A DNA stretch of 64,000 nt from Sacculina carcini. Its lineage: Eukaryota; Arthropoda; Thecostraca; Sacculinidae. The stretch's first letter is position 1. Each line of letters begins with the position of its first letter. The notes beneath the pieces are model-generated. The model was not told the DNA's origin and made no database searches. It saw only the letters and a program-made list of their open reading frames with translations. The DNA lies in NCBI GenBank assembly GCA_916048095.2, contig OU696576.1, positions 4,068,548-4,132,547 of the forward strand, in the 5' to 3' direction. Positions 1 to 64,000 of this stretch are shown here, in pieces. A program made the position numbers and the translations under genes.

Positions 1-625
1 TTCAATGTCCTCGTCATGCTTTTCGATTTCATGTGCATTGCGCGGACGCGTTGCGTGACACATTGAAGCCCAATGATCCCGCCTACCACAATTATTACAT
101 GTTGTGCCATACGCGTCCTCATATCCTTCGTCATAAATCATATTCTTCCTTTTCCTTTGGGCTTCATAAGTGCCTGCTTTCTCTTCCGTCGCCGCTTACA
201 CCTCCTTATAGATTGCAATGACATTACCTTTGTATATATATATCTCCACATTTTCGTATCTCCATATTATCGCCATGTATATACTCTTACTAACAATACT
301 GCACTTTGTGTTTTGTTTTCCTGTTGTGCTTTTGATTCCGCTCACAGCCCCTGCTCATATGTTTTCGCTAATCGTGCTTGTATGTGACGTGCGCCAGTGT
401 TCGTATTTGTCAGTTCATGTCTTTGTGGTTGTTTTTTTCAGCATAAAATAACTCGGTGTTTATCTTCCTTGATATATTTTTGACCTTGCTAGCTCTTGTT
501 TTCTCCTTTTTGAGCCCCCGTTTTGATGTAATTATTGCTCTTGTATCTCTATATCTCATGTTTATCGCGCCGTTCTTAATTAGTGCGCTATATCAAATAC
601 ACGGTTGTTGTTGTTGTTTTTGTGC
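1..625 (+). mobile_element. L2/CR1-like LINE, 3' end fragment
   Basis: The first 221 bases encode the C-terminal end of a LINE ORF2 (stop at 219-221). It closely parallels the end of the better-preserved LINE at 41970: both carry a KSYSSFS block followed by LLSLP and PLTPP before the stop. A roughly 360-bp 3' UTR follows, ending in the motif GCGCTATATCAAATACAC at 585-602 and a short (GTT)n tail. The same terminal motif ends the other L2-like LINEs in this window, so family membership is well supported. The 5' part lies outside the window. Confidence 0.8.
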
Positions 626-1599
626 TTTGTGTCTTTGTTTTGGCTGAATGTATTGGTTAAATCTAGCATATTTTTCAGTTTTTACTATTTGATTGTTCAC
701 TACGAAATAATGTTGTGTTAAGAGGATCACGCAAGTATACTATTGCAAGTATGTATGCTCAAAATCTGATTTATGATCGAATTGTTGGCAAAAAACGGAA
801 AGAGTAACTATCAGTTGAAATTTTGTACACGCAAGCGCCGAGTGACAACACTTGTTGCCATCACTAGATTGTCTCTAAAAACTCAATTGTTTCTCTAAAC
901 TCTAGATCTTATCAAACTTGCTAACCAGGGTTTCTTAAGCTCAACTCTATCCAAATATTACCCTTCTATAACCATAATAATTTTCGGCATTAATGGGTTA
1001 ATGTACGCCAAAAAACGCACAACTGCATACGCACATACAACAATACCTTAAGTAAGGAATGCAATCATTATAGTATGCTTAATTTCATATTAGACGTAGT
1101 CAATAGTAATTTTTTTGATGATCTGTTAATCATTTAATAGAAAATAGACAGGAAAATGGCACGGCCACACATATCATCCCGAGAAGAGATGATAAGAACG
1201 CCGTTCATGACTGAAAAACCAGCTGGTACATCACGGAGTTCACCTTAATTACACTCTTGTGCCGAACGCCTCTAACTAACAATATAAACATATATTGCAA
1301 TCAAGCTCTGTCCTGATATCGCTGTAATTGGTCCAATGGAATGAACACAATAATTACGGAAATACGCAAGGAGGAAGCTGCTACCTCATTCGCTCATTTC
1401 CCTGCTGCCCTAGGCAATTGCCACTATGTTAAAAAACAGCCTCGATGCATGTTGACAATCAACAGAACAATTTTCAACCGGAGAACCACAAACAATATCA
1501 GAAACAATAGCCAGTTCTTTCACGACGAATATGAAACAACCCAGTGAGATACGACATTGATACAGAATGCGATGAGATTGGTGCGGTGTTCACTGGTAC
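626..1599. other. A+T-rich non-coding stretch
   Basis: No coding, RNA or repeat signal that I can support. The strand-plus open frame near 1341-1547 is short, has biased composition and no recognisable domain. Probably intronic if the minus-strand exon at 1600-1687 is real. Confidence 0.4.
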
Positions 1600-1687
1600 C
1601 TGAATAGAGGACACACTCTCCGAAGAGGTCAAGTCAGTAGCGGCAGCAGCTGGAATTTCAGGATTTCGCCAGCTGACAGTCTCACCA
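1600..1687 (-). CDS. candidate host exon D, Ser-rich
   Basis: Read on the minus strand, this 88-nt segment is preceded by a pyrimidine-containing acceptor ending in TGTGTTGCAG and followed by the donor CAG|GTACCAG. The open frame encodes about 29 residues beginning GETVSWRNPEIPA and ending in a Ser-rich stretch. It starts in phase 2 and ends in phase 0. It does not look like any transposon protein here and lies outside repeats. It may be the most downstream of four minus-strand exon candidates in the window, but its entry phase does not match the exit phase of the 7.8 kb candidate, so an exon may be missing or the border may be wrong. Function unknown. Confidence 0.35.
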
Positions 1688-2395
1688 CTGCAACACACCA
1701 TAACAAGTGCACTCAGCAACTGACCGAATCGTTCGAGTCCAAGCGGGTACGTTAGTGACTAGAGATTAAATAATCAAGAAATAATACCTTAAATGAGTTG
1801 AAAACTAAAGGGTTATCATCACGCCCCAGATATCTAGCACTATTCATCGTCACTAAAAAAAATTCGAAAGATGTCGTTTCAAAAAACAAATGGTTAATCA
1901 ATACTTGAAACAATGTAAAATTAAAACTGAAACTGATTGGTCCTCACCACCCGCTCGGATGAATCCTGTTTGTGTTGTTTGTTTTGTTTCTTGTTTGTTA
2001 CCCTGATTGTTTCTAGTATTGTTGATGTGTTCCTTTTCGAGGCAGCACAAGCCCTAACGCTTCTTGTGACTCGCCAATTACGATGCATAGTCAAAATAAT
2101 GTTGTGTCTCCTAGATGGCAAACACAATTGAATGATGATTCATATAGAGAAAAAGAATGAAAAACCGAGATATTCCAAATGTATATTTTATATGTAATAA
2201 CTGTAGGAAGTTGAAATAACCTTCAATTTAAATTTAAAAGTGCTAATCGACATATTTATTTATTGAAATTTAATTGTAATTGTAATTTAATTTAATTGTA
2301 CACGTCTTTTTTACTTGAACATTTGTATATCATAATGGCGTCTCCTCTATTTCTTCTTTTTTCTAGCGTTGGCAAGTCAATTTTTTGGAGTCTCT
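1688..2395. other. non-coding, A+T-rich
   Basis: No supported gene. Overlapping open frames on both strands at 1921-2131 mirror each other and are low-complexity. The last 100 bases may be the 3' UTR of the antisense LINE that follows. Confidence 0.35.
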
Positions 2396-2851
2396 GCTCC
2401 TAATTCAGTGGTTTCAGCTCGGCAACACATTTTGTAAACGACCTTTGTACTCTCTCAATCGCCGTCACGTGCTTTTGAAAATGTGAGCAGCGTGTTCTAC
2501 CGCTGCAGCGTATTCTAGCAAAGGTCTGATTTTGGTGATAATCAAATTTGTTCATGTCTTGATCGAAGTATGAAGAAGCCGCTTTGATGTTCGATATTTG
2601 ACGATTTGTTGTTTTTGTGATATCCAATATGTGATTTTCCGCTAATAGTTTAGAATTTAATCGAACTCCCAAATATATACATGTGTCAATTTCTTCCAGA
2701 ATATGTCCATCTATCTTATAATTACAGAGTGTTCGTCTTTTGTCTCTGCCAAACCTAATGAGATGACATTTGTTTGTGTTAAATTTCATCTGCCATTTAT
2801 TGCTCCATGCATACAGTTGGTTGATATAATCTTGCAGTTGTCGACAGTTGC
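2396..2851 (-). pseudogene. LINE ORF2 fragment (C-terminal half of RT), antisense
   Basis: Minus-strand frame 2400-2885 contains a reverse-transcriptase C-terminal region of the jockey/CR1 type: a W-x-M-x-F-N-x-x-K-C block, an FGR tripeptide, a YLGV block, then a region rich in Arg and Cys and a VQRSFTK block. Towards higher coordinates it is cut at 2851 by an LTR retrotransposon, and the same LINE resumes at 5686. The frame carries several lesions, so it is a pseudogene. Confidence 0.7.
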
Positions 2852-3087
2852 TATAACGTCGGGATATGGAAAAGGTGTGGCACAAAACAACACTGTATTA
2901 CTCAAGCACACGAGACAGGACCTACCCAAAGAATGAATCCAGCCCCGATCGAACTTACCATTTGACCTCGCAATTGTTATGCCCCGTCATACGATTGACT
3001 GAACAGTTACATGTCATCGTCTCAATAACCACACAAACGCAACAAACACAATATGAGAGACAATAATGGATCACCATAGACACTACA
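2852..3087 (-). repeat. LTR (downstream copy) of the gypsy element
   Basis: About 236 bp, matching 5427-5680 over its length with scattered substitutions. Read on the minus strand it begins TGTAGTGTC. It directly follows the polypurine tract, which identifies it as the 3' LTR. Confidence 0.85.
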
Positions 3088-3142
3088 CATTCCCCTCCTT
3101 AAGTCAGAACGTAACACTTGCCGAAAACCCAATGTTTGCCTA

Positions 3143-4385
3143 TTATCTCGCCATAAGCCTGACTTTCTTAACACGAGCCGGTCTCCAGCGACGGCAGACA
3201 CTTCGAGATGGTGGCAACTCCGTTAAATTGCGATTGACATCTGCCGGCCGTATCTCGCCGGGCTCACCGTAGTCTACCGACGACTCGACTTCTTGGTGAG
3301 CCATTGCGTCGGCGATCGGCTCTTCCATAGTGGAGCCTGAAGTGTCGCCGACAGGTACTGACGTCTGCGGTAGCAAATCAATCTCGTCGTCCTCCTGTTC
3401 CTGCGGTGGCTTCACGAACAACGAACAGCTGGCTGCTGGAACGAGATGGGCCGCGTTACGCGTCGATCCGTCAGGTAACCGATACGACGTGGGGCCTTTT
3501 TGATTCTGCAACACAAGACGACCCCGGAACGTTGACTCTCCCTTTGGCACATGTCCGTGCCGACGGACGTAGACGCAATCGTCGAACTGGAACCCTGGTT
3601 TGCGTACCGCGTTTCGTGCGTTGAATACAACAGCATTCCGTCGTTGTTGCTTCGACACACTGGACAGGATAATCTCTCGTCGGCATGTCGTCTATCACGG
3701 GCAGCGCCAGTCGCATGATTCTCCCGTGAAGCAGCTCCGAAGGAGACACGCCCGTGCTGCAGTGTGGTGTGCTTCGGTAGTGCGCCAACTGCGACCCGAT
3801 GAAATCCGCGAACCGTGCCGACACAGGCACTTGGCCTATACAAGACTTGAAGGTCCAGTTGAACCTTTCTGTTGCAGCATTTCCTCGCGGCCAATAGGAT
3901 GATGATCGCCTGTGCTTGACACCTATCACCGTCAGGTACCTCTCAAACTCGGCGCTGGTGAACGGAGTACCGTTGTCGGTGACTATTTCGTCGGGTAATC
4001 CCTCGCGAGACCACACAACACGGATCAACTCCAATGCTGATTCTGTTGTGACCGAAGGCACCAGACAGATCTCCGCTCACTTAAACCTGTAGTCTGTCAG
4101 CGTGATAGCGTAACGTCACTCTGGTGGAGCTACGCTGATGGGTCCGACGACATCCATGCCAAGTTTTGACCAGCAATTCTCCGGAAGTGGGACGCTGGTC
4201 AGCGGTGCAGGCTTGCTCTTGCCCAAATGAGACAGAGTTCCTTCACGCGGGCGAATCGTCATGCCCAGCTCTGCTATCGCCGGCAACCCAAGGAGTCCCT
4301 CCGACGACGCTGTGTAGATGACGTAGAACTTGGTATTCGCTGTGCGCCGTTCCACTGTCACCTTCGCTGCCATTGTGCCGATCAC
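3143..4385 (-). pseudogene. gypsy integrase, frameshifted
   Basis: Minus-strand frames carry integrase pieces. At the N-terminal end of the remnant is a W-S-K-L-G-M-D block holding the first catalytic Asp, around 4140. The core region (3471-4061) shows IVTDNGTPF with the second Asp, then a RGNAATERF block at the expected Glu position. The C-terminal segment (3143-3658) has the positively charged V-x-V-R-R-H-G region and a short SH3-like stretch. Frames change at least twice (near 3650 and 4070-4110). It belongs to the LTR element around it and lies just inside the 3' LTR. Confidence 0.75.
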
Positions 4386-5378
4386 ATTGAGCTATTGTTT
4401 GCCGACTCCGAACAGTCGTGTGTCGGACGGCATCAAAGCAGTACCCTTAAAATGGGCCCTGGCCAGCGGAATAATGATCACCGACACGCTGGCCCCGGTG
4501 TCGACCTGCAGCTGGAGACGCGCCGTCTTGCCTGAATCGACTGAAACTTGACACAACAATATTGTCACTCCTCCAACTTTTGTGTCGCGTGCTGATTTCC
4601 CTTTCGATCGGCAGACCACCGCCCAGTGACCAATCCGTCCACATGCATTACATGTGTTTTTGCATGCAGGGCAGAGGTCCTTCAGCGGTGTTTTGTGATG
4701 GCGCCCGCAGTTCGAGCATTTCTCGCCACTGGACGACGGACCTTTTGCAACAGCCACACCGTCTCCGCTCGCCCGATGGTGTTGTCTGTTGACGCTCCTG
4801 GTCGCGTTCACTTCGCCGACGTTATCAGTATCCCGTGCCATTTTGGAGGAATGTTCCCGTGAAGTCTCATATGCCTCAGCTATTTGCAGAAGAGAGTCCA
4901 GCGTCAGCGTTGGCTCCTGGAGGAACCGTTCCCGCAGGCGTTTGTGCACTGTGTAACCCACGAACTGATCGCGCACTAGTTCGTCTGTGAGTGCACCGTA
5001 TTGACAATTGAGTGTTAGAGTGCGGAGCGCAGAGACAAAATCTGCAGTCGACTCCATTGGCGACGCTGTTGAAAGGCAAACCGTTCGGCGATCACGTTCA
5101 CTTTCGGAGCGTAGTGTTGAGTGAGCTGCCGCTCCAACTTGTCAGTCTCGGATTCGCCTTCTCTCTTCGCTTCCGTTGGCAACGCCTTGTAGGCGCGCGC
5201 AGCCTCGGCGCCAATGCAATGCATCAGTAGTGCACGACGACGAGAATCCGTGTACGTGTCGACGCCCACTGCCTCCAAGTAATTCTCAAAAGTTTCAAAG
5301 CCACTCGATCTATGGAACCTTAGGCTTCCCTGGACGAGGCAAGAACTGATCCGGTGGTGGGATACCGTTGTTACTCAT
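4116..5378 (-). pseudogene. gypsy gag and protease remnant
   Basis: Read leftwards from an ATG at 5376-5378, the first 22 codons are proline-rich and then shift frame near 5310. The capsid region (5015-5300) has the A-L-L-M-H-C-I-G-A-E-A block typical of Ty3 gag and a YKALPT segment. The frame at 4392-5057 continues the capsid and then shows zinc-binding CSNCGRHH and CNACGRIGHWAVVC (a CX2CX4HX4C knuckle). An aspartic protease follows with the active-site motif VDTGASVSV. The protease end (4270-4385) runs straight into integrase, so RT is missing. Confidence 0.8.
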
Positions 5379-5426
5379 ACTAGATTATGAATAAGCCAAC
5401 TAAATTGAAAACACCTCGTCGCCAAA

Positions 5427-5680
5427 TATAACGTCGGGATATGGATAACGTCGGGATAAGGCGTGGCACAAAACAACACTATATTACTCAAACACACGAC
5501 ACAAGACCTACCCAAAAAATGAATCCAACCCCGATCGAACTTACCATTTGACCTCGCAATTGTTACGCCCTCTTACACGATTGGCTGAACACACACGAGT
5601 TACACGTCATCGTCTCAATAACCGCACAAACGCAACAAACACAATATGAGAGACAATAATGGATAACCATAGACACTACA
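5427..5680 (-). repeat. LTR (upstream copy) of the gypsy element
   Basis: About 254 bp. It matches the other LTR but contains a small internal duplication of the segment TAACGTCGGGATA near 5429-5458, which accounts for most of the length difference. The inner edge is followed by the putative primer-binding site. Confidence 0.8.
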
Positions 5681-5685
5681 GTTGC

Positions 5686-6870
5686 TTTCATCGAGGATGT
5701 TTTGTTGAATTTTCAAATCGTCCGCAAACATTCATGCACGTACATCATAGTCCCATTTTCATCGATTCGTTCACGTATAGGATAAGCATTATTGGTGCAA
5801 GCACAGTACATTGCGGCACTCCGCTTTTTTACCTTGATTCAAGACGACAAATTTCATCTGATGCAAGTGCGCATATCTCTATTTTTCAGGAAATTCTTCA
5901 TCCAATTCAGCAGTTGACCTTTGACTCTTCCGTATATCTTCAGTTTGTGTAATAACTTCCCGTGCGGTGCTTTATCGAAAGCCTTTTTAAAGTCAAACAG
6001 TAGCGGCGCCAAGGGAGGCTTGGGGGGCTTAAGCCTCCCAAAAATAAGCCAAGCTACCCATAAGCCCCCCAAAAATCATAATCATAGACATTAAAATGTC
6101 CTAACACTGTAAATGAAGCCCTGTAATTTTGGTTCAAGTTCGAGGACTGCATCAGTGTGCCCCAGTCCCTTATTATAATAGTATGTAGTCAGCGTTCATG
6201 TGTAGCTCTTTATGCTTCGCAAAGCTCCCACAATTTTTTTCTTAGTCCCCCTCCCAAGTCCTCCACCGGAAAAATACTGGCGTCGCCACTGAAGTCAATA
6301 TATATGACGTCCACCCATCCCTCTCTTTCCTGTGTAATATCCGATATTTTACTGTAAAAACTCAGTAGATTTGTTGTTGATTTGTCTCTTCTGAATCCGT
6401 ATTGGTTTTCCGATATCAAATTGTGTTATTTTCTATCGAATTATTTTCTCCATCAATTTACACGGCACACAGGTTAACCAAATGGGCCTGTAGTTTCTTG
6501 GGTTGTCTCTGTCACCTTTTTAATATGGGCGTTGTGTTCGCTTTTTCCATATTGTCGGTAGACTCCAGTTTTTCAGTGAGTTGCTCAAAATAATATGCAG
6601 CGGTCTAGTTAGCTGTTCTGCACACTACCTCTAAACGTAACATGATGTGTTATCAGGGACAACCGATTAGTTCCGGTCGATATTTTTTTATTCTTTTTCT
6701 ATATCAGATGGTGGAATGTCTGATGGCAGAATGTCGAATGCCGATGGTAGAATATTTTGTGGTTCTAATTCTAAATCATTTTTTAGATTCCCTTGAATTT
6801 CGTCTGTAAAACCGATTAAAATCATTTGTTCAATATGTCACACATTTCGTTGCCGTCGGTATATCTGATA
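5686..6870 (-). pseudogene. antisense LINE RT, N-terminal part, interrupted
   Basis: Continuation of the LINE cut at 2851. On the minus strand, from high to low coordinates, it shows a PRNYRPI block near 6480-6510, an NQYGFR block at 6400, the motif IYIDF at 6295-6310, and, after a transposon insertion, KKAFDKAPHGKLL at 5950-5990. A degraded GVPQ motif lies near 5810-5820. The IDF and KAFDK halves of the first catalytic Asp motif are separated only by the MITE at 5998-6291. Multiple stops and frame changes make it non-functional. Confidence 0.75.
5998..6291. mobile_element. hAT-type MITE, 294 bp
   Basis: The ends are inverted repeats: CAGTAGCGGCGCCA on the left, and on the right the complement CAGTGGCGACGCCA. 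The element is flanked by 8-bp duplications AAGTCAAA (5990-5997) and AAGTCAAT (6292-6299), one mismatch. Removing the element plus one duplication restores the LINE reading frame across the catalytic Asp motif, which independently confirms the borders. There is no coding capacity. The CAG/CTG ends and 8-bp TSD are hAT hallmarks. Confidence 0.85.
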
Positions 6871-7753
6871 CCGTTTTGATGTATGTGTGTATGTATGTTA
6901 GCATGTGTGTATGTATGTGTGTGTATCTGTGTGTGCGTGTGTAGCAGAAAATATTTGACTTACAACGCTTATGTTTGGTATAACTTACTGTTGAGTCCTC
7001 TCACATGCTACCGGCAGGCTGAACATACAAGACAAAACACTTTCAAAATACAAAATTCCACAGAGCGCATCGATTCTGTGTCCCTGGAAAATGCTGGTAG
7101 GCCCCCATGTCAAAACTGCGTACATTTTACATATAACTTTTACATAAAATAACTCCCAATCGATATATTTTTATTTCGGGTAGAGGGATAGGGCAGAAGA
7201 CAGTTGCATTAATCCAAGGGGGGTGCCAACTCTGCTGAATTATCGCTCCCCCCTCGGACATGGCAGTACAGGGAGGGAAGAAGCAGAGGGTCCGCTTTTG
7301 GTCGCCTCTTACGACACGCAGCGGGTACGGCGGCATTATTCGTATCTCCTGACCGCCGAGCCATGATCTTATTGTAATTAATCGTCTTCAATATATCGTA
7401 AAACAACCACGTGAACGGCATCTCTATTAGAACGGCACCTCTAATTTAACGTCAATTTTTAATTGTCACCTAATGAAACGTCAGTTTACTTATCAGTAAT
7501 CGCCTTATATTTGTGTATTTTGTTACATAAATATGCATACATTACCAGGCTAGTTTTTCATCCGTTAAATTGTCCGTATCTTCTCAAAGTTCTGACCAGC
7601 AAGCCGAAAAACAAAGCAGCCTCTTCTAATTGAGCGGCACTACGGGGAAAAGTTTGAAAATCGAACGGAATGCCGCTCTAATAGAGGTTTTACGGTGTAT
7701 TAATTATGTATTCCGTAACATTGTATAAGATCGCAAAACACACACACACACAC
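6871..7753. other. non-coding, with a TGTA/TG microsatellite and a G+C-rich block
   Basis: A TG/TGTA-rich microsatellite lies at 6878-6946. A G+C-richer block at 7190-7370 breaks the A+T-rich background and may be a fragment of a dispersed repeat that I cannot name. A (CA)n run at 7737-7753 adjoins the candidate exon on its downstream side. No gene is supported. Confidence 0.35.
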
Positions 7754-7922
7754 CTGCTGTATCGGAACTGGTGCGCGTTTGGGCGGGTGGCGGCACTTCT
7801 AATCGTTGCTCGCTGATTCTGGACGCCATAGGCGGTGGTGGCGTGATCGGTACTGGTGGTGCCATCTGGTGGAGGTGAGTCACACTGGTTGGCACGTGCT
7901 GTGTCTGCTTTCTGGTCGCCTC
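7754..7922 (-). CDS. candidate host exon C, Pro-rich
   Basis: On the minus strand a 169-nt open segment follows the acceptor CTTAACTCTTGGCAG and ends at GCAG|GTGTGTGTG, so the donor would lie in a GT microsatellite. The frame begins EATRKQTQHVPTSV, passes through the proline run ITPPPPM and ends in SSDTAG. It starts in phase 0, exactly matching the phase-0 exit of the candidate exon at 21770. Composition, isolation from transposon sequence and splice borders suggest a host exon of a low-complexity protein. No domain is recognisable and the function is unknown. Confidence 0.45.
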
Positions 7923-8131
7923 CTGCCAAGAGTTAAGAAATTCACAATGAAGTCCAACCATCTATCGCATGGTGTTCCACGGACAAAGCCACACAGGTTG
8001 TATGCAATGCAGAAACATCTGATATACTGGTAAGGAGAGCGGGAAAATATAAAAAAATCCATCCACAAAGCAATACAAAAAAATTCAAAATGAACCAGAA
8101 ATTCAAAATAAAAATGACAAAAACTGATAAC

Positions 8132-9352
8132 TAGGGCTGTCAAAAAAGTAACCTAAAAATCGGAAAAAAGTAACTTTATTTTCGAGAAAAAGTAACCTAA
8201 AAAAGTAACCTAAAATGATCTGAGTTTTAAAGTTATTATCACTTTTGTATCGTTTTATCACATGTTTATCACGCCTTTGCTGATTAGTGCGCTCTGTGAA
8301 ATACACGGCTTGTTTGTTGTTTGTTTGTGAACATATAAAGTAACCTAATAACCAATAAAAAGGTAACCTGAAAATAACCTCATTCAAAAAAGGTCAATTT
8401 CTGTTTGCAGTTCTGAAGGAAGAAAATACACCAGTCATTCTTTTTTATCATCTTTCCGAGTTGGTACTACTTTTCCACCCTCTCCGATCTGGTACCATTT
8501 TTACAACAAACAACCAAAAGTGACTTAACATAATTTAGCTAACAACGAAAAAGGAGCATAACCATCAAAATATAATTTTAAGTGGAAAGCTCATACAAAT
8601 GCGAAATACACTAATTGCAAATGTAAATATTTTTAGTAATGGTCGCAATAATGTTCTTTATATTTTTTCAATGGAACTTTTTATCAAATAGCACGTACTA
8701 AAGTAGCGTAAACACTGCATGTGTGAATGCCCCCCGTCCTCCCATATGTCAAACGTGGGATAATGGCGCTATCTCACGCCCTGAAAATCACGTGCAAATT
8801 CCTGCTAAAGTAAACACGTACTGTCAAGTGCTACAGTGCAGTATCTGGTATAGAGAGCTCACACATCGTACTATACCACGCTCCAAACATCTCACGACAC
8901 CCTCCGGTTCGTGGACATTTCCTAAAATGGAATTACGCTATCCTGCGTACCCAAAAACGTATAAATATCGAGTAGCACGGATATTAAGATGAATATCAAT
9001 TGCTAAATCCCAACAGCATAAATGTTGACATTTCTTGATCTTCAGACCTAATATTCCATCTCTTTTCCTATTTTATCCTCATATATACCGTTTTTGTGCC
9101 TCTTATCTGCAAAAAGTCACCAAACTTCGTGGTAAACTTACCTAATAACAAGAAAAATAACAAAAGGTAACCTGACGATAAAAAAGTAACCTTAAAAGCA
9201 AAAAAGTAACCTAACGATGAAAAAGTTACTTTTGGTAACCTAATAACTTTTTAAATAATTATCGTACACAACTTTTTCATGCAGTTTTAGGTAGCTTACG
9301 AAAAAGTGACCATTAGGTGAAAAAGTAACTTTATTAACTTTTGACAGCCCTA
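8132..9352. mobile_element. 1.2 kb hAT-like non-autonomous element
   Basis: Terminal inverted repeats TAGGGCTGTCAAAA (8132) and TTTTGACAGCCCTA (ending 9352) are flanked by a perfect 8-bp duplication CTGATAAC (8124-8131 and 9353-9360). Both subterminal regions carry many copies of a GTAACCTAAAA-like motif in inverted arrangement. I see no transposase; the plus frame at 8723-8992 has no recognisable motif. The 8-bp TSD points to hAT, although the TAGGG ends differ from the CAG ends of the other hAT-type elements here. A short LINE tail is inserted at about 8246-8330. Confidence 0.85.
8246..8330 (+). mobile_element. very short L2-like LINE tail inside the hAT-like element
   Basis: Matches the last part of the LINE at 545-625, including ATGTTTATC, ATTAGTGCGCT and the terminal motif ending AAATACACGG, followed by a (TTGTTTG)n tail instead of (GTT)n. 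This is the pattern of a severely 5'-truncated LINE insertion, or a LINE-mobilised short fragment. Confidence 0.65.
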
Positions 9353-9462
9353 CTGATAACTGATTTAAATGGTTTTAGGCAGGAATGTCACAGAAGTGAA
9401 CAATAATCGTCTAATGGCAAATCTGTTTTTGGAATCTTCCTCAGTATATATCCTATATTCCC

Positions 9463-12400
9463 TCGTATGTATATATATCTATATATATATATAAAAGAGA
9501 ACCTCTGTGTGTGTGTGTGTGTCTGTCTGTCTGTCTGTCTGTCTGTCCCACCCTCCTTGGTCCATTTTCTGCAAGCTGCTACTCGGTAACCACTTGGTGT
9601 ACCCGCTAACAATATATACCGTCACGTTGGAAATTTTCTTGTCTACACGATATGTTAAAATAAAAATATTATAAATAAAACTAAAAAATGTAATAGCGGT
9701 GAAAAGACAAAATGAACCCTGAAAAATGCGAAAATTGTGGTCAATATTCTACCATCTACACCTCATAAACCAGCGATGGTACAGCTATACAGATTTTACC
9801 GCTGCGTAGAGAATTTTCTGTTCTACAAGGTAAACTATACTTCATATTCCAAAAATTGAATGTAAAATATGTTAAAATGATAAAATTTCAATCTACATTC
9901 AAAACTTTATTTAAACTCCACGCGTCCGATTTTCTTTACTTTTTCCTCTATTTCTCAGCAACTAAATATAACACATCTAAATAAATAATACCATCATTCT
10001 GAGAATTTCGTTTTCTACAACACGGTATAATTTTTAATTTTCCCAAATGTATTAAAAAAAGTTATGGCGGTGTGAAGTCAAAATGTACGTTCTATGTAAT
10101 GTACGTTGTATGTGTGTTCTACAAGAAAAGCTATAATTTACACCCACAAATGATACAAAAAACGTGTAATTTGGCAAAATTCTCAAATACATCCAAAATT
10201 ACACTTGAACACCGGGCGACTAAAATTAATTCATTTTTCTACTATTTCTCAGTAACTATTTGTCATACATAAAAATAAATTATACCATCTTGTTAAACAT
10301 CTTGTTTTCTACAATACGGTATATTTTGTAATTTTCCAAAGTGTATCTGAAGGACGTTACGGCGGTGTAAAGTCAAAAGGACATATTGCCAATTTGACAG
10401 CTATTATGCGCACTTGCGATTACGCAGGAATATACTACTGCGTAGATAATTTTGTGTTCTACAAGATAAGCTATTATTTATAATTTGTAATTTTCCAAAG
10501 TGTATCTGAAGGAAGTTACGGCGGTGTAAAGTCAAAAGCACATATTACCAATTTGACAGCTATTATGAGCACTTGCGATTACACAGGAATATACACCGAT
10601 TAAATTTCACTGAAGCCCAATCACAATTAAGAATGCATCATATTAGCTCCAAGCATGGATGGTGTGGTTTTATTGGATACAGTTCAATTAATGCTACACT
10701 ATACTGAATAGAAAGGCTTTATTGTCCTCAATATATACACATGAATTGTTCCGCCCGACGGGCGGGTAAAATACTACTGGGAACAAATTTAACTACTGAA
10801 TTTTACTGTGTAATTTAATTAGTTTTATTTCAAGCTGCATACGTTCAAGTTGCATAAGGATATGGGTTGTAATATCATGCAATGCCAACTATATGAATAT
10901 GCTGTTTTAGCGGACGCATAAATCTGGAATTATAGAGATGACAGAAGGTTTCATTGTTTTGATAGTGTTACACTTCTGAATTACTACACACGAAGGATGG
11001 GTGTGAACTTGAGCAGTGTTGAGGAAAAAAACTTCGTCAATAATTAAAACAAAAATTTACAAATTTATATTTTTATATTGGATATGCTTTTTGCTTTTTG
11101 ATTCTTTATATTCTATTTATAGTTCCGCACGACGGGCGGGTTTAAATACGAGGCAGTTCGAGAGAAAATATTTTGCCACATCTAAAATAAAAACATTCAC
11201 ATTTAGATTTTTCTATTGGTTAAGACTTTTTATGGGTTTACTTTTTCTTTTTTAATTTCTAATCATTTTTTATTAATTCAATATTCATTTTACTTTATTT
11301 ATTGTTCTGCACAAAGGGCGGGTTTTAATGCTAGATGGTGATGTTGAGATATAAATATATTTTGAAAACATTATGATAAAAAAAATTAGTAATTTTTCAT
11401 TGTTTTGTGTCAGAGTTCTGAATTATTCACCACGACGGGCAGGTTTAAATAGAATTTTTTTGGGTTTACTCTTTCTTTATTAATTAATAATTTGTTTTCT
11501 CTTATGAATTGAATACAAATTTAATAGTATGAACTGTTTCGCACGACGGGCGGGTTTACATGATAGAATTTTCATTGTTTTGTACGTGTTAGTGTTCTGA
11601 AATATTCCGCTCGACGGGTAGGTTTAAATATGAGGTGGATTAAGGGATAATATTTTGTCAAATTTATCATTAAAAAATATTCAGATTTAGAGTTTTTATT
11701 GGTGAACGTATTTACAGGTTAAATTTTTTGCTTTTTAATTTTTATACAGTTTATTCTATGGATTGAATATGCTTTTTATTTTTTGAATTGTTGAGCACGA
11801 CGGGCGGGTTTCAATATGAGGCAGATTAAATGAAAATATGTTGTCAAAATAAAAATAAAATATAATGAGTTATGCTAGATGAGAACATAAAATAAATAAT
11901 ATATAATTAAATCGAATTATACAGTAAATGTGAATTAATCTGGCTTTTAGGCGGTTCAGGCAAACAGTTATGTCAAAATAATATAAAAATATAGAAATTT
12001 AGATTTTTTATGGGTGTACTCTTTTCATCATATTCCTTTTCTCTTATGAATTGAATACAAATTTAATAGTATGAACTGTTTCGCACGACGGGCGGGTTTA
12101 CATGCTAGAATTTTCATTGTTTGTTACGTGATTGTGTTCTGAATTATTCCGCACAATGGGTGGGTTTAAATATGAGACGGGTTGATGGAAAATATTTTGT
12201 CAATATTGAAAAAAATATTAATTTAGACTAAAATTGATAAAAAAAATGTACCAGGTTACCTTTTTTCTTTTTCAATTTGCCATATTTTTTATAAATTAAA
12301 TGCGAATTTCATTTTATGAATTGGTCCGCACGACGTGCCGGTTTATATGCTAGAGTTTCCATTGTTTGTTATGTGTTTGTGTTCTGAATTATTCCGCACG

Positions 12401-12592
12401 ACGGGCAGGTTCAAATATAAGGCGGATTGAGGATAATATGTTTTCAAATTTAAAATTAAAACATTCAGATTTAGAGTTTTATATTGGTGAACGTATTTGC
12501 AGGTTAAAGTTTTTTGCTTTTTATTTGTATTCAGTTTATTTATGGATTGAATATGAATTTTACTTTATAAATTGTTCCGCACGACGGGAGGG

Positions 12593-12596
<4 letters not shown>
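9463..12596 (+). mobile_element. Helentron-like hairpin-array element, copy A
   Basis: Begins with a TATATATAAAAGAGAACC segment, a (TG)n/(TCTG)n run, CCCACCCTCCTTGGTCCATT and an A+T-rich body, as do the copies at 44612 and 47599. From 10750 onward it carries about 12 hairpins of the form CCGCACG-A-CGGGCGG, often within TTCCGCACGACGGGCGGGTT, spaced 70-280 bp. Several are followed after 6-10 bases by CTAG, resembling a Helitron 3' end (hairpin then CTRR). No Rep/helicase is encoded, so it would be non-autonomous. The family name is inferred from the terminal structure only. It runs into a (TA)n tract at 12597. Confidence 0.55.
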
Positions 12597-12640
<44 letters not shown>

Positions 12641-12645
<5 letters not shown>

Positions 12646-13195
12646 GATTTGTTGAAATCAACAGCAATCTGGGCACTGTTGTGCTGGTACGATAGCTTCT
12701 CTATGCTGCGCACGATTTTTCTGTGTTCAGGAGACAACACACTCAGTTGTTCACTGAAGTTTATTCCTCGAGGTACCTTTCGGCTATCACTAGCCATCGT
12801 CAGGAGAAGTAGATATAACACAATACAAAACAAAATACACAATACCAAACAGTCCACGATAAACGGTGTTTATATACAAGGTGAGACAATATATCACTCA
12901 TGTGCCAATGTGGCACCTACATAATGACACCTATGCGGCAAACGGTCGTTACAAAATTAGCACCTATGTGCCAAGGTCGATTGGTGTCGCATGGATGGGA
13001 GGGCGACATCTGGCTGTTGCTGAATGTTAATTTCACATTTATTTTTATTAATAAATACAGCTTCAATTATTTTGAGCCTACGGATATCATTTTCTCTGTA
13101 AATGATTTCGGTTTTTCTCATCCATAGTCTTTCGGTCCACTTTGATTTGATGCTGCTGGCGGTAGTGCCTGGCAATGGCTCCGTCTTGAAGATGT
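12641..13195 (-). repeat. PLE inverted arm, left
   Basis: Reverse complement of 14766-15323. On the minus strand it contains the end of the RT protein (12957-13175) and the N-terminal ORF starting at the ATG in 12797-12799, followed by a (TA)n tract at 12597-12640. The near-identity of the arms suggests recent origin or gene conversion. Confidence 0.9.
12778..12803 (-). ncRNA. hammerhead-ribozyme-like core, left arm
   Basis: Minus-strand copy of the motif at 15158-15183: CTGACGA, a 5-bp stem GGCTA/TAGCC with a GTGA loop, then GAAA. Hammerhead motifs are known in PLE pLTRs. One extra base sits between CTGACGA and stem II, and stems I and III were not verified. Confidence 0.4.
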
Positions 13196-13198
13196 CTT

Positions 13199-15004
13199 GA
13201 AGATGTTATTCGCGAGTCAAAAATCTCTCGCGGGCATACAAGAACGTTATTGATCTCACCAGAGCTCAGAGCTGCGGCGTTGGAGCTAAGGAATAATAGC
13301 AGCATTATTATTCGAAAAACCGACAAATCATCCATGTTCGTCATACTAGACCGGTGTGATTATGACAACAAAATGGCGCAGATACTCAGTGATGCATCCA
13401 AGTTTCGCCGAATAACCCGAAATCCAACGGATGCAATGAAAATTAAGCTAAATAAAATTATCCGCAGTTGCAATACCACGAGTGAAAACAAATTGTCCAT
13501 CATTGAAGGCGATCATAGACTGGGCTATGCGTACGGCAACATAAAAACGCATAAAGATGGTTATCCTATTCGCCCAATTATAAGCCAGACACCGTCGGTC
13601 ACATACAAACTGGCAAAAGAGCTCAACGCCTTGATTTCACCATACTTGCCCGACGATTTTTGCATAAAGTCATCAGAAGAATTTTTGAAAATTCTAAAAG
13701 CGACTCAGCCCAACGGGAAAATGCACACGATGGATGTTGAATCTCTTTTCACGAATGTTCCTGTTGACGAGACCATAGATATCATTTGTCACCATCTCTA
13801 CCGCAGCTCACAACAAAAATTCCAAATTCCTGAGGCGTATCTCCGAGAATTGTTGTGTGCCTGCACGAAAGAAGCACCGTTCTACGCACCAGATGGAAAG
13901 ATGTACATCCAACACGACGGTGTAGCGATGGGTTCTCCTCTCGGCGTGCTTTTCGCCAATTTCTACATGAGCCACGTTGAAACAACTACGTTCGCAACAG
14001 AACCGACTTGCAAGCCACCAATATACGCCAGGTACGTCGATGATGTATTTATATGTGCCGAGGAAGACGCCGTACTTCAGTTGGCAAATCAACTTCAGCG
14101 AAACTCATGTTTGAAGTTCACACATCAGCAGGAAGCGAATTGCAACCTGAGTTTCTTGGACGTTGCAGTAGAACGACACGAGACCTCATTTTCCACAGCC
14201 GTCTATACGAAAAATACAGACCTAGGCTTCTGTCTGAACGCCGCTAGTGAGTGCCCGCAAGCGTATAAGATGAGCGTCATAAGGTCGTTCGTGAACAGAG
14301 CGATTACGCATTGCTCAACATGGTCTGCAACGAGCACAGAGCTGAACAGAGTCCGGCAACTACTAGTAAACAACGGCTACGAACAAACGACCATTGATCG
14401 TGTAATACGCGACAAATTGTCGAAATATATCGAAGAAGAGAGAAAACACAAAGAGACAATGACCATCAAATTGTACTACAAGAACATCATGTCTTCTGCC
14501 TATCGAGATGATGAGAACGCCATCAGAAGAATCGTCGATAGAAACGTGCAGCCAACAGAAGAAGGCACCAAGTTGCAGCTTGTCATTTATTACAAGACAC
14601 GCAAAACACGCAGCTTAGTGATGAAGAACAGTTGCCTTCCCAAGACCAGCATGTTGCAAGAAGCCAATGTAGTGTACCAGCATACATGTACAACTGGTGA
14701 CTGCAGTCGCCGAAACTCGCACTACATTGGCTACACAACAACAACGCTGTCCAAACGAATTTCAGCACATCTTCAAGACGGAGCCATTGCCAGGCACTAC
14801 CGCCAGCAGCATCAAATCAAAGTGGACCGAAAGACTATGGATGAGAAAACCGAAATCATTTACAGAGAAAATGATATCCGTAGGCTCAAAATAATTGAAG
14901 CTGTATTTATTAATAAAAATAAATGTGAAATTAACATTCAGCAACAGCCAGATGTCGCCCTCCCATCCATGCGACACCAATCGACCTTGGCACATAGGTG
15001 CTAA
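13199..15004 (+). CDS. PLE reverse transcriptase with C-terminal GIY-YIG endonuclease
   Basis: Open from about 13199 to the TAA at 15002-15004, roughly 600 codons. No ATG opens the domain, so the N-terminus probably comes from the separate upstream ORF seen in the arms. With residue 1 at 13250: an RKTDKSSMFVIL block near 23, the RT motif DVESLFTNVP at 162 (first catalytic Asp), GVAMGSPLGVLFANF near 224, and YVDD at 262-265 (catalytic). A C-terminal GIY-YIG nuclease begins VVYQHTC near 475, with YIGYTTTTLSKRISAH at 492 onward, then the EAVFINKNKCEIN segment holding the conserved Glu and Asn. All catalytic motifs appear intact and there is no internal stop. It copies PLE RNA using an endonuclease-nicked target. 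Confidence 0.92.
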   Translation, partial: EDVIRESKISRGHTRTLLISPELRAAALELRNNSSIIIRKTDKSSMFVILDRCDYDNKMAQILSDASKFRRITRNPTDAMKIKLNKIIRSCNTTSENKLSIIEGDHRLGYAYGNIKTHKDGYPIRPIISQTPSVTYKLAKELNALISPYLPDDFCIKSSEEFLKILKATQPNGKMHTMDVESLFTNVPVDETIDIICHHLYRSSQQKFQIPEAYLRELLCACTKEAPFYAPDGKMYIQHDGVAMGSPLGVLFANFYMSHVETTTFATEPTCKPPIYARYVDDVFICAEEDAVLQLANQLQRNSCLKFTHQQEANCNLSFLDVAVERHETSFSTAVYTKNTDLGFCLNAASECPQAYKMSVIRSFVNRAITHCSTWSATSTELNRVRQLLVNNGYEQTTIDRVIRDKLSKYIEEERKHKETMTIKLYYKNIMSSAYRDDENAIRRIVDRNVQPTEEGTKLQLVIYYKTRKTRSLVMKNSCLPKTSMLQEANVVYQHTCTTGDCSRRNSHYIGYTTTTLSKRISAHLQDGAIARHYRQQHQIKVDRKTMDEKTEIIYRENDIRRLKIIEAVFINKNKCEINIQQQPDVALPSMRHQSTLAHRC

Positions 15005-15323
15005 TTTTGTAACGACCGTTTGCCGCATAGGTGTCATTATGTAGGTGCCACATTGGCACATGAGTGATATATTGTCTCACCTTGTATATAAACACCGTTT
15101 ATCGTGGACTGTTTGGTATTGTGTATTTTGTTTTGTATTGTGTTATATCTACTTCTCCTGACGATGGCTAGTGATAGCCGAAAGGTACCTCGAGGAATAA
15201 ACTTCAGTGAACAACTGAGTGTGTTGTCTCCTGAACACAGAAAAATCGTGCGCAGCATAGAGAAGCTATCGTACCAGCACAACAGTGCCCAGATTGCTGT
15301 TGATTTCAACAAATCGTGCATAC
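14766..15323 (+). repeat. PLE inverted arm, right
   Basis: Contains the last part of the RT gene, the 3' UTR and the start of a truncated downstream copy (N-terminal ORF). Inverted relative to 12641-13195. Beyond 15323 comes CATAATGGCCTCC, which the left arm lacks, then a (TA)n tract to about 15390. Confidence 0.9.
15158..15183 (+). ncRNA. hammerhead-ribozyme-like core, right arm
   Basis: Sequence order CTGACGA, then T, then GGCTA-GTGA-TAGCC, then GAAA fits the hammerhead catalytic core CUGANGA-stem II-GAAA, apart from one unpaired T. The following GGTACC is self-complementary and could support a short stem. The start codon of the PLE N-terminal ORF (15164-15166) lies inside it. Hammerheads at this position are established for PLEs, but I could not fold the flanks. 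Confidence 0.45.
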
Positions 15324-15342
15324 ATAATGGCCTCCTTCCAAA

Positions 15343-15343
<1 letters not shown>
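15164..15343 (+). CDS. PLE N-terminal ORF, truncated copy
   Basis: Starts at the ATG inside the hammerhead-like motif and encodes MASDSRKVPRGINFSEQ..., about 60 residues, then runs into the (TA)n tract, which the frame translates as an Ile-Tyr repeat. In a complete PLE this segment would lie upstream of the RT domain; here it is the 5' end of a following, truncated copy. The same ORF exists on the minus strand in the left arm. No named domain. Confidence 0.6.
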
Positions 15344-15395
<52 letters not shown>

Positions 15396-15406
15396 TTATG
15401 TATATA

Positions 15407-17521
15407 CTAGCATTAAACCCCGCCCGTTGTGCGGAGGAATTCATAAAATGGAATTAATATTCATAAAAATTCATATTCATAAAAAATGTTCTAAATTACA
15501 AAAGAAAATAAAAACTCATAAGTGTCTTACTCAATAGAAAAGTCCAAGTGTGAAAATTTTTAATCTTATTTTGACATAATATTTTCCCTCAACCCGCCTC
15601 ATATATAAACCCACCCATTGTGCGGAATAATTCAGAACACAAACACGTAACAAACAATAAAAATTCTAGCAGGTAAGCCCGCCCGTCGTGCGAAACAGTT
15701 CATACTATTAGATTTGTATTCAATTCATAAGAGAAAAACAATATGAATTAAAAAAGAGTGGAGTAAACCCATAAAAAGTCTAAATTTCTATATTTTGATA
15801 TATATTTTCACAAAATAGTTTGCCTAAACCGCCTCATAATTATACATGCCCGTCGTACTGAATAATTCAGAACTCAGACACGAAACAATGAAAAATGACT
15901 ACACCTTTTCATCATAATGTTTCCAAAATATATTTATAACTTAACATCACCGTCTAGCATTGAAACCCGCCAGTTGTGCGGAGCAATTCATAAAATGAAA
16001 TTCATATTTAATTCATAAACATATTGCAAATTAAAAAATAAAACAGATATACTCATTAAAATCTTACTCAATTGAAAAGTCTAAATTTAATTATTTTTAT
16101 TTTTATTTTGACAACATATCTCTCATATTGAAACCCGCCCGTCGTGTTCAACAATTCATAAAATAAAATGCATATTCAATCCATAGAATAAACTGTATAA
16201 AAATTAAAAAGCAAAAAATTTAACCTGTAAATACGTTCACCAATAAAAACTCTCAATGTGAATATTTTAATTATAAATTTGACAAAATATTATCCCTTAA
16301 TCCACCTCATATTTAAACCTACCCGTCGTGCGGAATAATTCAGTACACTAACACGTACAAAACAATGAAAATTCTAGCATGTAAAACCGCCCGTCGTGCG
16401 AAACAGTTCATACTATTAAATTTGTATTCAATTCATAAGAGAAAATAAATATGAATTAATAAAGAAAAGAGTAAACCCAAAACAAAATCCTATTTAAACC
16501 TGCCCGTCGTGCTGAATAATTCAGAACTCTGACACAAAACAATGAAAAATGACTAATTTTTTTATCATAATGTTTTCAAAATATATTTAAAAGTCAACAT
16601 CACCATCTAGCATTAAAGCCCGCCCTTTGTGCAGAACGTAATTATTTTTATTTTTATTTTGACAACATATTTTCCTTTAATATTTCATATTTTCCTTTTC
16701 CTTTCCATATTTTCCACAACATATTATAGAATAAACTGTATAAAAATTATAAAGCAAAAAATTTAACCTGTAAATACGTTCACCAATAAAAACTCTAAAT
16801 GTGAATATTTCAATTATAAATTTGACAAAATATTATCCCTTAATCCACCTCATATTTAAACCTACCCGTCGTGCGGAATAATTCAGAACACCCGTAGTTC
16901 CGCCCGTCGTGCGGAACTATAAATAAAATATAATGAATCAAAAAGCAAAAAGCTTATCCAATAGAAAAATATAAATTTGTAAATTCTTGTTTTAATTATT
17001 GACGAAGTTTTTTCCTCAACACTGCTCAAGTTCACACCCATCCTTCGTGTGTAGTAATTCAGAAGTGTAATACTATCATAACAATGAAACCTGTCATCTC
17101 TATAATTCCAGATTTATACGTCCGCTAAAACAGCATATTCATATAGTTGGCATTGCATGATATTACAACCCATATCCTTATGCAGCTTAAGCTTATGCAA
17201 CTTGAAATTAAACCAATTAAATTATACAGTAAAATTCAGTAGTTAACTTTGTTCCCAGTAGTATTTTACCCGCCCGTCGGGCGGAACAAGTCATGTGTAA
17301 ATATTGAGGACAATAAAGCCTTTCTATTCAGTATAGTGTAGCATTAATTAAACTGTACCCAATAAAATCACACCATCCATGCTTGGAGCTAATATGATGC
17401 ATTCTTAATTGTGATTGGGCTTCAGTGAAATTTAATCGGTGTATATTCCTGTGTAATCGCAAGTGCGCATAATAGCTGTCAAATTGGTAGTATGTGCTTT
17501 TGACTTTACACCGCCGTTAAA
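15407..17521 (-). mobile_element. Helentron-like hairpin-array element, inverted copy
   Basis: Minus-strand copy of the array at 45590-47598. Its 3' end CTAG lies at 15407-15410 and is followed inward by hairpins at about 15423, 15612, 15681, 15846, 15969, 16136, 16318, 16388, 16503, 16620, 16863, 16905 and 17271. The outermost is a perfect palindrome, CCGCCCGTCGGGCGG. The spacing pattern matches the copy at 45.6-47.6 kb better than the left neighbour at 10.7-12.6 kb. The 5' part is missing: homology stops at 17521, where gypsy sequence begins. Confidence 0.6.
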
Positions 17522-17524
17522 ATT

Positions 17525-19296
17525 TTGATACGGAGCAGAATTCGAAACGGAATTCTATACGGAGCAGAATTCGAAATTCGAACCGATCACCAAGCGCTCA
17601 AATCAATCTTCAAACCAACAGGTAATCCTTCAGCACGCATATTGCGGTGGATATTACGTATGCAGCAGTATGACTTCACCATTCGTCACATCAACGGGCG
17701 AGACAACCCTGCCGACGTGTTATCAAGACAGCCTGTACGTAATATCACGACAAAATCTCAGCAGAAGAAGAAATAGCTGAGGGGTTCGTCAACTACGTCG
17801 TCGCACACAGCGTACCGGTGGCGCTGACTCTGTCTGAACTGGTCGAAGAGTCACAGAAGGATAGCACATTACAGGCAGTGGAGAGAGCCATACAACACGG
17901 TAATTGGGAAGACGAACGAATTCAAGCATTCAAACAAATTCGCGATGAAATCACAGCTAAAAGGGGACTGGTCATTCGCGGATCCAAGATCGTCATCCCA
18001 TCATCGCTTCGCAGGCGCACACTTCAACTTGCCCACGAAGCTCATATGGGAATAGTGAAAACCAAGGCACTATTGCGGACAAAAGTATGGTGGCCTAAGC
18101 TGGACCAAGATGTGGAAAAATTGGTAAGTGCGTACATACCGTGTGCAAGCTTGGATCAGCGAAAACGTACGAACCCATTGAATACGTCGATGATGAGCGG
18201 GGCGTGGGAGGTTATCCACGTAGATATTTGCGGGCCATTTCCCAGTGGAGAATATGTAGTTGGCATCGTAGACGCGGGTTCCAGGTGGCCTGAGGCATCA
18301 GTCGTGAGAGCCACCGACACTCACACGGTTACGGCGATGATTGAAAACTGCATCTACACTCACGGAGTGCCAGAGGTGATTGTATAAGACAACGGACCAC
18401 AGTTCCGGGGCAAGGAGTTCGCGCTATTTTGCAAAGAATGGGGTATACGGCACAGAAAGGTTTCACCGTATCATCCACAGAGTAATGGCGAAGTGGAAAG
18501 GTTTTTCTCTTCGTTACTCAAAAACGTTCGTGCATCCAACACAGAGACGAGAAACTGGAAACGATTGTTGGGAATGTTTCTTTTGCAGTACCGAAATACG
18601 CCACATTGCACCACGGGAGAAACACCCGCACAACTACTGATGGGTGGAAGTTTGAAAATGAAATGGCCTCAAATCCAATCGAACACGGAAGGGTGGAGGT
18701 GGAGAAAAGCGCGTAAGACAGACCGGGAGGAAAAAGATAAACTGAAGGCGCGCACAGACAGGAAGAATAGAACCAGGTCGAGCGATATCGCGAAAAACGA
18801 CAGAGTCCTGCTTCGCCAGACAAGGACGAACAAACTCTCGCCCCGATATGACCCACAACCATGGACGGTCACTGAAAGAAAGGGAAGTACCGTCATAATT
18901 CAAAGAGGAAATCAGCAGAAACTGCGTGAAACATCACAACTGAAAAAAGTTCCAGACAGCCGGTGGGAGGAAGGCGGCACGTTTACAAGCGACGGGCTCG
19001 GTCCAATTCTCGGTACACAAGAAGATCGAACCGGAACGACGGACGAGGCAACACACAGACACATGGAAAGTTCAAGAGGCGTCAACGGGTTCGAGCAGCA
19101 AAAACAAACAAGGCGGAACAGATCAGATCGCGACGGAGGCAACATAACGGATATTGGTAATGAGGCGGTGACATTATCGGACTCGTCAGAAGCGATTGGT
19201 TTCCCCAACAGACGACGGAGAACCATAAGAAGGCCACAGATATTCTGCGATGGCGCTACTGAGGCAGATATTGAAGACGCTTTGCTATCATCCTGA
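17525..19296 (+). pseudogene. gypsy RNase H end and integrase
   Basis: 17525-17775 encodes the end of RNase H (TDHQALKSIF, then HINGRDNPADVLSRQ). After a frame break near 17776, 17818-18387 gives the integrase N-terminus. Its zinc site HEAHMG is present, but the expected CxxC reads IPCASLDQ, so the second Cys is lost. The first catalytic Asp follows in VIHVDICGPF. A TAA at 18385-18387 falls just before DNGPQF, which holds the second Asp; the frame resumes with NGEVERFF carrying the Glu. The frame 18493-19296 includes the YRNTPHCTTGETPAQLL block and a basic C-terminal tail. A stop codon inside the catalytic core makes it inactive. Confidence 0.8.
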
Positions 19297-19317
19297 ATTC
19301 CACCGACAGAAGCAAAA

Positions 19318-19332
19318 TGAAGAGGGAGGAGA
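19318..19332 (+). other. polypurine tract of the gypsy element
   Basis: Purine run AAGAGGGAGGAGA immediately upstream of the LTR, the expected plus-strand primer. Confidence 0.6.
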
Positions 19333-19337
19333 TATAC

Positions 19338-19611
19338 TGTTTCTACACTTGTGGCGCAAGTGTCGTTTATGACTGTGGGGCTGGTTGATGTTGTTTATAT
19401 GTATTAATGATAAGTTTCCAAATAAGTTATACGGTAGGATTTAATTATATTGAGTGTTTGTATTTGCTAATCAACCTTGCTAATGTACATTACTAACCAC
19501 TATCATTTGGGTTATGTTTCAGGCATTGAATGTTGGTGTCTTATTGATATGAAATAGAGTAGCACGTTTCACGGTTGTTTTCATTGTAGTGGCGATGACG
19601 GAAAAGGAACA
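19338..19611 (+). repeat. gypsy 3' LTR
   Basis: About 274 bp beginning TGTTTCTACA and ending GGAACA, with short inverted TGTT/AACA ends, directly downstream of the polypurine tract. The partner LTR is absent. Confidence 0.65.
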
Positions 19612-20400
19612 GTAAACTACACACGAAGGACGGGTGCGAATTTGAGCAGTGTTGAGGGAAAATATTTCGTCAATATTTAATACAAAAATTTACAAATCTA
19701 GATTTTTATATTGGATAAGCTTTTTGCTTTTTGATTCAATATATTTTATTTATCGTTCCGCACGACGGGCGGGTTTAAATACGAGGCTGTCCGAAGGAAA
19801 ATATTTTGCAACATCTAAAATAAAAATGTTCATATTTAGAAATTTCTATTGATTAACACTGGGTTTACTTTTCCTTTTTAAATTTCTAATCGTTTTTTTA
19901 ATTCAATATTTATTTTACTTTATTAATGCTATATAGTGATGTTAAGTTATAAATATATTTTGAAAACATTATGATAAAATATTTAGTCATTTTTCATTGT
20001 TTTGTGTCTATTTTGTCAAAATAATATAAAAATGTAGAAATTTAGGCTTTTTATGGGCTTACTCTTTTCTTTGTTAATTCATATATATTTTATCTTATGA
20101 ATTGAATACAAATTTAATAGTATGAATTGTTCCGCACGACGGGCGGGTTTACATGCTAGAATTTGCATTGTTTGTTACGTGTTTGTGTTCAGAATTATTC
20201 CGCACGACGGGCAGGTTCAACTATGAGGCGGATTGAGGGATAATATTTTGTCAAATTTAAAATCAAAATATTCACATTTAGAGTTTTTATTGGTGAACGT
20301 ATATACAGGTTAAATTTTTTGCTTTTTAATTTTTATCCAGTTTATTTTATGGATTGAATATGATTTTGACTTTGTGAATTGTTCAGCAGGACGGGCGGGT
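19612..20400 (+). mobile_element. Helentron-like array fragment E
   Basis: Plus-orientation copy of array sequence with hairpins near 19758, 20131, 20198 and 20390, matching 46030-46400 and then 47870-48260. An internal deletion relative to the 44.6 kb copy is evident near 19860-20000. Confidence 0.6.
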
Positions 20401-20790
20401 TCAAATATTATTTTTCTTTTATGTATATATAAATGAAATTATCTGTCTGTCTGTGTATGTATGCTTGAATATGAGGTGAGATAATTGCGCGGGTTCAATG
20501 GTATAGATCAGGGGTTTCAAACGCAAACGAAGCGATGGTTCATTTTTATTCAATAAAAATGTCCCGCGGGCAGCAACTATAGACAATAAAACGTTCAATT
20601 TCACCGTATAGAATGAATTCATATACAAAACTAATGGATTTGACTTCAAGATCCAGAACGGATCGAGTTCGAGTTCTGAATTTTCAAGCACGTCGGGCGG
20701 GTTTTAATATGAGGCGGGCTGAGTGAAAATATTTTGTCAAAATAAAATAAAAAATAATGAAATGTAGACTTTTCAATTGATAAAGGTTTT

Positions 20791-20800
<10 letters not shown>
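20401..20800 (+). mobile_element. second Helentron-like unit (type D)
   Basis: Begins TATATATAAATGAAATTATC, then a (CTGT)n run and GTATGTATGCTTGAATATGAGG. It shares its whole length with 48361-48760, including the TTTCAAACGCAAACGAAGCG segment and the hairpin near 20692. It follows unit E exactly as the corresponding unit follows the array at 48.26 kb, so E plus D is a repeated composite. Confidence 0.6.
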
Positions 20801-20822
<22 letters not shown>

Positions 20823-20823
<1 letters not shown>

Positions 20824-20965
20824 CTAGCATTAAAAACCGCCCGTTGTGCGGTACAATTCATAAAAATACTTCAAATTGCTAAATAAATAAGGTAAACTCA
20901 TAAAAACCTTAATCAATTAATTCAATTAAATCAATTAAAACCTTAATCAAACCTTAGCCATGATA
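20823..20965 (-). mobile_element. inverted Helentron-like 3' end
   Basis: After a (TA)n tract, ACTAGCATTAAAAACCGCCC reads as the reverse complement of the array 3' terminus (hairpin then CTAG). Its interior (AACCTTAATCAATTAA) is the inverse of 20760-20780, so this is a fold-back of the 3' end. Confidence 0.6.
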
Positions 20966-20968
20966 TAC

Positions 20969-21319
20969 TTAATCCCGCTTTCTGTCATCACATTTGAGCC
21001 GAGCCACACACTTGCCTGTTTTTCTGGCGGCATCCGGGGTCGCCCCTTTGACAAGAGCCTGAGGCGTCGAATGGACCGTTCTCCTAGCGAGAGGTAGGCG
21101 GGCAAGCCTCAGTAGTGGTTGCATTGGCCTCACACTGAAGTCCTCATCAATCGGCGCAGAAGCCGCCGAAATTTTGGCCTTGCCAGCGGCCAGCTTCTCA
21201 CAGTCCCCGGAACGGTCCCCATAGACAGAGAGGTCGCCAGTGTCGCTCGCAGACGCACACGCCTGCTCAATGAAGGGGCAAAATGTGCCAGTCCAAAAGC
21301 ATAGTTCGTTGAAGGAACG
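20969..21319 (-). CDS. uncharacterised open frame, 116 codons
   Basis: Stop-to-stop open frame on the minus strand (TAA at 20969-20971, upstream TAG at 21320-21322) in a G+C-richer block. It encodes RSFNELCFWTGTFCPF near its start, an APIDEDFSVRPMQ block in the middle and a basic, Cys-containing end. No ATG opens it, so it may be an exon or a transposon ORF fragment. It shares strand with the candidate host exons. A possible acceptor lies inside (CCCCTTCATTGAGCAG), but no convincing donor. No family recognised. Confidence 0.3.
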   Translation of the reverse strand, partial: RSFNELCFWTGTFCPFIEQACASASDTGDLSVYGDRSGDCEKLAAGKAKISAASAPIDEDFSVRPMQPLLRLARLPLARRTVHSTPQALVKGATPDAARKTGKCVARLKCDDRKRD

Positions 21320-21769
21320 CTACGTGCTATCAAACCGAAGAACCCGGAGCTCCAGTAAACGATACAAATTCAATTGCAAAATTATCGTTGATAGTTTTCC
21401 AACTCTATGGAGTAGCATTGTCTGACCCGACAGTTCCTGAAACTAATATTACGAGACAGTTCAAATGATGCTCTGGTCACTGAATATACAGTCTCAAGAT
21501 ACTCTTTGCTAGCAGCTACAAAATAGCAAAAATTCCGAAATCAACGCCGGTAACTCGAATATCCCCGTAATTCACTTGTAAGTCGAAAGCCGTCTTCACG
21601 GTAAAGATGTTACAAGTACATTTGAAACAATAGTACAAGTTGACACACAAAACAGTTTATGATATATCTTACTCTATTTCTGGCTACATTCATTTCTTCA
21701 TTTTTATCTGGGTTATTAATTAGAAAAAAAGCCAAATCGTGCGACCAGCCGACATGGTAAATTAATTAC
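21320..21769. other. non-coding, presumed intron
   Basis: No gene or repeat recognised. Confidence 0.3.
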
Positions 21770-22258
21770 CCGTTCTGATGATGTTGACGAGGGACGCTCA
21801 TGGGCGGCTGGTTTGACAACGGCGTCAAACTGGGGCTCGGGAGTTTTCGGCATGGGCGACACTAGCGCCACGGTGACTGTGCGTCCTTGGCCGTTGATCC
21901 GCCTCTGCTGCTGGCGTGGCAAATGACTGGCGACAGCAGCGCCGCCTTTACCGCCGACCACCGCGCCACCTATACTAGACGCCATTGAGCTGTTGCTGGC
22001 TAGGCTGGTTTGACTGCCGGCCAGACTGCGTCGTTTAATTGCCCCAGCGCCGCCGCATGCCGTAGCCAGCTTGGAGGAGCGTGGGCGAGGCTGCTGCAGC
22101 ATAGAGCGGCGCTGTAATGTAGCCCCGCCGTCACCACCGCTAGCACCGTCATTGTCACGCCCATCAGTACATCCACTCTCCACGCCTGACTTGCCTGAAG
22201 CGGTAGCAACGCTAGCTGCCTGATGGTACACTTTCTTGCCACATCCATTGCTGTATAC
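21770..22258 (-). CDS. candidate host exon B, Ser/Ala/Gly-rich
   Basis: A long minus-strand open frame in a clearly G+C-richer block. A good acceptor (GCTGTTTGTATACAG) at about 22259 opens it, and a donor (CGG|GTAATT) closes it at 21770, in phase 0. The product is low-complexity: a KKVYHQAASVATASGKSG start, a Gly/Asp-rich part, SLAGSQTSLASNSSMASS, a Gly/Ala stretch, RQQQRRINGQG and MPKTPEPQF, ending HERPSSTSSER. This resembles disordered linker regions of signalling or cytoskeletal proteins, but no family can be named. Its phase-0 exit matches the phase-0 entry of the exon at 7754-7922. The open frame extends into the presumed intron on both sides, so the borders depend on the splice sites. 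Confidence 0.5.
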
Positions 22259-22332
22259 AAACAGCAATGCACAATGTGTAGCAAGTATAAGCATAAGTCG
22301 CAAAGAATTAGATTAATCTAAGCTGCGTAGAC

Positions 22333-22817
22333 CAGTGTTTCTCAACGTGGGTCATATGGCCCCCATGGGGACATGGGATTTTTTTGAGGGGCCATAGTCC
22401 CAAATTTAACGAATCGAGGCCACCAAGCTTTCTCACGGGCCACGAGATAGGTTGAAGCAATTTATTCCTTTATGCTATTATTGTCGATGTTGTACATCCC
22501 AGTATTGTAATCCGCAACGACAGTGAGACCCCCCGTGATATACGTGTATGTGTGTGCTAACCCCACCTGTAAGTGCGGTCGTTGCGTTGTTTTGGCGGTT
22601 GGTGGAAAAAGTAACCGGCGTACATGAGTGGATCCTATAGAAAAATCTCGTCGGGATGTTCCATATGTGTATTAGGCCACATGTACTTCTAGGGGATCAC
22701 GGACTGTTCATGAGGGACCACGAGAAATCGCATTGTTTTGAAGGGGGCTATGGTATGGAAAAAGTTGAGAAACACTGAAGTAGAGGGCTATGGTATGGAA
22801 AAAGTTGAGAAACACTG
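22333..22817. mobile_element. hAT-type MITE (CAGTGTTTCTCAAC ends)
   Basis: Left end CAGTGTTTCTCAAC, right end the complement GTTGAGAAACACTG, with the imperfect 8-bp flank GCGTAGAC / AAGTAGAC (22818-22825). The last 40 bp are duplicated in tandem (ends at 22777 and 22817). Both subterminal halves match the terminal regions of the deleted hAT transposon at 50505-52580, which marks this as its non-autonomous derivative. Confidence 0.8.
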
Positions 22818-22825
22818 AAGTAGAC

Positions 22826-23154
22826 AATCCAGTCTTAGTTTTACTCATGATTGATATTTGTTGTTGATAAGGAATGCATCGGCCTCGTGGACGATATGAC
22901 ACCTGCTTAGTATGATTGAAATCTATAAAGTGTGTGTGCATCAGCTTCAAGGAAGGTCGTGTCAAACATACATCGTGAGCAACATCAACAGGAGAAATGA
23001 TTTAGTCGAAATTAGGGTTAAGGAGGGTAAAATACACAAAAAATCGTATTTACGACATCTATTGCATATTTTCCGACTAGGTGACTAGACTGAAGCATAA
23101 AAAATGTAATCAAACAAGGGATTTTCCGACATATATATTTCCAGACTATACATA
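22826..23154. other. non-coding stretch
   Basis: A+T-rich, no supported feature. Confidence 0.3.
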
Positions 23155-23590
23155 GACTTGCTCACCTGGCAGAATGGTGGGTGTGGCATGACGAGGCTGC
23201 AGGTTCGATTCCGGCACCGTTCTGCTTCTGTTGACCTCGCACCGCAGCGGCGGACGAGTTGGTCGAGGCGCCGATAGTTCGTCGCGGCAAACTACCCGTC
23301 GATGGGACTGCCAATAAGTGCCAAAAAATGGTTTGATTAATCGACATGAACGGTTTCCACATAGGATTCCAACAGTGAGGTGATGATGATGATTAGTGTA
23401 TAAGGTGCGCACCGGACTATCAGGCCATATGGTGTCCACTAACATGGAGATGATGACTAGACAAATAGCAAGACCAAACACAAAGAGAGTCAAAGGACGG
23501 ACATCTCAGTCAAGGATCACCTAGCAGCCCTGACCTTGACTTTGCTGAGTTATATTGTGTTTATTATTAATCAATATATATTACAACTGT
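23155..23590 (+). mobile_element. tRNA-derived SINE
   Basis: An A-box-like TGGCAGAATGG at 23168-23178 and a perfect B box GGTTCGATTCC at 23202-23212 have tRNA spacing, but no cloverleaf or anticodon arm is intact. A body of about 350 bp follows with a (GAT)n patch at 23382-23393, ending in an A+T-rich tail near 23570-23590. Pol III promoter plus unrelated body is the SINE architecture. Exact 3' end and TSD were not resolved. Confidence 0.65.
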
Positions 23591-23742
23591 ACATTTACCT
23601 ATTTGACATGATTGCCCTTTTAACCCTATGTCATCTCTTCTTTGCGCGTGAACAATGTATTGTTTTTCACACTCAAGGGCGTGACCACAAATATATATTA
23701 GGGATCAATGATTTGATCATTTGAACCCCTATCACCTATATG

Positions 23743-23996
23743 CAGAGCCGTAGTAATCGCCCCCCGTGCCCCCCGGCCGGGAGTCCCGAATGTTGAGGGG
23801 TCCCGTTGCTTCACGTTTGATATTATGATTTATCATATTTATTATGTATAGCCTTTAACTTTTTGCTCAAATGTTTTCACCTGAGCTTGTATTATGTGAG
23901 TATGTCTAATAAAAAAATCATTATTTGGTGCTATATTTATAATGGGGGCCCCAAGTGATGCTTCGGGGGGCCCCATAATTCCTCGCAACGGCTTTG
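23743..23996. mobile_element. hAT-type MITE with perfect 8-bp TSD
   Basis: 254 bp, ends CAGAGCCGTAGTAA and (complement) CAAAGCCGTTGCGAGG, flanked by perfect duplications CCTATATG at 23735-23742 and 23997-24004. Subterminal G/C runs are inverted (CCCCCCGTGCCCCCC near the left, GGGGGGCCCC near the right). No ORF. Confidence 0.9.
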
Positions 23997-24101
23997 CCTA
24001 TATGGCTATATAAGGACATACCCCATCTACCCATCCCCTTTAACTACACTCTTGTTAGAATGTATACATTCCTTGCATTTGTTATGCACCTTTTTTCTAC
24101 T

Positions 24102-24683
24102 TCATTTCGCATCATAGAAATTCTGAACAATGTGCACCTCAGTCTGATTCATCACTTGCGCTTGCTGACGACTTGACTCAAACGTCGTAGCAATCATTTG
24201 CAATTTTTGAATTGTCAACTCAGATTGTTCCAAAAACTTACGCCTTAATTCCGGGTGCAAACAACCAGCTACAGCCTGATTTACCAAATGTGAATCAATT
24301 TCAGATGCTAAGAAATCACACGTTTTCACTTATGATCTCAACTGAGCAACAAACTGAACCATACTGTCATCCTCTTTCTCTTTCAACTGATGAAACACAT
24401 AACGCTCGTAGACACTATTTCTTTTTGGCTCGTAGTGGCCCTTCAACTTGGCTACAGCATTTGTGTACCCATCTGCATTTTCCAAAGAAACTGGCTCTGG
24501 CAAAGTTTCGAAAATTCCTTGCACTTCCAATCCCAATAAGTGAAGCAGAACAGCCTTTTTCTGAGAAGCACTACTTATTCCCACTGCTTCAAAATAATAC
24601 TCCAAACCACGAATCCACCTTCCGAAACCCGTTCCCACTTGATACGGTTCCAATTGCGACAAACTCAAATTAGCTGTAGCCAT
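24102..24683 (-). pseudogene. Ty3/gypsy gag (capsid) fragment
   Basis: Starts at an ATG at 24681-24683 on the minus strand. The product has a GRWIRGLEYYFEA block, AVLLHLLGLEVQGIFETLP (a gypsy capsid signature), AKLKGHYEPKRNSVYERYVF and MVQFVAQLRS. A single in-frame TAA at 24330-24332 is followed by CDFLASEIDSHLVNQAVAGC and a helical tail to 24102. Zinc knuckle, pol and LTRs are absent, so it is an isolated remnant. Its sequence differs from the gag at 4.4-5.4 kb, indicating another gypsy family. Confidence 0.75.
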
Positions 24684-24736
24684 AGCTACATAACAAACAA
24701 CTTATTGAAAAATCAAACCCAATATTTATTCAAAAT

Positions 24737-27197
24737 ATTGAAGTCTTCCGGTGGTGGAGTGGGCTGCATTTTCTCTACATGTTTCAGTCTTATCTTTTCC
24801 GTCTCTTTGTTCTTTCTCATCCTTTGAATTCCTTGCTCTACAACTTTCACCGCCTTCTTCTCCGAAGTTCTGTATCACCATTATTTATCGCCATAATCAT
24901 CCTGACACTTGCTCTTCTTTTTTCACTTAATTTCCTACTCTCCTCGACTGCATCATATCCTCTTTCTCTAGTCGCTTTATTATCCTAGGCGATTTCAACT
25001 TTTGGGTGGATTCGCCTAGCTCTAATGTCCTTGCTTCTCAATTTCTAACTATCTTAGACTCTCATGGTTTGTTCTCTCCTGTTTCCTCGCCTACTCATAT
25101 CTCCGGCCATTCCTTAGATCTTATCCTTTTCCCATCGCCTGTCCTTACTACCGACAATTCTCCATCCAATGTAACTGTCTTTCCTTCCAATCTTTCTTTG
25201 TCTGACCATAGTCTTCTTCTTACCACTCTTCCTTGTCTCGCCTCGCTGCCTCCTCATACTCCTGCTTTGATTGCCTATCGTAACTTTAAAGAATTCGATC
25301 CGATGCAGTTTTACCTATTACTTGATTCCTTATTACCTCTGCAAACGCTTTATTTCCTGAATCCTTCGGACATCTATCCCCACCTATCTTCTGCTTTATC
25401 TAAAATCAGTGACTTTTTGTTTCCTTTACTTATCCGGCGCAATACAACTAATTCTTCTCCTCCTTGGTTTAACTCTCAACTTCGTCTATTGAAAAGACAT
25501 CAACGTTCACTTCTACGAATCTGGAAACGTACATCTCATCCATCTGATTGGTCTTCCTTCTCTGTTTCCCGCTCTTCTTATATCTCGGCCTTGTCTGCAG
25601 CGAAACAAAATTACTTCTCCTCCGGTCTCTCTTCGCTCTCCCGATCCCCTAAATCTCTTTGGACAACTCTAAACTCTCTCACTGGTTCTCGATCTAACTC
25701 CTCTATATCTAATCTAACTGCCTCTCAATTATCTTCTCATTTCACTGATAAAGTCCTAACTGTTCAATCTAAACTCCCCTCTTCCAATATCCCTGTTACA
25801 CATACTCGTGTGTCTCTACAATTCACTTCATTCTCGCAAATACATTTTTCAGATATTCTTACCATGATATCTTCCCTCAAAATTTCCTCCTCTCCGGCTG
25901 ATCCTATTAATTTTAGAGCTATCTCTCCTTCAATATTTTCTCTTGTTCCTTATCTATTACATCTCATTAATTCATCATTTCTTCATGGCCAATTCCTATC
26001 TGATAAACATGCCATCGTCCATCCTATCCTTAAAAAACCTACATTAAATCCGTCTGAATGCGCTAATTACCGTCCTATATCTCTTATCAGCTTTCCTTCA
26101 AAACCCCTTGAATCAGCTATTTTTCCCAGTTGTCTCCCCTTATTTCCCAGGTCCTTTATCCTTTCCAATCTGGCTTTCGCTCCTGTCACTCTACGGAATC
26201 CGTCCTTATTTCAGTTACTCATGAAATCTTATCTCAATTTTCCTATCGTCAATCAGTTCTCCTTGTTCTTCTCGATATGTCTCTAGCCTTCGATCTTGTC
26301 AATCATGCCATTCTTATCAATGATCTTTCTTCTCTGGGTCTATCCTCGTCAGCATTGTCTCTCCTCATATCCTATCTATCTGGTCGCAGTTTTTCAGTAA
26401 ACTTCAATTCAACTGTTTCAAAACCTGCTTCTCTTATTTCTGGTGTCCCTCAAGGTTCTATCTTGGGTCCTACTGTTTTCAATCTTTACATGTCTTCTCT
26501 CTGTCCTCTCCTTTGTAAATACAACATTCCTTTCCATATTTATGCCGATGATATACAACTCCTAATTCCTTGTCCTTCCTCTCATGCCACTCTTCTCAAT
26601 GATATTATCTCTGGTATTACGTCCTGGACCACTTCTCGACGCCTCATTCTCAACACTTCTAAGTCTGAATTTCTTATCCTTCACCCTCCGCGCATTTCTC
26701 CTCCATTACTCCCAATCGCTGTATCTTCCTCTGTTCGAAACTTGGTGCTATCTTCGATTCCAACTTGTCCTTTTCAAACAATGTTGTCTCTATTTCGCGC
26801 ACCTTTCGTTTGATTTTACGCAGTCTATACCCTATTCGATCCTGTTTAGACCAGCCTTCTTCTATTAAATTAATACAGTCTCTTGTTCTTTCTCGTCTTG
26901 ATTATTGCAACTCACTCCACTACATTCTTACCAACAAATCCCTGAAAATCCTTCAAAAAATAATTAATCAATCATGTCGTTTTGTGCTCCATCCTACACC
27001 TTGCCGCCATACCTCTCAATTCTTTTTCCAATTCCACTGGCTTCCCATCATTCCTAGGATTCATTTTCGGCTATGTTGTCTCATATATAAAATTCTGCAC
27101 AATAGCTCTTCCCCGTCCTATCTTTTTGATCTTCTAGTTTCTTATAATGACTTTAATTCTCGTGTTCATCGTCCTTTATCCTGTCCTCGCGCTATCA
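24737..27197 (+). mobile_element. L2-like LINE (ii), main part
   Basis: 5'-truncated LINE beginning inside the endonuclease (SSGGGVGCIF near 24740) and interrupted at 27197 by another LINE. Its 3' end resumes at 31515-32116. Same family as the LINEs at 27.2 kb and 37.8 kb, by protein alignment and the 3' motif. Confidence 0.8.
24985..27197 (+). pseudogene. LINE (ii) ORF2: endonuclease end and RT
   Basis: Frame 1 (to 26286) holds the AP-endonuclease end: LGDFNFWVDSP starts at 24985, then THISGHSLDLIL and SDHSLLL, followed by the linker (PPWFNSQLRLLKRHQRSL) and the RT start (NYRPISLISFPSKPLESAI). A frame change near 26150-26280 moves to frame 3 with DMSLAFDLVNHAIL (first catalytic Asp), SGVPQGSILGPTVFNLYMSS and YADDIQLL (catalytic YADD). 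A second change near 26780 leads to the C-terminal domain (SRLDYCNSLHY, FHWLPIIPRI). At least two frameshifts; inactive. Confidence 0.8.
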
Positions 27198-27255
27198 TGC
27201 CATTCTTTGTCTGAACTGCCGATCAGAGTACTTTGATCGTAAGCGCAACTCAACA

Positions 27256-28182
27256 ATGGAAGAATCGCTGTCGGAAATCCTGGATAATCGTCTGAACAAG
27301 TTTGAGGAAAAGTTTTCTTCTGCGCTCAAGTTGCCGCTTCTACCATCTCCTAATAATCAACACGTGATCTCTTCATCGGCCGCTCGTGTCAAGCCTTCAT
27401 ACCCTGTTGTTGTGAAGTCAAGATCAAACTGTTCTGTCTCTTCTGAGCACATCAAATCTGCACTCAGAACAGAGCCCCTGCAAAACTCCATCGCATTAAA
27501 AAACAAATTGGTTCTGAAGTGTAGCTCAACAACTCAAGTCAAGCGTGTTGCTGAGTCTGTTCGGGTCAACATCCCGGATGTCAAGGTTATTGTTCTTACA
27601 CCAACAATTCAGCCAAAGGTGACAGTTACCAACATACCAGACGATTCGACTCCTGAGAGTCTTCTCAGTACCCTCCGGTTGAAGAACCCTTCCCTGTCTT
27701 CTGCTTCAACATCTGAACTCAAGGTGCTCTTCATCGCGAGATCCCGTGCTGGTGCCCGACTTGATGTACAGTCTGTCTCTCCTGCTGTACGGGAAGCAAT
27801 ACGACTCTTGGGCGATCGCCTCTTTGCTGATCTCTCCTCGTGCCCAGTCTACAACCGGTTTTGGGTCGCGCGCTGTCAACGATGCGCAGGACTCGGCCAC
27901 AAGACCAGCCGATGCTTCCCCAGCAATCCGGAATGCTGTGGGCACTGCACTGGAGCCCATCGCTCGGTGAACTGTCCCGATCATTCGGCTCGCTGTTGCG
28001 TCAGCTGCAAAAGAGCGGGTCGTCCTCACGATCACTCCTCTTTCTCCTCTGACTGTCCGTCTTTTCTGGCCGTTCGACACTCGCTGCGTACTAGGACACA
28101 ACAGTACTCTCTTCCTGACTCTTCGCCTCAAAGTGCGCCGCCTCTGACTATACTCTCTGATTCCTCGTCCAGTACTCAATGA
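27256..28182 (+). CDS. LINE (iii) ORF1, zinc-knuckle RNA-binding protein
   Basis: Complete 308-residue frame with a genuine ATG. The N-terminus is helical (MEESLSEILDNRLNKFEEKF). The middle is an RRM-like region (VTVTNIPDDSTPESLLSTL, near 118-135), and the C-terminus has zinc fingers: CQRCAGLGHKTSRC (CX2CX4HX4C), then CGHCTGAHRSVNC and CVSCKRAGRPHDH. It would bind LINE RNA in the retrotransposition particle. It is shorter than the homologue at 37.8 kb because it lacks the N-terminal PHD-like finger. It appears intact, although its ORF2 is not. Confidence 0.8.
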   Translation: MEESLSEILDNRLNKFEEKFSSALKLPLLPSPNNQHVISSSAARVKPSYPVVVKSRSNCSVSSEHIKSALRTEPLQNSIALKNKLVLKCSSTTQVKRVAESVRVNIPDVKVIVLTPTIQPKVTVTNIPDDSTPESLLSTLRLKNPSLSSASTSELKVLFIARSRAGARLDVQSVSPAVREAIRLLGDRLFADLSSCPVYNRFWVARCQRCAGLGHKTSRCFPSNPECCGHCTGAHRSVNCPDHSARCCVSCKRAGRPHDHSSFSSDCPSFLAVRHSLRTRTQQYSLPDSSPQSAPPLTILSDSSSSTQ

Positions 28183-28239
28183 CTATCTTCACCCGTCGTC
28201 TCATCTGATCCTGCTTGCGTTGTTCTAAGCTCCTCGTCT

Positions 28240-31227
28240 ATGTCTGTACCTCTTCCTGCTGTATCCTGTCCCACAATAACGCCTACTCAACGCTCCCTTC
28301 ATATTTTACCTTTCGGTCTACTCAATATCCGCTCCGCTCGCAATAAGTCCGCCTATATCTCCGAACTACTCCTTTCTCAGAATCTCTGCTTTTTCTGCCT
28401 GACTGAATCCTGGCTCATGGACTCAGACGTGACTGCCTTTTTGTCCCTACTGCCCCCTACTTACGGCTTTCTTCATGCTTCGCGATCATCTTCGGGGTGT
28501 GCGAAAACTATCGGTGGCGGCGTTGGGATAATATTCAAATCCATGTACTCCCTTTCTTTCTGCTCTGAAATTAAATTCTCTTCCCAGGCCTTTGAATTCC
28601 TTGCTGTTTCTCTATCAATCCCTTCATTGCCTAAATTCGGCATACTATTAATCTAACATACCACTTGATTTTTTGGAACTGTGCCCTTTGTGCTTGTGCT
28701 TGCTATTTAGCAATTTTGGTTGTTTTGTGACTTCTCTTTCTTTTACTTGCTCATTTCTCCCATATTCTTTACAATTGTCGTTTTATCTCAACTGATGTTT
28801 TCCCTTTTTCGCGCTTGTGTTTTACCGGCGCTATAGCAAATACACGTTGTTGTTGTTGTTGTTACCGTCATAACCATTCTGGCACGTCTTCTATGTTTTT
28901 TGACGACCTTGATTCCCTTGTTCTTTGTTTCTCCCAATACTTTTCTCATAACTTTGCTATACTCGATGATTTTAACTTTTGGATCGACGATCCATCTTCA
29001 AATCCGTCTGCCTCTGATTTTCTCTCCTTTCTTGCTTCCATGACTTGTCTATATTGAACTCTACTCCTACTCACACATCCGGCCACACTCTCGACTTGAT
29101 TATCTACCATTCAGGTATGTCCTCCCTTTCTTTGTCTGATCCCTTCACTTTTCCACCCGATTCTGCTCTGTCGGACCATTCCCTCATCACTTTCAATATT
29201 CGCTGTTGTTCTGCTGTTGCTAAACAGTGTTCTCACACCTTCTCTGCTAGAGATTACAAGTCTTTCATCCCTGCCACGTTTCACTCCTTGCTTTACACTC
29301 ATCTAACGCCTACTTCTTATCTCTCTATCCACCCGCGGTTTCTTTTCGACTTCTTATCTTCTGCTCTTTCTACCATCAACGAATTATTTCCGCTAATCAC
29401 TCATCATGTCCGCTCTGCAAATCGTCCCCCTCCCTGGTTCTCGTCTGAATTATTCTCTCTTAGGGCAACATCTCGTCGCTCTGAACGCCGCTGGCGCCTC
29501 ACCCGTCTACCTTCGGATTGGTCTAACTTTTGTTTATCTCGTCGCTCGTTTCTCTCTACTCTTTGTTTTCAAAAAGCCAACTTCTACCGCTCTCGTCTTT
29601 CTTCCAATTCCCATGCTCCTAGGAATCAGTGGTCAATCCTAAGATCCTTAACTGCCGGACGTACCTCACCTTGCCCCATACCTGCTTCCGTCTTCGTCAA
29701 ATTCTTCCCTGATAAACTAAACTCTATCCGATCTCAACTTCCTACGTCTAGCATGCCTCTGACTCATACAAAGTCTAATTTAAACCTCTCGAGTTTTTCC
29801 CACATCAATATTTATCCTCTCGCCTATATATTTATACCTCTCGCCTAATTTCTAAGCTGAAAATGTCCCGTTGTCCCCTTGATCCTATAAACTTTTCGGC
29901 TCTCTCGGACTATGTACATCTCTTAGCTCCAGTCTTCTGTCATCTGATCAACTCTTCCTTCCTCCACGGATCCTTCTTAGCCGACAAACATGCTATAGTT
30001 AACCCTATTCTCAAAAAACCTCTCGATCCTCACTGTGCTAATAATTATCGTCCTATATCGCTTTTAAGTCTTCCTTCCAAACTCCTTGAGTCAGCTATTC
30101 ACGAACAACTCTACCCTGTGATAAATACTATTCTCGACCCATTCCAGTCCGGTTTCGTGTCACATCATTCTACCGAATCTCTTTTACTTTGCCTTGTAAA
30201 TGACATCTTCCAAGCCTTTGCCTCTGGTGATTCAGTCCTCCTCGTCCTACTTGATCTTTCCTACGCCTTCGATCTTGTAAATCAACCTATATTGCTCAAA
30301 GACATCGCTTCTGCTGGCTTATCCTCTTCTGCTCTCTCTCTCATGACTTCATATTTTTCTGGCCGTTCATGTTCTGTACGTTCTAACTCTTCCTCTTCTT
30401 CCCCTCTTTTGCTTTCTAATGGTATGCCTCATGGCTCTATTCTTGGTCCTCTCCTTTTCAATCTGTATATGTCTTCTCTCTGCCCTATTCTACGTAAATT
30501 CCCCATTTCATACCATATCTACGCTGATGATCTGCAACTATACATTCCGCTATCAAAATTCTCTCATAATCTGCTCTCTAAGTTATTTTGCGACATCACA
30601 TCCTGGGCATCTTCCCGCCAACTCATCATCAACCATTCTAAAACTGAATACATGGTCTTCCATCCTCCAAGAATCTCTCCCCCGTCTCTCTCTGTCTCCC
30701 TATCTGCTTGTGTTCGTAATCTTGGCGTCTACTTCGATCCCTCTCTATCATTTGCTAACAATTTCGCGCATATATCGCGATCCTGCAGGCTCATTCTCAG
30801 ACAACTCTATCCCATTCGTGCTTACATTGACACTAACTCGGCCATTACTCTCATCCAATCCTTAATTTTCCCTCGTCTAGACTATTGTAACTCTTTGTTT
30901 CTTCACGCCTCATCTAAATCTCTTCGCTCCCTACAAATGTTATTGAACCAATCCTGTCGCTTTGTCTTCCGTCTTCCTCCGCGCACGCCAACTTCTCCCT
31001 ACCTACATAAACTTGGCTGGCTTCCTGTTCATGCTCGGATCAACTATAAACTGAGCTGTCTTATCTTTAAAATTATCCGCTCACCCTCCTCTCCTTCTTA
31101 CCTCCGCTATCTACTATCTGAACCTCAACACTCAGGTCGTCATCTTCACTCTCTTCACTGTCTGAGCAGTTTTGGAGTCGCCTTGGTCGGCGAAATCTTT
31201 CTACTTCTTTGCTCCTCGACTCTATAA
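28240..31227 (+). pseudogene. LINE (iii) ORF2: endonuclease and RT
   Basis: Starts at an ATG in 28240. Endonuclease motifs: LLNIRSARNKS, CLTESWL (catalytic Glu), IGGGVGIIF. Interrupted at 28656 by a LINE tail, it continues YRHNHSGTSS with ILDDFNFW (normally LGDFNFW, so the Gly is altered) and SDHSLITF. Frame changes near 29045 and 29850. The long frame 29863-31227 holds NYRPISLLSLPSKLLESAI, LLDLSYAFDLVNQPIL, GMPHGSILGPLLFNLYMSS (degraded GVPQG), YADDLQLY (catalytic) and RLDYCNSLFLH. Inactive through insertion and frameshifts. Confidence 0.85.
28656..28862 (+). mobile_element. short L2-like LINE tail inserted in LINE (iii) ORF2
   Basis: About 207 bp of LINE 3' UTR ending in GGCGCTATAGCAAATACAC (28828) and (GTT)n. 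Removing it rejoins the codons for LLI and YRHNH of ORF2. Third level of the nest: tail in LINE (iii) in LINE (ii). Confidence 0.75.
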
Positions 31228-31514
31228 CTCCTTGCCTTCTCGTATCCGGTCATCCCCTTCACTTCGATCCTTCTCTTCTGCTCTGCATGCACATCTTGTG
31301 TCTACCTCTACCTGTTGAATGGGTTCGTGTTTTTCTTTTGTATATACGCCTGTTAAATTTTGTCTGTCATGCTCTTAGCTATTCTTTACATAGACATTTG
31401 TTTCATTTATTTTATAAACATACATACTATATTATTTTTTATCTCATCCTGTCATCGCATTGTATATTTGGCGCTATATTGAATACATGTTGTTGTTGTT
31501 GTAGTTGTTGTTGT

Positions 31515-32083
31515 ATCAACAAGTCACCTTGTACCGCAAAATCATTTTCTTTATATGCGCCTCGGGTCTACAATGATCTTCCTTCCTCAATCACTTCCTC
31601 TTCATCCTTTAGTAGATTTTCATCCTCACTTCGTAAATATATTTTTGCTATATCTTTTGATCCCACTTCTCGCACTCTTACACCTTACGCTTCCCTATGA
31701 CTCTAATTTACAATTACTTATGTTTTTACTTATTTTCATTTTATTTATCTCCATTATTATTAAAAAATTTCCTTATGGACGTCTAGTGACAAGCATGTAC
31801 ACATCAATCAGACGGACTATTACAGCTATGTGATATGGACGCTGTCGACACTCATGATTCATCTGTGTTTGGGGATCTATCGTAGAGTCTGGTTATGGGT
31901 GGGGTACACCACGAGATATGTCTTGTCTACCATTGCTGCTGTACTGACTACTCTTTGTGAGGGACTTCCATCGAGTCCTTTCTGTGAATTTTCTACTTCT
32001 TTTCTCACATCTTGATATCGTGTACTGTTGTTTCTCATTGTTGTCTCTTTCGCGCTTGTTTCTGTGTGAGCGCTATACAAATA

Positions 32084-32116
<33 letters not shown>
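31515..32116 (+). mobile_element. L2-like LINE (ii), 3' end
   Basis: Resumes LINE (ii) after the nested insertion: INKSPCTAKSFSLYAPRVYNDL aligns with the SAKSFYFSAPRLYNQL segment of the LINE ending at 41970. Stop near 31700, then a 3' UTR ending GAGCGCTATACAAATACA at 32069 and a (GTT)n tail to 32116. Confidence 0.8.
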
Positions 32117-32797
32117 ACCAGCAGGCTAATTGCTATACAAAAGGTATTTGAACGCACATCAATTAAATCTATCTTCCATAGAGACTGTTCTAGAAAGCAT
32201 TGTTTCATTAAAAAGCGTTGGTTTAAATAAACGTTTGTAAAGAAACACTTGACCAACCAATTAAATTGTCTTGTTCTGCTGTCAACATTTTCTGAATCTG
32301 TACATTAATAAAGCAAATTTAAAACCAATTCGAAAAACATCATTGAATTTTTTCATAAAAAAACATGGTTTCTTTTTATAAAAAAAACAAGATTACTCAA
32401 TGAATTTGTTTTGTTCTGCTGACAAATTATTTTAAATATCCACATCATTAATACCATCTTTAAAAACATGGGTTTTCTCAATAAAAAAAACCTAAACCAC
32501 CGGACCCGAATGCACTTTCAAATAGTCTCCTGAGGTATTTATTGATAAATATTTTTGTTTTTTATACTATTATCAAATTATCTTTGAAATAAGACACGTA
32601 AAGATGTACAATACGTCAATTAAAGTCGATTCTATGTACTAAAATCCAACATCCGATGACAATTGGGGCTAATTCTAAACAAAAAAACAAAAAAACCTAC
32701 TAAACATGTTTTTTGCAACAAAAAAACGCAACCAAACAAAACGGTATTTTTTCATCAATAGTCAGACCTAGGATCATTTTTCGGTTTTGCAAACCAG
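32117..32797. other. A+T-rich repeat-like stretch
   Basis: No gene. AAAGGTATTTGAAC near 32140 and the A-run/T-run texture recur at 59120-59900, so this is probably a fragment of an unnamed dispersed repeat. Confidence 0.35.
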
Positions 32798-34287
32798 TTG
32801 TCATCACTCTCAAAAAGTGTAGCAGCGGCTCTACAGCCTCTACGCTCTCTATTGAGTACAAACAACTTTTTTGTGTGGACTGAAGCCCACAATAATGCTT
32901 TCATTGAAGCACGAAAGATTTTGTCGTCAGATTCAATTATATCCTATTATGATCCTCGAAACCCGACGACATCAACCACTGATGCTAGTCGTCTGAATGG
33001 TCTTGGATTTGTGTTAACACAGGAACAATCGAACGGCACAATGAGAGTCATTCGAGCCGGATCCAGGTTCTTGACTGACGCGGAACCCAGGTACGTTGTT
33101 ATAGAATTAGAAGCACTGGCAGTGGCATGGGCGCTGGAAAAATGTCGTCAACTTGGATGAAATTCAGAGTCCCAGGCAACAAAGAATTCGCATCAAAACA
33201 ATCGAGTTCAATTTCACGATTAAAGGGTGCAAAGGGTCCGAAAACAACACAGCGGATGCTCTGTCAAGGTCACCAGTCGATCATCCTGCTATTGGTGACG
33301 AATTGGGAGAATCTGTGACAGAGGAGAAGATTTGTGCACTCTGTATGCAATCGGCAAACGAAGATAACGTAAATTTCCGTTTGGAGAAAATTAAAGAAGT
33401 AGCTGAAGCTGATCGCGAGATGAGAGCTCTTAAACGGCACATCATCGATGGTTTTCCTCGGAATAAACATCAACTGCCAGAAGAAATACGTCAGTATTGG
33501 CCAAAGCACCAAGATTTAACAATTGATGATGGATGGATCGTGTGTGGTTGAAGCTTGGTTATACCGAGAGCCCTCCGCAGAAAAATGCTATGCCTACTTC
33601 ATGACGGACAACAAGGCCAAGAACGCACAAAAGCAGGAGCGAGGCGTTTGATTTACAGGCCCGGTATAGACCACGATATTGAAACGACGACAAGACAATG
33701 TGAGAAATGTCAACAAATGCTACCGGCACAACAAAATGAGTTGTATATATCACACGCTCAACCAACAAGACCTTTTCAAATAATCTCAGCCGACTTTGCA
33801 CAATACGGAGCTAGAAATAATTTGATCACAGTAGACCGCTACTCATCTTGGTGTACGCTTGTGGATGTTGGAAAAGAAGCTACGACACACAAGTTAATTC
33901 AAAGCTGTCAAGATATTTTCAGTGTTAATGGCGTCCCAGATATCTGGTACAGCGATGGTGGACCACAGTTCACATCCAACAAATTCCGTCAGTCCTTTCT
34001 GCAATGGGGGGGTGCAGCAGAGAGTATATTCACCAGGATACGCCTAGTCGAACGGTAAAGCAGAATCTGCCGTGAAAGCGATGAAGAAGATAATCGCTAA
34101 ATGTTGGAACAAGCAGTCCAGGTCGCTGGATCGTGACAAGTGGACAAGATCAATGTTGCAGTACAGAAACACGCCAGGTGCTAATCGATTTTCTCCTGCA
34201 CAAATGGTATTTGGGCGACCAATTCTAGATTTTATGTCCGCACGTCGTCGGTGTTTTGCCCCAAAATGGCAGAAGATGGACAAATAG
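32798..34287 (+). pseudogene. gypsy RNase H and integrase, frameshifted
   Basis: 32798-33160: end of RT/start of RNase H (FVWTEAHNNAFIEARKIL, TTDASRLNGLGFVL, RYVVIELEALAVAWALEKC). 33153-33551, frameshifted: NFTIKGCKGSENNTADALSRSP (RNase H end) and a linker, with a stop (TGA) at 33549. 33555-34058: the zinc site with CEKCQ, then ISADFAQYG with the first Asp and YSDGGPQFTSNKF with the second (DGG in place of the usual DNG). A further shift near 34020-34060 precedes SAVKAMKKIIAKC and LQYRNTPGANRFSPAQMVF. At least three lesions. Confidence 0.8.
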
Positions 34288-34695
34288 TGTGATAGTGTCG
34301 AGAGAAGCGAGCTTCTAGAGAAGGTGACAAATCACTACAATCGTACAGCAAAGGATCTTCCACAATTGCGAGTGGGGAACTGCGTTGCTGTACGTGATCC
34401 GGTCAGCAAACTATGATCACAGTACGGTATCATCGTCGGTACAGCGTCACACAGACGATATTTAGTACGGATGAACAGCGACCGTGTGTTATGTGGAAAT
34501 CGCCGATTCATTCGACGGAGATGGGCTCATACCACATCCAACGATTTCACAAGAGAATATAATTCTGCAAATTCGCAAGAAAACGTTTGTCTCGACAAGG
34601 ATGCAGAACGACCCGGTGAAACGGCACAAGCGCCGCTCAGAAGATCGCAAGACCCGACGCCGGCCTGTGAGACTCAATGAAGAAATGTGAGTCTC

Positions 34696-34706
34696 AAGGA
34701 GGGAGG
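34696..34706 (+). other. polypurine tract
   Basis: AAGGAGGGAGG directly upstream of the LTR start at 34707. Confidence 0.65.
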
Positions 34707-34905
34707 TGTTGTGAGTGCACTGGTACTGTGTTACTGAGCGCTCCTCTGCGTGTTCCTACTGTTTGTATATTTGTACCGTTTGTATGTTTGTGTGCATGAG
34801 GTTGTGAGAGTGTGAGCGAAGTGTCAATACAGTCTGATTTTAGCTGTGTGTGTGTGACCAGCTTGTTTTCTTTCCCGGCGTATCGAAGCATTGGCTCAGA
34901 TTACA
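34707..34905 (+). repeat. gypsy 3' LTR
   Basis: About 199 bp from TGTTGTGAGTGC to CAGATTACA, with canonical TG...CA ends. The A+T patch TTTGTATATTTG could be promoter-like. No partner LTR in the window. Confidence 0.65.
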
Positions 34906-36890
34906 TTTGATATGAGGTCTCTGTCTCAGCAGACGACCAAGCTAAGCAAATAGCAGGGTTCAGGGGGAATTATAACAAGGTGGAAAAATGTATAAAGGCT
35001 AGCTTCTCCCTGAGCGCAACTTTCCCTTCAGAAAGCCTCGCGGCATACAGCTGAGTTCCACTTCATCCATGTCTCGGCGATATCCCATAATTTATAAGCC
35101 TGGTCAACCCAAGCCGTACAACAAGTAGTGTCTATTCTTAAAAAAAATTAAACACATGTCAAATTCAATTCAATTCAATTCAAATTCACAACAGCAGCAA
35201 ATCGAAAATCATAGTGTGGTACACCGTTGACTGTCTTTGAGAAAAAACCAACTGCAGACAAGCCAGTAGCGACACAAGCTCCAAGTTCAAACGAAGAACA
35301 CCAACAAAGTCAAATTGAATGATGGAATGAGTTGCCGATCTCAGCTCCAAAATACACGTGAGATTATCTAGAGTCAGTGGGATGGATTGATCCTGCCGCC
35401 GAAAGCTTATTAAAATGGCGACTACATCATGAAATGCATGTCAAAGACAGCACGTCAAAGAGTGTAATCCGGCATGCTAATCACATTGACCGCAAACAGC
35501 CCAGTGCTAAACGATGCCGTCGAGATAATCCAGCAATCCCCAGCATCAGTAGCATTCAGTTAGAATTGAAGAACCTGTTTAGGAATTGAAAATATCTGGA
35601 TTTCACGCTATACATTTATCAAACAGGATTTTTAATTCCTATTATATCTGTTTTACTCTACCGAATTAATATTGTGTGTGCTCACAAGCTGATTCGCAGG
35701 CCAAATGTAGCCCAACATAGTTTGAAGCTCTCAATTGATGCAGGACCCGTTGATCAATAATACCCATTTGACTGGCAGCCCGTGGTTACTGTGAATCTGG
35801 AAACTTTGCTAATCAAACGCTAATTAACTGCAGCTCAGCTAAATTAACACAGCGTTAAGCACACAATTATTTCTCGCACGCGGTCACACACACAGATACA
35901 CGGACACATACAGACGCACATACCGACACACGGACACACCGCAGCATACCACAACGCTATCCATTTGCGATTTTACAAAGTTGCTAGCCCTACCTGCTTG
36001 TATACGCACACACGCAGATAAATAAACAGGCAGACAGACAGGCGTGCATTTTTGCTGAATTGGTCGGCGAGGCATATAAAGGAGCGAGTCTGAGAAAATC
36101 CGTAGGTCAATTTGTCTTTGATACCTTTCTTGGCGCACCTCCCTCTAACTGTATCTCGTCCCATCTCTCGTTTTCCATCCGTCTTGTCTACCCAGTATAT
36201 TTAGCATGTGCAGAATATATATGCGCACACGTGGGTTTGTATGGGTGTATGTACGTGAAAGTGAAAGAGCGAAAGGAAAAACACTGTCGAAAGTTGCCTG
36301 TCAACACACCAAAGTTTCCAAAGATAAACACCAATTTCGAAAACTTAAATCACTACACACACATAGACAGACAAACATACACAGATACACACACACACAA
36401 ATCCACTATTGGACAAAAACGCTGTATTGTCAACGCTGCAAGTCGTCGAGGAAATTTCCCTGGGGAAAGCGCACCCCCGTAATACAATCACCTGCCAATC
36501 GTCGACCCCAGCCTAAAATGCAGAGGCGCAGCCAGGTGGGTATCACCCGGGGCAAAATCAAAGCCTAGCTTAGCTCCCTGTTTCACAACACCATCCTGTC
36601 GATGCAACTTGGTAAACTACCACACGTGCCAGGGTTCACAGTGCATTTGCTGCCCAAACAGAGAGTGCATAAACATTCCAACAAGAAAGTGGCACTCGCT
36701 TCCACAAACAGTATCGAATATAAGCGAGTAATTGGCCAACAGGCTAAAGGAAACATTTCTAACCTGCTCGAAACGCAAAATTAGACGCAAATATTTGATG
36801 TCAATCGGTTGTAGATTTCAAGAATGAATAAACTCTCACACACGCTGTACTACTATCTCAAATGCAATGAGAAAAACGATGGTACAATCA
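34906..36890. other. mostly non-coding; CA-rich tracts; one degenerate open frame
   Basis: Contains a (TTCAA)n patch at 35163-35182, CA/GACA-rich microsatellite at 35883-36040 and CACA tracts near 36355-36400. The open frames at 36060-36570 arise from low-complexity sequence and are not supported as genes. For 35230-35589 see the separate entry. Confidence 0.4.
35230..35589 (+). pseudogene. degenerate unknown protein-coding remnant
   Basis: One frame stays mostly open across 360 bases with two stops. It begins VFEKKPTADKPVATQAPSSN, then reads WNELPISAPKYT, then after a stop DYLESVGWIDPAAESLLKWR and a basic region (RKQPSAKRCRRDN), ending LELKNLFRN. The composition is protein-like, but I recognise no family. 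Could be a decayed gene or a transposase piece. Confidence 0.25.
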
Positions 36891-37079
36891 TATACTGAAC
36901 CACAGACCGATTCCGCTATTGCCACAATTTTCGGTGGTATTGATGACTGTACTTCGGTGTTATTGGAGACTGTACTGGTATTTGTGAAACTACACCAAGA
37001 GACTGGAATCTTTCATTACCAGCAATAAACACTTCAACAGTAGTCAATATGACTTTCAATCCAGCAGGTTAGTGAGCGA

Positions 37080-37790
37080 CGCAATCGCAGGCAGCGTAGA
37101 ATTCATAGCCGATTCATTGGACAAAAGACTTTTGACTGCAGGTGCATTAATTCATCTAAAAGGCATCCGACACGGTAAACCATGATATAATACTGAAAAC
37201 AGTATGGGATAAGGGGAAAGCCTTTGAGTGGATTATAAAAGTTATTTGACCGACCGGAAGCAAATTGTCACTCAAAGGTTGCTAAATTTGAAAAGTTGTA
37301 CATTAATTATGGGGCACCATAAGGGTCGGCACTCGTTTCCAAGCTTTCCTTTTATTCATCAACAATGCATCTGAAATCTCGAAAAACTCAAAAAAGTAAT
37401 CTTTGCAGACGATACAAATATTTCCTTCAGCTCACCAGACGAGAACACCCTGGAAAGCACCATAAATTCCGAATTAGTTTCCCTTGGCGCATGGGTCATT
37501 AGAGATAAACTGGCACTAAACAATGCAAAAACCACTAACATGTTTTAACAAAAAATGGAAACAAATGCGAATCTCTCAGATTCACGATTTTTGGGTATAA
37601 TATATAAAGGGCGAAATACACTGAATTTCTGGGTATCATCGTAGATCAAAGGTCGAGTTTGATTCAACAAATTTAAAATGTTGATAAAAAGCTTTCAAAT
37701 TTTTTTTATACAATGTTTAAGTTTAGAAATTACATGGGAAAACTGTCAGTATGACCTTATACAACAGTTTAGTTTAGGACCTTATACAAC
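37080..37790 (+). pseudogene. heavily degraded LINE RT
   Basis: Several frames give an RT trace in order: a KAFEWI...SYLTDRKQIVTQR segment near 37215-37270, a decayed GVPQGS region near 37310-37330, VIFADDTNISFSSPDENTLE (the catalytic ADD motif) at 37398-37455, and SLGAW with LALNNAKT near 37480-37530. It resembles the non-L2 LINE type also seen at 2.4-6.9 kb and 55.9-59.1 kb. Many stops. Confidence 0.65.
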
Positions 37791-37902
37791 AGTTTTACAT
37801 CAGTCTTGAGCCAGTGGTCGACGTGAGTGGACGTGCTTTTGTGTTTCGTCCCTGGTGTTGGTCCTTGTTTTCCTTTCCTGGCTTGCGTTCAGTGTTTGTG
37901 TC

Positions 37903-39046
37903 ATGTCGACGAAACCCTCTGCTATTGTGCAGCCGTGTACCCGTGGTGACAGTGTAAACTCTGGCGCGCGCATCTATTGTGCAGGATGCCAGCGCACTTT
38001 CCACCCCTCGTGTGCCGCTCTTTCTTCAGCGGCACACACGGCCGTCAAGAAGCACAAGTTGTTTTGGCTCTGCCCGAACTGCGTGAGTGATTACGCGGCG
38101 ACCAAGCGCGACCAAAGCAAGGTGTCGATTGACAAGCTTTCTTCCACCCTGGAATGTCATCTGGCTCAGCTGAAGTCCGACCTCTTGAATGAGATGAAGC
38201 CATCCCAGAAGTCACCGTCATCTGCTCCGCATTCTGAGCTATCTGCTTCATATTCGACCGTCCCCCGTCACTCCTACGCCGTCGTCCTGAAGCCTACCAA
38301 CGCCACTGTGAAGACCGACACAGTTGAAAAGCTACTGGACGCTGTTCCGGTGGCACAGGCGCGACCAACGTCGGCAGGCGGGGTAGTCCTCACCTCCCAC
38401 ACGGAGGACGCTGCGAATCAAGCCGCCAAAAAACTTGAGGACGGCTTGGACGACGTAAGACTGAGTGTCCACCAGCGCTCTCCCTCACTTCTACCGAAGA
38501 TTACGCTGACAAATGTGCCTCCAACTTCTCCCGAGAAATTGATATCCTCTCTACGCCTGAAAAACCCCATCGTTTCGTCCGCCTCTGCCTCGCAGCTCAA
38601 AGTAATGTTCATTTACACTGCAAAAACGGGTTTGTCGCATGCAGTGCTGGCGGTTTCTCCGGAAGTTCGACGTGCAATCAAGTCTGTCGGTGATCGGCTC
38701 TTCGTTGGCCTCCGCTGTTGTGTGGTGTACGACCGCTTCTGGGTTGTGCATTGCAGTCGGTGTGCGGGCCTGGGTCACCGTGCTGATCGCTGTCCGGTAG
38801 AAAACACCGTGACTTGTGGCTACTGTGCGGGCGCACATCAATAGTCGGCCTGTCAAAACCGCGATAGGGTCAAATGTGCAAACTGTTCCCGCCATTCGCG
38901 TCCATGTGACCACTCCTCTTTCTCATCGACCTGCCCCTCTTTCCTCGCTGTACGTGAATCGCTCCGTGCGCGCACCATTGTCGCCCCTCTCTCCTCACCC
39001 TCATCCAGTAATCTTCCCCTCTGCAACCCTTCCACTGCGTTTTGAC
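37903..39046 (+). pseudogene. LINE (iv) ORF1, PHD-like finger plus zinc knuckles, one stop
   Basis: ATG at 37903 (MSTKPSAIVQPC). A PHD-like zinc finger follows at residues 11-63, with IYCAGCQRTFHPSC and FWLCPNC. Next come a helical region, an RRM-like core (PKITLTNVPPTSPEKLISSL) and CSRCAGLGHRADRC with CGYCAGAH. A TAG at about 38842-38844 interrupts the second knuckle. The same frame then continues CQNRDRVKCANCSRHSRPC to a natural TGA at 39044-39046. A PHD-type finger in ORF1 is known for some CR1-group LINEs. The single TAG may be a recent inactivating mutation. Confidence 0.8.
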
Positions 39047-39084
39047 TAACTGACCGTCCTCCGCCATTCATCCCTCCCACTGTC

Positions 39085-41970
39085 TTGTCTGCCACTCTCT
39101 CTTCTCCTTCGCTTGCCTCCACTTCTCTTTCCACCATTCCTTCAATTTATATTGGCCTACAAAACATTCGCTCAGCCCGCAACAAATCCTCACTAATTTC
39201 TTATCTCTTGTCTCACCACAACCTTTCTATTCTGTTTCTCACTGAGACATGGCTTCTTCACTGCGATGTGCCAGTGTTTTTGGCCCAACTCCCATCATCC
39301 TACAACCTAATGCATGTCTGTCGCTCCTCCTCAAATTCTTCTGAAACTTTGGGTGGCGGTGTCGGCGTTATTTTTAATTTTTCTCTAGGTATTTCCTTAC
39401 TTTCTGAACTTTCATTCACATCAGTGTCATTTGAGTACATCGCTACGTCTCTGTTTCTGCCTGCGTCGCCTAAGCTGGGCCTACTGCTTGTCTACCGCCA
39501 TAATAACCCAGGCTCATCTTCTCAATTTATCTCTGACTTTGACACCCTTATTTCGTATTTTTTCCAACATTTTCACGATAATTTTATTATTCTTGGGGAC
39601 TTTAATTTCTGGGTGGACTGTCCCCTATCACAGCCCTATGCTTCTGATTTTCTTTCTTTACTTGATTCTTGGGGTCTTTCTGTTATGAATTCGGGTATTA
39701 CTCATACTTCAGGCCACACTCTCGATCTTCTCATTTGTACAGCTTCATCCGCAAATTTAATTCTTCCCGGTCTGCTTACTTTCCCACCTGATGCCACCAC
39801 ATCCGATCATAGCCTCATTTCATTTGCTTTAAAACATCACAAACTGGCTTCTACACACTCACCAAAAACCTACTATGCACGAGATTACAGTAACTTCGAC
39901 TCTTCCTATTTCTCTCTCCTCGTTTCTTCTTCTCTCTCTCCCACTATCTACAATTGTATACCCCCTTCAGCCATCTCACACTTCATAAATGAATCTTTGT
40001 GTAATATTAATGAGGTTCTGTTCCCCCTGCGCCACCGCGTGATAAAGTCCTCTGTCTCGCCACTTCCGTGGTTAAATTCGGACTTACGCCACTTACGTGC
40101 AGAGACCCGTGCCCATGAACGACGTTGGCGCCAATTTCGCACTGAGTCCAACTGGCTGGCTTTTTGTGACTCTCGCAATACTTTTCTTTCCTCTCTCGAT
40201 CTTACAAAATCTGTATATTATAAAGATAAGCTTTCATCCCGCTCAAATTCTTCTGACTCCAGCTGGTAAACCCTGAAATCTATCACCGGTTTTTCCAAAT
40301 CGGCTCCTTGCTCTATTTCTGCGTCATGTTTTTCATCTTTTTTCTGCGATAAACTTATCTTGGCCAGATCAAAGCTTCCTTCATCCTCCCTTCCTCTAAC
40401 TTTTTCGTCCTCAAATACTTCCCTCGATGCCTTCTCACCTATCACACCTGCGATGACAATCAAGCTTCTAACTAAGCTACAAAAATCCAGGTGCCCCTCT
40501 GATCCAATCAACTTTCGTGTCCTCTCTGACTCCATCTTTCTGCTTGCTCCTGTGCTTACCCATCTTGTAAATACTTCTTTTCTTCATGGTAATTTCCTAG
40601 CATCTAAACACGCCATCGTCTCACCTATTCTCAAAAAACCCTCCCTTGAATCCTCCATCCCCAGCAATTTCAGACCTATTTCTTTGCTTCCTCTTCCTTC
40701 CAAGCTTCTTGAAGCTGCCATCCTTCCTCAGCTCCGCCCTTGCATATATTCGGCCCTAGATCTATGTCAATCTGGTTTCGTTTCCGGATACTCAACTGAA
40801 ACTCTGCTCCTCTCTCTGCTTAATGATATACTTGCTTCTTTTTCTGTGGGTAATTCTGTGCTTTTCATTTCGCTTGACTTTTCTTCCGCTTTTGACCTTG
40901 TGAACCACTCTATCCTCCGCCAGGATCTACGGCATGCCGGTCATTCTTCCTCCGCGCTGTCTCTATTGTCATCCTATCTTGCTGATCGGTCGTTTTCGGT
41001 ACGCTGTAACTCTGAATATTCATCTTCTTCTCCCATTATTTCGGGTGTTCCCCAAGGCTCTCTTCTCGGTCCTCTTTTGTTTAATCTTTATGTTTCTTCT
41101 CTTTGTCCGATCCTCTGCACCTATCCTATATCTTTCCACATTTATGCGGATGATATCCAAATTTACTTCCCCTTTTCGTCTTCTAACAGTTATCTCATTG
41201 ACCAACTTCTATCCAACATAGCTGCCTGGGCGACCTCCAGAGATCTCCTCTTGAATCCCGATAAGACAGAGTATATTTTAGTTCACCCTCCTAGGATATC
41301 TCCGAACTGTCTGCATTTGTCCCTCTCCTCTCATATTCGTAGTTTGGGCATTGTCTTTGATCCTTCACTCGACTTCTCCAAGCATCTTTCAAACCTTACC
41401 CGATCCTGTCGATTCATCTTGCGCCAACTCTACCCTATACGCCGACACATCGACGAATCGTCTGCACTGCTTCTTGTTAATTCCTATATCTTCTCCCGTC
41501 TCGACTATTGCAATTCTCTATTTTTTCACCTACCTCAAAAATCTCTTCGATGCCTTCAGTCAATCATTAACCTTTCCTGTCGATTCGTTTTGCGTCTTCC
41601 ACCTAGGACACCTACCTCTGTACATATTCGGCAACTAGGCTGGCTGCCAGTCCCTTCGAGGATCCATCATAAGCTTTGCTGTCTTGTATATAAACTTCTT
41701 CACTCGCCTTCTCCTCCTTCCTACTTACTTACCCTCCTACATTGCAGCGAGCGACCTTCCAGTCGTCGTCCTGTACCTCTTGTTTCTCCTCCTGCTCTTC
41801 ATGAGTCAAGCTGGTCAGCCAAATCATTCTACTTTTCTGCTCCCCGTCTTTACAATCAACTTCCTTCTCATGTCCTGGAGCAAAAATCATACTCCTCATT
41901 CTCTTCTACTCTGCAAAATGTTTTGCTATCTTTGCCCACACCTCTAACTCCTCCATTCCGACAGCACTAA
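39085..41970 (+). pseudogene. LINE (iv) ORF2: AP endonuclease and RT, one stop
   Basis: Frame 1 is open apart from one TAA at 40267-40269. Endonuclease: IGLQNIRSARNKS (Asn), FLTETWLL (Glu), LGGGVGVIF, ILGDFNFWVD (Asp and Asn), SDHSLISF (His). Linker: SPLPWLNSDLRHLRAETRA. RT: NFRPISLLPLPSKLLEAAIL, SLDFSSAFDLVNHSIL (first catalytic Asp), SGVPQGSLLGPLLFNLYVSS, FHIYADDIQIYF (catalytic YADD), LNPDKTEYILV. C-terminal: FSRLDYCNSLFFH and LGWLPVPSRI. No in-frame ATG precedes the endonuclease after the ORF1 stop, so translation may depend on reinitiation or the start is lost. The L2/CR1 assignment rests on these blocks. Confidence 0.85.
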
Positions 41971-42245
41971 ATCTTGTTCTCTCTACATTCGTTTTTCTTG
42001 GTTACCAGTGTTAATCTATGATGTGATGTGTGATGTGATGTATGTTACTGTCTAAGATATTTCTTTTGCTGTTTTATACTCGTTTTTCTCTTTTTCATCA
42101 TGTGTATTATTTTTGATGGCTCATTTATTTTCCATATATGAGCTAATACTCCTTTATATTGTTCGCACCAGTTTTACTCTTTTACGCGCCTCTGCTCTAC
42201 TTGGCGCTATATCAAATACATGTTTGTTTGTTTGTTTGTTTGTTT

Positions 42246-42710
42246 AGCTCAGCCTCATCTTGATTTTCACAAGGAGCCTTGGGATTCCACATATGCGAAG
42301 ACACTATCACATTTGAATGTTCTTCAGAAACGTTTCGTTCGAATAATTGGTCAAATAAAATACAGCGATCTACCAAACCATACTTTGAGATTTACATTAT
42401 ATTACCGCTGGTAAAAATAGCCCAATTACACACATCGTTATTCATGTACAGATTATGCAGCAATATTCTTCCGGATATATTACAACTAATTTCCGAATCG
42501 AGCCGGACATATCCGAAGAAGTTCAAGATAATTTTTTGCCAGAACACGAGATAGATGGTTTAGCAATTCTAAATGTCGGTTCGGTAATTTTTAATTTCAT
42601 TGCAGGTATCAAAATCTGGAACGCAATTGGCGATGACAGCAAGCAATGTGCAGGCATGAAAATATTTAAAAGGTATTTAGATTATAATGTAGCGTCATTT
42701 AGACGATAAT
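42246..42710 (+). pseudogene. LINE 3' fragment of a different family
   Basis: Immediately after the (TTTG)n tail, the sequence encodes ending pieces of a jockey/CR1-like RT: TLSHLNVLQKRFVRIIGQIK, then KIAQLHTSLFMYRLCSNILP, and a terminal KIWNAIGDDSKQCAGMKIFKRYL. Frames change near 42414 and 42555. It abuts LINE (iv), which may have inserted into this older copy. Confidence 0.6.
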
Positions 42711-43277
42711 GTAAAATGCGTATTACGAATACACCACTACAATGCATAGTAATGTAGGAAACCAGTCAGTTTGTGATGTGATCGAGTGGTGATCTTACAT
42801 ATATCTCACGTTTATGATGATTCTTGATTATCCGTATTGATGTTGATATGATTTTCTGTATTTATGATTTTCCGTATTTATGTTTTTCCGTATTGGTGTA
42901 TTAGACTCAGATATATAAGTCATGTGGCTTCATGAGCCTCCGTGTCATGTATATTTATTAAATAATATATTTTTATGAAATCTGCGAGACATGTGCATAA
43001 ATACGAGATATGATGGTGATGATATTGAATGTAATGGAAAAAGCGATATACCAGTCCAAGAAAAGAAAAACCGGCAAAATTTCATCATGGTCTACCAGGG
43101 GAAAAACGAGTTGAAAATCAAGTATTGAAAACGATAATGAAATAAGCACGGTAAAAGTTTTTGTTCAAACGAAACAGATACAATTCCGCGTGTTATCCTA
43201 TGCTCACAACAGCTGCGATGTTTTGCTATCGGCACGTAGACTATTTGAAGTTTTTGAGTTCGTCTGCTGCAACTCAC
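42711..43277. other. non-coding
   Basis: Contains an irregular tandem of TTTTCCGTATTTATG-like words at 42815-42900. No gene supported. Confidence 0.3.
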
Positions 43278-43465
43278 GTGTCTTGCCGTAGGGCCTGGCA
43301 ATGGCCGGTGAAGCCGCCGCCGGTGAGCTGATCTCTGCAGCTATTGTTGTGTGCTGCCTGGGCGCCGCAATTGTGTGTGTTGCGCCATTTGTCTGCTGCG
43401 TCACGCCGCCGCCACCACCACTGACGCCAGCAGCGGGAGCGGGACGGCTTTGTGAGACTGCGTTT
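43278..43465 (-). CDS. candidate host exon A, Ala/Gly/Ser-rich
   Basis: On the minus strand the acceptor ATTTTATTTACAG precedes a 188-nt open segment that ends at GACAC|GTGAGTTG, a strong donor. The frame reads NAVSQSRPAPAAGVSGGGGG near the start, then THTIAAPRQHTTIAAEISS and PAIARPYGKT. It starts in phase 2 and ends in phase 1. The block is G+C-rich within A+T-rich DNA, lies outside transposons and is on the same strand as the other exon candidates. Its exit phase does not match the 22.26 kb acceptor directly, so an intervening exon may exist. Function unknown. Confidence 0.5.
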
Positions 43466-43984
43466 CTGTAAATAAAATGTATTGCACTGTTCAAACACAA
43501 CATCCCACACTGCACGACAAATTAACTGGCGCTATCTGTCTGTCTGTCTCCCAGAGTGTTTGTGTGTCCGTGTGTGTGCACGTGTGTGTGCATGTATGTG
43601 TGTGTGCGTATAGTCTGCACGTTTTGCTCCGTGAATAAATTGGCGAACGGGCTAATAGGAGATCGATAGTAGGCAGTATTCAGTGTTCTACTCGCTGAAT
43701 TATGCGCGCCACAGAAATAAGCCTGCCTCCGGAGAATTTGAGTAAAGCCAGTTGCACAGAATTCGTGCCAAATCATAAATAGAGCAGCAGTTGTCTATGT
43801 ACAACACCTAAGCCTCGTAATACAGGTATCACGGCATTGGTTATCTGATATGCAAAACAGGGATGAGATATTTGTACAGTACGAGATATGTACAGTGATA
43901 TTTTCGTGTATTCAGCTCAATGCAGTGAGGTACGCTAGCCAATATCACACTTGGTGCAATATCATACACACACACACACACACA

Positions 43985-44021
<37 letters not shown>

Positions 44022-44611
44022 AGAGACACACAATAAGACCATGAATCCCTGATGGGACAAACGCCGCTCTTGTACAAATGCAACGGTAATGAAAGTCAGC
44101 TCGATTCAATGATGCATGAACAGACACGCTCTACTGGCTGCCACAATAAACAGTTCGGTATGGTTGATGCAATGAAGCAAGAATAGCATGCATTGAAGTG
44201 TGTGCGTATTTGGACAAACCATCGCAAACAATGCAATAAAATACAAATGAATCGTGTGTTTCTTGAAAACTACGCCGTGACGAAAAACTGTGTTATTCCA
44301 TGAAAAGGTTATGCAACGCAGAGCAGCTCTAGGGCTTTAGCTTAAGACCAACTGGAAAGCGTATAGAAAAAAGATGGCGAAGCGAAGGAAAAAATTTGAG
44401 AGTAAAAGAACGATTCCACTATTGAGTAATGCCATATTACACTCAACACATTATCTCTATTTACAAGGCACTGCGAATTATAAGAACATCAATTATCATA
44501 ACAATCATCCATGTAGGAAAATACAACATAATCCTGTTGTGGAACAGCTGAGACCATTCAAGTATAAATAATAAGGCACAGAAAACAAGCGTCGCTCAGT
44601 ATTCTTAAAAC
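43466..44611. other. non-coding with microsatellites
   Basis: TGTG-rich tract at 43555-43605 and (CA)n at 43966-44016. A short ATG-initiated basic frame at 44374-44571 (MAKRRKKFESKRT...) has no recognisable domain and is not called a gene. Confidence 0.4.
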
Positions 44612-47598
44612 ATCTATCTATATATATATTAAAGAGATCCTCTGTGTGTGTGTGTGTGTGTGTGTGTGTCTGTGTGTGTATCTGTCTGTCCCACCCTTCT
44701 TGGTCCATTTTCTATCAGCTGCTACTCGGTCATCACTTGGTGTACTCGCTAACAATTCATACCATCATGTTGGAAATTTTCTTGTCTACACTGTAGGCTA
44801 AATTTTTAATTTTTAAAATAAAACCAAAAACAGTTAAAGCGGTGAAAAGACAAAAAGAACCCTGAAAAATGGGAAAATTTTGGTCAATTTTCTGAAGCCT
44901 ACTCTTCCCAAACCAGCAATGGTACAACTATAAAAATTATACCACTGTGTAGAAAATTTTCAGTTCTACTCAACAAGCTATAATTCATACCCAAAAAATA
45001 ATAACCAAAAAATGAATTTAAAACATGTAAAATGGAAAAAAATTCAATCAACATTCAAAATTTTATTTATACTCCACGCGTCCGATTTTCTATACTTTTT
45101 TCTCTATTTCTCAAAACCTAATTATCACACATCTAAATAAATAATACCATCATGCTGGGAATTTTGTTCTCTACAACACGGTATAATTTTTAATTTTCCA
45201 AAGTGTATTAAAAAAGTTACGGCGGTGTGAAGTGTAAATGACAAAGTCAAAAAGGCAAAATTAGCACACAAAAACGTGAATATTTTGGTCAATATTTCGC
45301 TATCTATTCCTCATAAACCAGCAATGGTACAGCTATAAAATTATACTATTGTGTAGATAATTCTGTATTCTACAAGAAAAGTTATAATTTATACCCACAA
45401 ATGATGAAAAAAACGTGTAAAATTGGCAAAATTCTTAAATACATCCAAAATTACACTTGAGCACCGGGTGACTAAAATTAATTCATTTTTCTACTATTTC
45501 TCAGTAACTATTTGTTACACATAAAAATAAATTATACCATCGTGCTAGAAATCTTTTATACGGTTTCTACAATACGGTATAATTTGTAATTTTCCAAAGT
45601 GTATCTGAAGGAAGTTACAGCGGTGTAAAGTCAAAAGCACATATTTCCAATTTGACAGCTATTATGCGCACTTGCACTACGCACACAGGAATATACACCG
45701 ATTAAATTTCACTGAAGCCCAATCGCAATTCAGAATGCATCATATTAGCTCCAAGCATGGATGGTGTGGTTATATTGGGTACAGTTTAATTAATGCTACA
45801 CTATACTGAATAGAAAGACTTTATTGTCCTCAATATTTACACATGAATTGTTCCGCCCGACGGGCGGGTAAAATACTACTGAGAACAAAGTTAACTACTC
45901 GAGTTGCATAAGGATATGGGTTGTAATATCATGCAATGCCAACTATATGAATATGCTGTTTTAGCGGACGCATAAATCTGGAATTATAGAGATGACAGAA
46001 GGTTTCATTGTTTTGATAGTGTTACACTTCTGAATTGCTACACACGAAGGATGGGTGTGAACTTGAGCAGTGTTGAGGAAAAAACATCGTCAATAATTAA
46101 AACAAGAATTTATAAATTTATATTTTTCTATTGGACAAGATTTTTGCTTTTTGATTCATTATATTCTATTTATAGTTCCGCACGACGGGCGGGTTTAAAT
46201 ACGAGGCAGTTCGAGGGAAAATATTTTGTCACATCTAAAATAATAACATTCACATTTAGACTTTCTATTGGTTAAGACTTTTGATGGGTTTACTTTTTCT
46301 TTTTTAATTTCTAATCATTTTTTCTTAATTCAATATTCATTTTACTTTATTTATTGTTCTGCACAAAGGGCTGGGTTTAATGCTAGATGGTGATGTTCAG
46401 TTATAAATATATTTTGAAAACACTATGATAAAAAAATCAGTAATTTTTCATTGTTTTGTGTCAGAGTTCTGAATTATTCAGCACGACGGGAAGGTTTAAA
46501 TAGGATTTTTTTCTGGGTTTACTCTTTTCTTTATTAATTCATATTTATTTTCTCTTATGAATTGAATACAAATTTAATATTATGAACTGTTTCGCACGAC
46601 GGGGGGGTTTACATGCTAGAATTTTCATTGTTTCGTACGTGTTAGTGTTCTGAAATATTCCGCACGACGTGTAGGTTTAAATATGAGGTGGATTAAGGGA
46701 TAATATTTTGTCAAATTTATAATTAAAATATTCACATTTAGTTTTCATTGGTGAACGTATTTACAGGTTAAATTTTTTGCTTTTTAATTTTTATACAGTT
46801 TAGTCTATGGATTGAATATGCATTATATTTTATGAATTGTTGAGCACGACGGGCGGGTTTCAATATGACGCGGGTTAAAGGAAAATATGTTGTCAAAATA
46901 AAAATAAAAATAATTAAGTATAGACTTTTCAATTGAGTAAGATTTTAATGAGTATATCTTTTTTCTTATTTAATTTGCAATATGTTTATGAATAAAATAT
47001 GAATTTCATTTTATGAATTGCTCCGCACAACTGGCGGGTTTCAATGCTAGACGGTGATGTTAAGTTATGAAAATATTTTGGAAACATTATGATGAAAAAG
47101 TGTAGTCATTTTTCATTCTTTCGTGTCTGAGTTCTGAATTATTCAGCACGACGGGCATGTATAAATATGAGGCGGTTTAGGCAAACTATTTTGTGAAAAT
47201 AAATATGAAAATAAATAAACTTAGACTTTTTTATGGGTTTACTCCACTCTTTTTTAATTCATATTCATTTTCTCTTATGAATTGAATACAAATTTAATAG
47301 TATGAACTGTTTCGCTCGACGGGCGGGTTTACATGCTAGAATTTTCATTGTTTGTTACATGTTTGTGTTCTGAATTATTCCGCACAATGGGTGGGTTTAT
47401 ATATGAGGCGGGTTGAGGGAAAATATTATGTCAAAATAAAAATAAAAATATTCACACTTGGACTTTCCTATTGAGTAAGACACTTATGAGTTTTAATTTT
47501 CTTTTTTAATTTGGAATATTTATTATGAATATGAATTTTTATGAGTATTAATTCCATTTTATGAATTCATCCGCACAACGGGCGGGTTTTAATGCTAG
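44612..47598 (+). mobile_element. Helentron-like hairpin-array element, copy B (most complete)
   Basis: About 3 kb. The 5' end TATATATATTAAAGAGATCC is followed by (TG)n/(CTGT)n and CCCACCCTTCTTGGTCCATT, then a roughly 1.2 kb body with repeated GGCGGTGTAAAGTCAAA words. A perfect hairpin CCGCCCGACGGGCGG lies at 45854-45868, followed by about 11 hairpins at roughly 46176, 46365, 46486, 46592, 46663, 46844, 47023, 47150, 47317, 47389 and 47575. The last is followed by AATGCTAG (47591-47598), after which a new 5' end starts at once. Hairpin then CTAG is the Helitron/Helentron 3' signature. No Rep/helicase ORF. Confidence 0.6.
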
Positions 47599-48273
47599 TA
47601 TATATATAAAAGAGATCATATGTGTGTGTGTCTGTCTGTCCCACCATCCTTGGTCCATTTTTCTACCAGCTATTACTCGGTAACCACTCGGTGTACCCGC
47701 TAACAATTTACACCATCATGCGGGAAATTTTCTTGTCTACACGATAGGCTCCATTTTAAATTTGAAAAGTAGAACCAAAAAAAGTATAGCGGTGTAAAGA
47801 CAAAATGAGGCCTGAGTTCCAAAATATTCAGCAGGACGGGCAGGTTTAAATATGAGGCGGTTTAGGCAAACAATTTTGTCGAAATAATATGAAAATATAG
47901 AAATTTAGACTTTTTATGGGTTTACTCTTTTCTTTATTAATTCATATTTATTTTATCTTATGAATTGAATACAAATTTAATAGTATGAATTGTTCCGCAC
48001 GACGGGCGGGTTTACATGCTAGAATTTTCATTGTTTGTTACGTGTTTGTGTTCTGAATTATTCCGCACGACGGGTAGGTTCAAATATGAGGCGGATTGAG
48101 GAATAATATTTTGTCAAATTTAAAATAAAAATATTCATATGTAGAGTTCTTAATTGGTGAACCTTACAGGTTAAAATTTTTGCTTTTTAATTTGTATTTA
48201 GTTTATTTTATGGATTGAATATGAATTTTACTTTATGAATTGTTCAGCACGACGGGCGGGTTCAAATCTATAT

Positions 48274-48274
<1 letters not shown>
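47599..48274 (+). mobile_element. Helentron-like unit C, head-to-tail after B
   Basis: Starts TATATATAAAAGAGATCATA and the same TGTCTGTCCCACC/TTGGTCCATT segment as B, then jumps by internal deletion (near 47815) to array sequence with hairpins near 47834, 47996, 48064 and 48245. It ends at a (TA)n tract. It parallels 20030-20400. Confidence 0.6.

Positions 48275-48360
<86 letters not shown>
48275..48360. repeat. (TA)n microsatellite
   Basis: Almost pure TA repeat of about 85 bp between units C and D. Confidence 0.9.
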
Positions 48361-48363
<3 letters not shown>

Positions 48364-48813
48364 TTTATGAATATATACAAAAAATTATCTACCTGTCTGT
48401 GTATGTATGCTTGAATATGAGGTGATATAATTGCGCAGGTTCAATGGTATAGATCAGGGGCTTCAAACGCAAACGAAGCGATGGCTCAACTTTATGAAAT
48501 AAAAATGTCCCGCGGGCAGCAGCTATAGACAATAAAACGCTCAATTTCACCGTATAGAATGAATTCATATACAAAACTGATGGATTTAACTTCAAGATCC
48601 AGAACGGATCGTGTTCGAGTTCTGAATTATTCCGCACGTCGGGCGGGTTTAAATATGATGTGGGCTGAGTGAAAATATTTTGTCAAAATAAAATTAAAAA
48701 AATGAAATTTAGAATTTTCAATTGATTAAAGTTTTTATGAGTTTACCTTATTTATTTTTTAATTGGCAATATTTTTATGAATTGTTCCGCACAACGGGCG
48801 GGTTTTAATGCAT
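48361..48813 (+). mobile_element. Helentron-like unit D
   Basis: Copy of 20401-20800, with hairpins near 48635 and 48788 and the 3' sequence GGGCGGGTTTTAATGCATA, in which the terminal CTAG is replaced by CATA. Confidence 0.55.
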
Positions 48814-48911
48814 ACAAATAAACATAAATACACATAACATATCGAAGTCGCCCGCAAATTCCTGACTTCAACCATACATCTTTGATCATAGATCATAGAT
48901 CATCATAGATC

Positions 48912-49284
48912 TTTGGCCACAGCGATCACAGAGTGCCCATTCTCCAACAGAGTTATACCACGAGCTTTCTCTTCAATTCTAAGTTTCTTTCGACCCATGG
49001 TGTGCAGCTTGAATAAAGTTGCAATTCACCAAACTTTCAACAAATTACACAAAAAGGTAACCAAAACTAGCCCAACACTACCAAACCCACAACACGACCA
49101 CAAATGATTACAATAGTTTATCTGGGTGGCAAACGCTAGTTTAGGAGGTAGACATGAAGTATCAAACCAATAATTTTGTCTCGATCGTTTATCATCACTG
49201 GGGCACGTGAAGTATTGCGCGGAGGTACTCCGTGTAAAGTTTTTTCTTGCCACCGAGATGTAAAGATTTTTTTTGCCGGCACTG
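48912..49284 (-). mobile_element. Tc1-like transposon, 5' part
   Basis: On the minus strand the end CAGTGCCGGCAAAAAAAATC starts at 49284 and is preceded by the TA target at 49285-49286. Two similar AAAGTTTTTTCTTGCC-type repeats occur within 60 bp, as in IR/DR-type ends. An ATG at 48998 opens MGRKKLRIEEKARGITLLEN followed by GHSVIAVAK, the first helix-turn-helix of a Tc1 transposase. The frame dies near 48912 in a TCATAGA repeat, so the catalytic domain and the 3' end are missing. Confidence 0.7.
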
Positions 49285-49489
49285 TATTTCGGGAGAGCAC
49301 TGTTGTAGTGGGGGTGCCACAGTGGATGATTGGTTTCGTCTGGCCGACATTCTGCCGAGAGCACGGGTCTGATGAATACCGTAACTAGCACCGTACACAT
49401 ATGAATGCAATGCGCTTTAAACACATGATAGCGGCTGCCTGGTCGCCATACACTGCAGGTGCACTATTTGCTTTCGTGTCAGTCTTTCC

Positions 49490-50400
49490 TACATCTCAAG
49501 ACCACCTTGTTAAAGCATATGCAGTCAGTGCGCACCCACCAAATATGCGTGCCTGTGCGTGAGTGTATACGTATGAGTGTATGCGTGTGTGGATTTGAGT
49601 AGACACACGAACACACCTTGTGTATGCGTGTATGCATGCATGAGTGCTTGTATGTGTGCGTGTGTGCGTGTGTGCGTGCGTGTGTATGTTTTGGCTGCGT
49701 GCCGAGCGTGTTAGGAAAATGGGTAGGAGAAACGGTGGATGTGTGAGGAGGGCGTGAGGGAGTTTAGCAGCATCCATTAGATGCCAGTGCAAATACACCA
49801 GCACACACACACACACGCAAGCATATATATACGCACACGTGAACACATACACACATACACAGGATTGAGTCTGCATGTGCGTTTGTGGGTGTGCGTTCGA
49901 CAGCAACAAGCCGACACATACATGCATACACATACATACACAGATACATACACACATACATAGATACACATACATATATACACATAAATACACAGACACA
50001 CACACATACATACACATACACACACCCAGAGAGCGACAGACACACACAATGGACTCATATATGGCCAACTGCCAAAATCATTGCACATAATATTAGCTGG
50101 ATTAACCATATGCGCTTACAATACATACACACACAAACACACACAAGCACAAACACATACACTCACACACATATACATAAACGCACACACACACACAAAC
50201 TGTGGCAAAGTGGCAGAAGTGATCAATATTAATACACGCAAAACCCGGGCGAATTTAACGAGCAATAAATTAGAATTAAACAGCAGTCAATGTTGCTAGG
50301 CCAGTATGTGCGTGTGTATGTGTGTGTGTGCGTGCGTGTGTGTGTATGTTAACGTATGTGTGCGTGCGTGTGTGCGTGTGGAAGTTTTTCTATGGAATCG
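49490..50400. repeat. GT/CA-rich microsatellite district
   Basis: Interspersed TG-rich (49545-49690), CA-rich (49795-50190) and TG-rich (50305-50385) tracts. The long open frames on both strands are products of the repeat (Cys-Val or Thr-His runs). Alternating purine-pyrimidine DNA of this sort can adopt Z-form. No gene supported. Confidence 0.7.
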
Positions 50401-51421
50401 TACGTATATCTAGGGTACACAATATTAAATTATCTACGAAAACGTAGCAAGGATGGCATAGGCTGTGTCATTATAGCAGTGGCTACACACATGCCAATAT
50501 GCAGATTTCAATGCATGGTGAGCTGAAGGTGATATGTGGGTCATAGACCCCCCTTGGGGCCATGTGATTGTTTTGATGGGTCATAGGACCAAATTAAAAA
50601 CATGGGGGTCACCATGTTTTCTCACGGGCCACGAAAAATGCATGTTGAAAGTTGATCCCATTCACATTTTCGATGTTGTACATTTCAATCATGTGGCCCG
50701 CCGATGTCTGTGTCAGGTTTTGTATGGTTCAAATCACGTGGTTTAAACCATGGTTTAAACTATATTTTTTAAACCATGTTTTTTTTTAAAAAGGCAGATT
50801 TTCCTAAGCCTTGGTTTTAATATGCAATTTTTTTCCAAAAATGGTTTTCAATGAAGCTAACAATAATATAGAGAGAACTGTATTAATATAAAACTGATAT
50901 AATTAACACGAAAAATATATGTATATTTCTACCAGTGCGTCGCTCTAACACGTATTTATAAATCTATGCATGTATTTCTGGTTAGATAATTATGAATATA
51001 TATCTAATATATCACACTCACATTTGTGTTCTGTTACATATTGAATACACATCAAATATGTGGGTAACACATAGGACGCAATCAACAACAATTATGAGGA
51101 GAGCAGCCGCAGGAAAATGTGACATCAGTCGGAAGACTGTGATGTCCACCGACATTGCCCATTGAGAATGTGATGTGCACCGACATGATCATGAGCAAAC
51201 ATTGCCGTGTTTTCATGTGCAAACACTTCATGGTCTGAAAAACCGCTTGTTATCTAGAGACACGCTAGGCCACGCCTCTTTTGTACCAATGACTACAGCA
51301 TAAAATGTCTTATATAGGAAAGAGCCTGTGGGCAAAGTCAGTTGAGGTTGCACTGCAGATTTGCGCGTTCAGAGTTCAGTGTATACTGAGCTAAACTGCA
51401 AAAGAGGGTGTCTGGTGCGTT

Positions 51422-51610
51422 ATGACTGGACGAAAACCTGATCCAGTTTTGGCAAATTTTAAGAGAGAAAGCATACCGGGTAGAAAAGGTTATCGTATTG
51501 TATGTAATCGATGTGGACTTAATGAGAAAAGGAGGCCTGTTAGAATGAAAAAGCACTGGGAAACTTGTAGAGAAGAGGGTATCAACTATCAGCATGGAGC
51601 AAGCACTTGA
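51422..51610 (+). pseudogene. BED-type zinc finger of hAT transposase
   Basis: ATG-initiated 62-residue frame: MTGRKPDPVLANFKRES, then CNRCGLNEKRRPVRMKKHWETC, which has the CxxC...HxxxC arrangement of a BED-like DNA-binding finger. The stop is at 51608-51610. In hAT transposases this domain lies N-terminal to the RNase H-like core, which is missing here. Confidence 0.65.
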
Positions 51611-51743
51611 ATGGTCCAGAAACGTGGACAAAAACAGGAAAAAATAATTGAGAATGGTCGGACCTGGATTCGCGCCATTTGGAGAGAAACGTGAATGAAC
51701 AGGTTGATAGGGTCACTGATGTAGTCGGGGAACGATATCCTCA

Positions 51744-52082
51744 TTGATTTCCATGATTACGAAACTAAGATGCAAAGCAGCACCATTAAAAAAAATTACC
51801 TGTTTAACAGTCATTACGTCAATAGAGTGGTGGAGTCAATTCGCCAACAAAATGGCCAAGGCTGAAATTGACCTGGTAAAGGCATTTATGGTGTCAGCTG
51901 CATCATCGGCCGATGTTGAACGCATCTTCTCAAAATTTACATTAGTCCACACCAAACTTGGCGATCTTCTCGGCACAGAAAAGACGAGTGTATTAAAATA
52001 TATATTAGCATACATTATTTTGTGTATTAGATATTTTGAGTGTATTTTTGTGTATTTATTAGATTTGTATTTAAACAAATAA
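51744..52082 (+). pseudogene. hAT transposase C-terminal dimerisation domain
   Basis: Contains EWWSQFANKMAKAEIDLVKA and SAASSADVERIFSKF, matching the hAT C-terminal pattern W...(S/P)xSSadvERxFS. The upstream catalytic core is absent from 51611-51743. Low-complexity tail. Confirms that the surrounding element is hAT. Confidence 0.8.
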
Positions 52083-52580
52083 ACTTGAAGAGATAACTAT
52101 AAGTCACTTGAGAAGTTTACTTGTTGCTACATAAACCAGGTAGCTGTTGCATAAAGGTGATAAGCACCGACATTCAAATTTTCTGGTTAAATGGGTTTTT
52201 GTTAATGATAATCGTTCATTTATCTAGTTCAATGATCTAGCGTTTTTGAAAAATAAAAATAAGCATGAAAATTAGGCGAGTGTTCTTTGAAAAAAACAGT
52301 GATTTTTGTTTTTTTCTCCGAAAATAACCAATATTTACAAACCCGGATATGTGTGCTCGCCACACCTGTACGCAAGGTGGTGGCGTTGTTTTGGTGGTCA
52401 GTGTAAATATTCATTGGCGAGGATGAGCTCAGGAGCAGTCGCGACTCGACTATCCATGTATGTATTTGAGCCACATGGACTTCCAGGAGGGCCGCGGAGT
52501 GTTTCTGGGGGGTTACAAGGACTTACATAGTGTTGAAGGAGGTCGTGGCAAGAATAAGGTAGAATTTTTTTAGTTCGGAG

Positions 52581-53150
52581 AGAAGGATAGTACTCCACTT
52601 ATAGAATGACCTCAGTAAGACAAATGAATTTATTGTAACTTATATGAAACGCATAAGCGTTATATTATCACTTGAGGCTTGCTCTGCTAGGCTCTGCTGG
52701 TAGTCCCCCATGCTCTGAAGTTTGGTAATCCCATAGGGTACACTTAATTTGACCCCAAAAAATTATTTTTATTAAGGTCCGAATTTTTGTCTTGGTAAGT
52801 TTATTCATTGGAGGTGTATGACGCCAGTCCTCAATGGATTAGGACATGATTACATGGTGACACTTTTTCATTATTAACCAAATCGTTACATAGCTGGTAG
52901 TATAATCAACTCAGCATCCGCTATGGGGCTAGATAACCGTTTAAATTCTGATCGATACTACCAACACCCACACCCTCTGAAATGTACATGCATCTGTGAA
53001 TCAAAATCCACCAATAACTATCTCAATCAAGTCGCAAACAATAATTCCCACTCGAAATGAATACATGCAAAATTATGCGCAGGGTGCATACATGGTTATG
53101 CATAGCTAGGTAATTCAGTAAGACGATCGAATTTGCACGAAACAGGTGCT
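52581..53150. other. non-coding
   Basis: No supported feature. Confidence 0.3.
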
Positions 53151-53377
53151 CAAATACACAGACACGCACACGCAGCTGGGTTAAATCAACACAGTCATAC
53201 GCACACACGCATACATGCAAACAAGAGGCGGATATGCACAAACACACACACACACGCACATTTATCCAGTCTGGTACAAAAACTCATACCCCTCATACTC
53301 ATACCCCCGACAAAAAACGACCCTGCCAAAGTGAACTTGCCAATAGTAACTTCAGACATGCCCACACACACGCACAT

Positions 53378-53446
<69 letters not shown>
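53150..53446. repeat. CA-rich tract followed by (CA)n(TA)n
   Basis: CA-rich islands at 53156-53265, then (CA)n at 53364-53397 passing into (TA)n at 53398-53446. Confidence 0.85.
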
Positions 53447-53448
<2 letters not shown>

Positions 53449-54239
53449 ACCTAGGATCACAGCTTAACTTTGATAAGCAACATAGTGTATTGTGGTCAAA
53501 AATTCCCACCACTGATTTCGTGAAAAGAAGTGATCAAATAATAGGTATATTTACAACATGAAGATATTTCAAGAAATACTCAAATCGGGTGTAGTTTGTT
53601 TTCGACAAATACACATTTTTGAATTAAGAAGATAATTTACTAGCTAGATTGAGATCGATGTCCGTTATGCTGTTATTTAATACAATACGTTAAGGAGAAA
53701 ATTACTCAAATGATTAAAACCTCCTGAAGTTAGTACATAAAAAGTGCGATATATAGTCGAATATTTATGAAAGAATAAAGCAAAACACGAAACTTAGCAC
53801 ACAAGAACACAATGAATAACTTTCATTCACCCGGACACATCCGTTCCAAGCGATAGAAACTTTCATTCATCCATCACTTCCGTTCCAAGCGATAGAAACA
53901 CAATTGTGGCCCTAATAGGTTAATTGCTAACGAAAACAATCATGCGCTAATATCTCTCATTCGTTTATTATACCAGTTAGGAGACTGCTGACGCACACCT
54001 GATAACATTCTCAGTCTAAAGTTTGAACGCTGCACTAGAGGGCTTGAACACCCCCAGGTGATCATCCTGACTTCGTCTCTGGAAACAACAGAAAGCCACA
54101 CGCTCCGTGCTCTTCACCATTAAGCTGCATTGTTGTGAGCGCACGTGACCCCAGACACAATATCAAACACTTGTTGTCCACTCACATACAGATGCACCGA
54201 CACTTCACTCATGGTACCGATCGGTGATTGCCACGAGAT
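53447..54239. other. non-coding; short tandem duplication
   Basis: ACTTTCATTCA...CCGTTCCAAGCGATAGAA occurs twice at about 53818-53858 and 53860-53898. Nothing else supported. Confidence 0.45.
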
Positions 54240-54249
54240 GGTTATATGT

Positions 54250-54301
<52 letters not shown>

Positions 54302-54351
54302 TTGATACGTAAAACGTGAACGCATCTGCATTAGCGCGACACGGAGCAGGT

Positions 54352-54399
<48 letters not shown>

Positions 54400-54430
54400 T
54401 CAGAAACACAACTACACACACACACTTATA
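54240..54430. repeat. (TG)n - spacer - (CA)n inverted microsatellites
   Basis: (TG)n at 54246-54300 and (CA)n at 54354-54396, separated by about 53 bp, so one is the complement of the other. A further CACA tract lies at 54506-54590. Confidence 0.85.
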
Positions 54431-55480
54431 CACACGTGCATACGTGAACACATGTGGACTCCGAGCAAATGGAGGCTAAACAATTGACAGCAAATAACAC
54501 ATTCACACACACGCACACACACACACACACACAGAGACACACACAGAGACACACACGCGTACACACAAGCACACAAGCACACACAGACGTCAGTGAAAAG
54601 AGTGAGCCTTGAGAAAACAACTCGCAGGATGTCCATGACACGTGCCAAACAAACAGGCCTTTAACAAACATCAACATTAGCATGCTAAGTACGCCGCCTG
54701 GTCGGCATACTGCGCCACGCAACACGCCACCAAGATCCACCGGTATCTAGGTGGCGTTGACCAAGCACGACTAAACGATGCCACTAACGTAGCCACCAAC
54801 GCGGATTTAGTTCTGTGGCGTTCAAATATAAAGCATTCGATTCTTGAGCTGTGATAAAATGCGTTTCGCAACGGTTTTGGCCATAAATGCATCGAAGGAG
54901 CAGCGGCCAAATGGGATCATTCAGTACAGTGGTGAAATTGCTGGTGGTGACAAGAAAGAATACTATCGACAGTTAAATACCCATATAATATCTTGAAACA
55001 AATACGGAATATATTGTTCAGCTGATTCACATGACATCAAAATCCAAGGTCCGTGAAACTCGTCTCACAAAAATACAGACCAATATCGGATCATGAACAC
55101 CGACAAAGCAGGCTGTGATTATCAATTGAGCAAATACGTTTCCAGCTGTGATATCCACCAAACTGTCCTGAACGTCAACCAGGAGATCAACCAAATCTTC
55201 ACTGTAACAACGCTATATTACAGCAGTGATCTGCCAAGTATCGCAACAACTCTGCGCCAATCTTGGGACACAACCGCCGTCATATACGAGAGATAGATAG
55301 CAAGTACAATCCGCCCTCCAAACAGCGGAACTGAAAAAGTCGTGAAAAAATCAGATATTTGAAGGTTTCTGCTATTTATAGGTGTACTCTGAAGCAATGG
55401 TTATTTCACAAAAATTGTCATTTTCTCCTTTAATATTTACCAATTTGTATCCTTCTCAAATAAATCTACCAAAATGTTAC
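54431..55480. other. mostly non-coding
   Basis: No gene supported. The ATG frame 55093-55296 (MNTDKAGCDYQLSKYVSSCD...) is of unknown nature and may be a coincidence. Confidence 0.3.
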
Positions 55481-55489
55481 ATGATACCA

Positions 55490-55640
55490 CAAAAGTATTA
55501 AGCTCCTCGTTCTCCTCTGGGCGCCATGGTTTTCGTAGGCTGCAGTTTGCAAGAGAGTCCCGTTTCATCAATGTTGAACACATCATTAGTCCCCGACGCA
55601 ATAGTAATAGGAATTATCAATGTTTTACGAAAGTCTATAT
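55490..55640 (-). pseudogene. pogo/Tigger-like transposase fragment
   Basis: Minus-strand open segment reading IDFRKTLIIPITIASGTND then VFNIDETGLSCKLQPTK and MAPRGERGA to a TAA near 55493. The FNIDETGL block is the region around the first catalytic Asp of pogo/Tigger/jerky DDE transposases, and the following P-x-K spacing fits too. Only about 45 residues survive; flanking sequence shows no clear continuation or inverted ends. Confidence 0.6.
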
Positions 55641-55940
55641 TACTGTGCGAGGACCCCACAAGTCTGATGTCCTAGGCCGCCGTCTAGTTTTCTTATACCC
55701 AAGACTGTTCTGATAAGTAACTTGTCTCAACCCTGCAACCCTGTCTCAACCCACTGTATCACCCTGCAACAGTCAACTTTTGTCACTCGACAAGCTGGAG
55801 TCAATGTATTTCATATATCATCCATTCAAGAATGACACAAAACTGTTACTAAAACTAATTAGAAAATCGGAGCAGTAGGCACACATAGTTGAGAGTTTGG
55901 AAGAGATAAAAAAGCGGTAGAAGTAACGCTGGATAGATAA

Positions 55941-56568
55941 ATGTTACCACAGGGAAATTTTCTAGTTTTTAAGTTCGAAAAGGTGTACGACAAAAACAAC
56001 GTCAACAGAGATGCGAAGAAACTAAAGGGCAGCGGCGTATTTATCAACGAGGACTTGTCGCCGGATTTTCAGGCCGAAAAAATGCGGCAAATGCCGGACA
56101 TGAGGGCCGCGAGGGAAGCCGGAAAAATTGCCTATTTTCGCAAAGCTCGGCTCATCATCAAAGAGAGATTTGATGGGCACTTGCGAGCGACAAATATCAC
56201 TGATGGGTCTGCTCGGGCATCAGCTGGCGGTAGTACTGGGTGTATCACAAGTGATCGGAGCAGCGCCAACCACCAATGAGCGAGCGGCCAGAGCGGACGG
56301 ATCGGCACTGACGTACACCGCCGGGGCGACAGCTGGTGACAGCTCCGTCACACATACGCAGTTACGCCACACTACCAGGCGGTCCTGTTCTGCTGTTGCC
56401 GAGGTGTTTGATGCAGACGTGACGGCGGCTGCTGCGACTGCTGGTTATTGTGGCCGCGCTTCGTCTAACGCTGCTGCTGCTGCTGGTACGCCGACAGTAA
56501 CCGCTTCTCGTCGCGTTGCTGGCAATGGCAGAAATATTCCGGCCAGGCGCAATAGAAGACGCAATTAG
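55941..56568 (+). pseudogene. LINE (v) ORF1 C-terminal part
   Basis: VYDKNNVNRDAKKLKGSGVF, then INEDLSPDFQAEKMRQMPDM and AGKIAYFRKARLIIKERF resemble the C-terminal domain of coiled-coil ORF1 proteins of L1/CR1-type elements (nucleic-acid binding). A frameshift near 56190 leads to an Ala/Thr-rich tail that ends in the basic RRNRRRN at 56568. The upstream coiled coil is missing. Confidence 0.55.
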
Positions 56569-56877
56569 GTCCAGCCGAGTCTGAACGCTAAGTATAATTA
56601 GATTCGCTTATAATAATACTATGATGGTCGTTGAGTATGCTAGTGTTTTTGTACCTTGTATATTCTATTTATGTGACCTTGTTTTGTGTGAAATTATAAG
56701 CATATATAGAGTTTTTGTTGTGAATAATTCCTCCTCGACATTAATTGCTGCTATGCCTATACAAACACCACATTTTTATATTTTCCTCCTTTACTTACTC
56801 TGTAAATCTGAATCTGACTTTCTATTAACTGAGTTTGTTCTTGTTATTTCTTTCATTTTTGATATTTATATACGCGA

Positions 56878-59120
56878 TGGATAGATTTGATGAATTTCAG
56901 CACTGTGTTCCGGACGAGGATGCATATCCAACCTCGTTTTCACAAGTTATTCAAAATTGCAAATACCACTTGAATCTAAAACATGTTCCTGAAACTGGCT
57001 TTATTATACTCCAACTAAATTCTCGATCGCTCAATGCAAACTTTGACGAAATTGTGCAGATTCTTACTTCTCGCAAAATGGGGGCTATCCTTGTGAGTGA
57101 AACGTGGGTTGAATCAAGCTCTGCCCAAAATTATTACATTCCAGGGTATTATGGCGGGTTTGGTTGCCACAAATGAAAAACACGTGAGTGGTCGGTTGCG
57201 ACTAAGGCCGTTTCCTGTATTGTCATCCCTTATATACCCTGGGTCACGGCGGAGCTGAATTTTGACCAATCAGCATACAGGTCATTGACCCAGGGCAGTG
57301 GAACAAAGAACAACATAACAAAACATCATGAAATAAATAATACAGCGATAAATTGAATAAACCATAGGAGATTAGAGAGATAATTAAGATCACAAACTGA
57401 ACCAATATATAAACAATGTACGCCCGGAAACCCTGCAGCGAAACCTAAATTAATAACAAGAGATTCAAATTCGGCCCCACAAGAATATTAATGTTTTGGG
57501 TGGAAAGGAATTAATAGTGGAAAAACGAGGAAAAGGAAACAAATGAATAATAAACAATTTCGAATAACGCGCGAAGTAAGACCAAAGAAAATATAATAAA
57601 ATCAAGGCGACGCAGGTGCTACAGTATAACTTACATTTGTGCTCCCCTATGTCCACTAGAGGGAAAGGTGTGGGAATTTATATTAACTCTGACCTGTCCT
57701 ACAGTCATAAAATAGATCTTCAAATCAATGAGAATTACATGCAAACAATGTTCCTCGACATAAATATTGATTCTTCCAAAAATTTCTTAATAGGTTCAGT
57801 TTATCGTTCTCCTTCCTTTGAATCATCACTATTTATGGTGCAATTCAATCTAGCGATGGACAGTATTTCCAAACTAAATCGTAGATGCTATGTTGGGGGC
57901 GACTTTAACATTGACGTTTCCTCCAACAGACATTCGGATTTTGTTTATTCTATACATAGCCATGGATTTTTTCCCTGCATATCACGTCCCACGCGTGTTA
58001 CATCATCATCTGTTAGCCTAATTGACAACATCTTCTCGAATGACCTGGGTACACTCCCATCAGGAATTTTATTAAGCACCATTAGCGACCATCTGCCAAC
58101 ATATTGCTCTCTTCATTTAGACATACCCAAACCGAATTGTTCGAGATTATATATTCAACGATTTGATTTCTCTCAGGTCAACAATTTCAAACTTGATTTA
58201 TTCTCCAACTTACAGTATGTGTTGCATATATTTGATCCGGAGACTTGTGCTAGTCGCTTCACTGAAATATGTGACAGCACAATTAATATGTACACCAAGG
58301 TCTAGAAATGCCTGCGCAAGTCTCCCGTACAGCCCTGGTTGTCTAACGAGCTTCTTGAAAGAATAAACCAAAAGAACCGACTACATAAAAAATTTCTGAA
58401 GAACCGTTCTATTGAGAACGACAAAAAAATTAAATATTTTAGAAATTCTTTGAATAAGGCTCTTAAACAAGCTAAACGATCATATTTCGCCCACCAACTA
58501 TTGAAAACCGGAGTCATTCGAGAAGATTGTGGGACGTGATGCTTTCAGCAATAAATAAACCTAGAACTACGAAATTACCTTCCACATTTCATGACAGAAA
58601 TCGTGAATTATCTGATTCCTTGTGTATCGCCCACAAATTCAACGATTTCTTCGCATCCATCGCAACTCAGTTAACGAAAGATTTACCTACAAACAGTACA
58701 GACACGTTAACTTACACCAGAAAGATGAACTTTCAAAATCAAACGGAAATACCGCTGAACTTAGTCGACTATCATCAGGTACTTTCCTTCATATCTGAGC
58801 TGAACATTGTTGGATCTGGTCATGACCTCTTGAATACTCGAATTCTCAAAATTGTAGCACCCTCCATTGTTCACGTAATTACTCACGTTCTTAACACTTG
58901 TCTTACCAAGTCGATATTTCCCAGTTTTCTCAAGGTCGCCATTGTTGTTCTTATATATAAACAAGGGGACCCAACAGTGTTCAACAACTATCATCCTATT
59001 AGTTTACTTCCTGTTATGTCCAAATTACTTGAAAAAGCTATTTATTACCAACTATATTCAAGCTGCATTGAGAGATGCTATATTACTGATCGCCAATTTG
59101 GATTTCTCAACAGTCACTCC
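56878..59120 (+). pseudogene. LINE (v) ORF2: endonuclease and start of RT
   Basis: ATG at 56878 (MDRFDEFQHC). Endonuclease: ILQLNSRSLNANFDEIV, VSETWVESSS (catalytic Glu), interrupted at about 57172. It resumes near 57655 with GKGVGIYINSDLS, YVGGDFNIDVSS (Asp/Asn) and ISDHLPTYCSL (His). A TAG at 58303 and a frameshift near 58520 follow. Linker: PWLSNELLERINQKNRLHKK. RT start: SFLKVAIVVLIYKQGD and NYHPISLLPVMSKLLEKAI, ending at RQFGFLNSHS, where homology stops. Confidence 0.75.
57172..57640. mobile_element. unidentified insert in LINE (v)
   Basis: Splits the endonuclease coding region. The sequence CCAC precedes and follows it (57167-57170; around 57651-57654), but the frame is not restored on joining, so borders are uncertain. 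Contains TTATATACCC and AATAAA signals that would suit an LTR or other promoter-bearing element; canonical ends are not visible. Confidence 0.4.
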
Positions 59121-60670
59121 TAGAGATGCGACCTCAAAAAAACCGACGTTTTTTTTAAAAAAAACGTTTTTTTGCCAAAAAAAACCGCGACCAAAAAACA
59201 CGTTCTTTTTGGATATTTTTAAGAGTCATGCAAAGAATTCAAATTATGGAAATGATATATTTGGGATGTTAAATTTATTATTTTGTATCAACACATGAGT
59301 TATACATGCTATTAGTGACCCTATCAAATTGAATTATCATTAAATATGCACAATATAATTGTTATAATGTGTCTGAAAGCCCTAATATCATTGCCTGCAC
59401 AGTACTGTGCGGCACTTCTATGTACAGTACATTTTTGCATTCAATTATTGAGTTAATCATTGTGTAAGAAAGTAGGGTTTGAGAACTGTTTTTTATGCTA
59501 AAATCTGAAACTGTTTTAAAAAAAAGCAACAGGTGGCATAATTTTATTTTATTTTTTACATATCACTTTTTTCCTACCAGAAATGAACTACGTTGATTAT
59601 AATAAGTTTCATCCTTTCATTCAGCAGATCAATTATTTGCAAATATAAAAGTACAAACACTGAAAAATATTTACACAAATACTACAAATATACACACAAA
59701 CTTAGTGTCCCTAATGAGACTACGAATATAAGCGGGTCGCATTAATCAGAGTGGCAATCCTGACCAGAAAAACGGGCAAAATTTTCGTGTAGGAAAAAAA
59801 CGACAGAGGAAATATATTGAATGTACAAAAAGGTATTTGAACACAAGTTACTACATCAAAGAAGCCATCATCCATAAAACAAGTTCTAAAAACAGGTTAC
59901 TAATAAAACCAATTAATTTGGTTCAACTTTCCTTGATATGCCGCCAATTGCTTGTGTTTTATGCTTTCTGTGTCAGATTTTGGGCAATAAACATGTCTGT
60001 GTTATAAAAAAAAATGTATTGTTGTTGCTGTTTATTGAATAATATTTATTGGTGTTGTTGTTTATTCAATCCTATTTATTGGTGTTGTTTATGTATATTT
60101 AATCATATTTATTTTTGGGTTACTTATTGAATCATATTTGCATGTATTGTTGTTTGTTTCTTATTGAATCATATTTATTGTTCTTGATTGTTATTTATTA
60201 CTTACTAATTAATATTTTTTATTTATTGATGGATGTCATTTATTGAATCACATATTTATTGTTGATTGTTGTTCTTTATTGAGGAACGTAGGCGGAGTGA
60301 CATGGAGTGTTATTGGATGATGGTTCATTATTTATTGTTATTTATTTATGATTTTAGTTTCCAAATCTATTTCTAGAATTTTTTCTTTTCGAACTCTCTT
60401 TCTCTCTGAATCTTTTGGGCGCTTCCGGTACATGGGGCCAACTTAGGGTGGTAATAGTGCTTGCACTCTTCCCATGCTATTGGATTTGCCTGTAATTAAT
60501 AATAACAACAATAATAATGGATAAGTTCCACCGTCACACTGCATTCATGTTGATGCACTTGAGTCTGAAACCTTCATGTTTTGTATGTGTGTTTGTGTGT
60601 GTGTGTGCATGTATGTAATTGACCAATGCTGACACACTTCCAGCAGAATGCATTCACCACCACGGCCGCT
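59121..60670. repeat. A+T-rich region with palindrome and degenerate minisatellite
   Basis: Begins with the perfect palindrome ACG-T8-A8-CGT (59146-59167). AAAAGGTATTTGAACAC near 59830 resembles 32136. From 60020 to 60300 about eight degenerate units of TTTATTGAATCATATTTATTG with spacer TGTTGTTG form a minisatellite. A (TG)n tract lies at 60590-60610. No gene. Confidence 0.5.
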
Positions 60671-60785
60671 ACTCACACAGTGAAAAAACACACAAGCACA
60701 CACATACACATACACCCACACACACACAAGACACACACGCACACACACAGACACACACAAGCACACATACACACACGCAGCGTGT
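60671..60785. repeat. CA-rich microsatellite
   Basis: Nearly continuous ACACAC with interruptions. Confidence 0.85.
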
Positions 60786-60877
60786 GAGAATTGTGAGTGT
60801 CACACTATGGTGCGCTTAAACGCAACCACGCAGACATAAACTCACTCAACAAAAGCAGACAAAACCCACACATACAC

Positions 60878-61130
60878 CACTGGCTGATGCAGAGGGGGGC
60901 TATGGGGCTGAAGCTCCTTGAAATGTTTCCATCAACTCCTCATAAATAAGAGGTTCACAAAAAGTGCTCAAGGAAAAGTATGTCAGAAGAGTTTCTCGAT
61001 ATTAGCATTATGACAAAGCATATTCGCGCATAATGCGTTTGTCAATGTGTGTTTATATCATTGGAAAAAGTTCCAGCCTCCCCAAAATCATTCAGCACCC
61101 CTCCAAAATTGCACTCTGGATCCGCTAATG
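60878..61130. mobile_element. hAT-type MITE
   Basis: Ends CACTGGCTGATGCAGAGGGGG and (complement) CATTAGCGGATCCAGAGTGC, flanked by ACATACAC (60870-60877) and ACACACAC (61131-61138), 7 of 8 matching. The flank is CA-rich, so the duplication is weaker evidence than in the other MITEs. 253 bp, non-coding. Confidence 0.65.
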
Positions 61131-61859
61131 ACACACACGGACTTGCACACACACACAAACATACCGACTTACACTCACACAAACACACGCACACACCCTG
61201 TACCCTGGCTTCTGTACCTCCTGACGGTAAAATAAAATGAATAATGATTGAAGTATTGCATAATATATGCTGTAATTACAAATGTCAAATATACTCCGAT
61301 GGCCGATGGGAATACAACAGCTGATTGTTAGCAAAATGGGGAAATTTATGATCATATACAGTGATTTGTCTTTAGTTGCCGTGAATTTGGTGGAAATCCA
61401 GACGGCAGTTCAAAAGTAGATATAAATGTAAACAAACAAAGAAAAATCAGTTAAGCTTGGGAAAATGCATGTGTTGGTCAAGGCGCACATCAGCAACACA
61501 CACACACATACATACACATAAACACACACACTGGAAAACACGATACACACACACATGTTGTGGTGACAGAACATGCAATTGAAATTTGTCACTCAACGTT
61601 TTGTGTGTGTGTATGTGTGTGTATGTGTGTGTGTGTGTGTATGTGTGCGTATGTGTGTATGAGTGTGTGTGTATGTGTGTGTGTGTGCTCACCTATTTGT
61701 GTTAACCTATTTGTGCATTACGGGATATGGGCTTGCGCTCGAGCAGTACCGTCTCCAAATCATGATTTTGATCAAATCATGATTCAAGGCTCTCCTTGAA
61801 CTATTGAATTGTTCTCGTTTTTACTGTTCCGCTGTCTAAACTATTCCAATTATTTATGC
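61131..61859. other. non-coding with CA/TG tracts
   Basis: CA-rich at 61131-61196, CA at 61496-61555 and TG/TGTA at 61602-61690. Open frames over these are repeat artefacts. Confidence 0.6.
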
Positions 61860-62200
61860 TCTTTCAAGGAAAACTGACTGGTCAACAAAACCTAGCCTAT
61901 GACCTTCTTGCATCCATTTTACCCCTAGGGACCAAGTTTCATCAAAATCGGTCCAGTGGTTTAGAAGATAGGGTAAACAGACACAAATGACCTCAATGAC
62001 CTTGAAAAGGACCTCGGAGGTCAACAAAACATAGCCTATGACCTTCTTGCATCCATTCTACCCCTAAAGACCAAGTTTCATCAACATCGGTCCAGTGGTT
62101 TAGGAGGAGATAGGATACAAACAGACATTTAGAAAATTTGCAATCAGTGCAGGGTAAAAAAATACCATCAATTCGGCCCTTCGGGCCCAATTGGATAATT
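61860..62200. mobile_element. Helitron-like tail with duplicated unit and terminal hairpin
   Basis: A unit of about 104 bp containing CCTATGACCTTCTTGCATCC and AGTTTCATCAAAATCGGTCC occurs twice, at 61880-61983 and 62020-62123. Then comes a 25-bp hairpin, CAATT-C-GGCCC-TTC-GGGCC-C-AATTG (62169-62193). The AAGTTTCATC-AATCGGTCCAG phrase is widespread in invertebrate transposon tails, often Helitron-like. Borders are not resolved. Confidence 0.45.
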
Positions 62201-63561
<1,361 letters not shown>

Positions 63562-63599
63562 TTAAATTTACTCACGCACTCGGAATGATTATAGATTTA

Positions 63600-63690
63600 A
63601 AGCAATAACTTAATCGGGCACTATGCCTGAATATATTTGAGTACTAACGTTTTCGCCACACGGCTTCTCCAGGTCCAAATTTCAGTAAAT
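63600..63690 (-). mobile_element. possible PLE remnant with hammerhead-like motif
   Basis: Minus-strand CTGGAGAAGCCGTGTGGCGAAAACG (63648-63672) has the stem GCC-GTGT-GGC followed by GAAA, in the arrangement of the PLE motif at 15158-15183. The core has CTGGAGA rather than CTGANGA. Like the intact PLE it lies beside a (TA)n tract. No RT sequence nearby. Confidence 0.3.
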
Positions 63691-64000
63691 TCAAATTAAC
63701 GACCAAATTACACAATCCAACAATAGCAATAAAAACACATGCATCATCACTAGATTTGGGAATTTTGTGTGATAATTTTAGGCGTTTTATGAAATGTAAA
63801 AATGTAAAATGTAAAAATGTAAAAATATGTTGTCAAAAGTCCCAAAATATGTTATTCGATTTTCATATATGTGAACTTTTGACTCTTCCGTAGATTATTT
63901 GCATGTTATGCCTTAATCTAGCGACATCCCAGGGGAGCAACCCTTAGGGAGGCGACCTTTTCGTAGTACGTGGTAAACTTTTCACCTTGATTCAGCCTTT

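Follow-up and report, generated by a model that had tools for sequence, protein, structure and literature searches.

In canonical Helitrons a hairpin precedes the 3' end by about 10-12 bases, T is the base expected at the 3' flank, and terminator bypass is presumed to be the way in which these transposons capture flanking DNA. Bypass and the formation of new 3' ends have been demonstrated experimentally for Helraiser (PMC4778049, PMC5876387), and natural cases are documented in Helibat, where 39 of 395 copies carry de novo 3' ends (PMC4778049). In maize, pseudo 3' termini with a damaged CTAG lie inside Helitrons and were attributed to elements that nested in one another and then transposed as far as the outermost 3' terminus; multiple terminal structures are reported for 28.7% of helAs (Dong et al. 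2011, PMC3288121). Composite FoHelis of Fusarium also carry multiple termini, proposed to arise via self-insertion and read-through (PMC5148889). Among Helentron-type transposons, HINE/DINE-1 are non-autonomous rolling-circle elements that combine a microsatellite with an internal repeat array (PMC4067079, PMC7492417).

The window analysed here, a 64,000-nucleotide stretch of the Sacculina carcini genome, contains long arrays of short GC hairpins. These arrays are the 3' halves of very abundant non-autonomous canonical Helitrons of the type A/TC...hairpin...CTAG/T (the slash marks the element boundary). Compared with the systems above, as far as the cited accounts describe them, they share with canonical Helitrons (Helitron1 type; Helraiser and Helibat) a 5' TC, a 3' CTAG, a hairpin a few bases upstream, A and T flanks and precise head-to-tail junctions. 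Unlike Helraiser and Helibat, each element bears 9-12 hairpins, mostly decayed and inherited as a block. Inner 3' termini with damaged CTAG are a likeness to maize Helitrons, whereas the 68-200 bp unit structure is not, nor is the contrast that terminal and internal hairpins show at loop base 7 and at the base following CTAG; the worked example from maize has two pseudo 3' termini (PMC3288121), against 8-11 inner hairpins in the longest arrays read here. FoHelis differ in having multiple 5' termini and Helitron2-like ends (PMC5148889), and HINE/DINE-1 elements, similar in their internal repeats, differ in inserting at TT and in carrying subterminal inverted repeats; their central repeats are not described as copies of a 3' terminator in the portions of PMC4067079 and PMC7492417 considered. 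Head-to-tail joining and bypass are known from maize, bats and Fusarium, and their extent here is unusual. The explanation we favour, and consider fairly probable, is that these non-autonomous Helitrons carry fossil terminators, the remnants of elements that joined head to tail and of stop signals that were bypassed.

A position-weight scan, for which the hairpins of the window itself served as the training set, gave 43 rows on the forward and 41 on the reverse strand; near-palindromes were often called on both, leaving 48 distinct positions (49 with an extra reverse-strand hairpin at 16620 from a separate listing). The same scan found a mean of 0 in 20 Markov-resampled windows, and the family of about 50 recurring GC hairpins proposed in the original prediction is borne out. 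The hairpins fall into blocks of 12 on the forward strand at 10751-12577, 12 on the reverse strand at 15420-17270, five forward at 19758-20686, one reverse at 20837 and 18 forward at 45853-48787. The first of them (10751..10765, forward) is the perfect palindrome CCGCCCGACGGGCGG, present in exact form also at 45853 and, on the reverse strand, at 17270; its three predicted sites were right but for positions off by one. Spacings of 68 to 408 bp (70-280 bp as originally noted) recur in much the same order across the window copies, confirming a conserved pattern. CTAG follows 16 hairpins at a distance of 8-11 bases (6-10 had been noted), one of 17 listed rows, at 34238 outside the arrays, having been set aside as a chance match. 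The next base is A in 13 cases, which are internal, and T in three (47571, 20837 and 15420), which look like true termini. The view of the array as a stack of 3' termini is accordingly correct for the last hairpin-CTAG, which is the terminus, but not for most array hairpins, which are diverged and have no CTAG or CTAG/A. An Rfam search at the gathering threshold found no RNA family in the window.

The arrays had been read as one element, which merged several (9478-12598, 15407-17517, 19616-20820, 44617-47598 and 47599-48814). Copy 1 (9478..12598, forward strand) starts as A/TC at 9478, carries its hairpin array at 10751-12591 and loses its 3' end in a (TA)n tract. Copy 2 is inverted (reverse strand), with a 3' terminus CTAG/T at 15407-15410, a hairpin at 15420 and a 5' truncation at 17517. 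Copy 3 (19616..20820, forward), 5' truncated and with array hairpins at 19758-20686, meets the 3' end of another copy in inverted orientation (20824..20965, reverse; hairpin at 20837, CTAG/T at 20824-20827, far boundary not defined) in a tail-to-tail junction through (TA)n. Both ends are present in copy 4 (44617..47598, forward): TC at 44617 (44613 also possible), an array at 45853-47585 and CTAG at 47595-47598 followed by T, its true terminator (47571..47598, forward) reading CCGCACAACGGGCGG, nine bases, CTAG/T. Head to tail behind it lies copy 5 (47599..48814, forward), with hairpins at 47829-48801, a short 5' part and the terminal CTAG lost; the junction between the two reads CTAG/TATATATA, without TC, and within copy 5 an inner 5'-start remnant, GGTTCAAA/TCTATATA, follows the hairpin at 48245. 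Between the Helitron copies are a Penelope-like element and a gypsy-like integrase fragment. The reverse transcriptase ORF (13250..15004, forward), which lies in the (TA)n separating copy 1 from copy 2 and outside the Helitrons, has a Pfam match to RVT_1 only, just below the cut-off; it is Penelope-like by our reading.

Genome-wide, the start TATATATAAAAGAGATC occurs 2,781 times in 264 Mb; the genome is rich in TTAGG, as fits an arthropod. Thirty fetched start loci comprised 22 A/TC (six of which go back to a single insertion multiplied by segmental duplication), five CTAG/TC, one G/TC and two CTAG/TA without TC; TC is present in 28 of them, and in the window at 9478 and 44617. A strict hairpin-CTAG pattern has 1,725 occurrences, with T next in 27 of 30 fetched end loci and A, the internal type, in three. 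Under a looser pattern T is next in 3,000 cases and A, C or G in 1,883; among the matches listed, counted by hand, AC stands as the two bases before ATGCTAG in 0/100 of the T places versus 52/100 of the others. The terminator consists of a stem of CCGC and GCGG, nine bases and CTAG, giving 13 bases from stem to terminus, slightly above the canonical distance. The Helitron ends originally predicted thus stand: TATATATAAAAGAGATCC marks the 5' end (mostly with A/TC in front), the 3' end is hairpin-CTAG, elements bounded in this way are present throughout the genome, and we found neither ends elsewhere nor ordinary satellite DNA. TC after A at the 5' end, CTAG then T at the 3' end and a hairpin before it are the ends of a canonical Helitron; assignment to Helentrons or HINE, which insert at TT and whose ends are not TC/CTRR, was rejected on the same A/TC...CTAG/T ends. 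The flanks of one 4,598-bp element (C1:503332-507929) are distinct, and no target duplication is visible there. An apparent empty site (L024/L025/L030) could also have arisen when the DNA between two similar 5' starts was deleted; the first 17 bases are the same in element and target, and the TC/TA difference fits deletion better.

Terminal and internal hairpins differ markedly. An exact match to one of two consensus cores was seen in 18/20 terminal and 5/27 internal hairpins (Fisher test, p=1e-6; the 30 loci fetched by hairpin pattern were left out), and loop base 7 is A in 20/20 terminal hairpins, whereas the internal hairpins have A in 13 cases and G in 14. Predicted single-strand DNA folding distinguishes the terminal hairpin weakly from shuffles (-4.1 kcal/mol, z -1.07); among four folded stretches only the perfect palindrome stands out (z -2.06), the internal CTAG hairpin scoring z +0.36 and the Y type z -0.13.

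Evidence on how the arrays grew comes from their junctions. Exact head-to-tail CTAG/TC junctions number 509 genome-wide, for example at 4,596-bp steps on contig C2, and in 13 distinct hairpins a damaged CTAG is fused to the start-like TATATATA, each with at least one hairpin downstream. Start remnants also follow hairpins at eight distinct places: three, two of which have TC, lie clearly inside arrays, and at the other five the hairpin is next to a (TA)n tract or to the start of a present-day element. The damaged-CTAG modules and the CTAG/TC junctions fit element stacking with terminator bypass. Growth through insertions that split a hairpin from its own CTAG was rejected: the remnant it predicts, CTAG/TGCTAG, has 0 occurrences genome-wide and was likewise not seen in the window and 70 loci. 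Since A follows the internal window CTAGs in 13/13 cases, unlike the canonical A/T insertion, many inner units may be plain tandem duplications, which probably made part of the array. The same observation lends some weight to the main rival, in which the array of the same Helitrons is an internal tandem repeat of their own 3' region, which slippage during replication or unequal exchange produced, comparable to Helentrons that have central repeats, and bypass is unneeded. The alternating segments of the block, 68 bp and about 180 bp long, and the scarcity of start remnants clearly inside arrays point the same way, as may the 3'-terminal module recently duplicated in one subfamily (L070), whose last two module pairs are 0.974-0.986 alike (older pairs up to 0.83) and which is counted for the favoured account too but could be a simple tandem duplication. 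Against it stand the 13 fusions of a start-bearing module behind a damaged-CTAG hairpin, the 509 exact junctions and the need for whole-element transposition still to pass the inner hairpins, and we regard it as possible but rather unlikely. Of the stacking by terminator bypass first proposed, the junction evidence is thus in place, while bypass itself is read from sequence and tandem duplication is partly needed.

Units at the same position in different copies, matched by hand from a comparison of spacings, have identities of 0.956, 0.952 and 0.904, against 0.79-0.80 for other positions. With same-position units 90-96% alike and other units about 79%, the array is inherited mainly as a block, rather than homogenised or built anew in each copy. 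Within the block, divergence of the inner cores equals that of the spacers, both between copies and between units (6/135 vs 58/1265; 7/105 vs 38/949; 9/75 vs 63/785). This equality gives no sign of selection and makes it very improbable that the inner hairpins are functional, as decoys or as loading or pausing sites for helicase or Rep, even though ordered spacing is kept between copies and the outer 4-bp stem in 23/28 internal CTAG hairpins; that stem is kept in only 18/75 Y-context hairpins. Ordinary satellite DNA containing the palindrome by chance would account for related units in tandem, but positional identity, precise ends and dispersal over contigs argue against homogenised units without defined ends, and we give this explanation scarcely any credence. 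Least credible of all is a Foldback-type element, suggested by the long subrepeat-bearing inverted repeats around a central gene (10751-12590 vs 15420-17284) and rejected because the gene in the middle belongs to a separate reverse-transcriptase element lying within (TA)n, and because two elements elsewhere, L069 and L070, show a direct, asymmetric layout with TC and CTAG ends.

A full element runs from A/TCTATATATATAAAAGAGATCCTCTGTG through about 1.2-1.9 kb of repetitive 5' sequence and 9-12 hairpins to TTCCGCACAACGGGCGGGTTTTAATGCTAG/T; under the favoured account of fossil terminators, the last hairpin alone would be the working transposition terminator. The others would be copies of earlier 3' ends, made internal when elements became linked head to tail or when one inserted next to another; later transposition would have overrun the inner terminator and continued as far as the following one, and the composite would then have been copied as a block, its inner hairpins decaying at the neutral rate. 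A more tentative extension, which we hold to be doubtful, is a ratchet in which each added downstream 3' end leaves the old terminator bypassed, frozen and decaying, so that the array becomes an ordered record of bypass with the youngest unit at the 3' side; recognition would need A at loop base 7 and T after CTAG, and copies with a G loop or CTAG/A would be read through. The contrast between terminal and internal hairpins points to testable requirements of a 3' terminator, namely loop base 7 and the T after CTAG, and a family with thousands of ends and graded live and dead terminators amounts to a natural mutagenesis set. The family also illustrates how a transposon's own stop signal can become a satellite-like array.

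We infer that the composites were made through bypass by a Rep-helicase, the enzyme presumably being supplied by a Rep-coding family with the same 3' end. Such a Helitron family (L076, L080) has a Rep domain and a last 30 bp identical to the 3' end of the hairpin elements; its tail with hairpin occurs 45 times genome-wide, and the exact 5' start of the L080 element once, the 5' end resting on that single copy. The autonomous Rep/helicase partner sought with the same start and end is matched in part: a Rep-coding element shares the 3' end, but no helicase was seen in L076 or L080 and no copy combining Rep, helicase and these ends was found. Neither the long Rep-helicase elements L075 and L077, in the stretches read, nor the Rep-helicase stretches around C7:4857437, in the part read, have a matching hairpin downstream of their frames; the 3' ends of these elements were not located. 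L077 simply sits immediately after a CTAG end.

The position-weight scan placed 48 hairpins in the window against none in 20 Markov-resampled windows, and one further hairpin was found besides these. They group into five copies of a non-autonomous Helitron, at 9478..12598 (+), 15407..17517 (-), 19616..20820 (+), 44617..47598 (+) and 47599..48814 (+), and one detached 3' end, an inverted terminus at 20824..20965 (-). The 5' part of these elements (9480-10600 and 44620-45830) itself consists of recurring modules, which match one another at about 69-73%, and includes motifs like GTTACGGCGGTG. Between the copies lie a gypsy-like integrase fragment and a reverse-transcriptase element, read as Penelope-like, whose RVT_1 match (E 4e-06) falls slightly short of the Pfam threshold. 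This reverse-transcriptase element (12643-15340) carries its own end repeated inverted on the opposite side; it is embedded in a (TA)n tract flanked by two Helitrons that lie tail to tail.

Genome-wide counts were taken over the 264-Mb assembly of 43 contigs, in which the window occupies C8:4068548-4132547; element borders are marked here by a slash. The start TATATATAAAAGAGATC occurs 2,781 times; among 30 fetched start loci the junction is A/TC in 22, CTAG/TC in five, CTAG/TA in two and TC after G in one. Six of the 22 A/TC loci (L045, L046, L047, L049, L051 and L052) share one flank and represent a single insertion multiplied by segmental duplication. At 1.7-2.5 Mb of contig C1, apparent large segmental duplications carry six or seven copies of one and the same Helitron insertion. 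For the end, TTCCGCACRACGGGCGGGTTTNNATGCTAG, the count is 1,725, and the next base is T in 27 of 30 fetched loci and A in three. With an A/TC start, a hairpin and a CTAG/T end, the array elements show the pattern of canonical Helitrons, given as A/TC...hairpin...CTAG/T in PMC4778049 and PMC6544945. When the starts listed for C1 were matched with the ends listed there, elements of about 3.58 kb (locus L069) and 4.6 kb (a tandem pair in L070) emerged, including one of 4,598 bp at C1:503332-507929; L070 contains no ORF above 135 aa with ATG, GTG or TTG starts. Three loci (L024, L025 and L030) show a candidate empty site when set against filled flanks (six 5' and seven 3'); precise insertion would explain it, and so, equally well, would a deletion between two starts sharing 17 bases.

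Terminal and internal hairpins differ in sequence. The pattern GGGCGGGTTTNNATGCTAG is followed by T at 3,000 places and by A, C or G at 1,883, and the two classes differ in sequence: in a manual count among the matches listed, all on C1, its NN is AC in 0 of 100 T places versus 52 of 100 others. In the window, T follows three and A follows 13 of 16 hairpin-CTAGs, a chance match at 34238 having been dropped. Across the window and 52 loci, leaving out 30 loci fetched by hairpin pattern, 18/20 terminal but 5/27 internal CTAG hairpins match one of two consensus cores exactly (p = 1e-6), and loop base 7 is A in 20/20 and 13/27, respectively (p = 6e-5); these p values are indicative, as related copies were counted.

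Rule-based classification of 202 distinct hairpins from the window and 70 loci assigned 24 to CTAG/T, 28 to CTAG plus another base, 16 to fusion with a start as GCTA/TAT, 10 to a start behind the hairpin, 75 to the Y type without CTAG and 10 to the first-hairpin type, with 39 unclassified. A stricter recount retained 13 different cases in which a damaged CTAG is fused to start-like TATATATA; 12 run on as (TA)nCATAAAGAA with two hairpins in the next 600 bases, as would be expected of whole short modules. It also retained eight hairpins followed by AAA/TC or AAA/TATATATA, of which three (L013, L065 and window 48245) lie inside arrays with more hairpins shortly downstream, while five adjoin a start or (TA)n tract. 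Exact CTAG/TC junctions number 509 genome-wide. Several are evenly spaced, contig C2 for instance having two intervals of 4,596 bp, as is expected of rolling-circle concatemers or of insertion beside a copy.

Inter-hairpin segments find their best match at the same position of other elements, with mean identities of 0.956 (7 segments), 0.952 (9) and 0.904 (5); segments from differing positions average 0.79-0.80 and reach at most 0.91, 0.90 and 0.86, respectively. Correspondence was assigned by hand after best matches among segments of similar length, which somewhat favours the same-position figure. Within one element, identity is 0.796 (14 pairs). The greater likeness of same-position segments shows that the array is old and was copied as a block. 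Cores and spacers diverge equally, both between copies (6/135 vs 58/1265, p 1.0; 7/105 vs 38/949, p 0.20; 9/75 vs 63/785, p 0.27) and between units of one copy (54/210 vs 469/1909), which speaks against selection on inner hairpins. In the L070 subfamily the last two modules are 0.974-0.986 alike, and the array there has grown recently at its 3' end.

According to PMC4778049 and PMC5876387, the Helraiser hairpin acts as a terminator; new 3' ends result when it is bypassed, and circles joined precisely at CTAG-TC are formed. Maize Helitrons bear several pseudo 3' termini in which CTAG is damaged; PMC3288121 accounts for these by nesting, after which a transposition starts at the outer 5' end and runs to the final 3' end. 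Our data fit this scheme taken much further: elements would become joined, terminators bypassed, the composite amplified as a block and the passed terminators left to decay. Two observations count against parts of the scheme. CTAG/TGCTAG, the remnant expected from landing between a hairpin and its CTAG, has no occurrence genome-wide. Internal CTAG followed by A is not a product of A/T insertion, which argues that plain tandem duplication probably made some units. Helitrons with multiple termini are a known kind; no array of many internal 3' terminators within a single Helitron was found in the accessible parts of the open-licence literature, including PMC4778049, PMC5876387, PMC4067079, PMC7492417, PMC4344730, PMC6544945, PMC3288121 and PMC5148889, and what is new here is the extent of the array and the contrast between terminal and internal hairpins.

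The Helitron_like_N family has at least 150 matches genome-wide (150 scored of 179 candidates). L076 and L080 are Rep-coding elements that share their final 30 bases, TTCCGCACAACGGGCGGGTTTTAATGCTAG, with the array elements, making them a candidate partner; this tail with its hairpin occurs 45 times genome-wide, and a DNA search with L076, in which 40 of 654 candidates were scored, returned at least 58 match rows. The Rep domain of L080 lies in two frames (E 4.9e-39 and 2.3e-09), and helicase coding was not seen from these frames to the element end. The long Rep-helicase elements L075 (a 1,704-aa frame) and L077 each span at least 12.5 kb; no array-type hairpin was present downstream of the frame in the stretches read, which stop short of the 3' ends, nor in stretches near C7:4857437. 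Very long elements of this kind (L075, L077, L078 and L079, at least 12.5 kb) have tandem repeats of roughly 69 bp within the 5' coding part; a minisatellite lies farther downstream.

A repeat fragment common to window 48840-49270 and L080 (reverse) 1690-2070 may derive from a Tc1/mariner transposase, part of which it resembles by eye. Non-LTR-type reverse transcriptase ORFs, adjoined by an ORF with a PHD finger, occupy window 24000-32000 and 38000-42000, where base composition is strongly skewed between the strands (about -0.2 to -0.4 for both GC and AT). TTAGG-type repeats, whose abundance suggests that the host is an arthropod, are scattered over many places along C1, the pattern having 11,668 + 12,279 matches genome-wide (~24,000) versus 42 + 29 (71) for the control.
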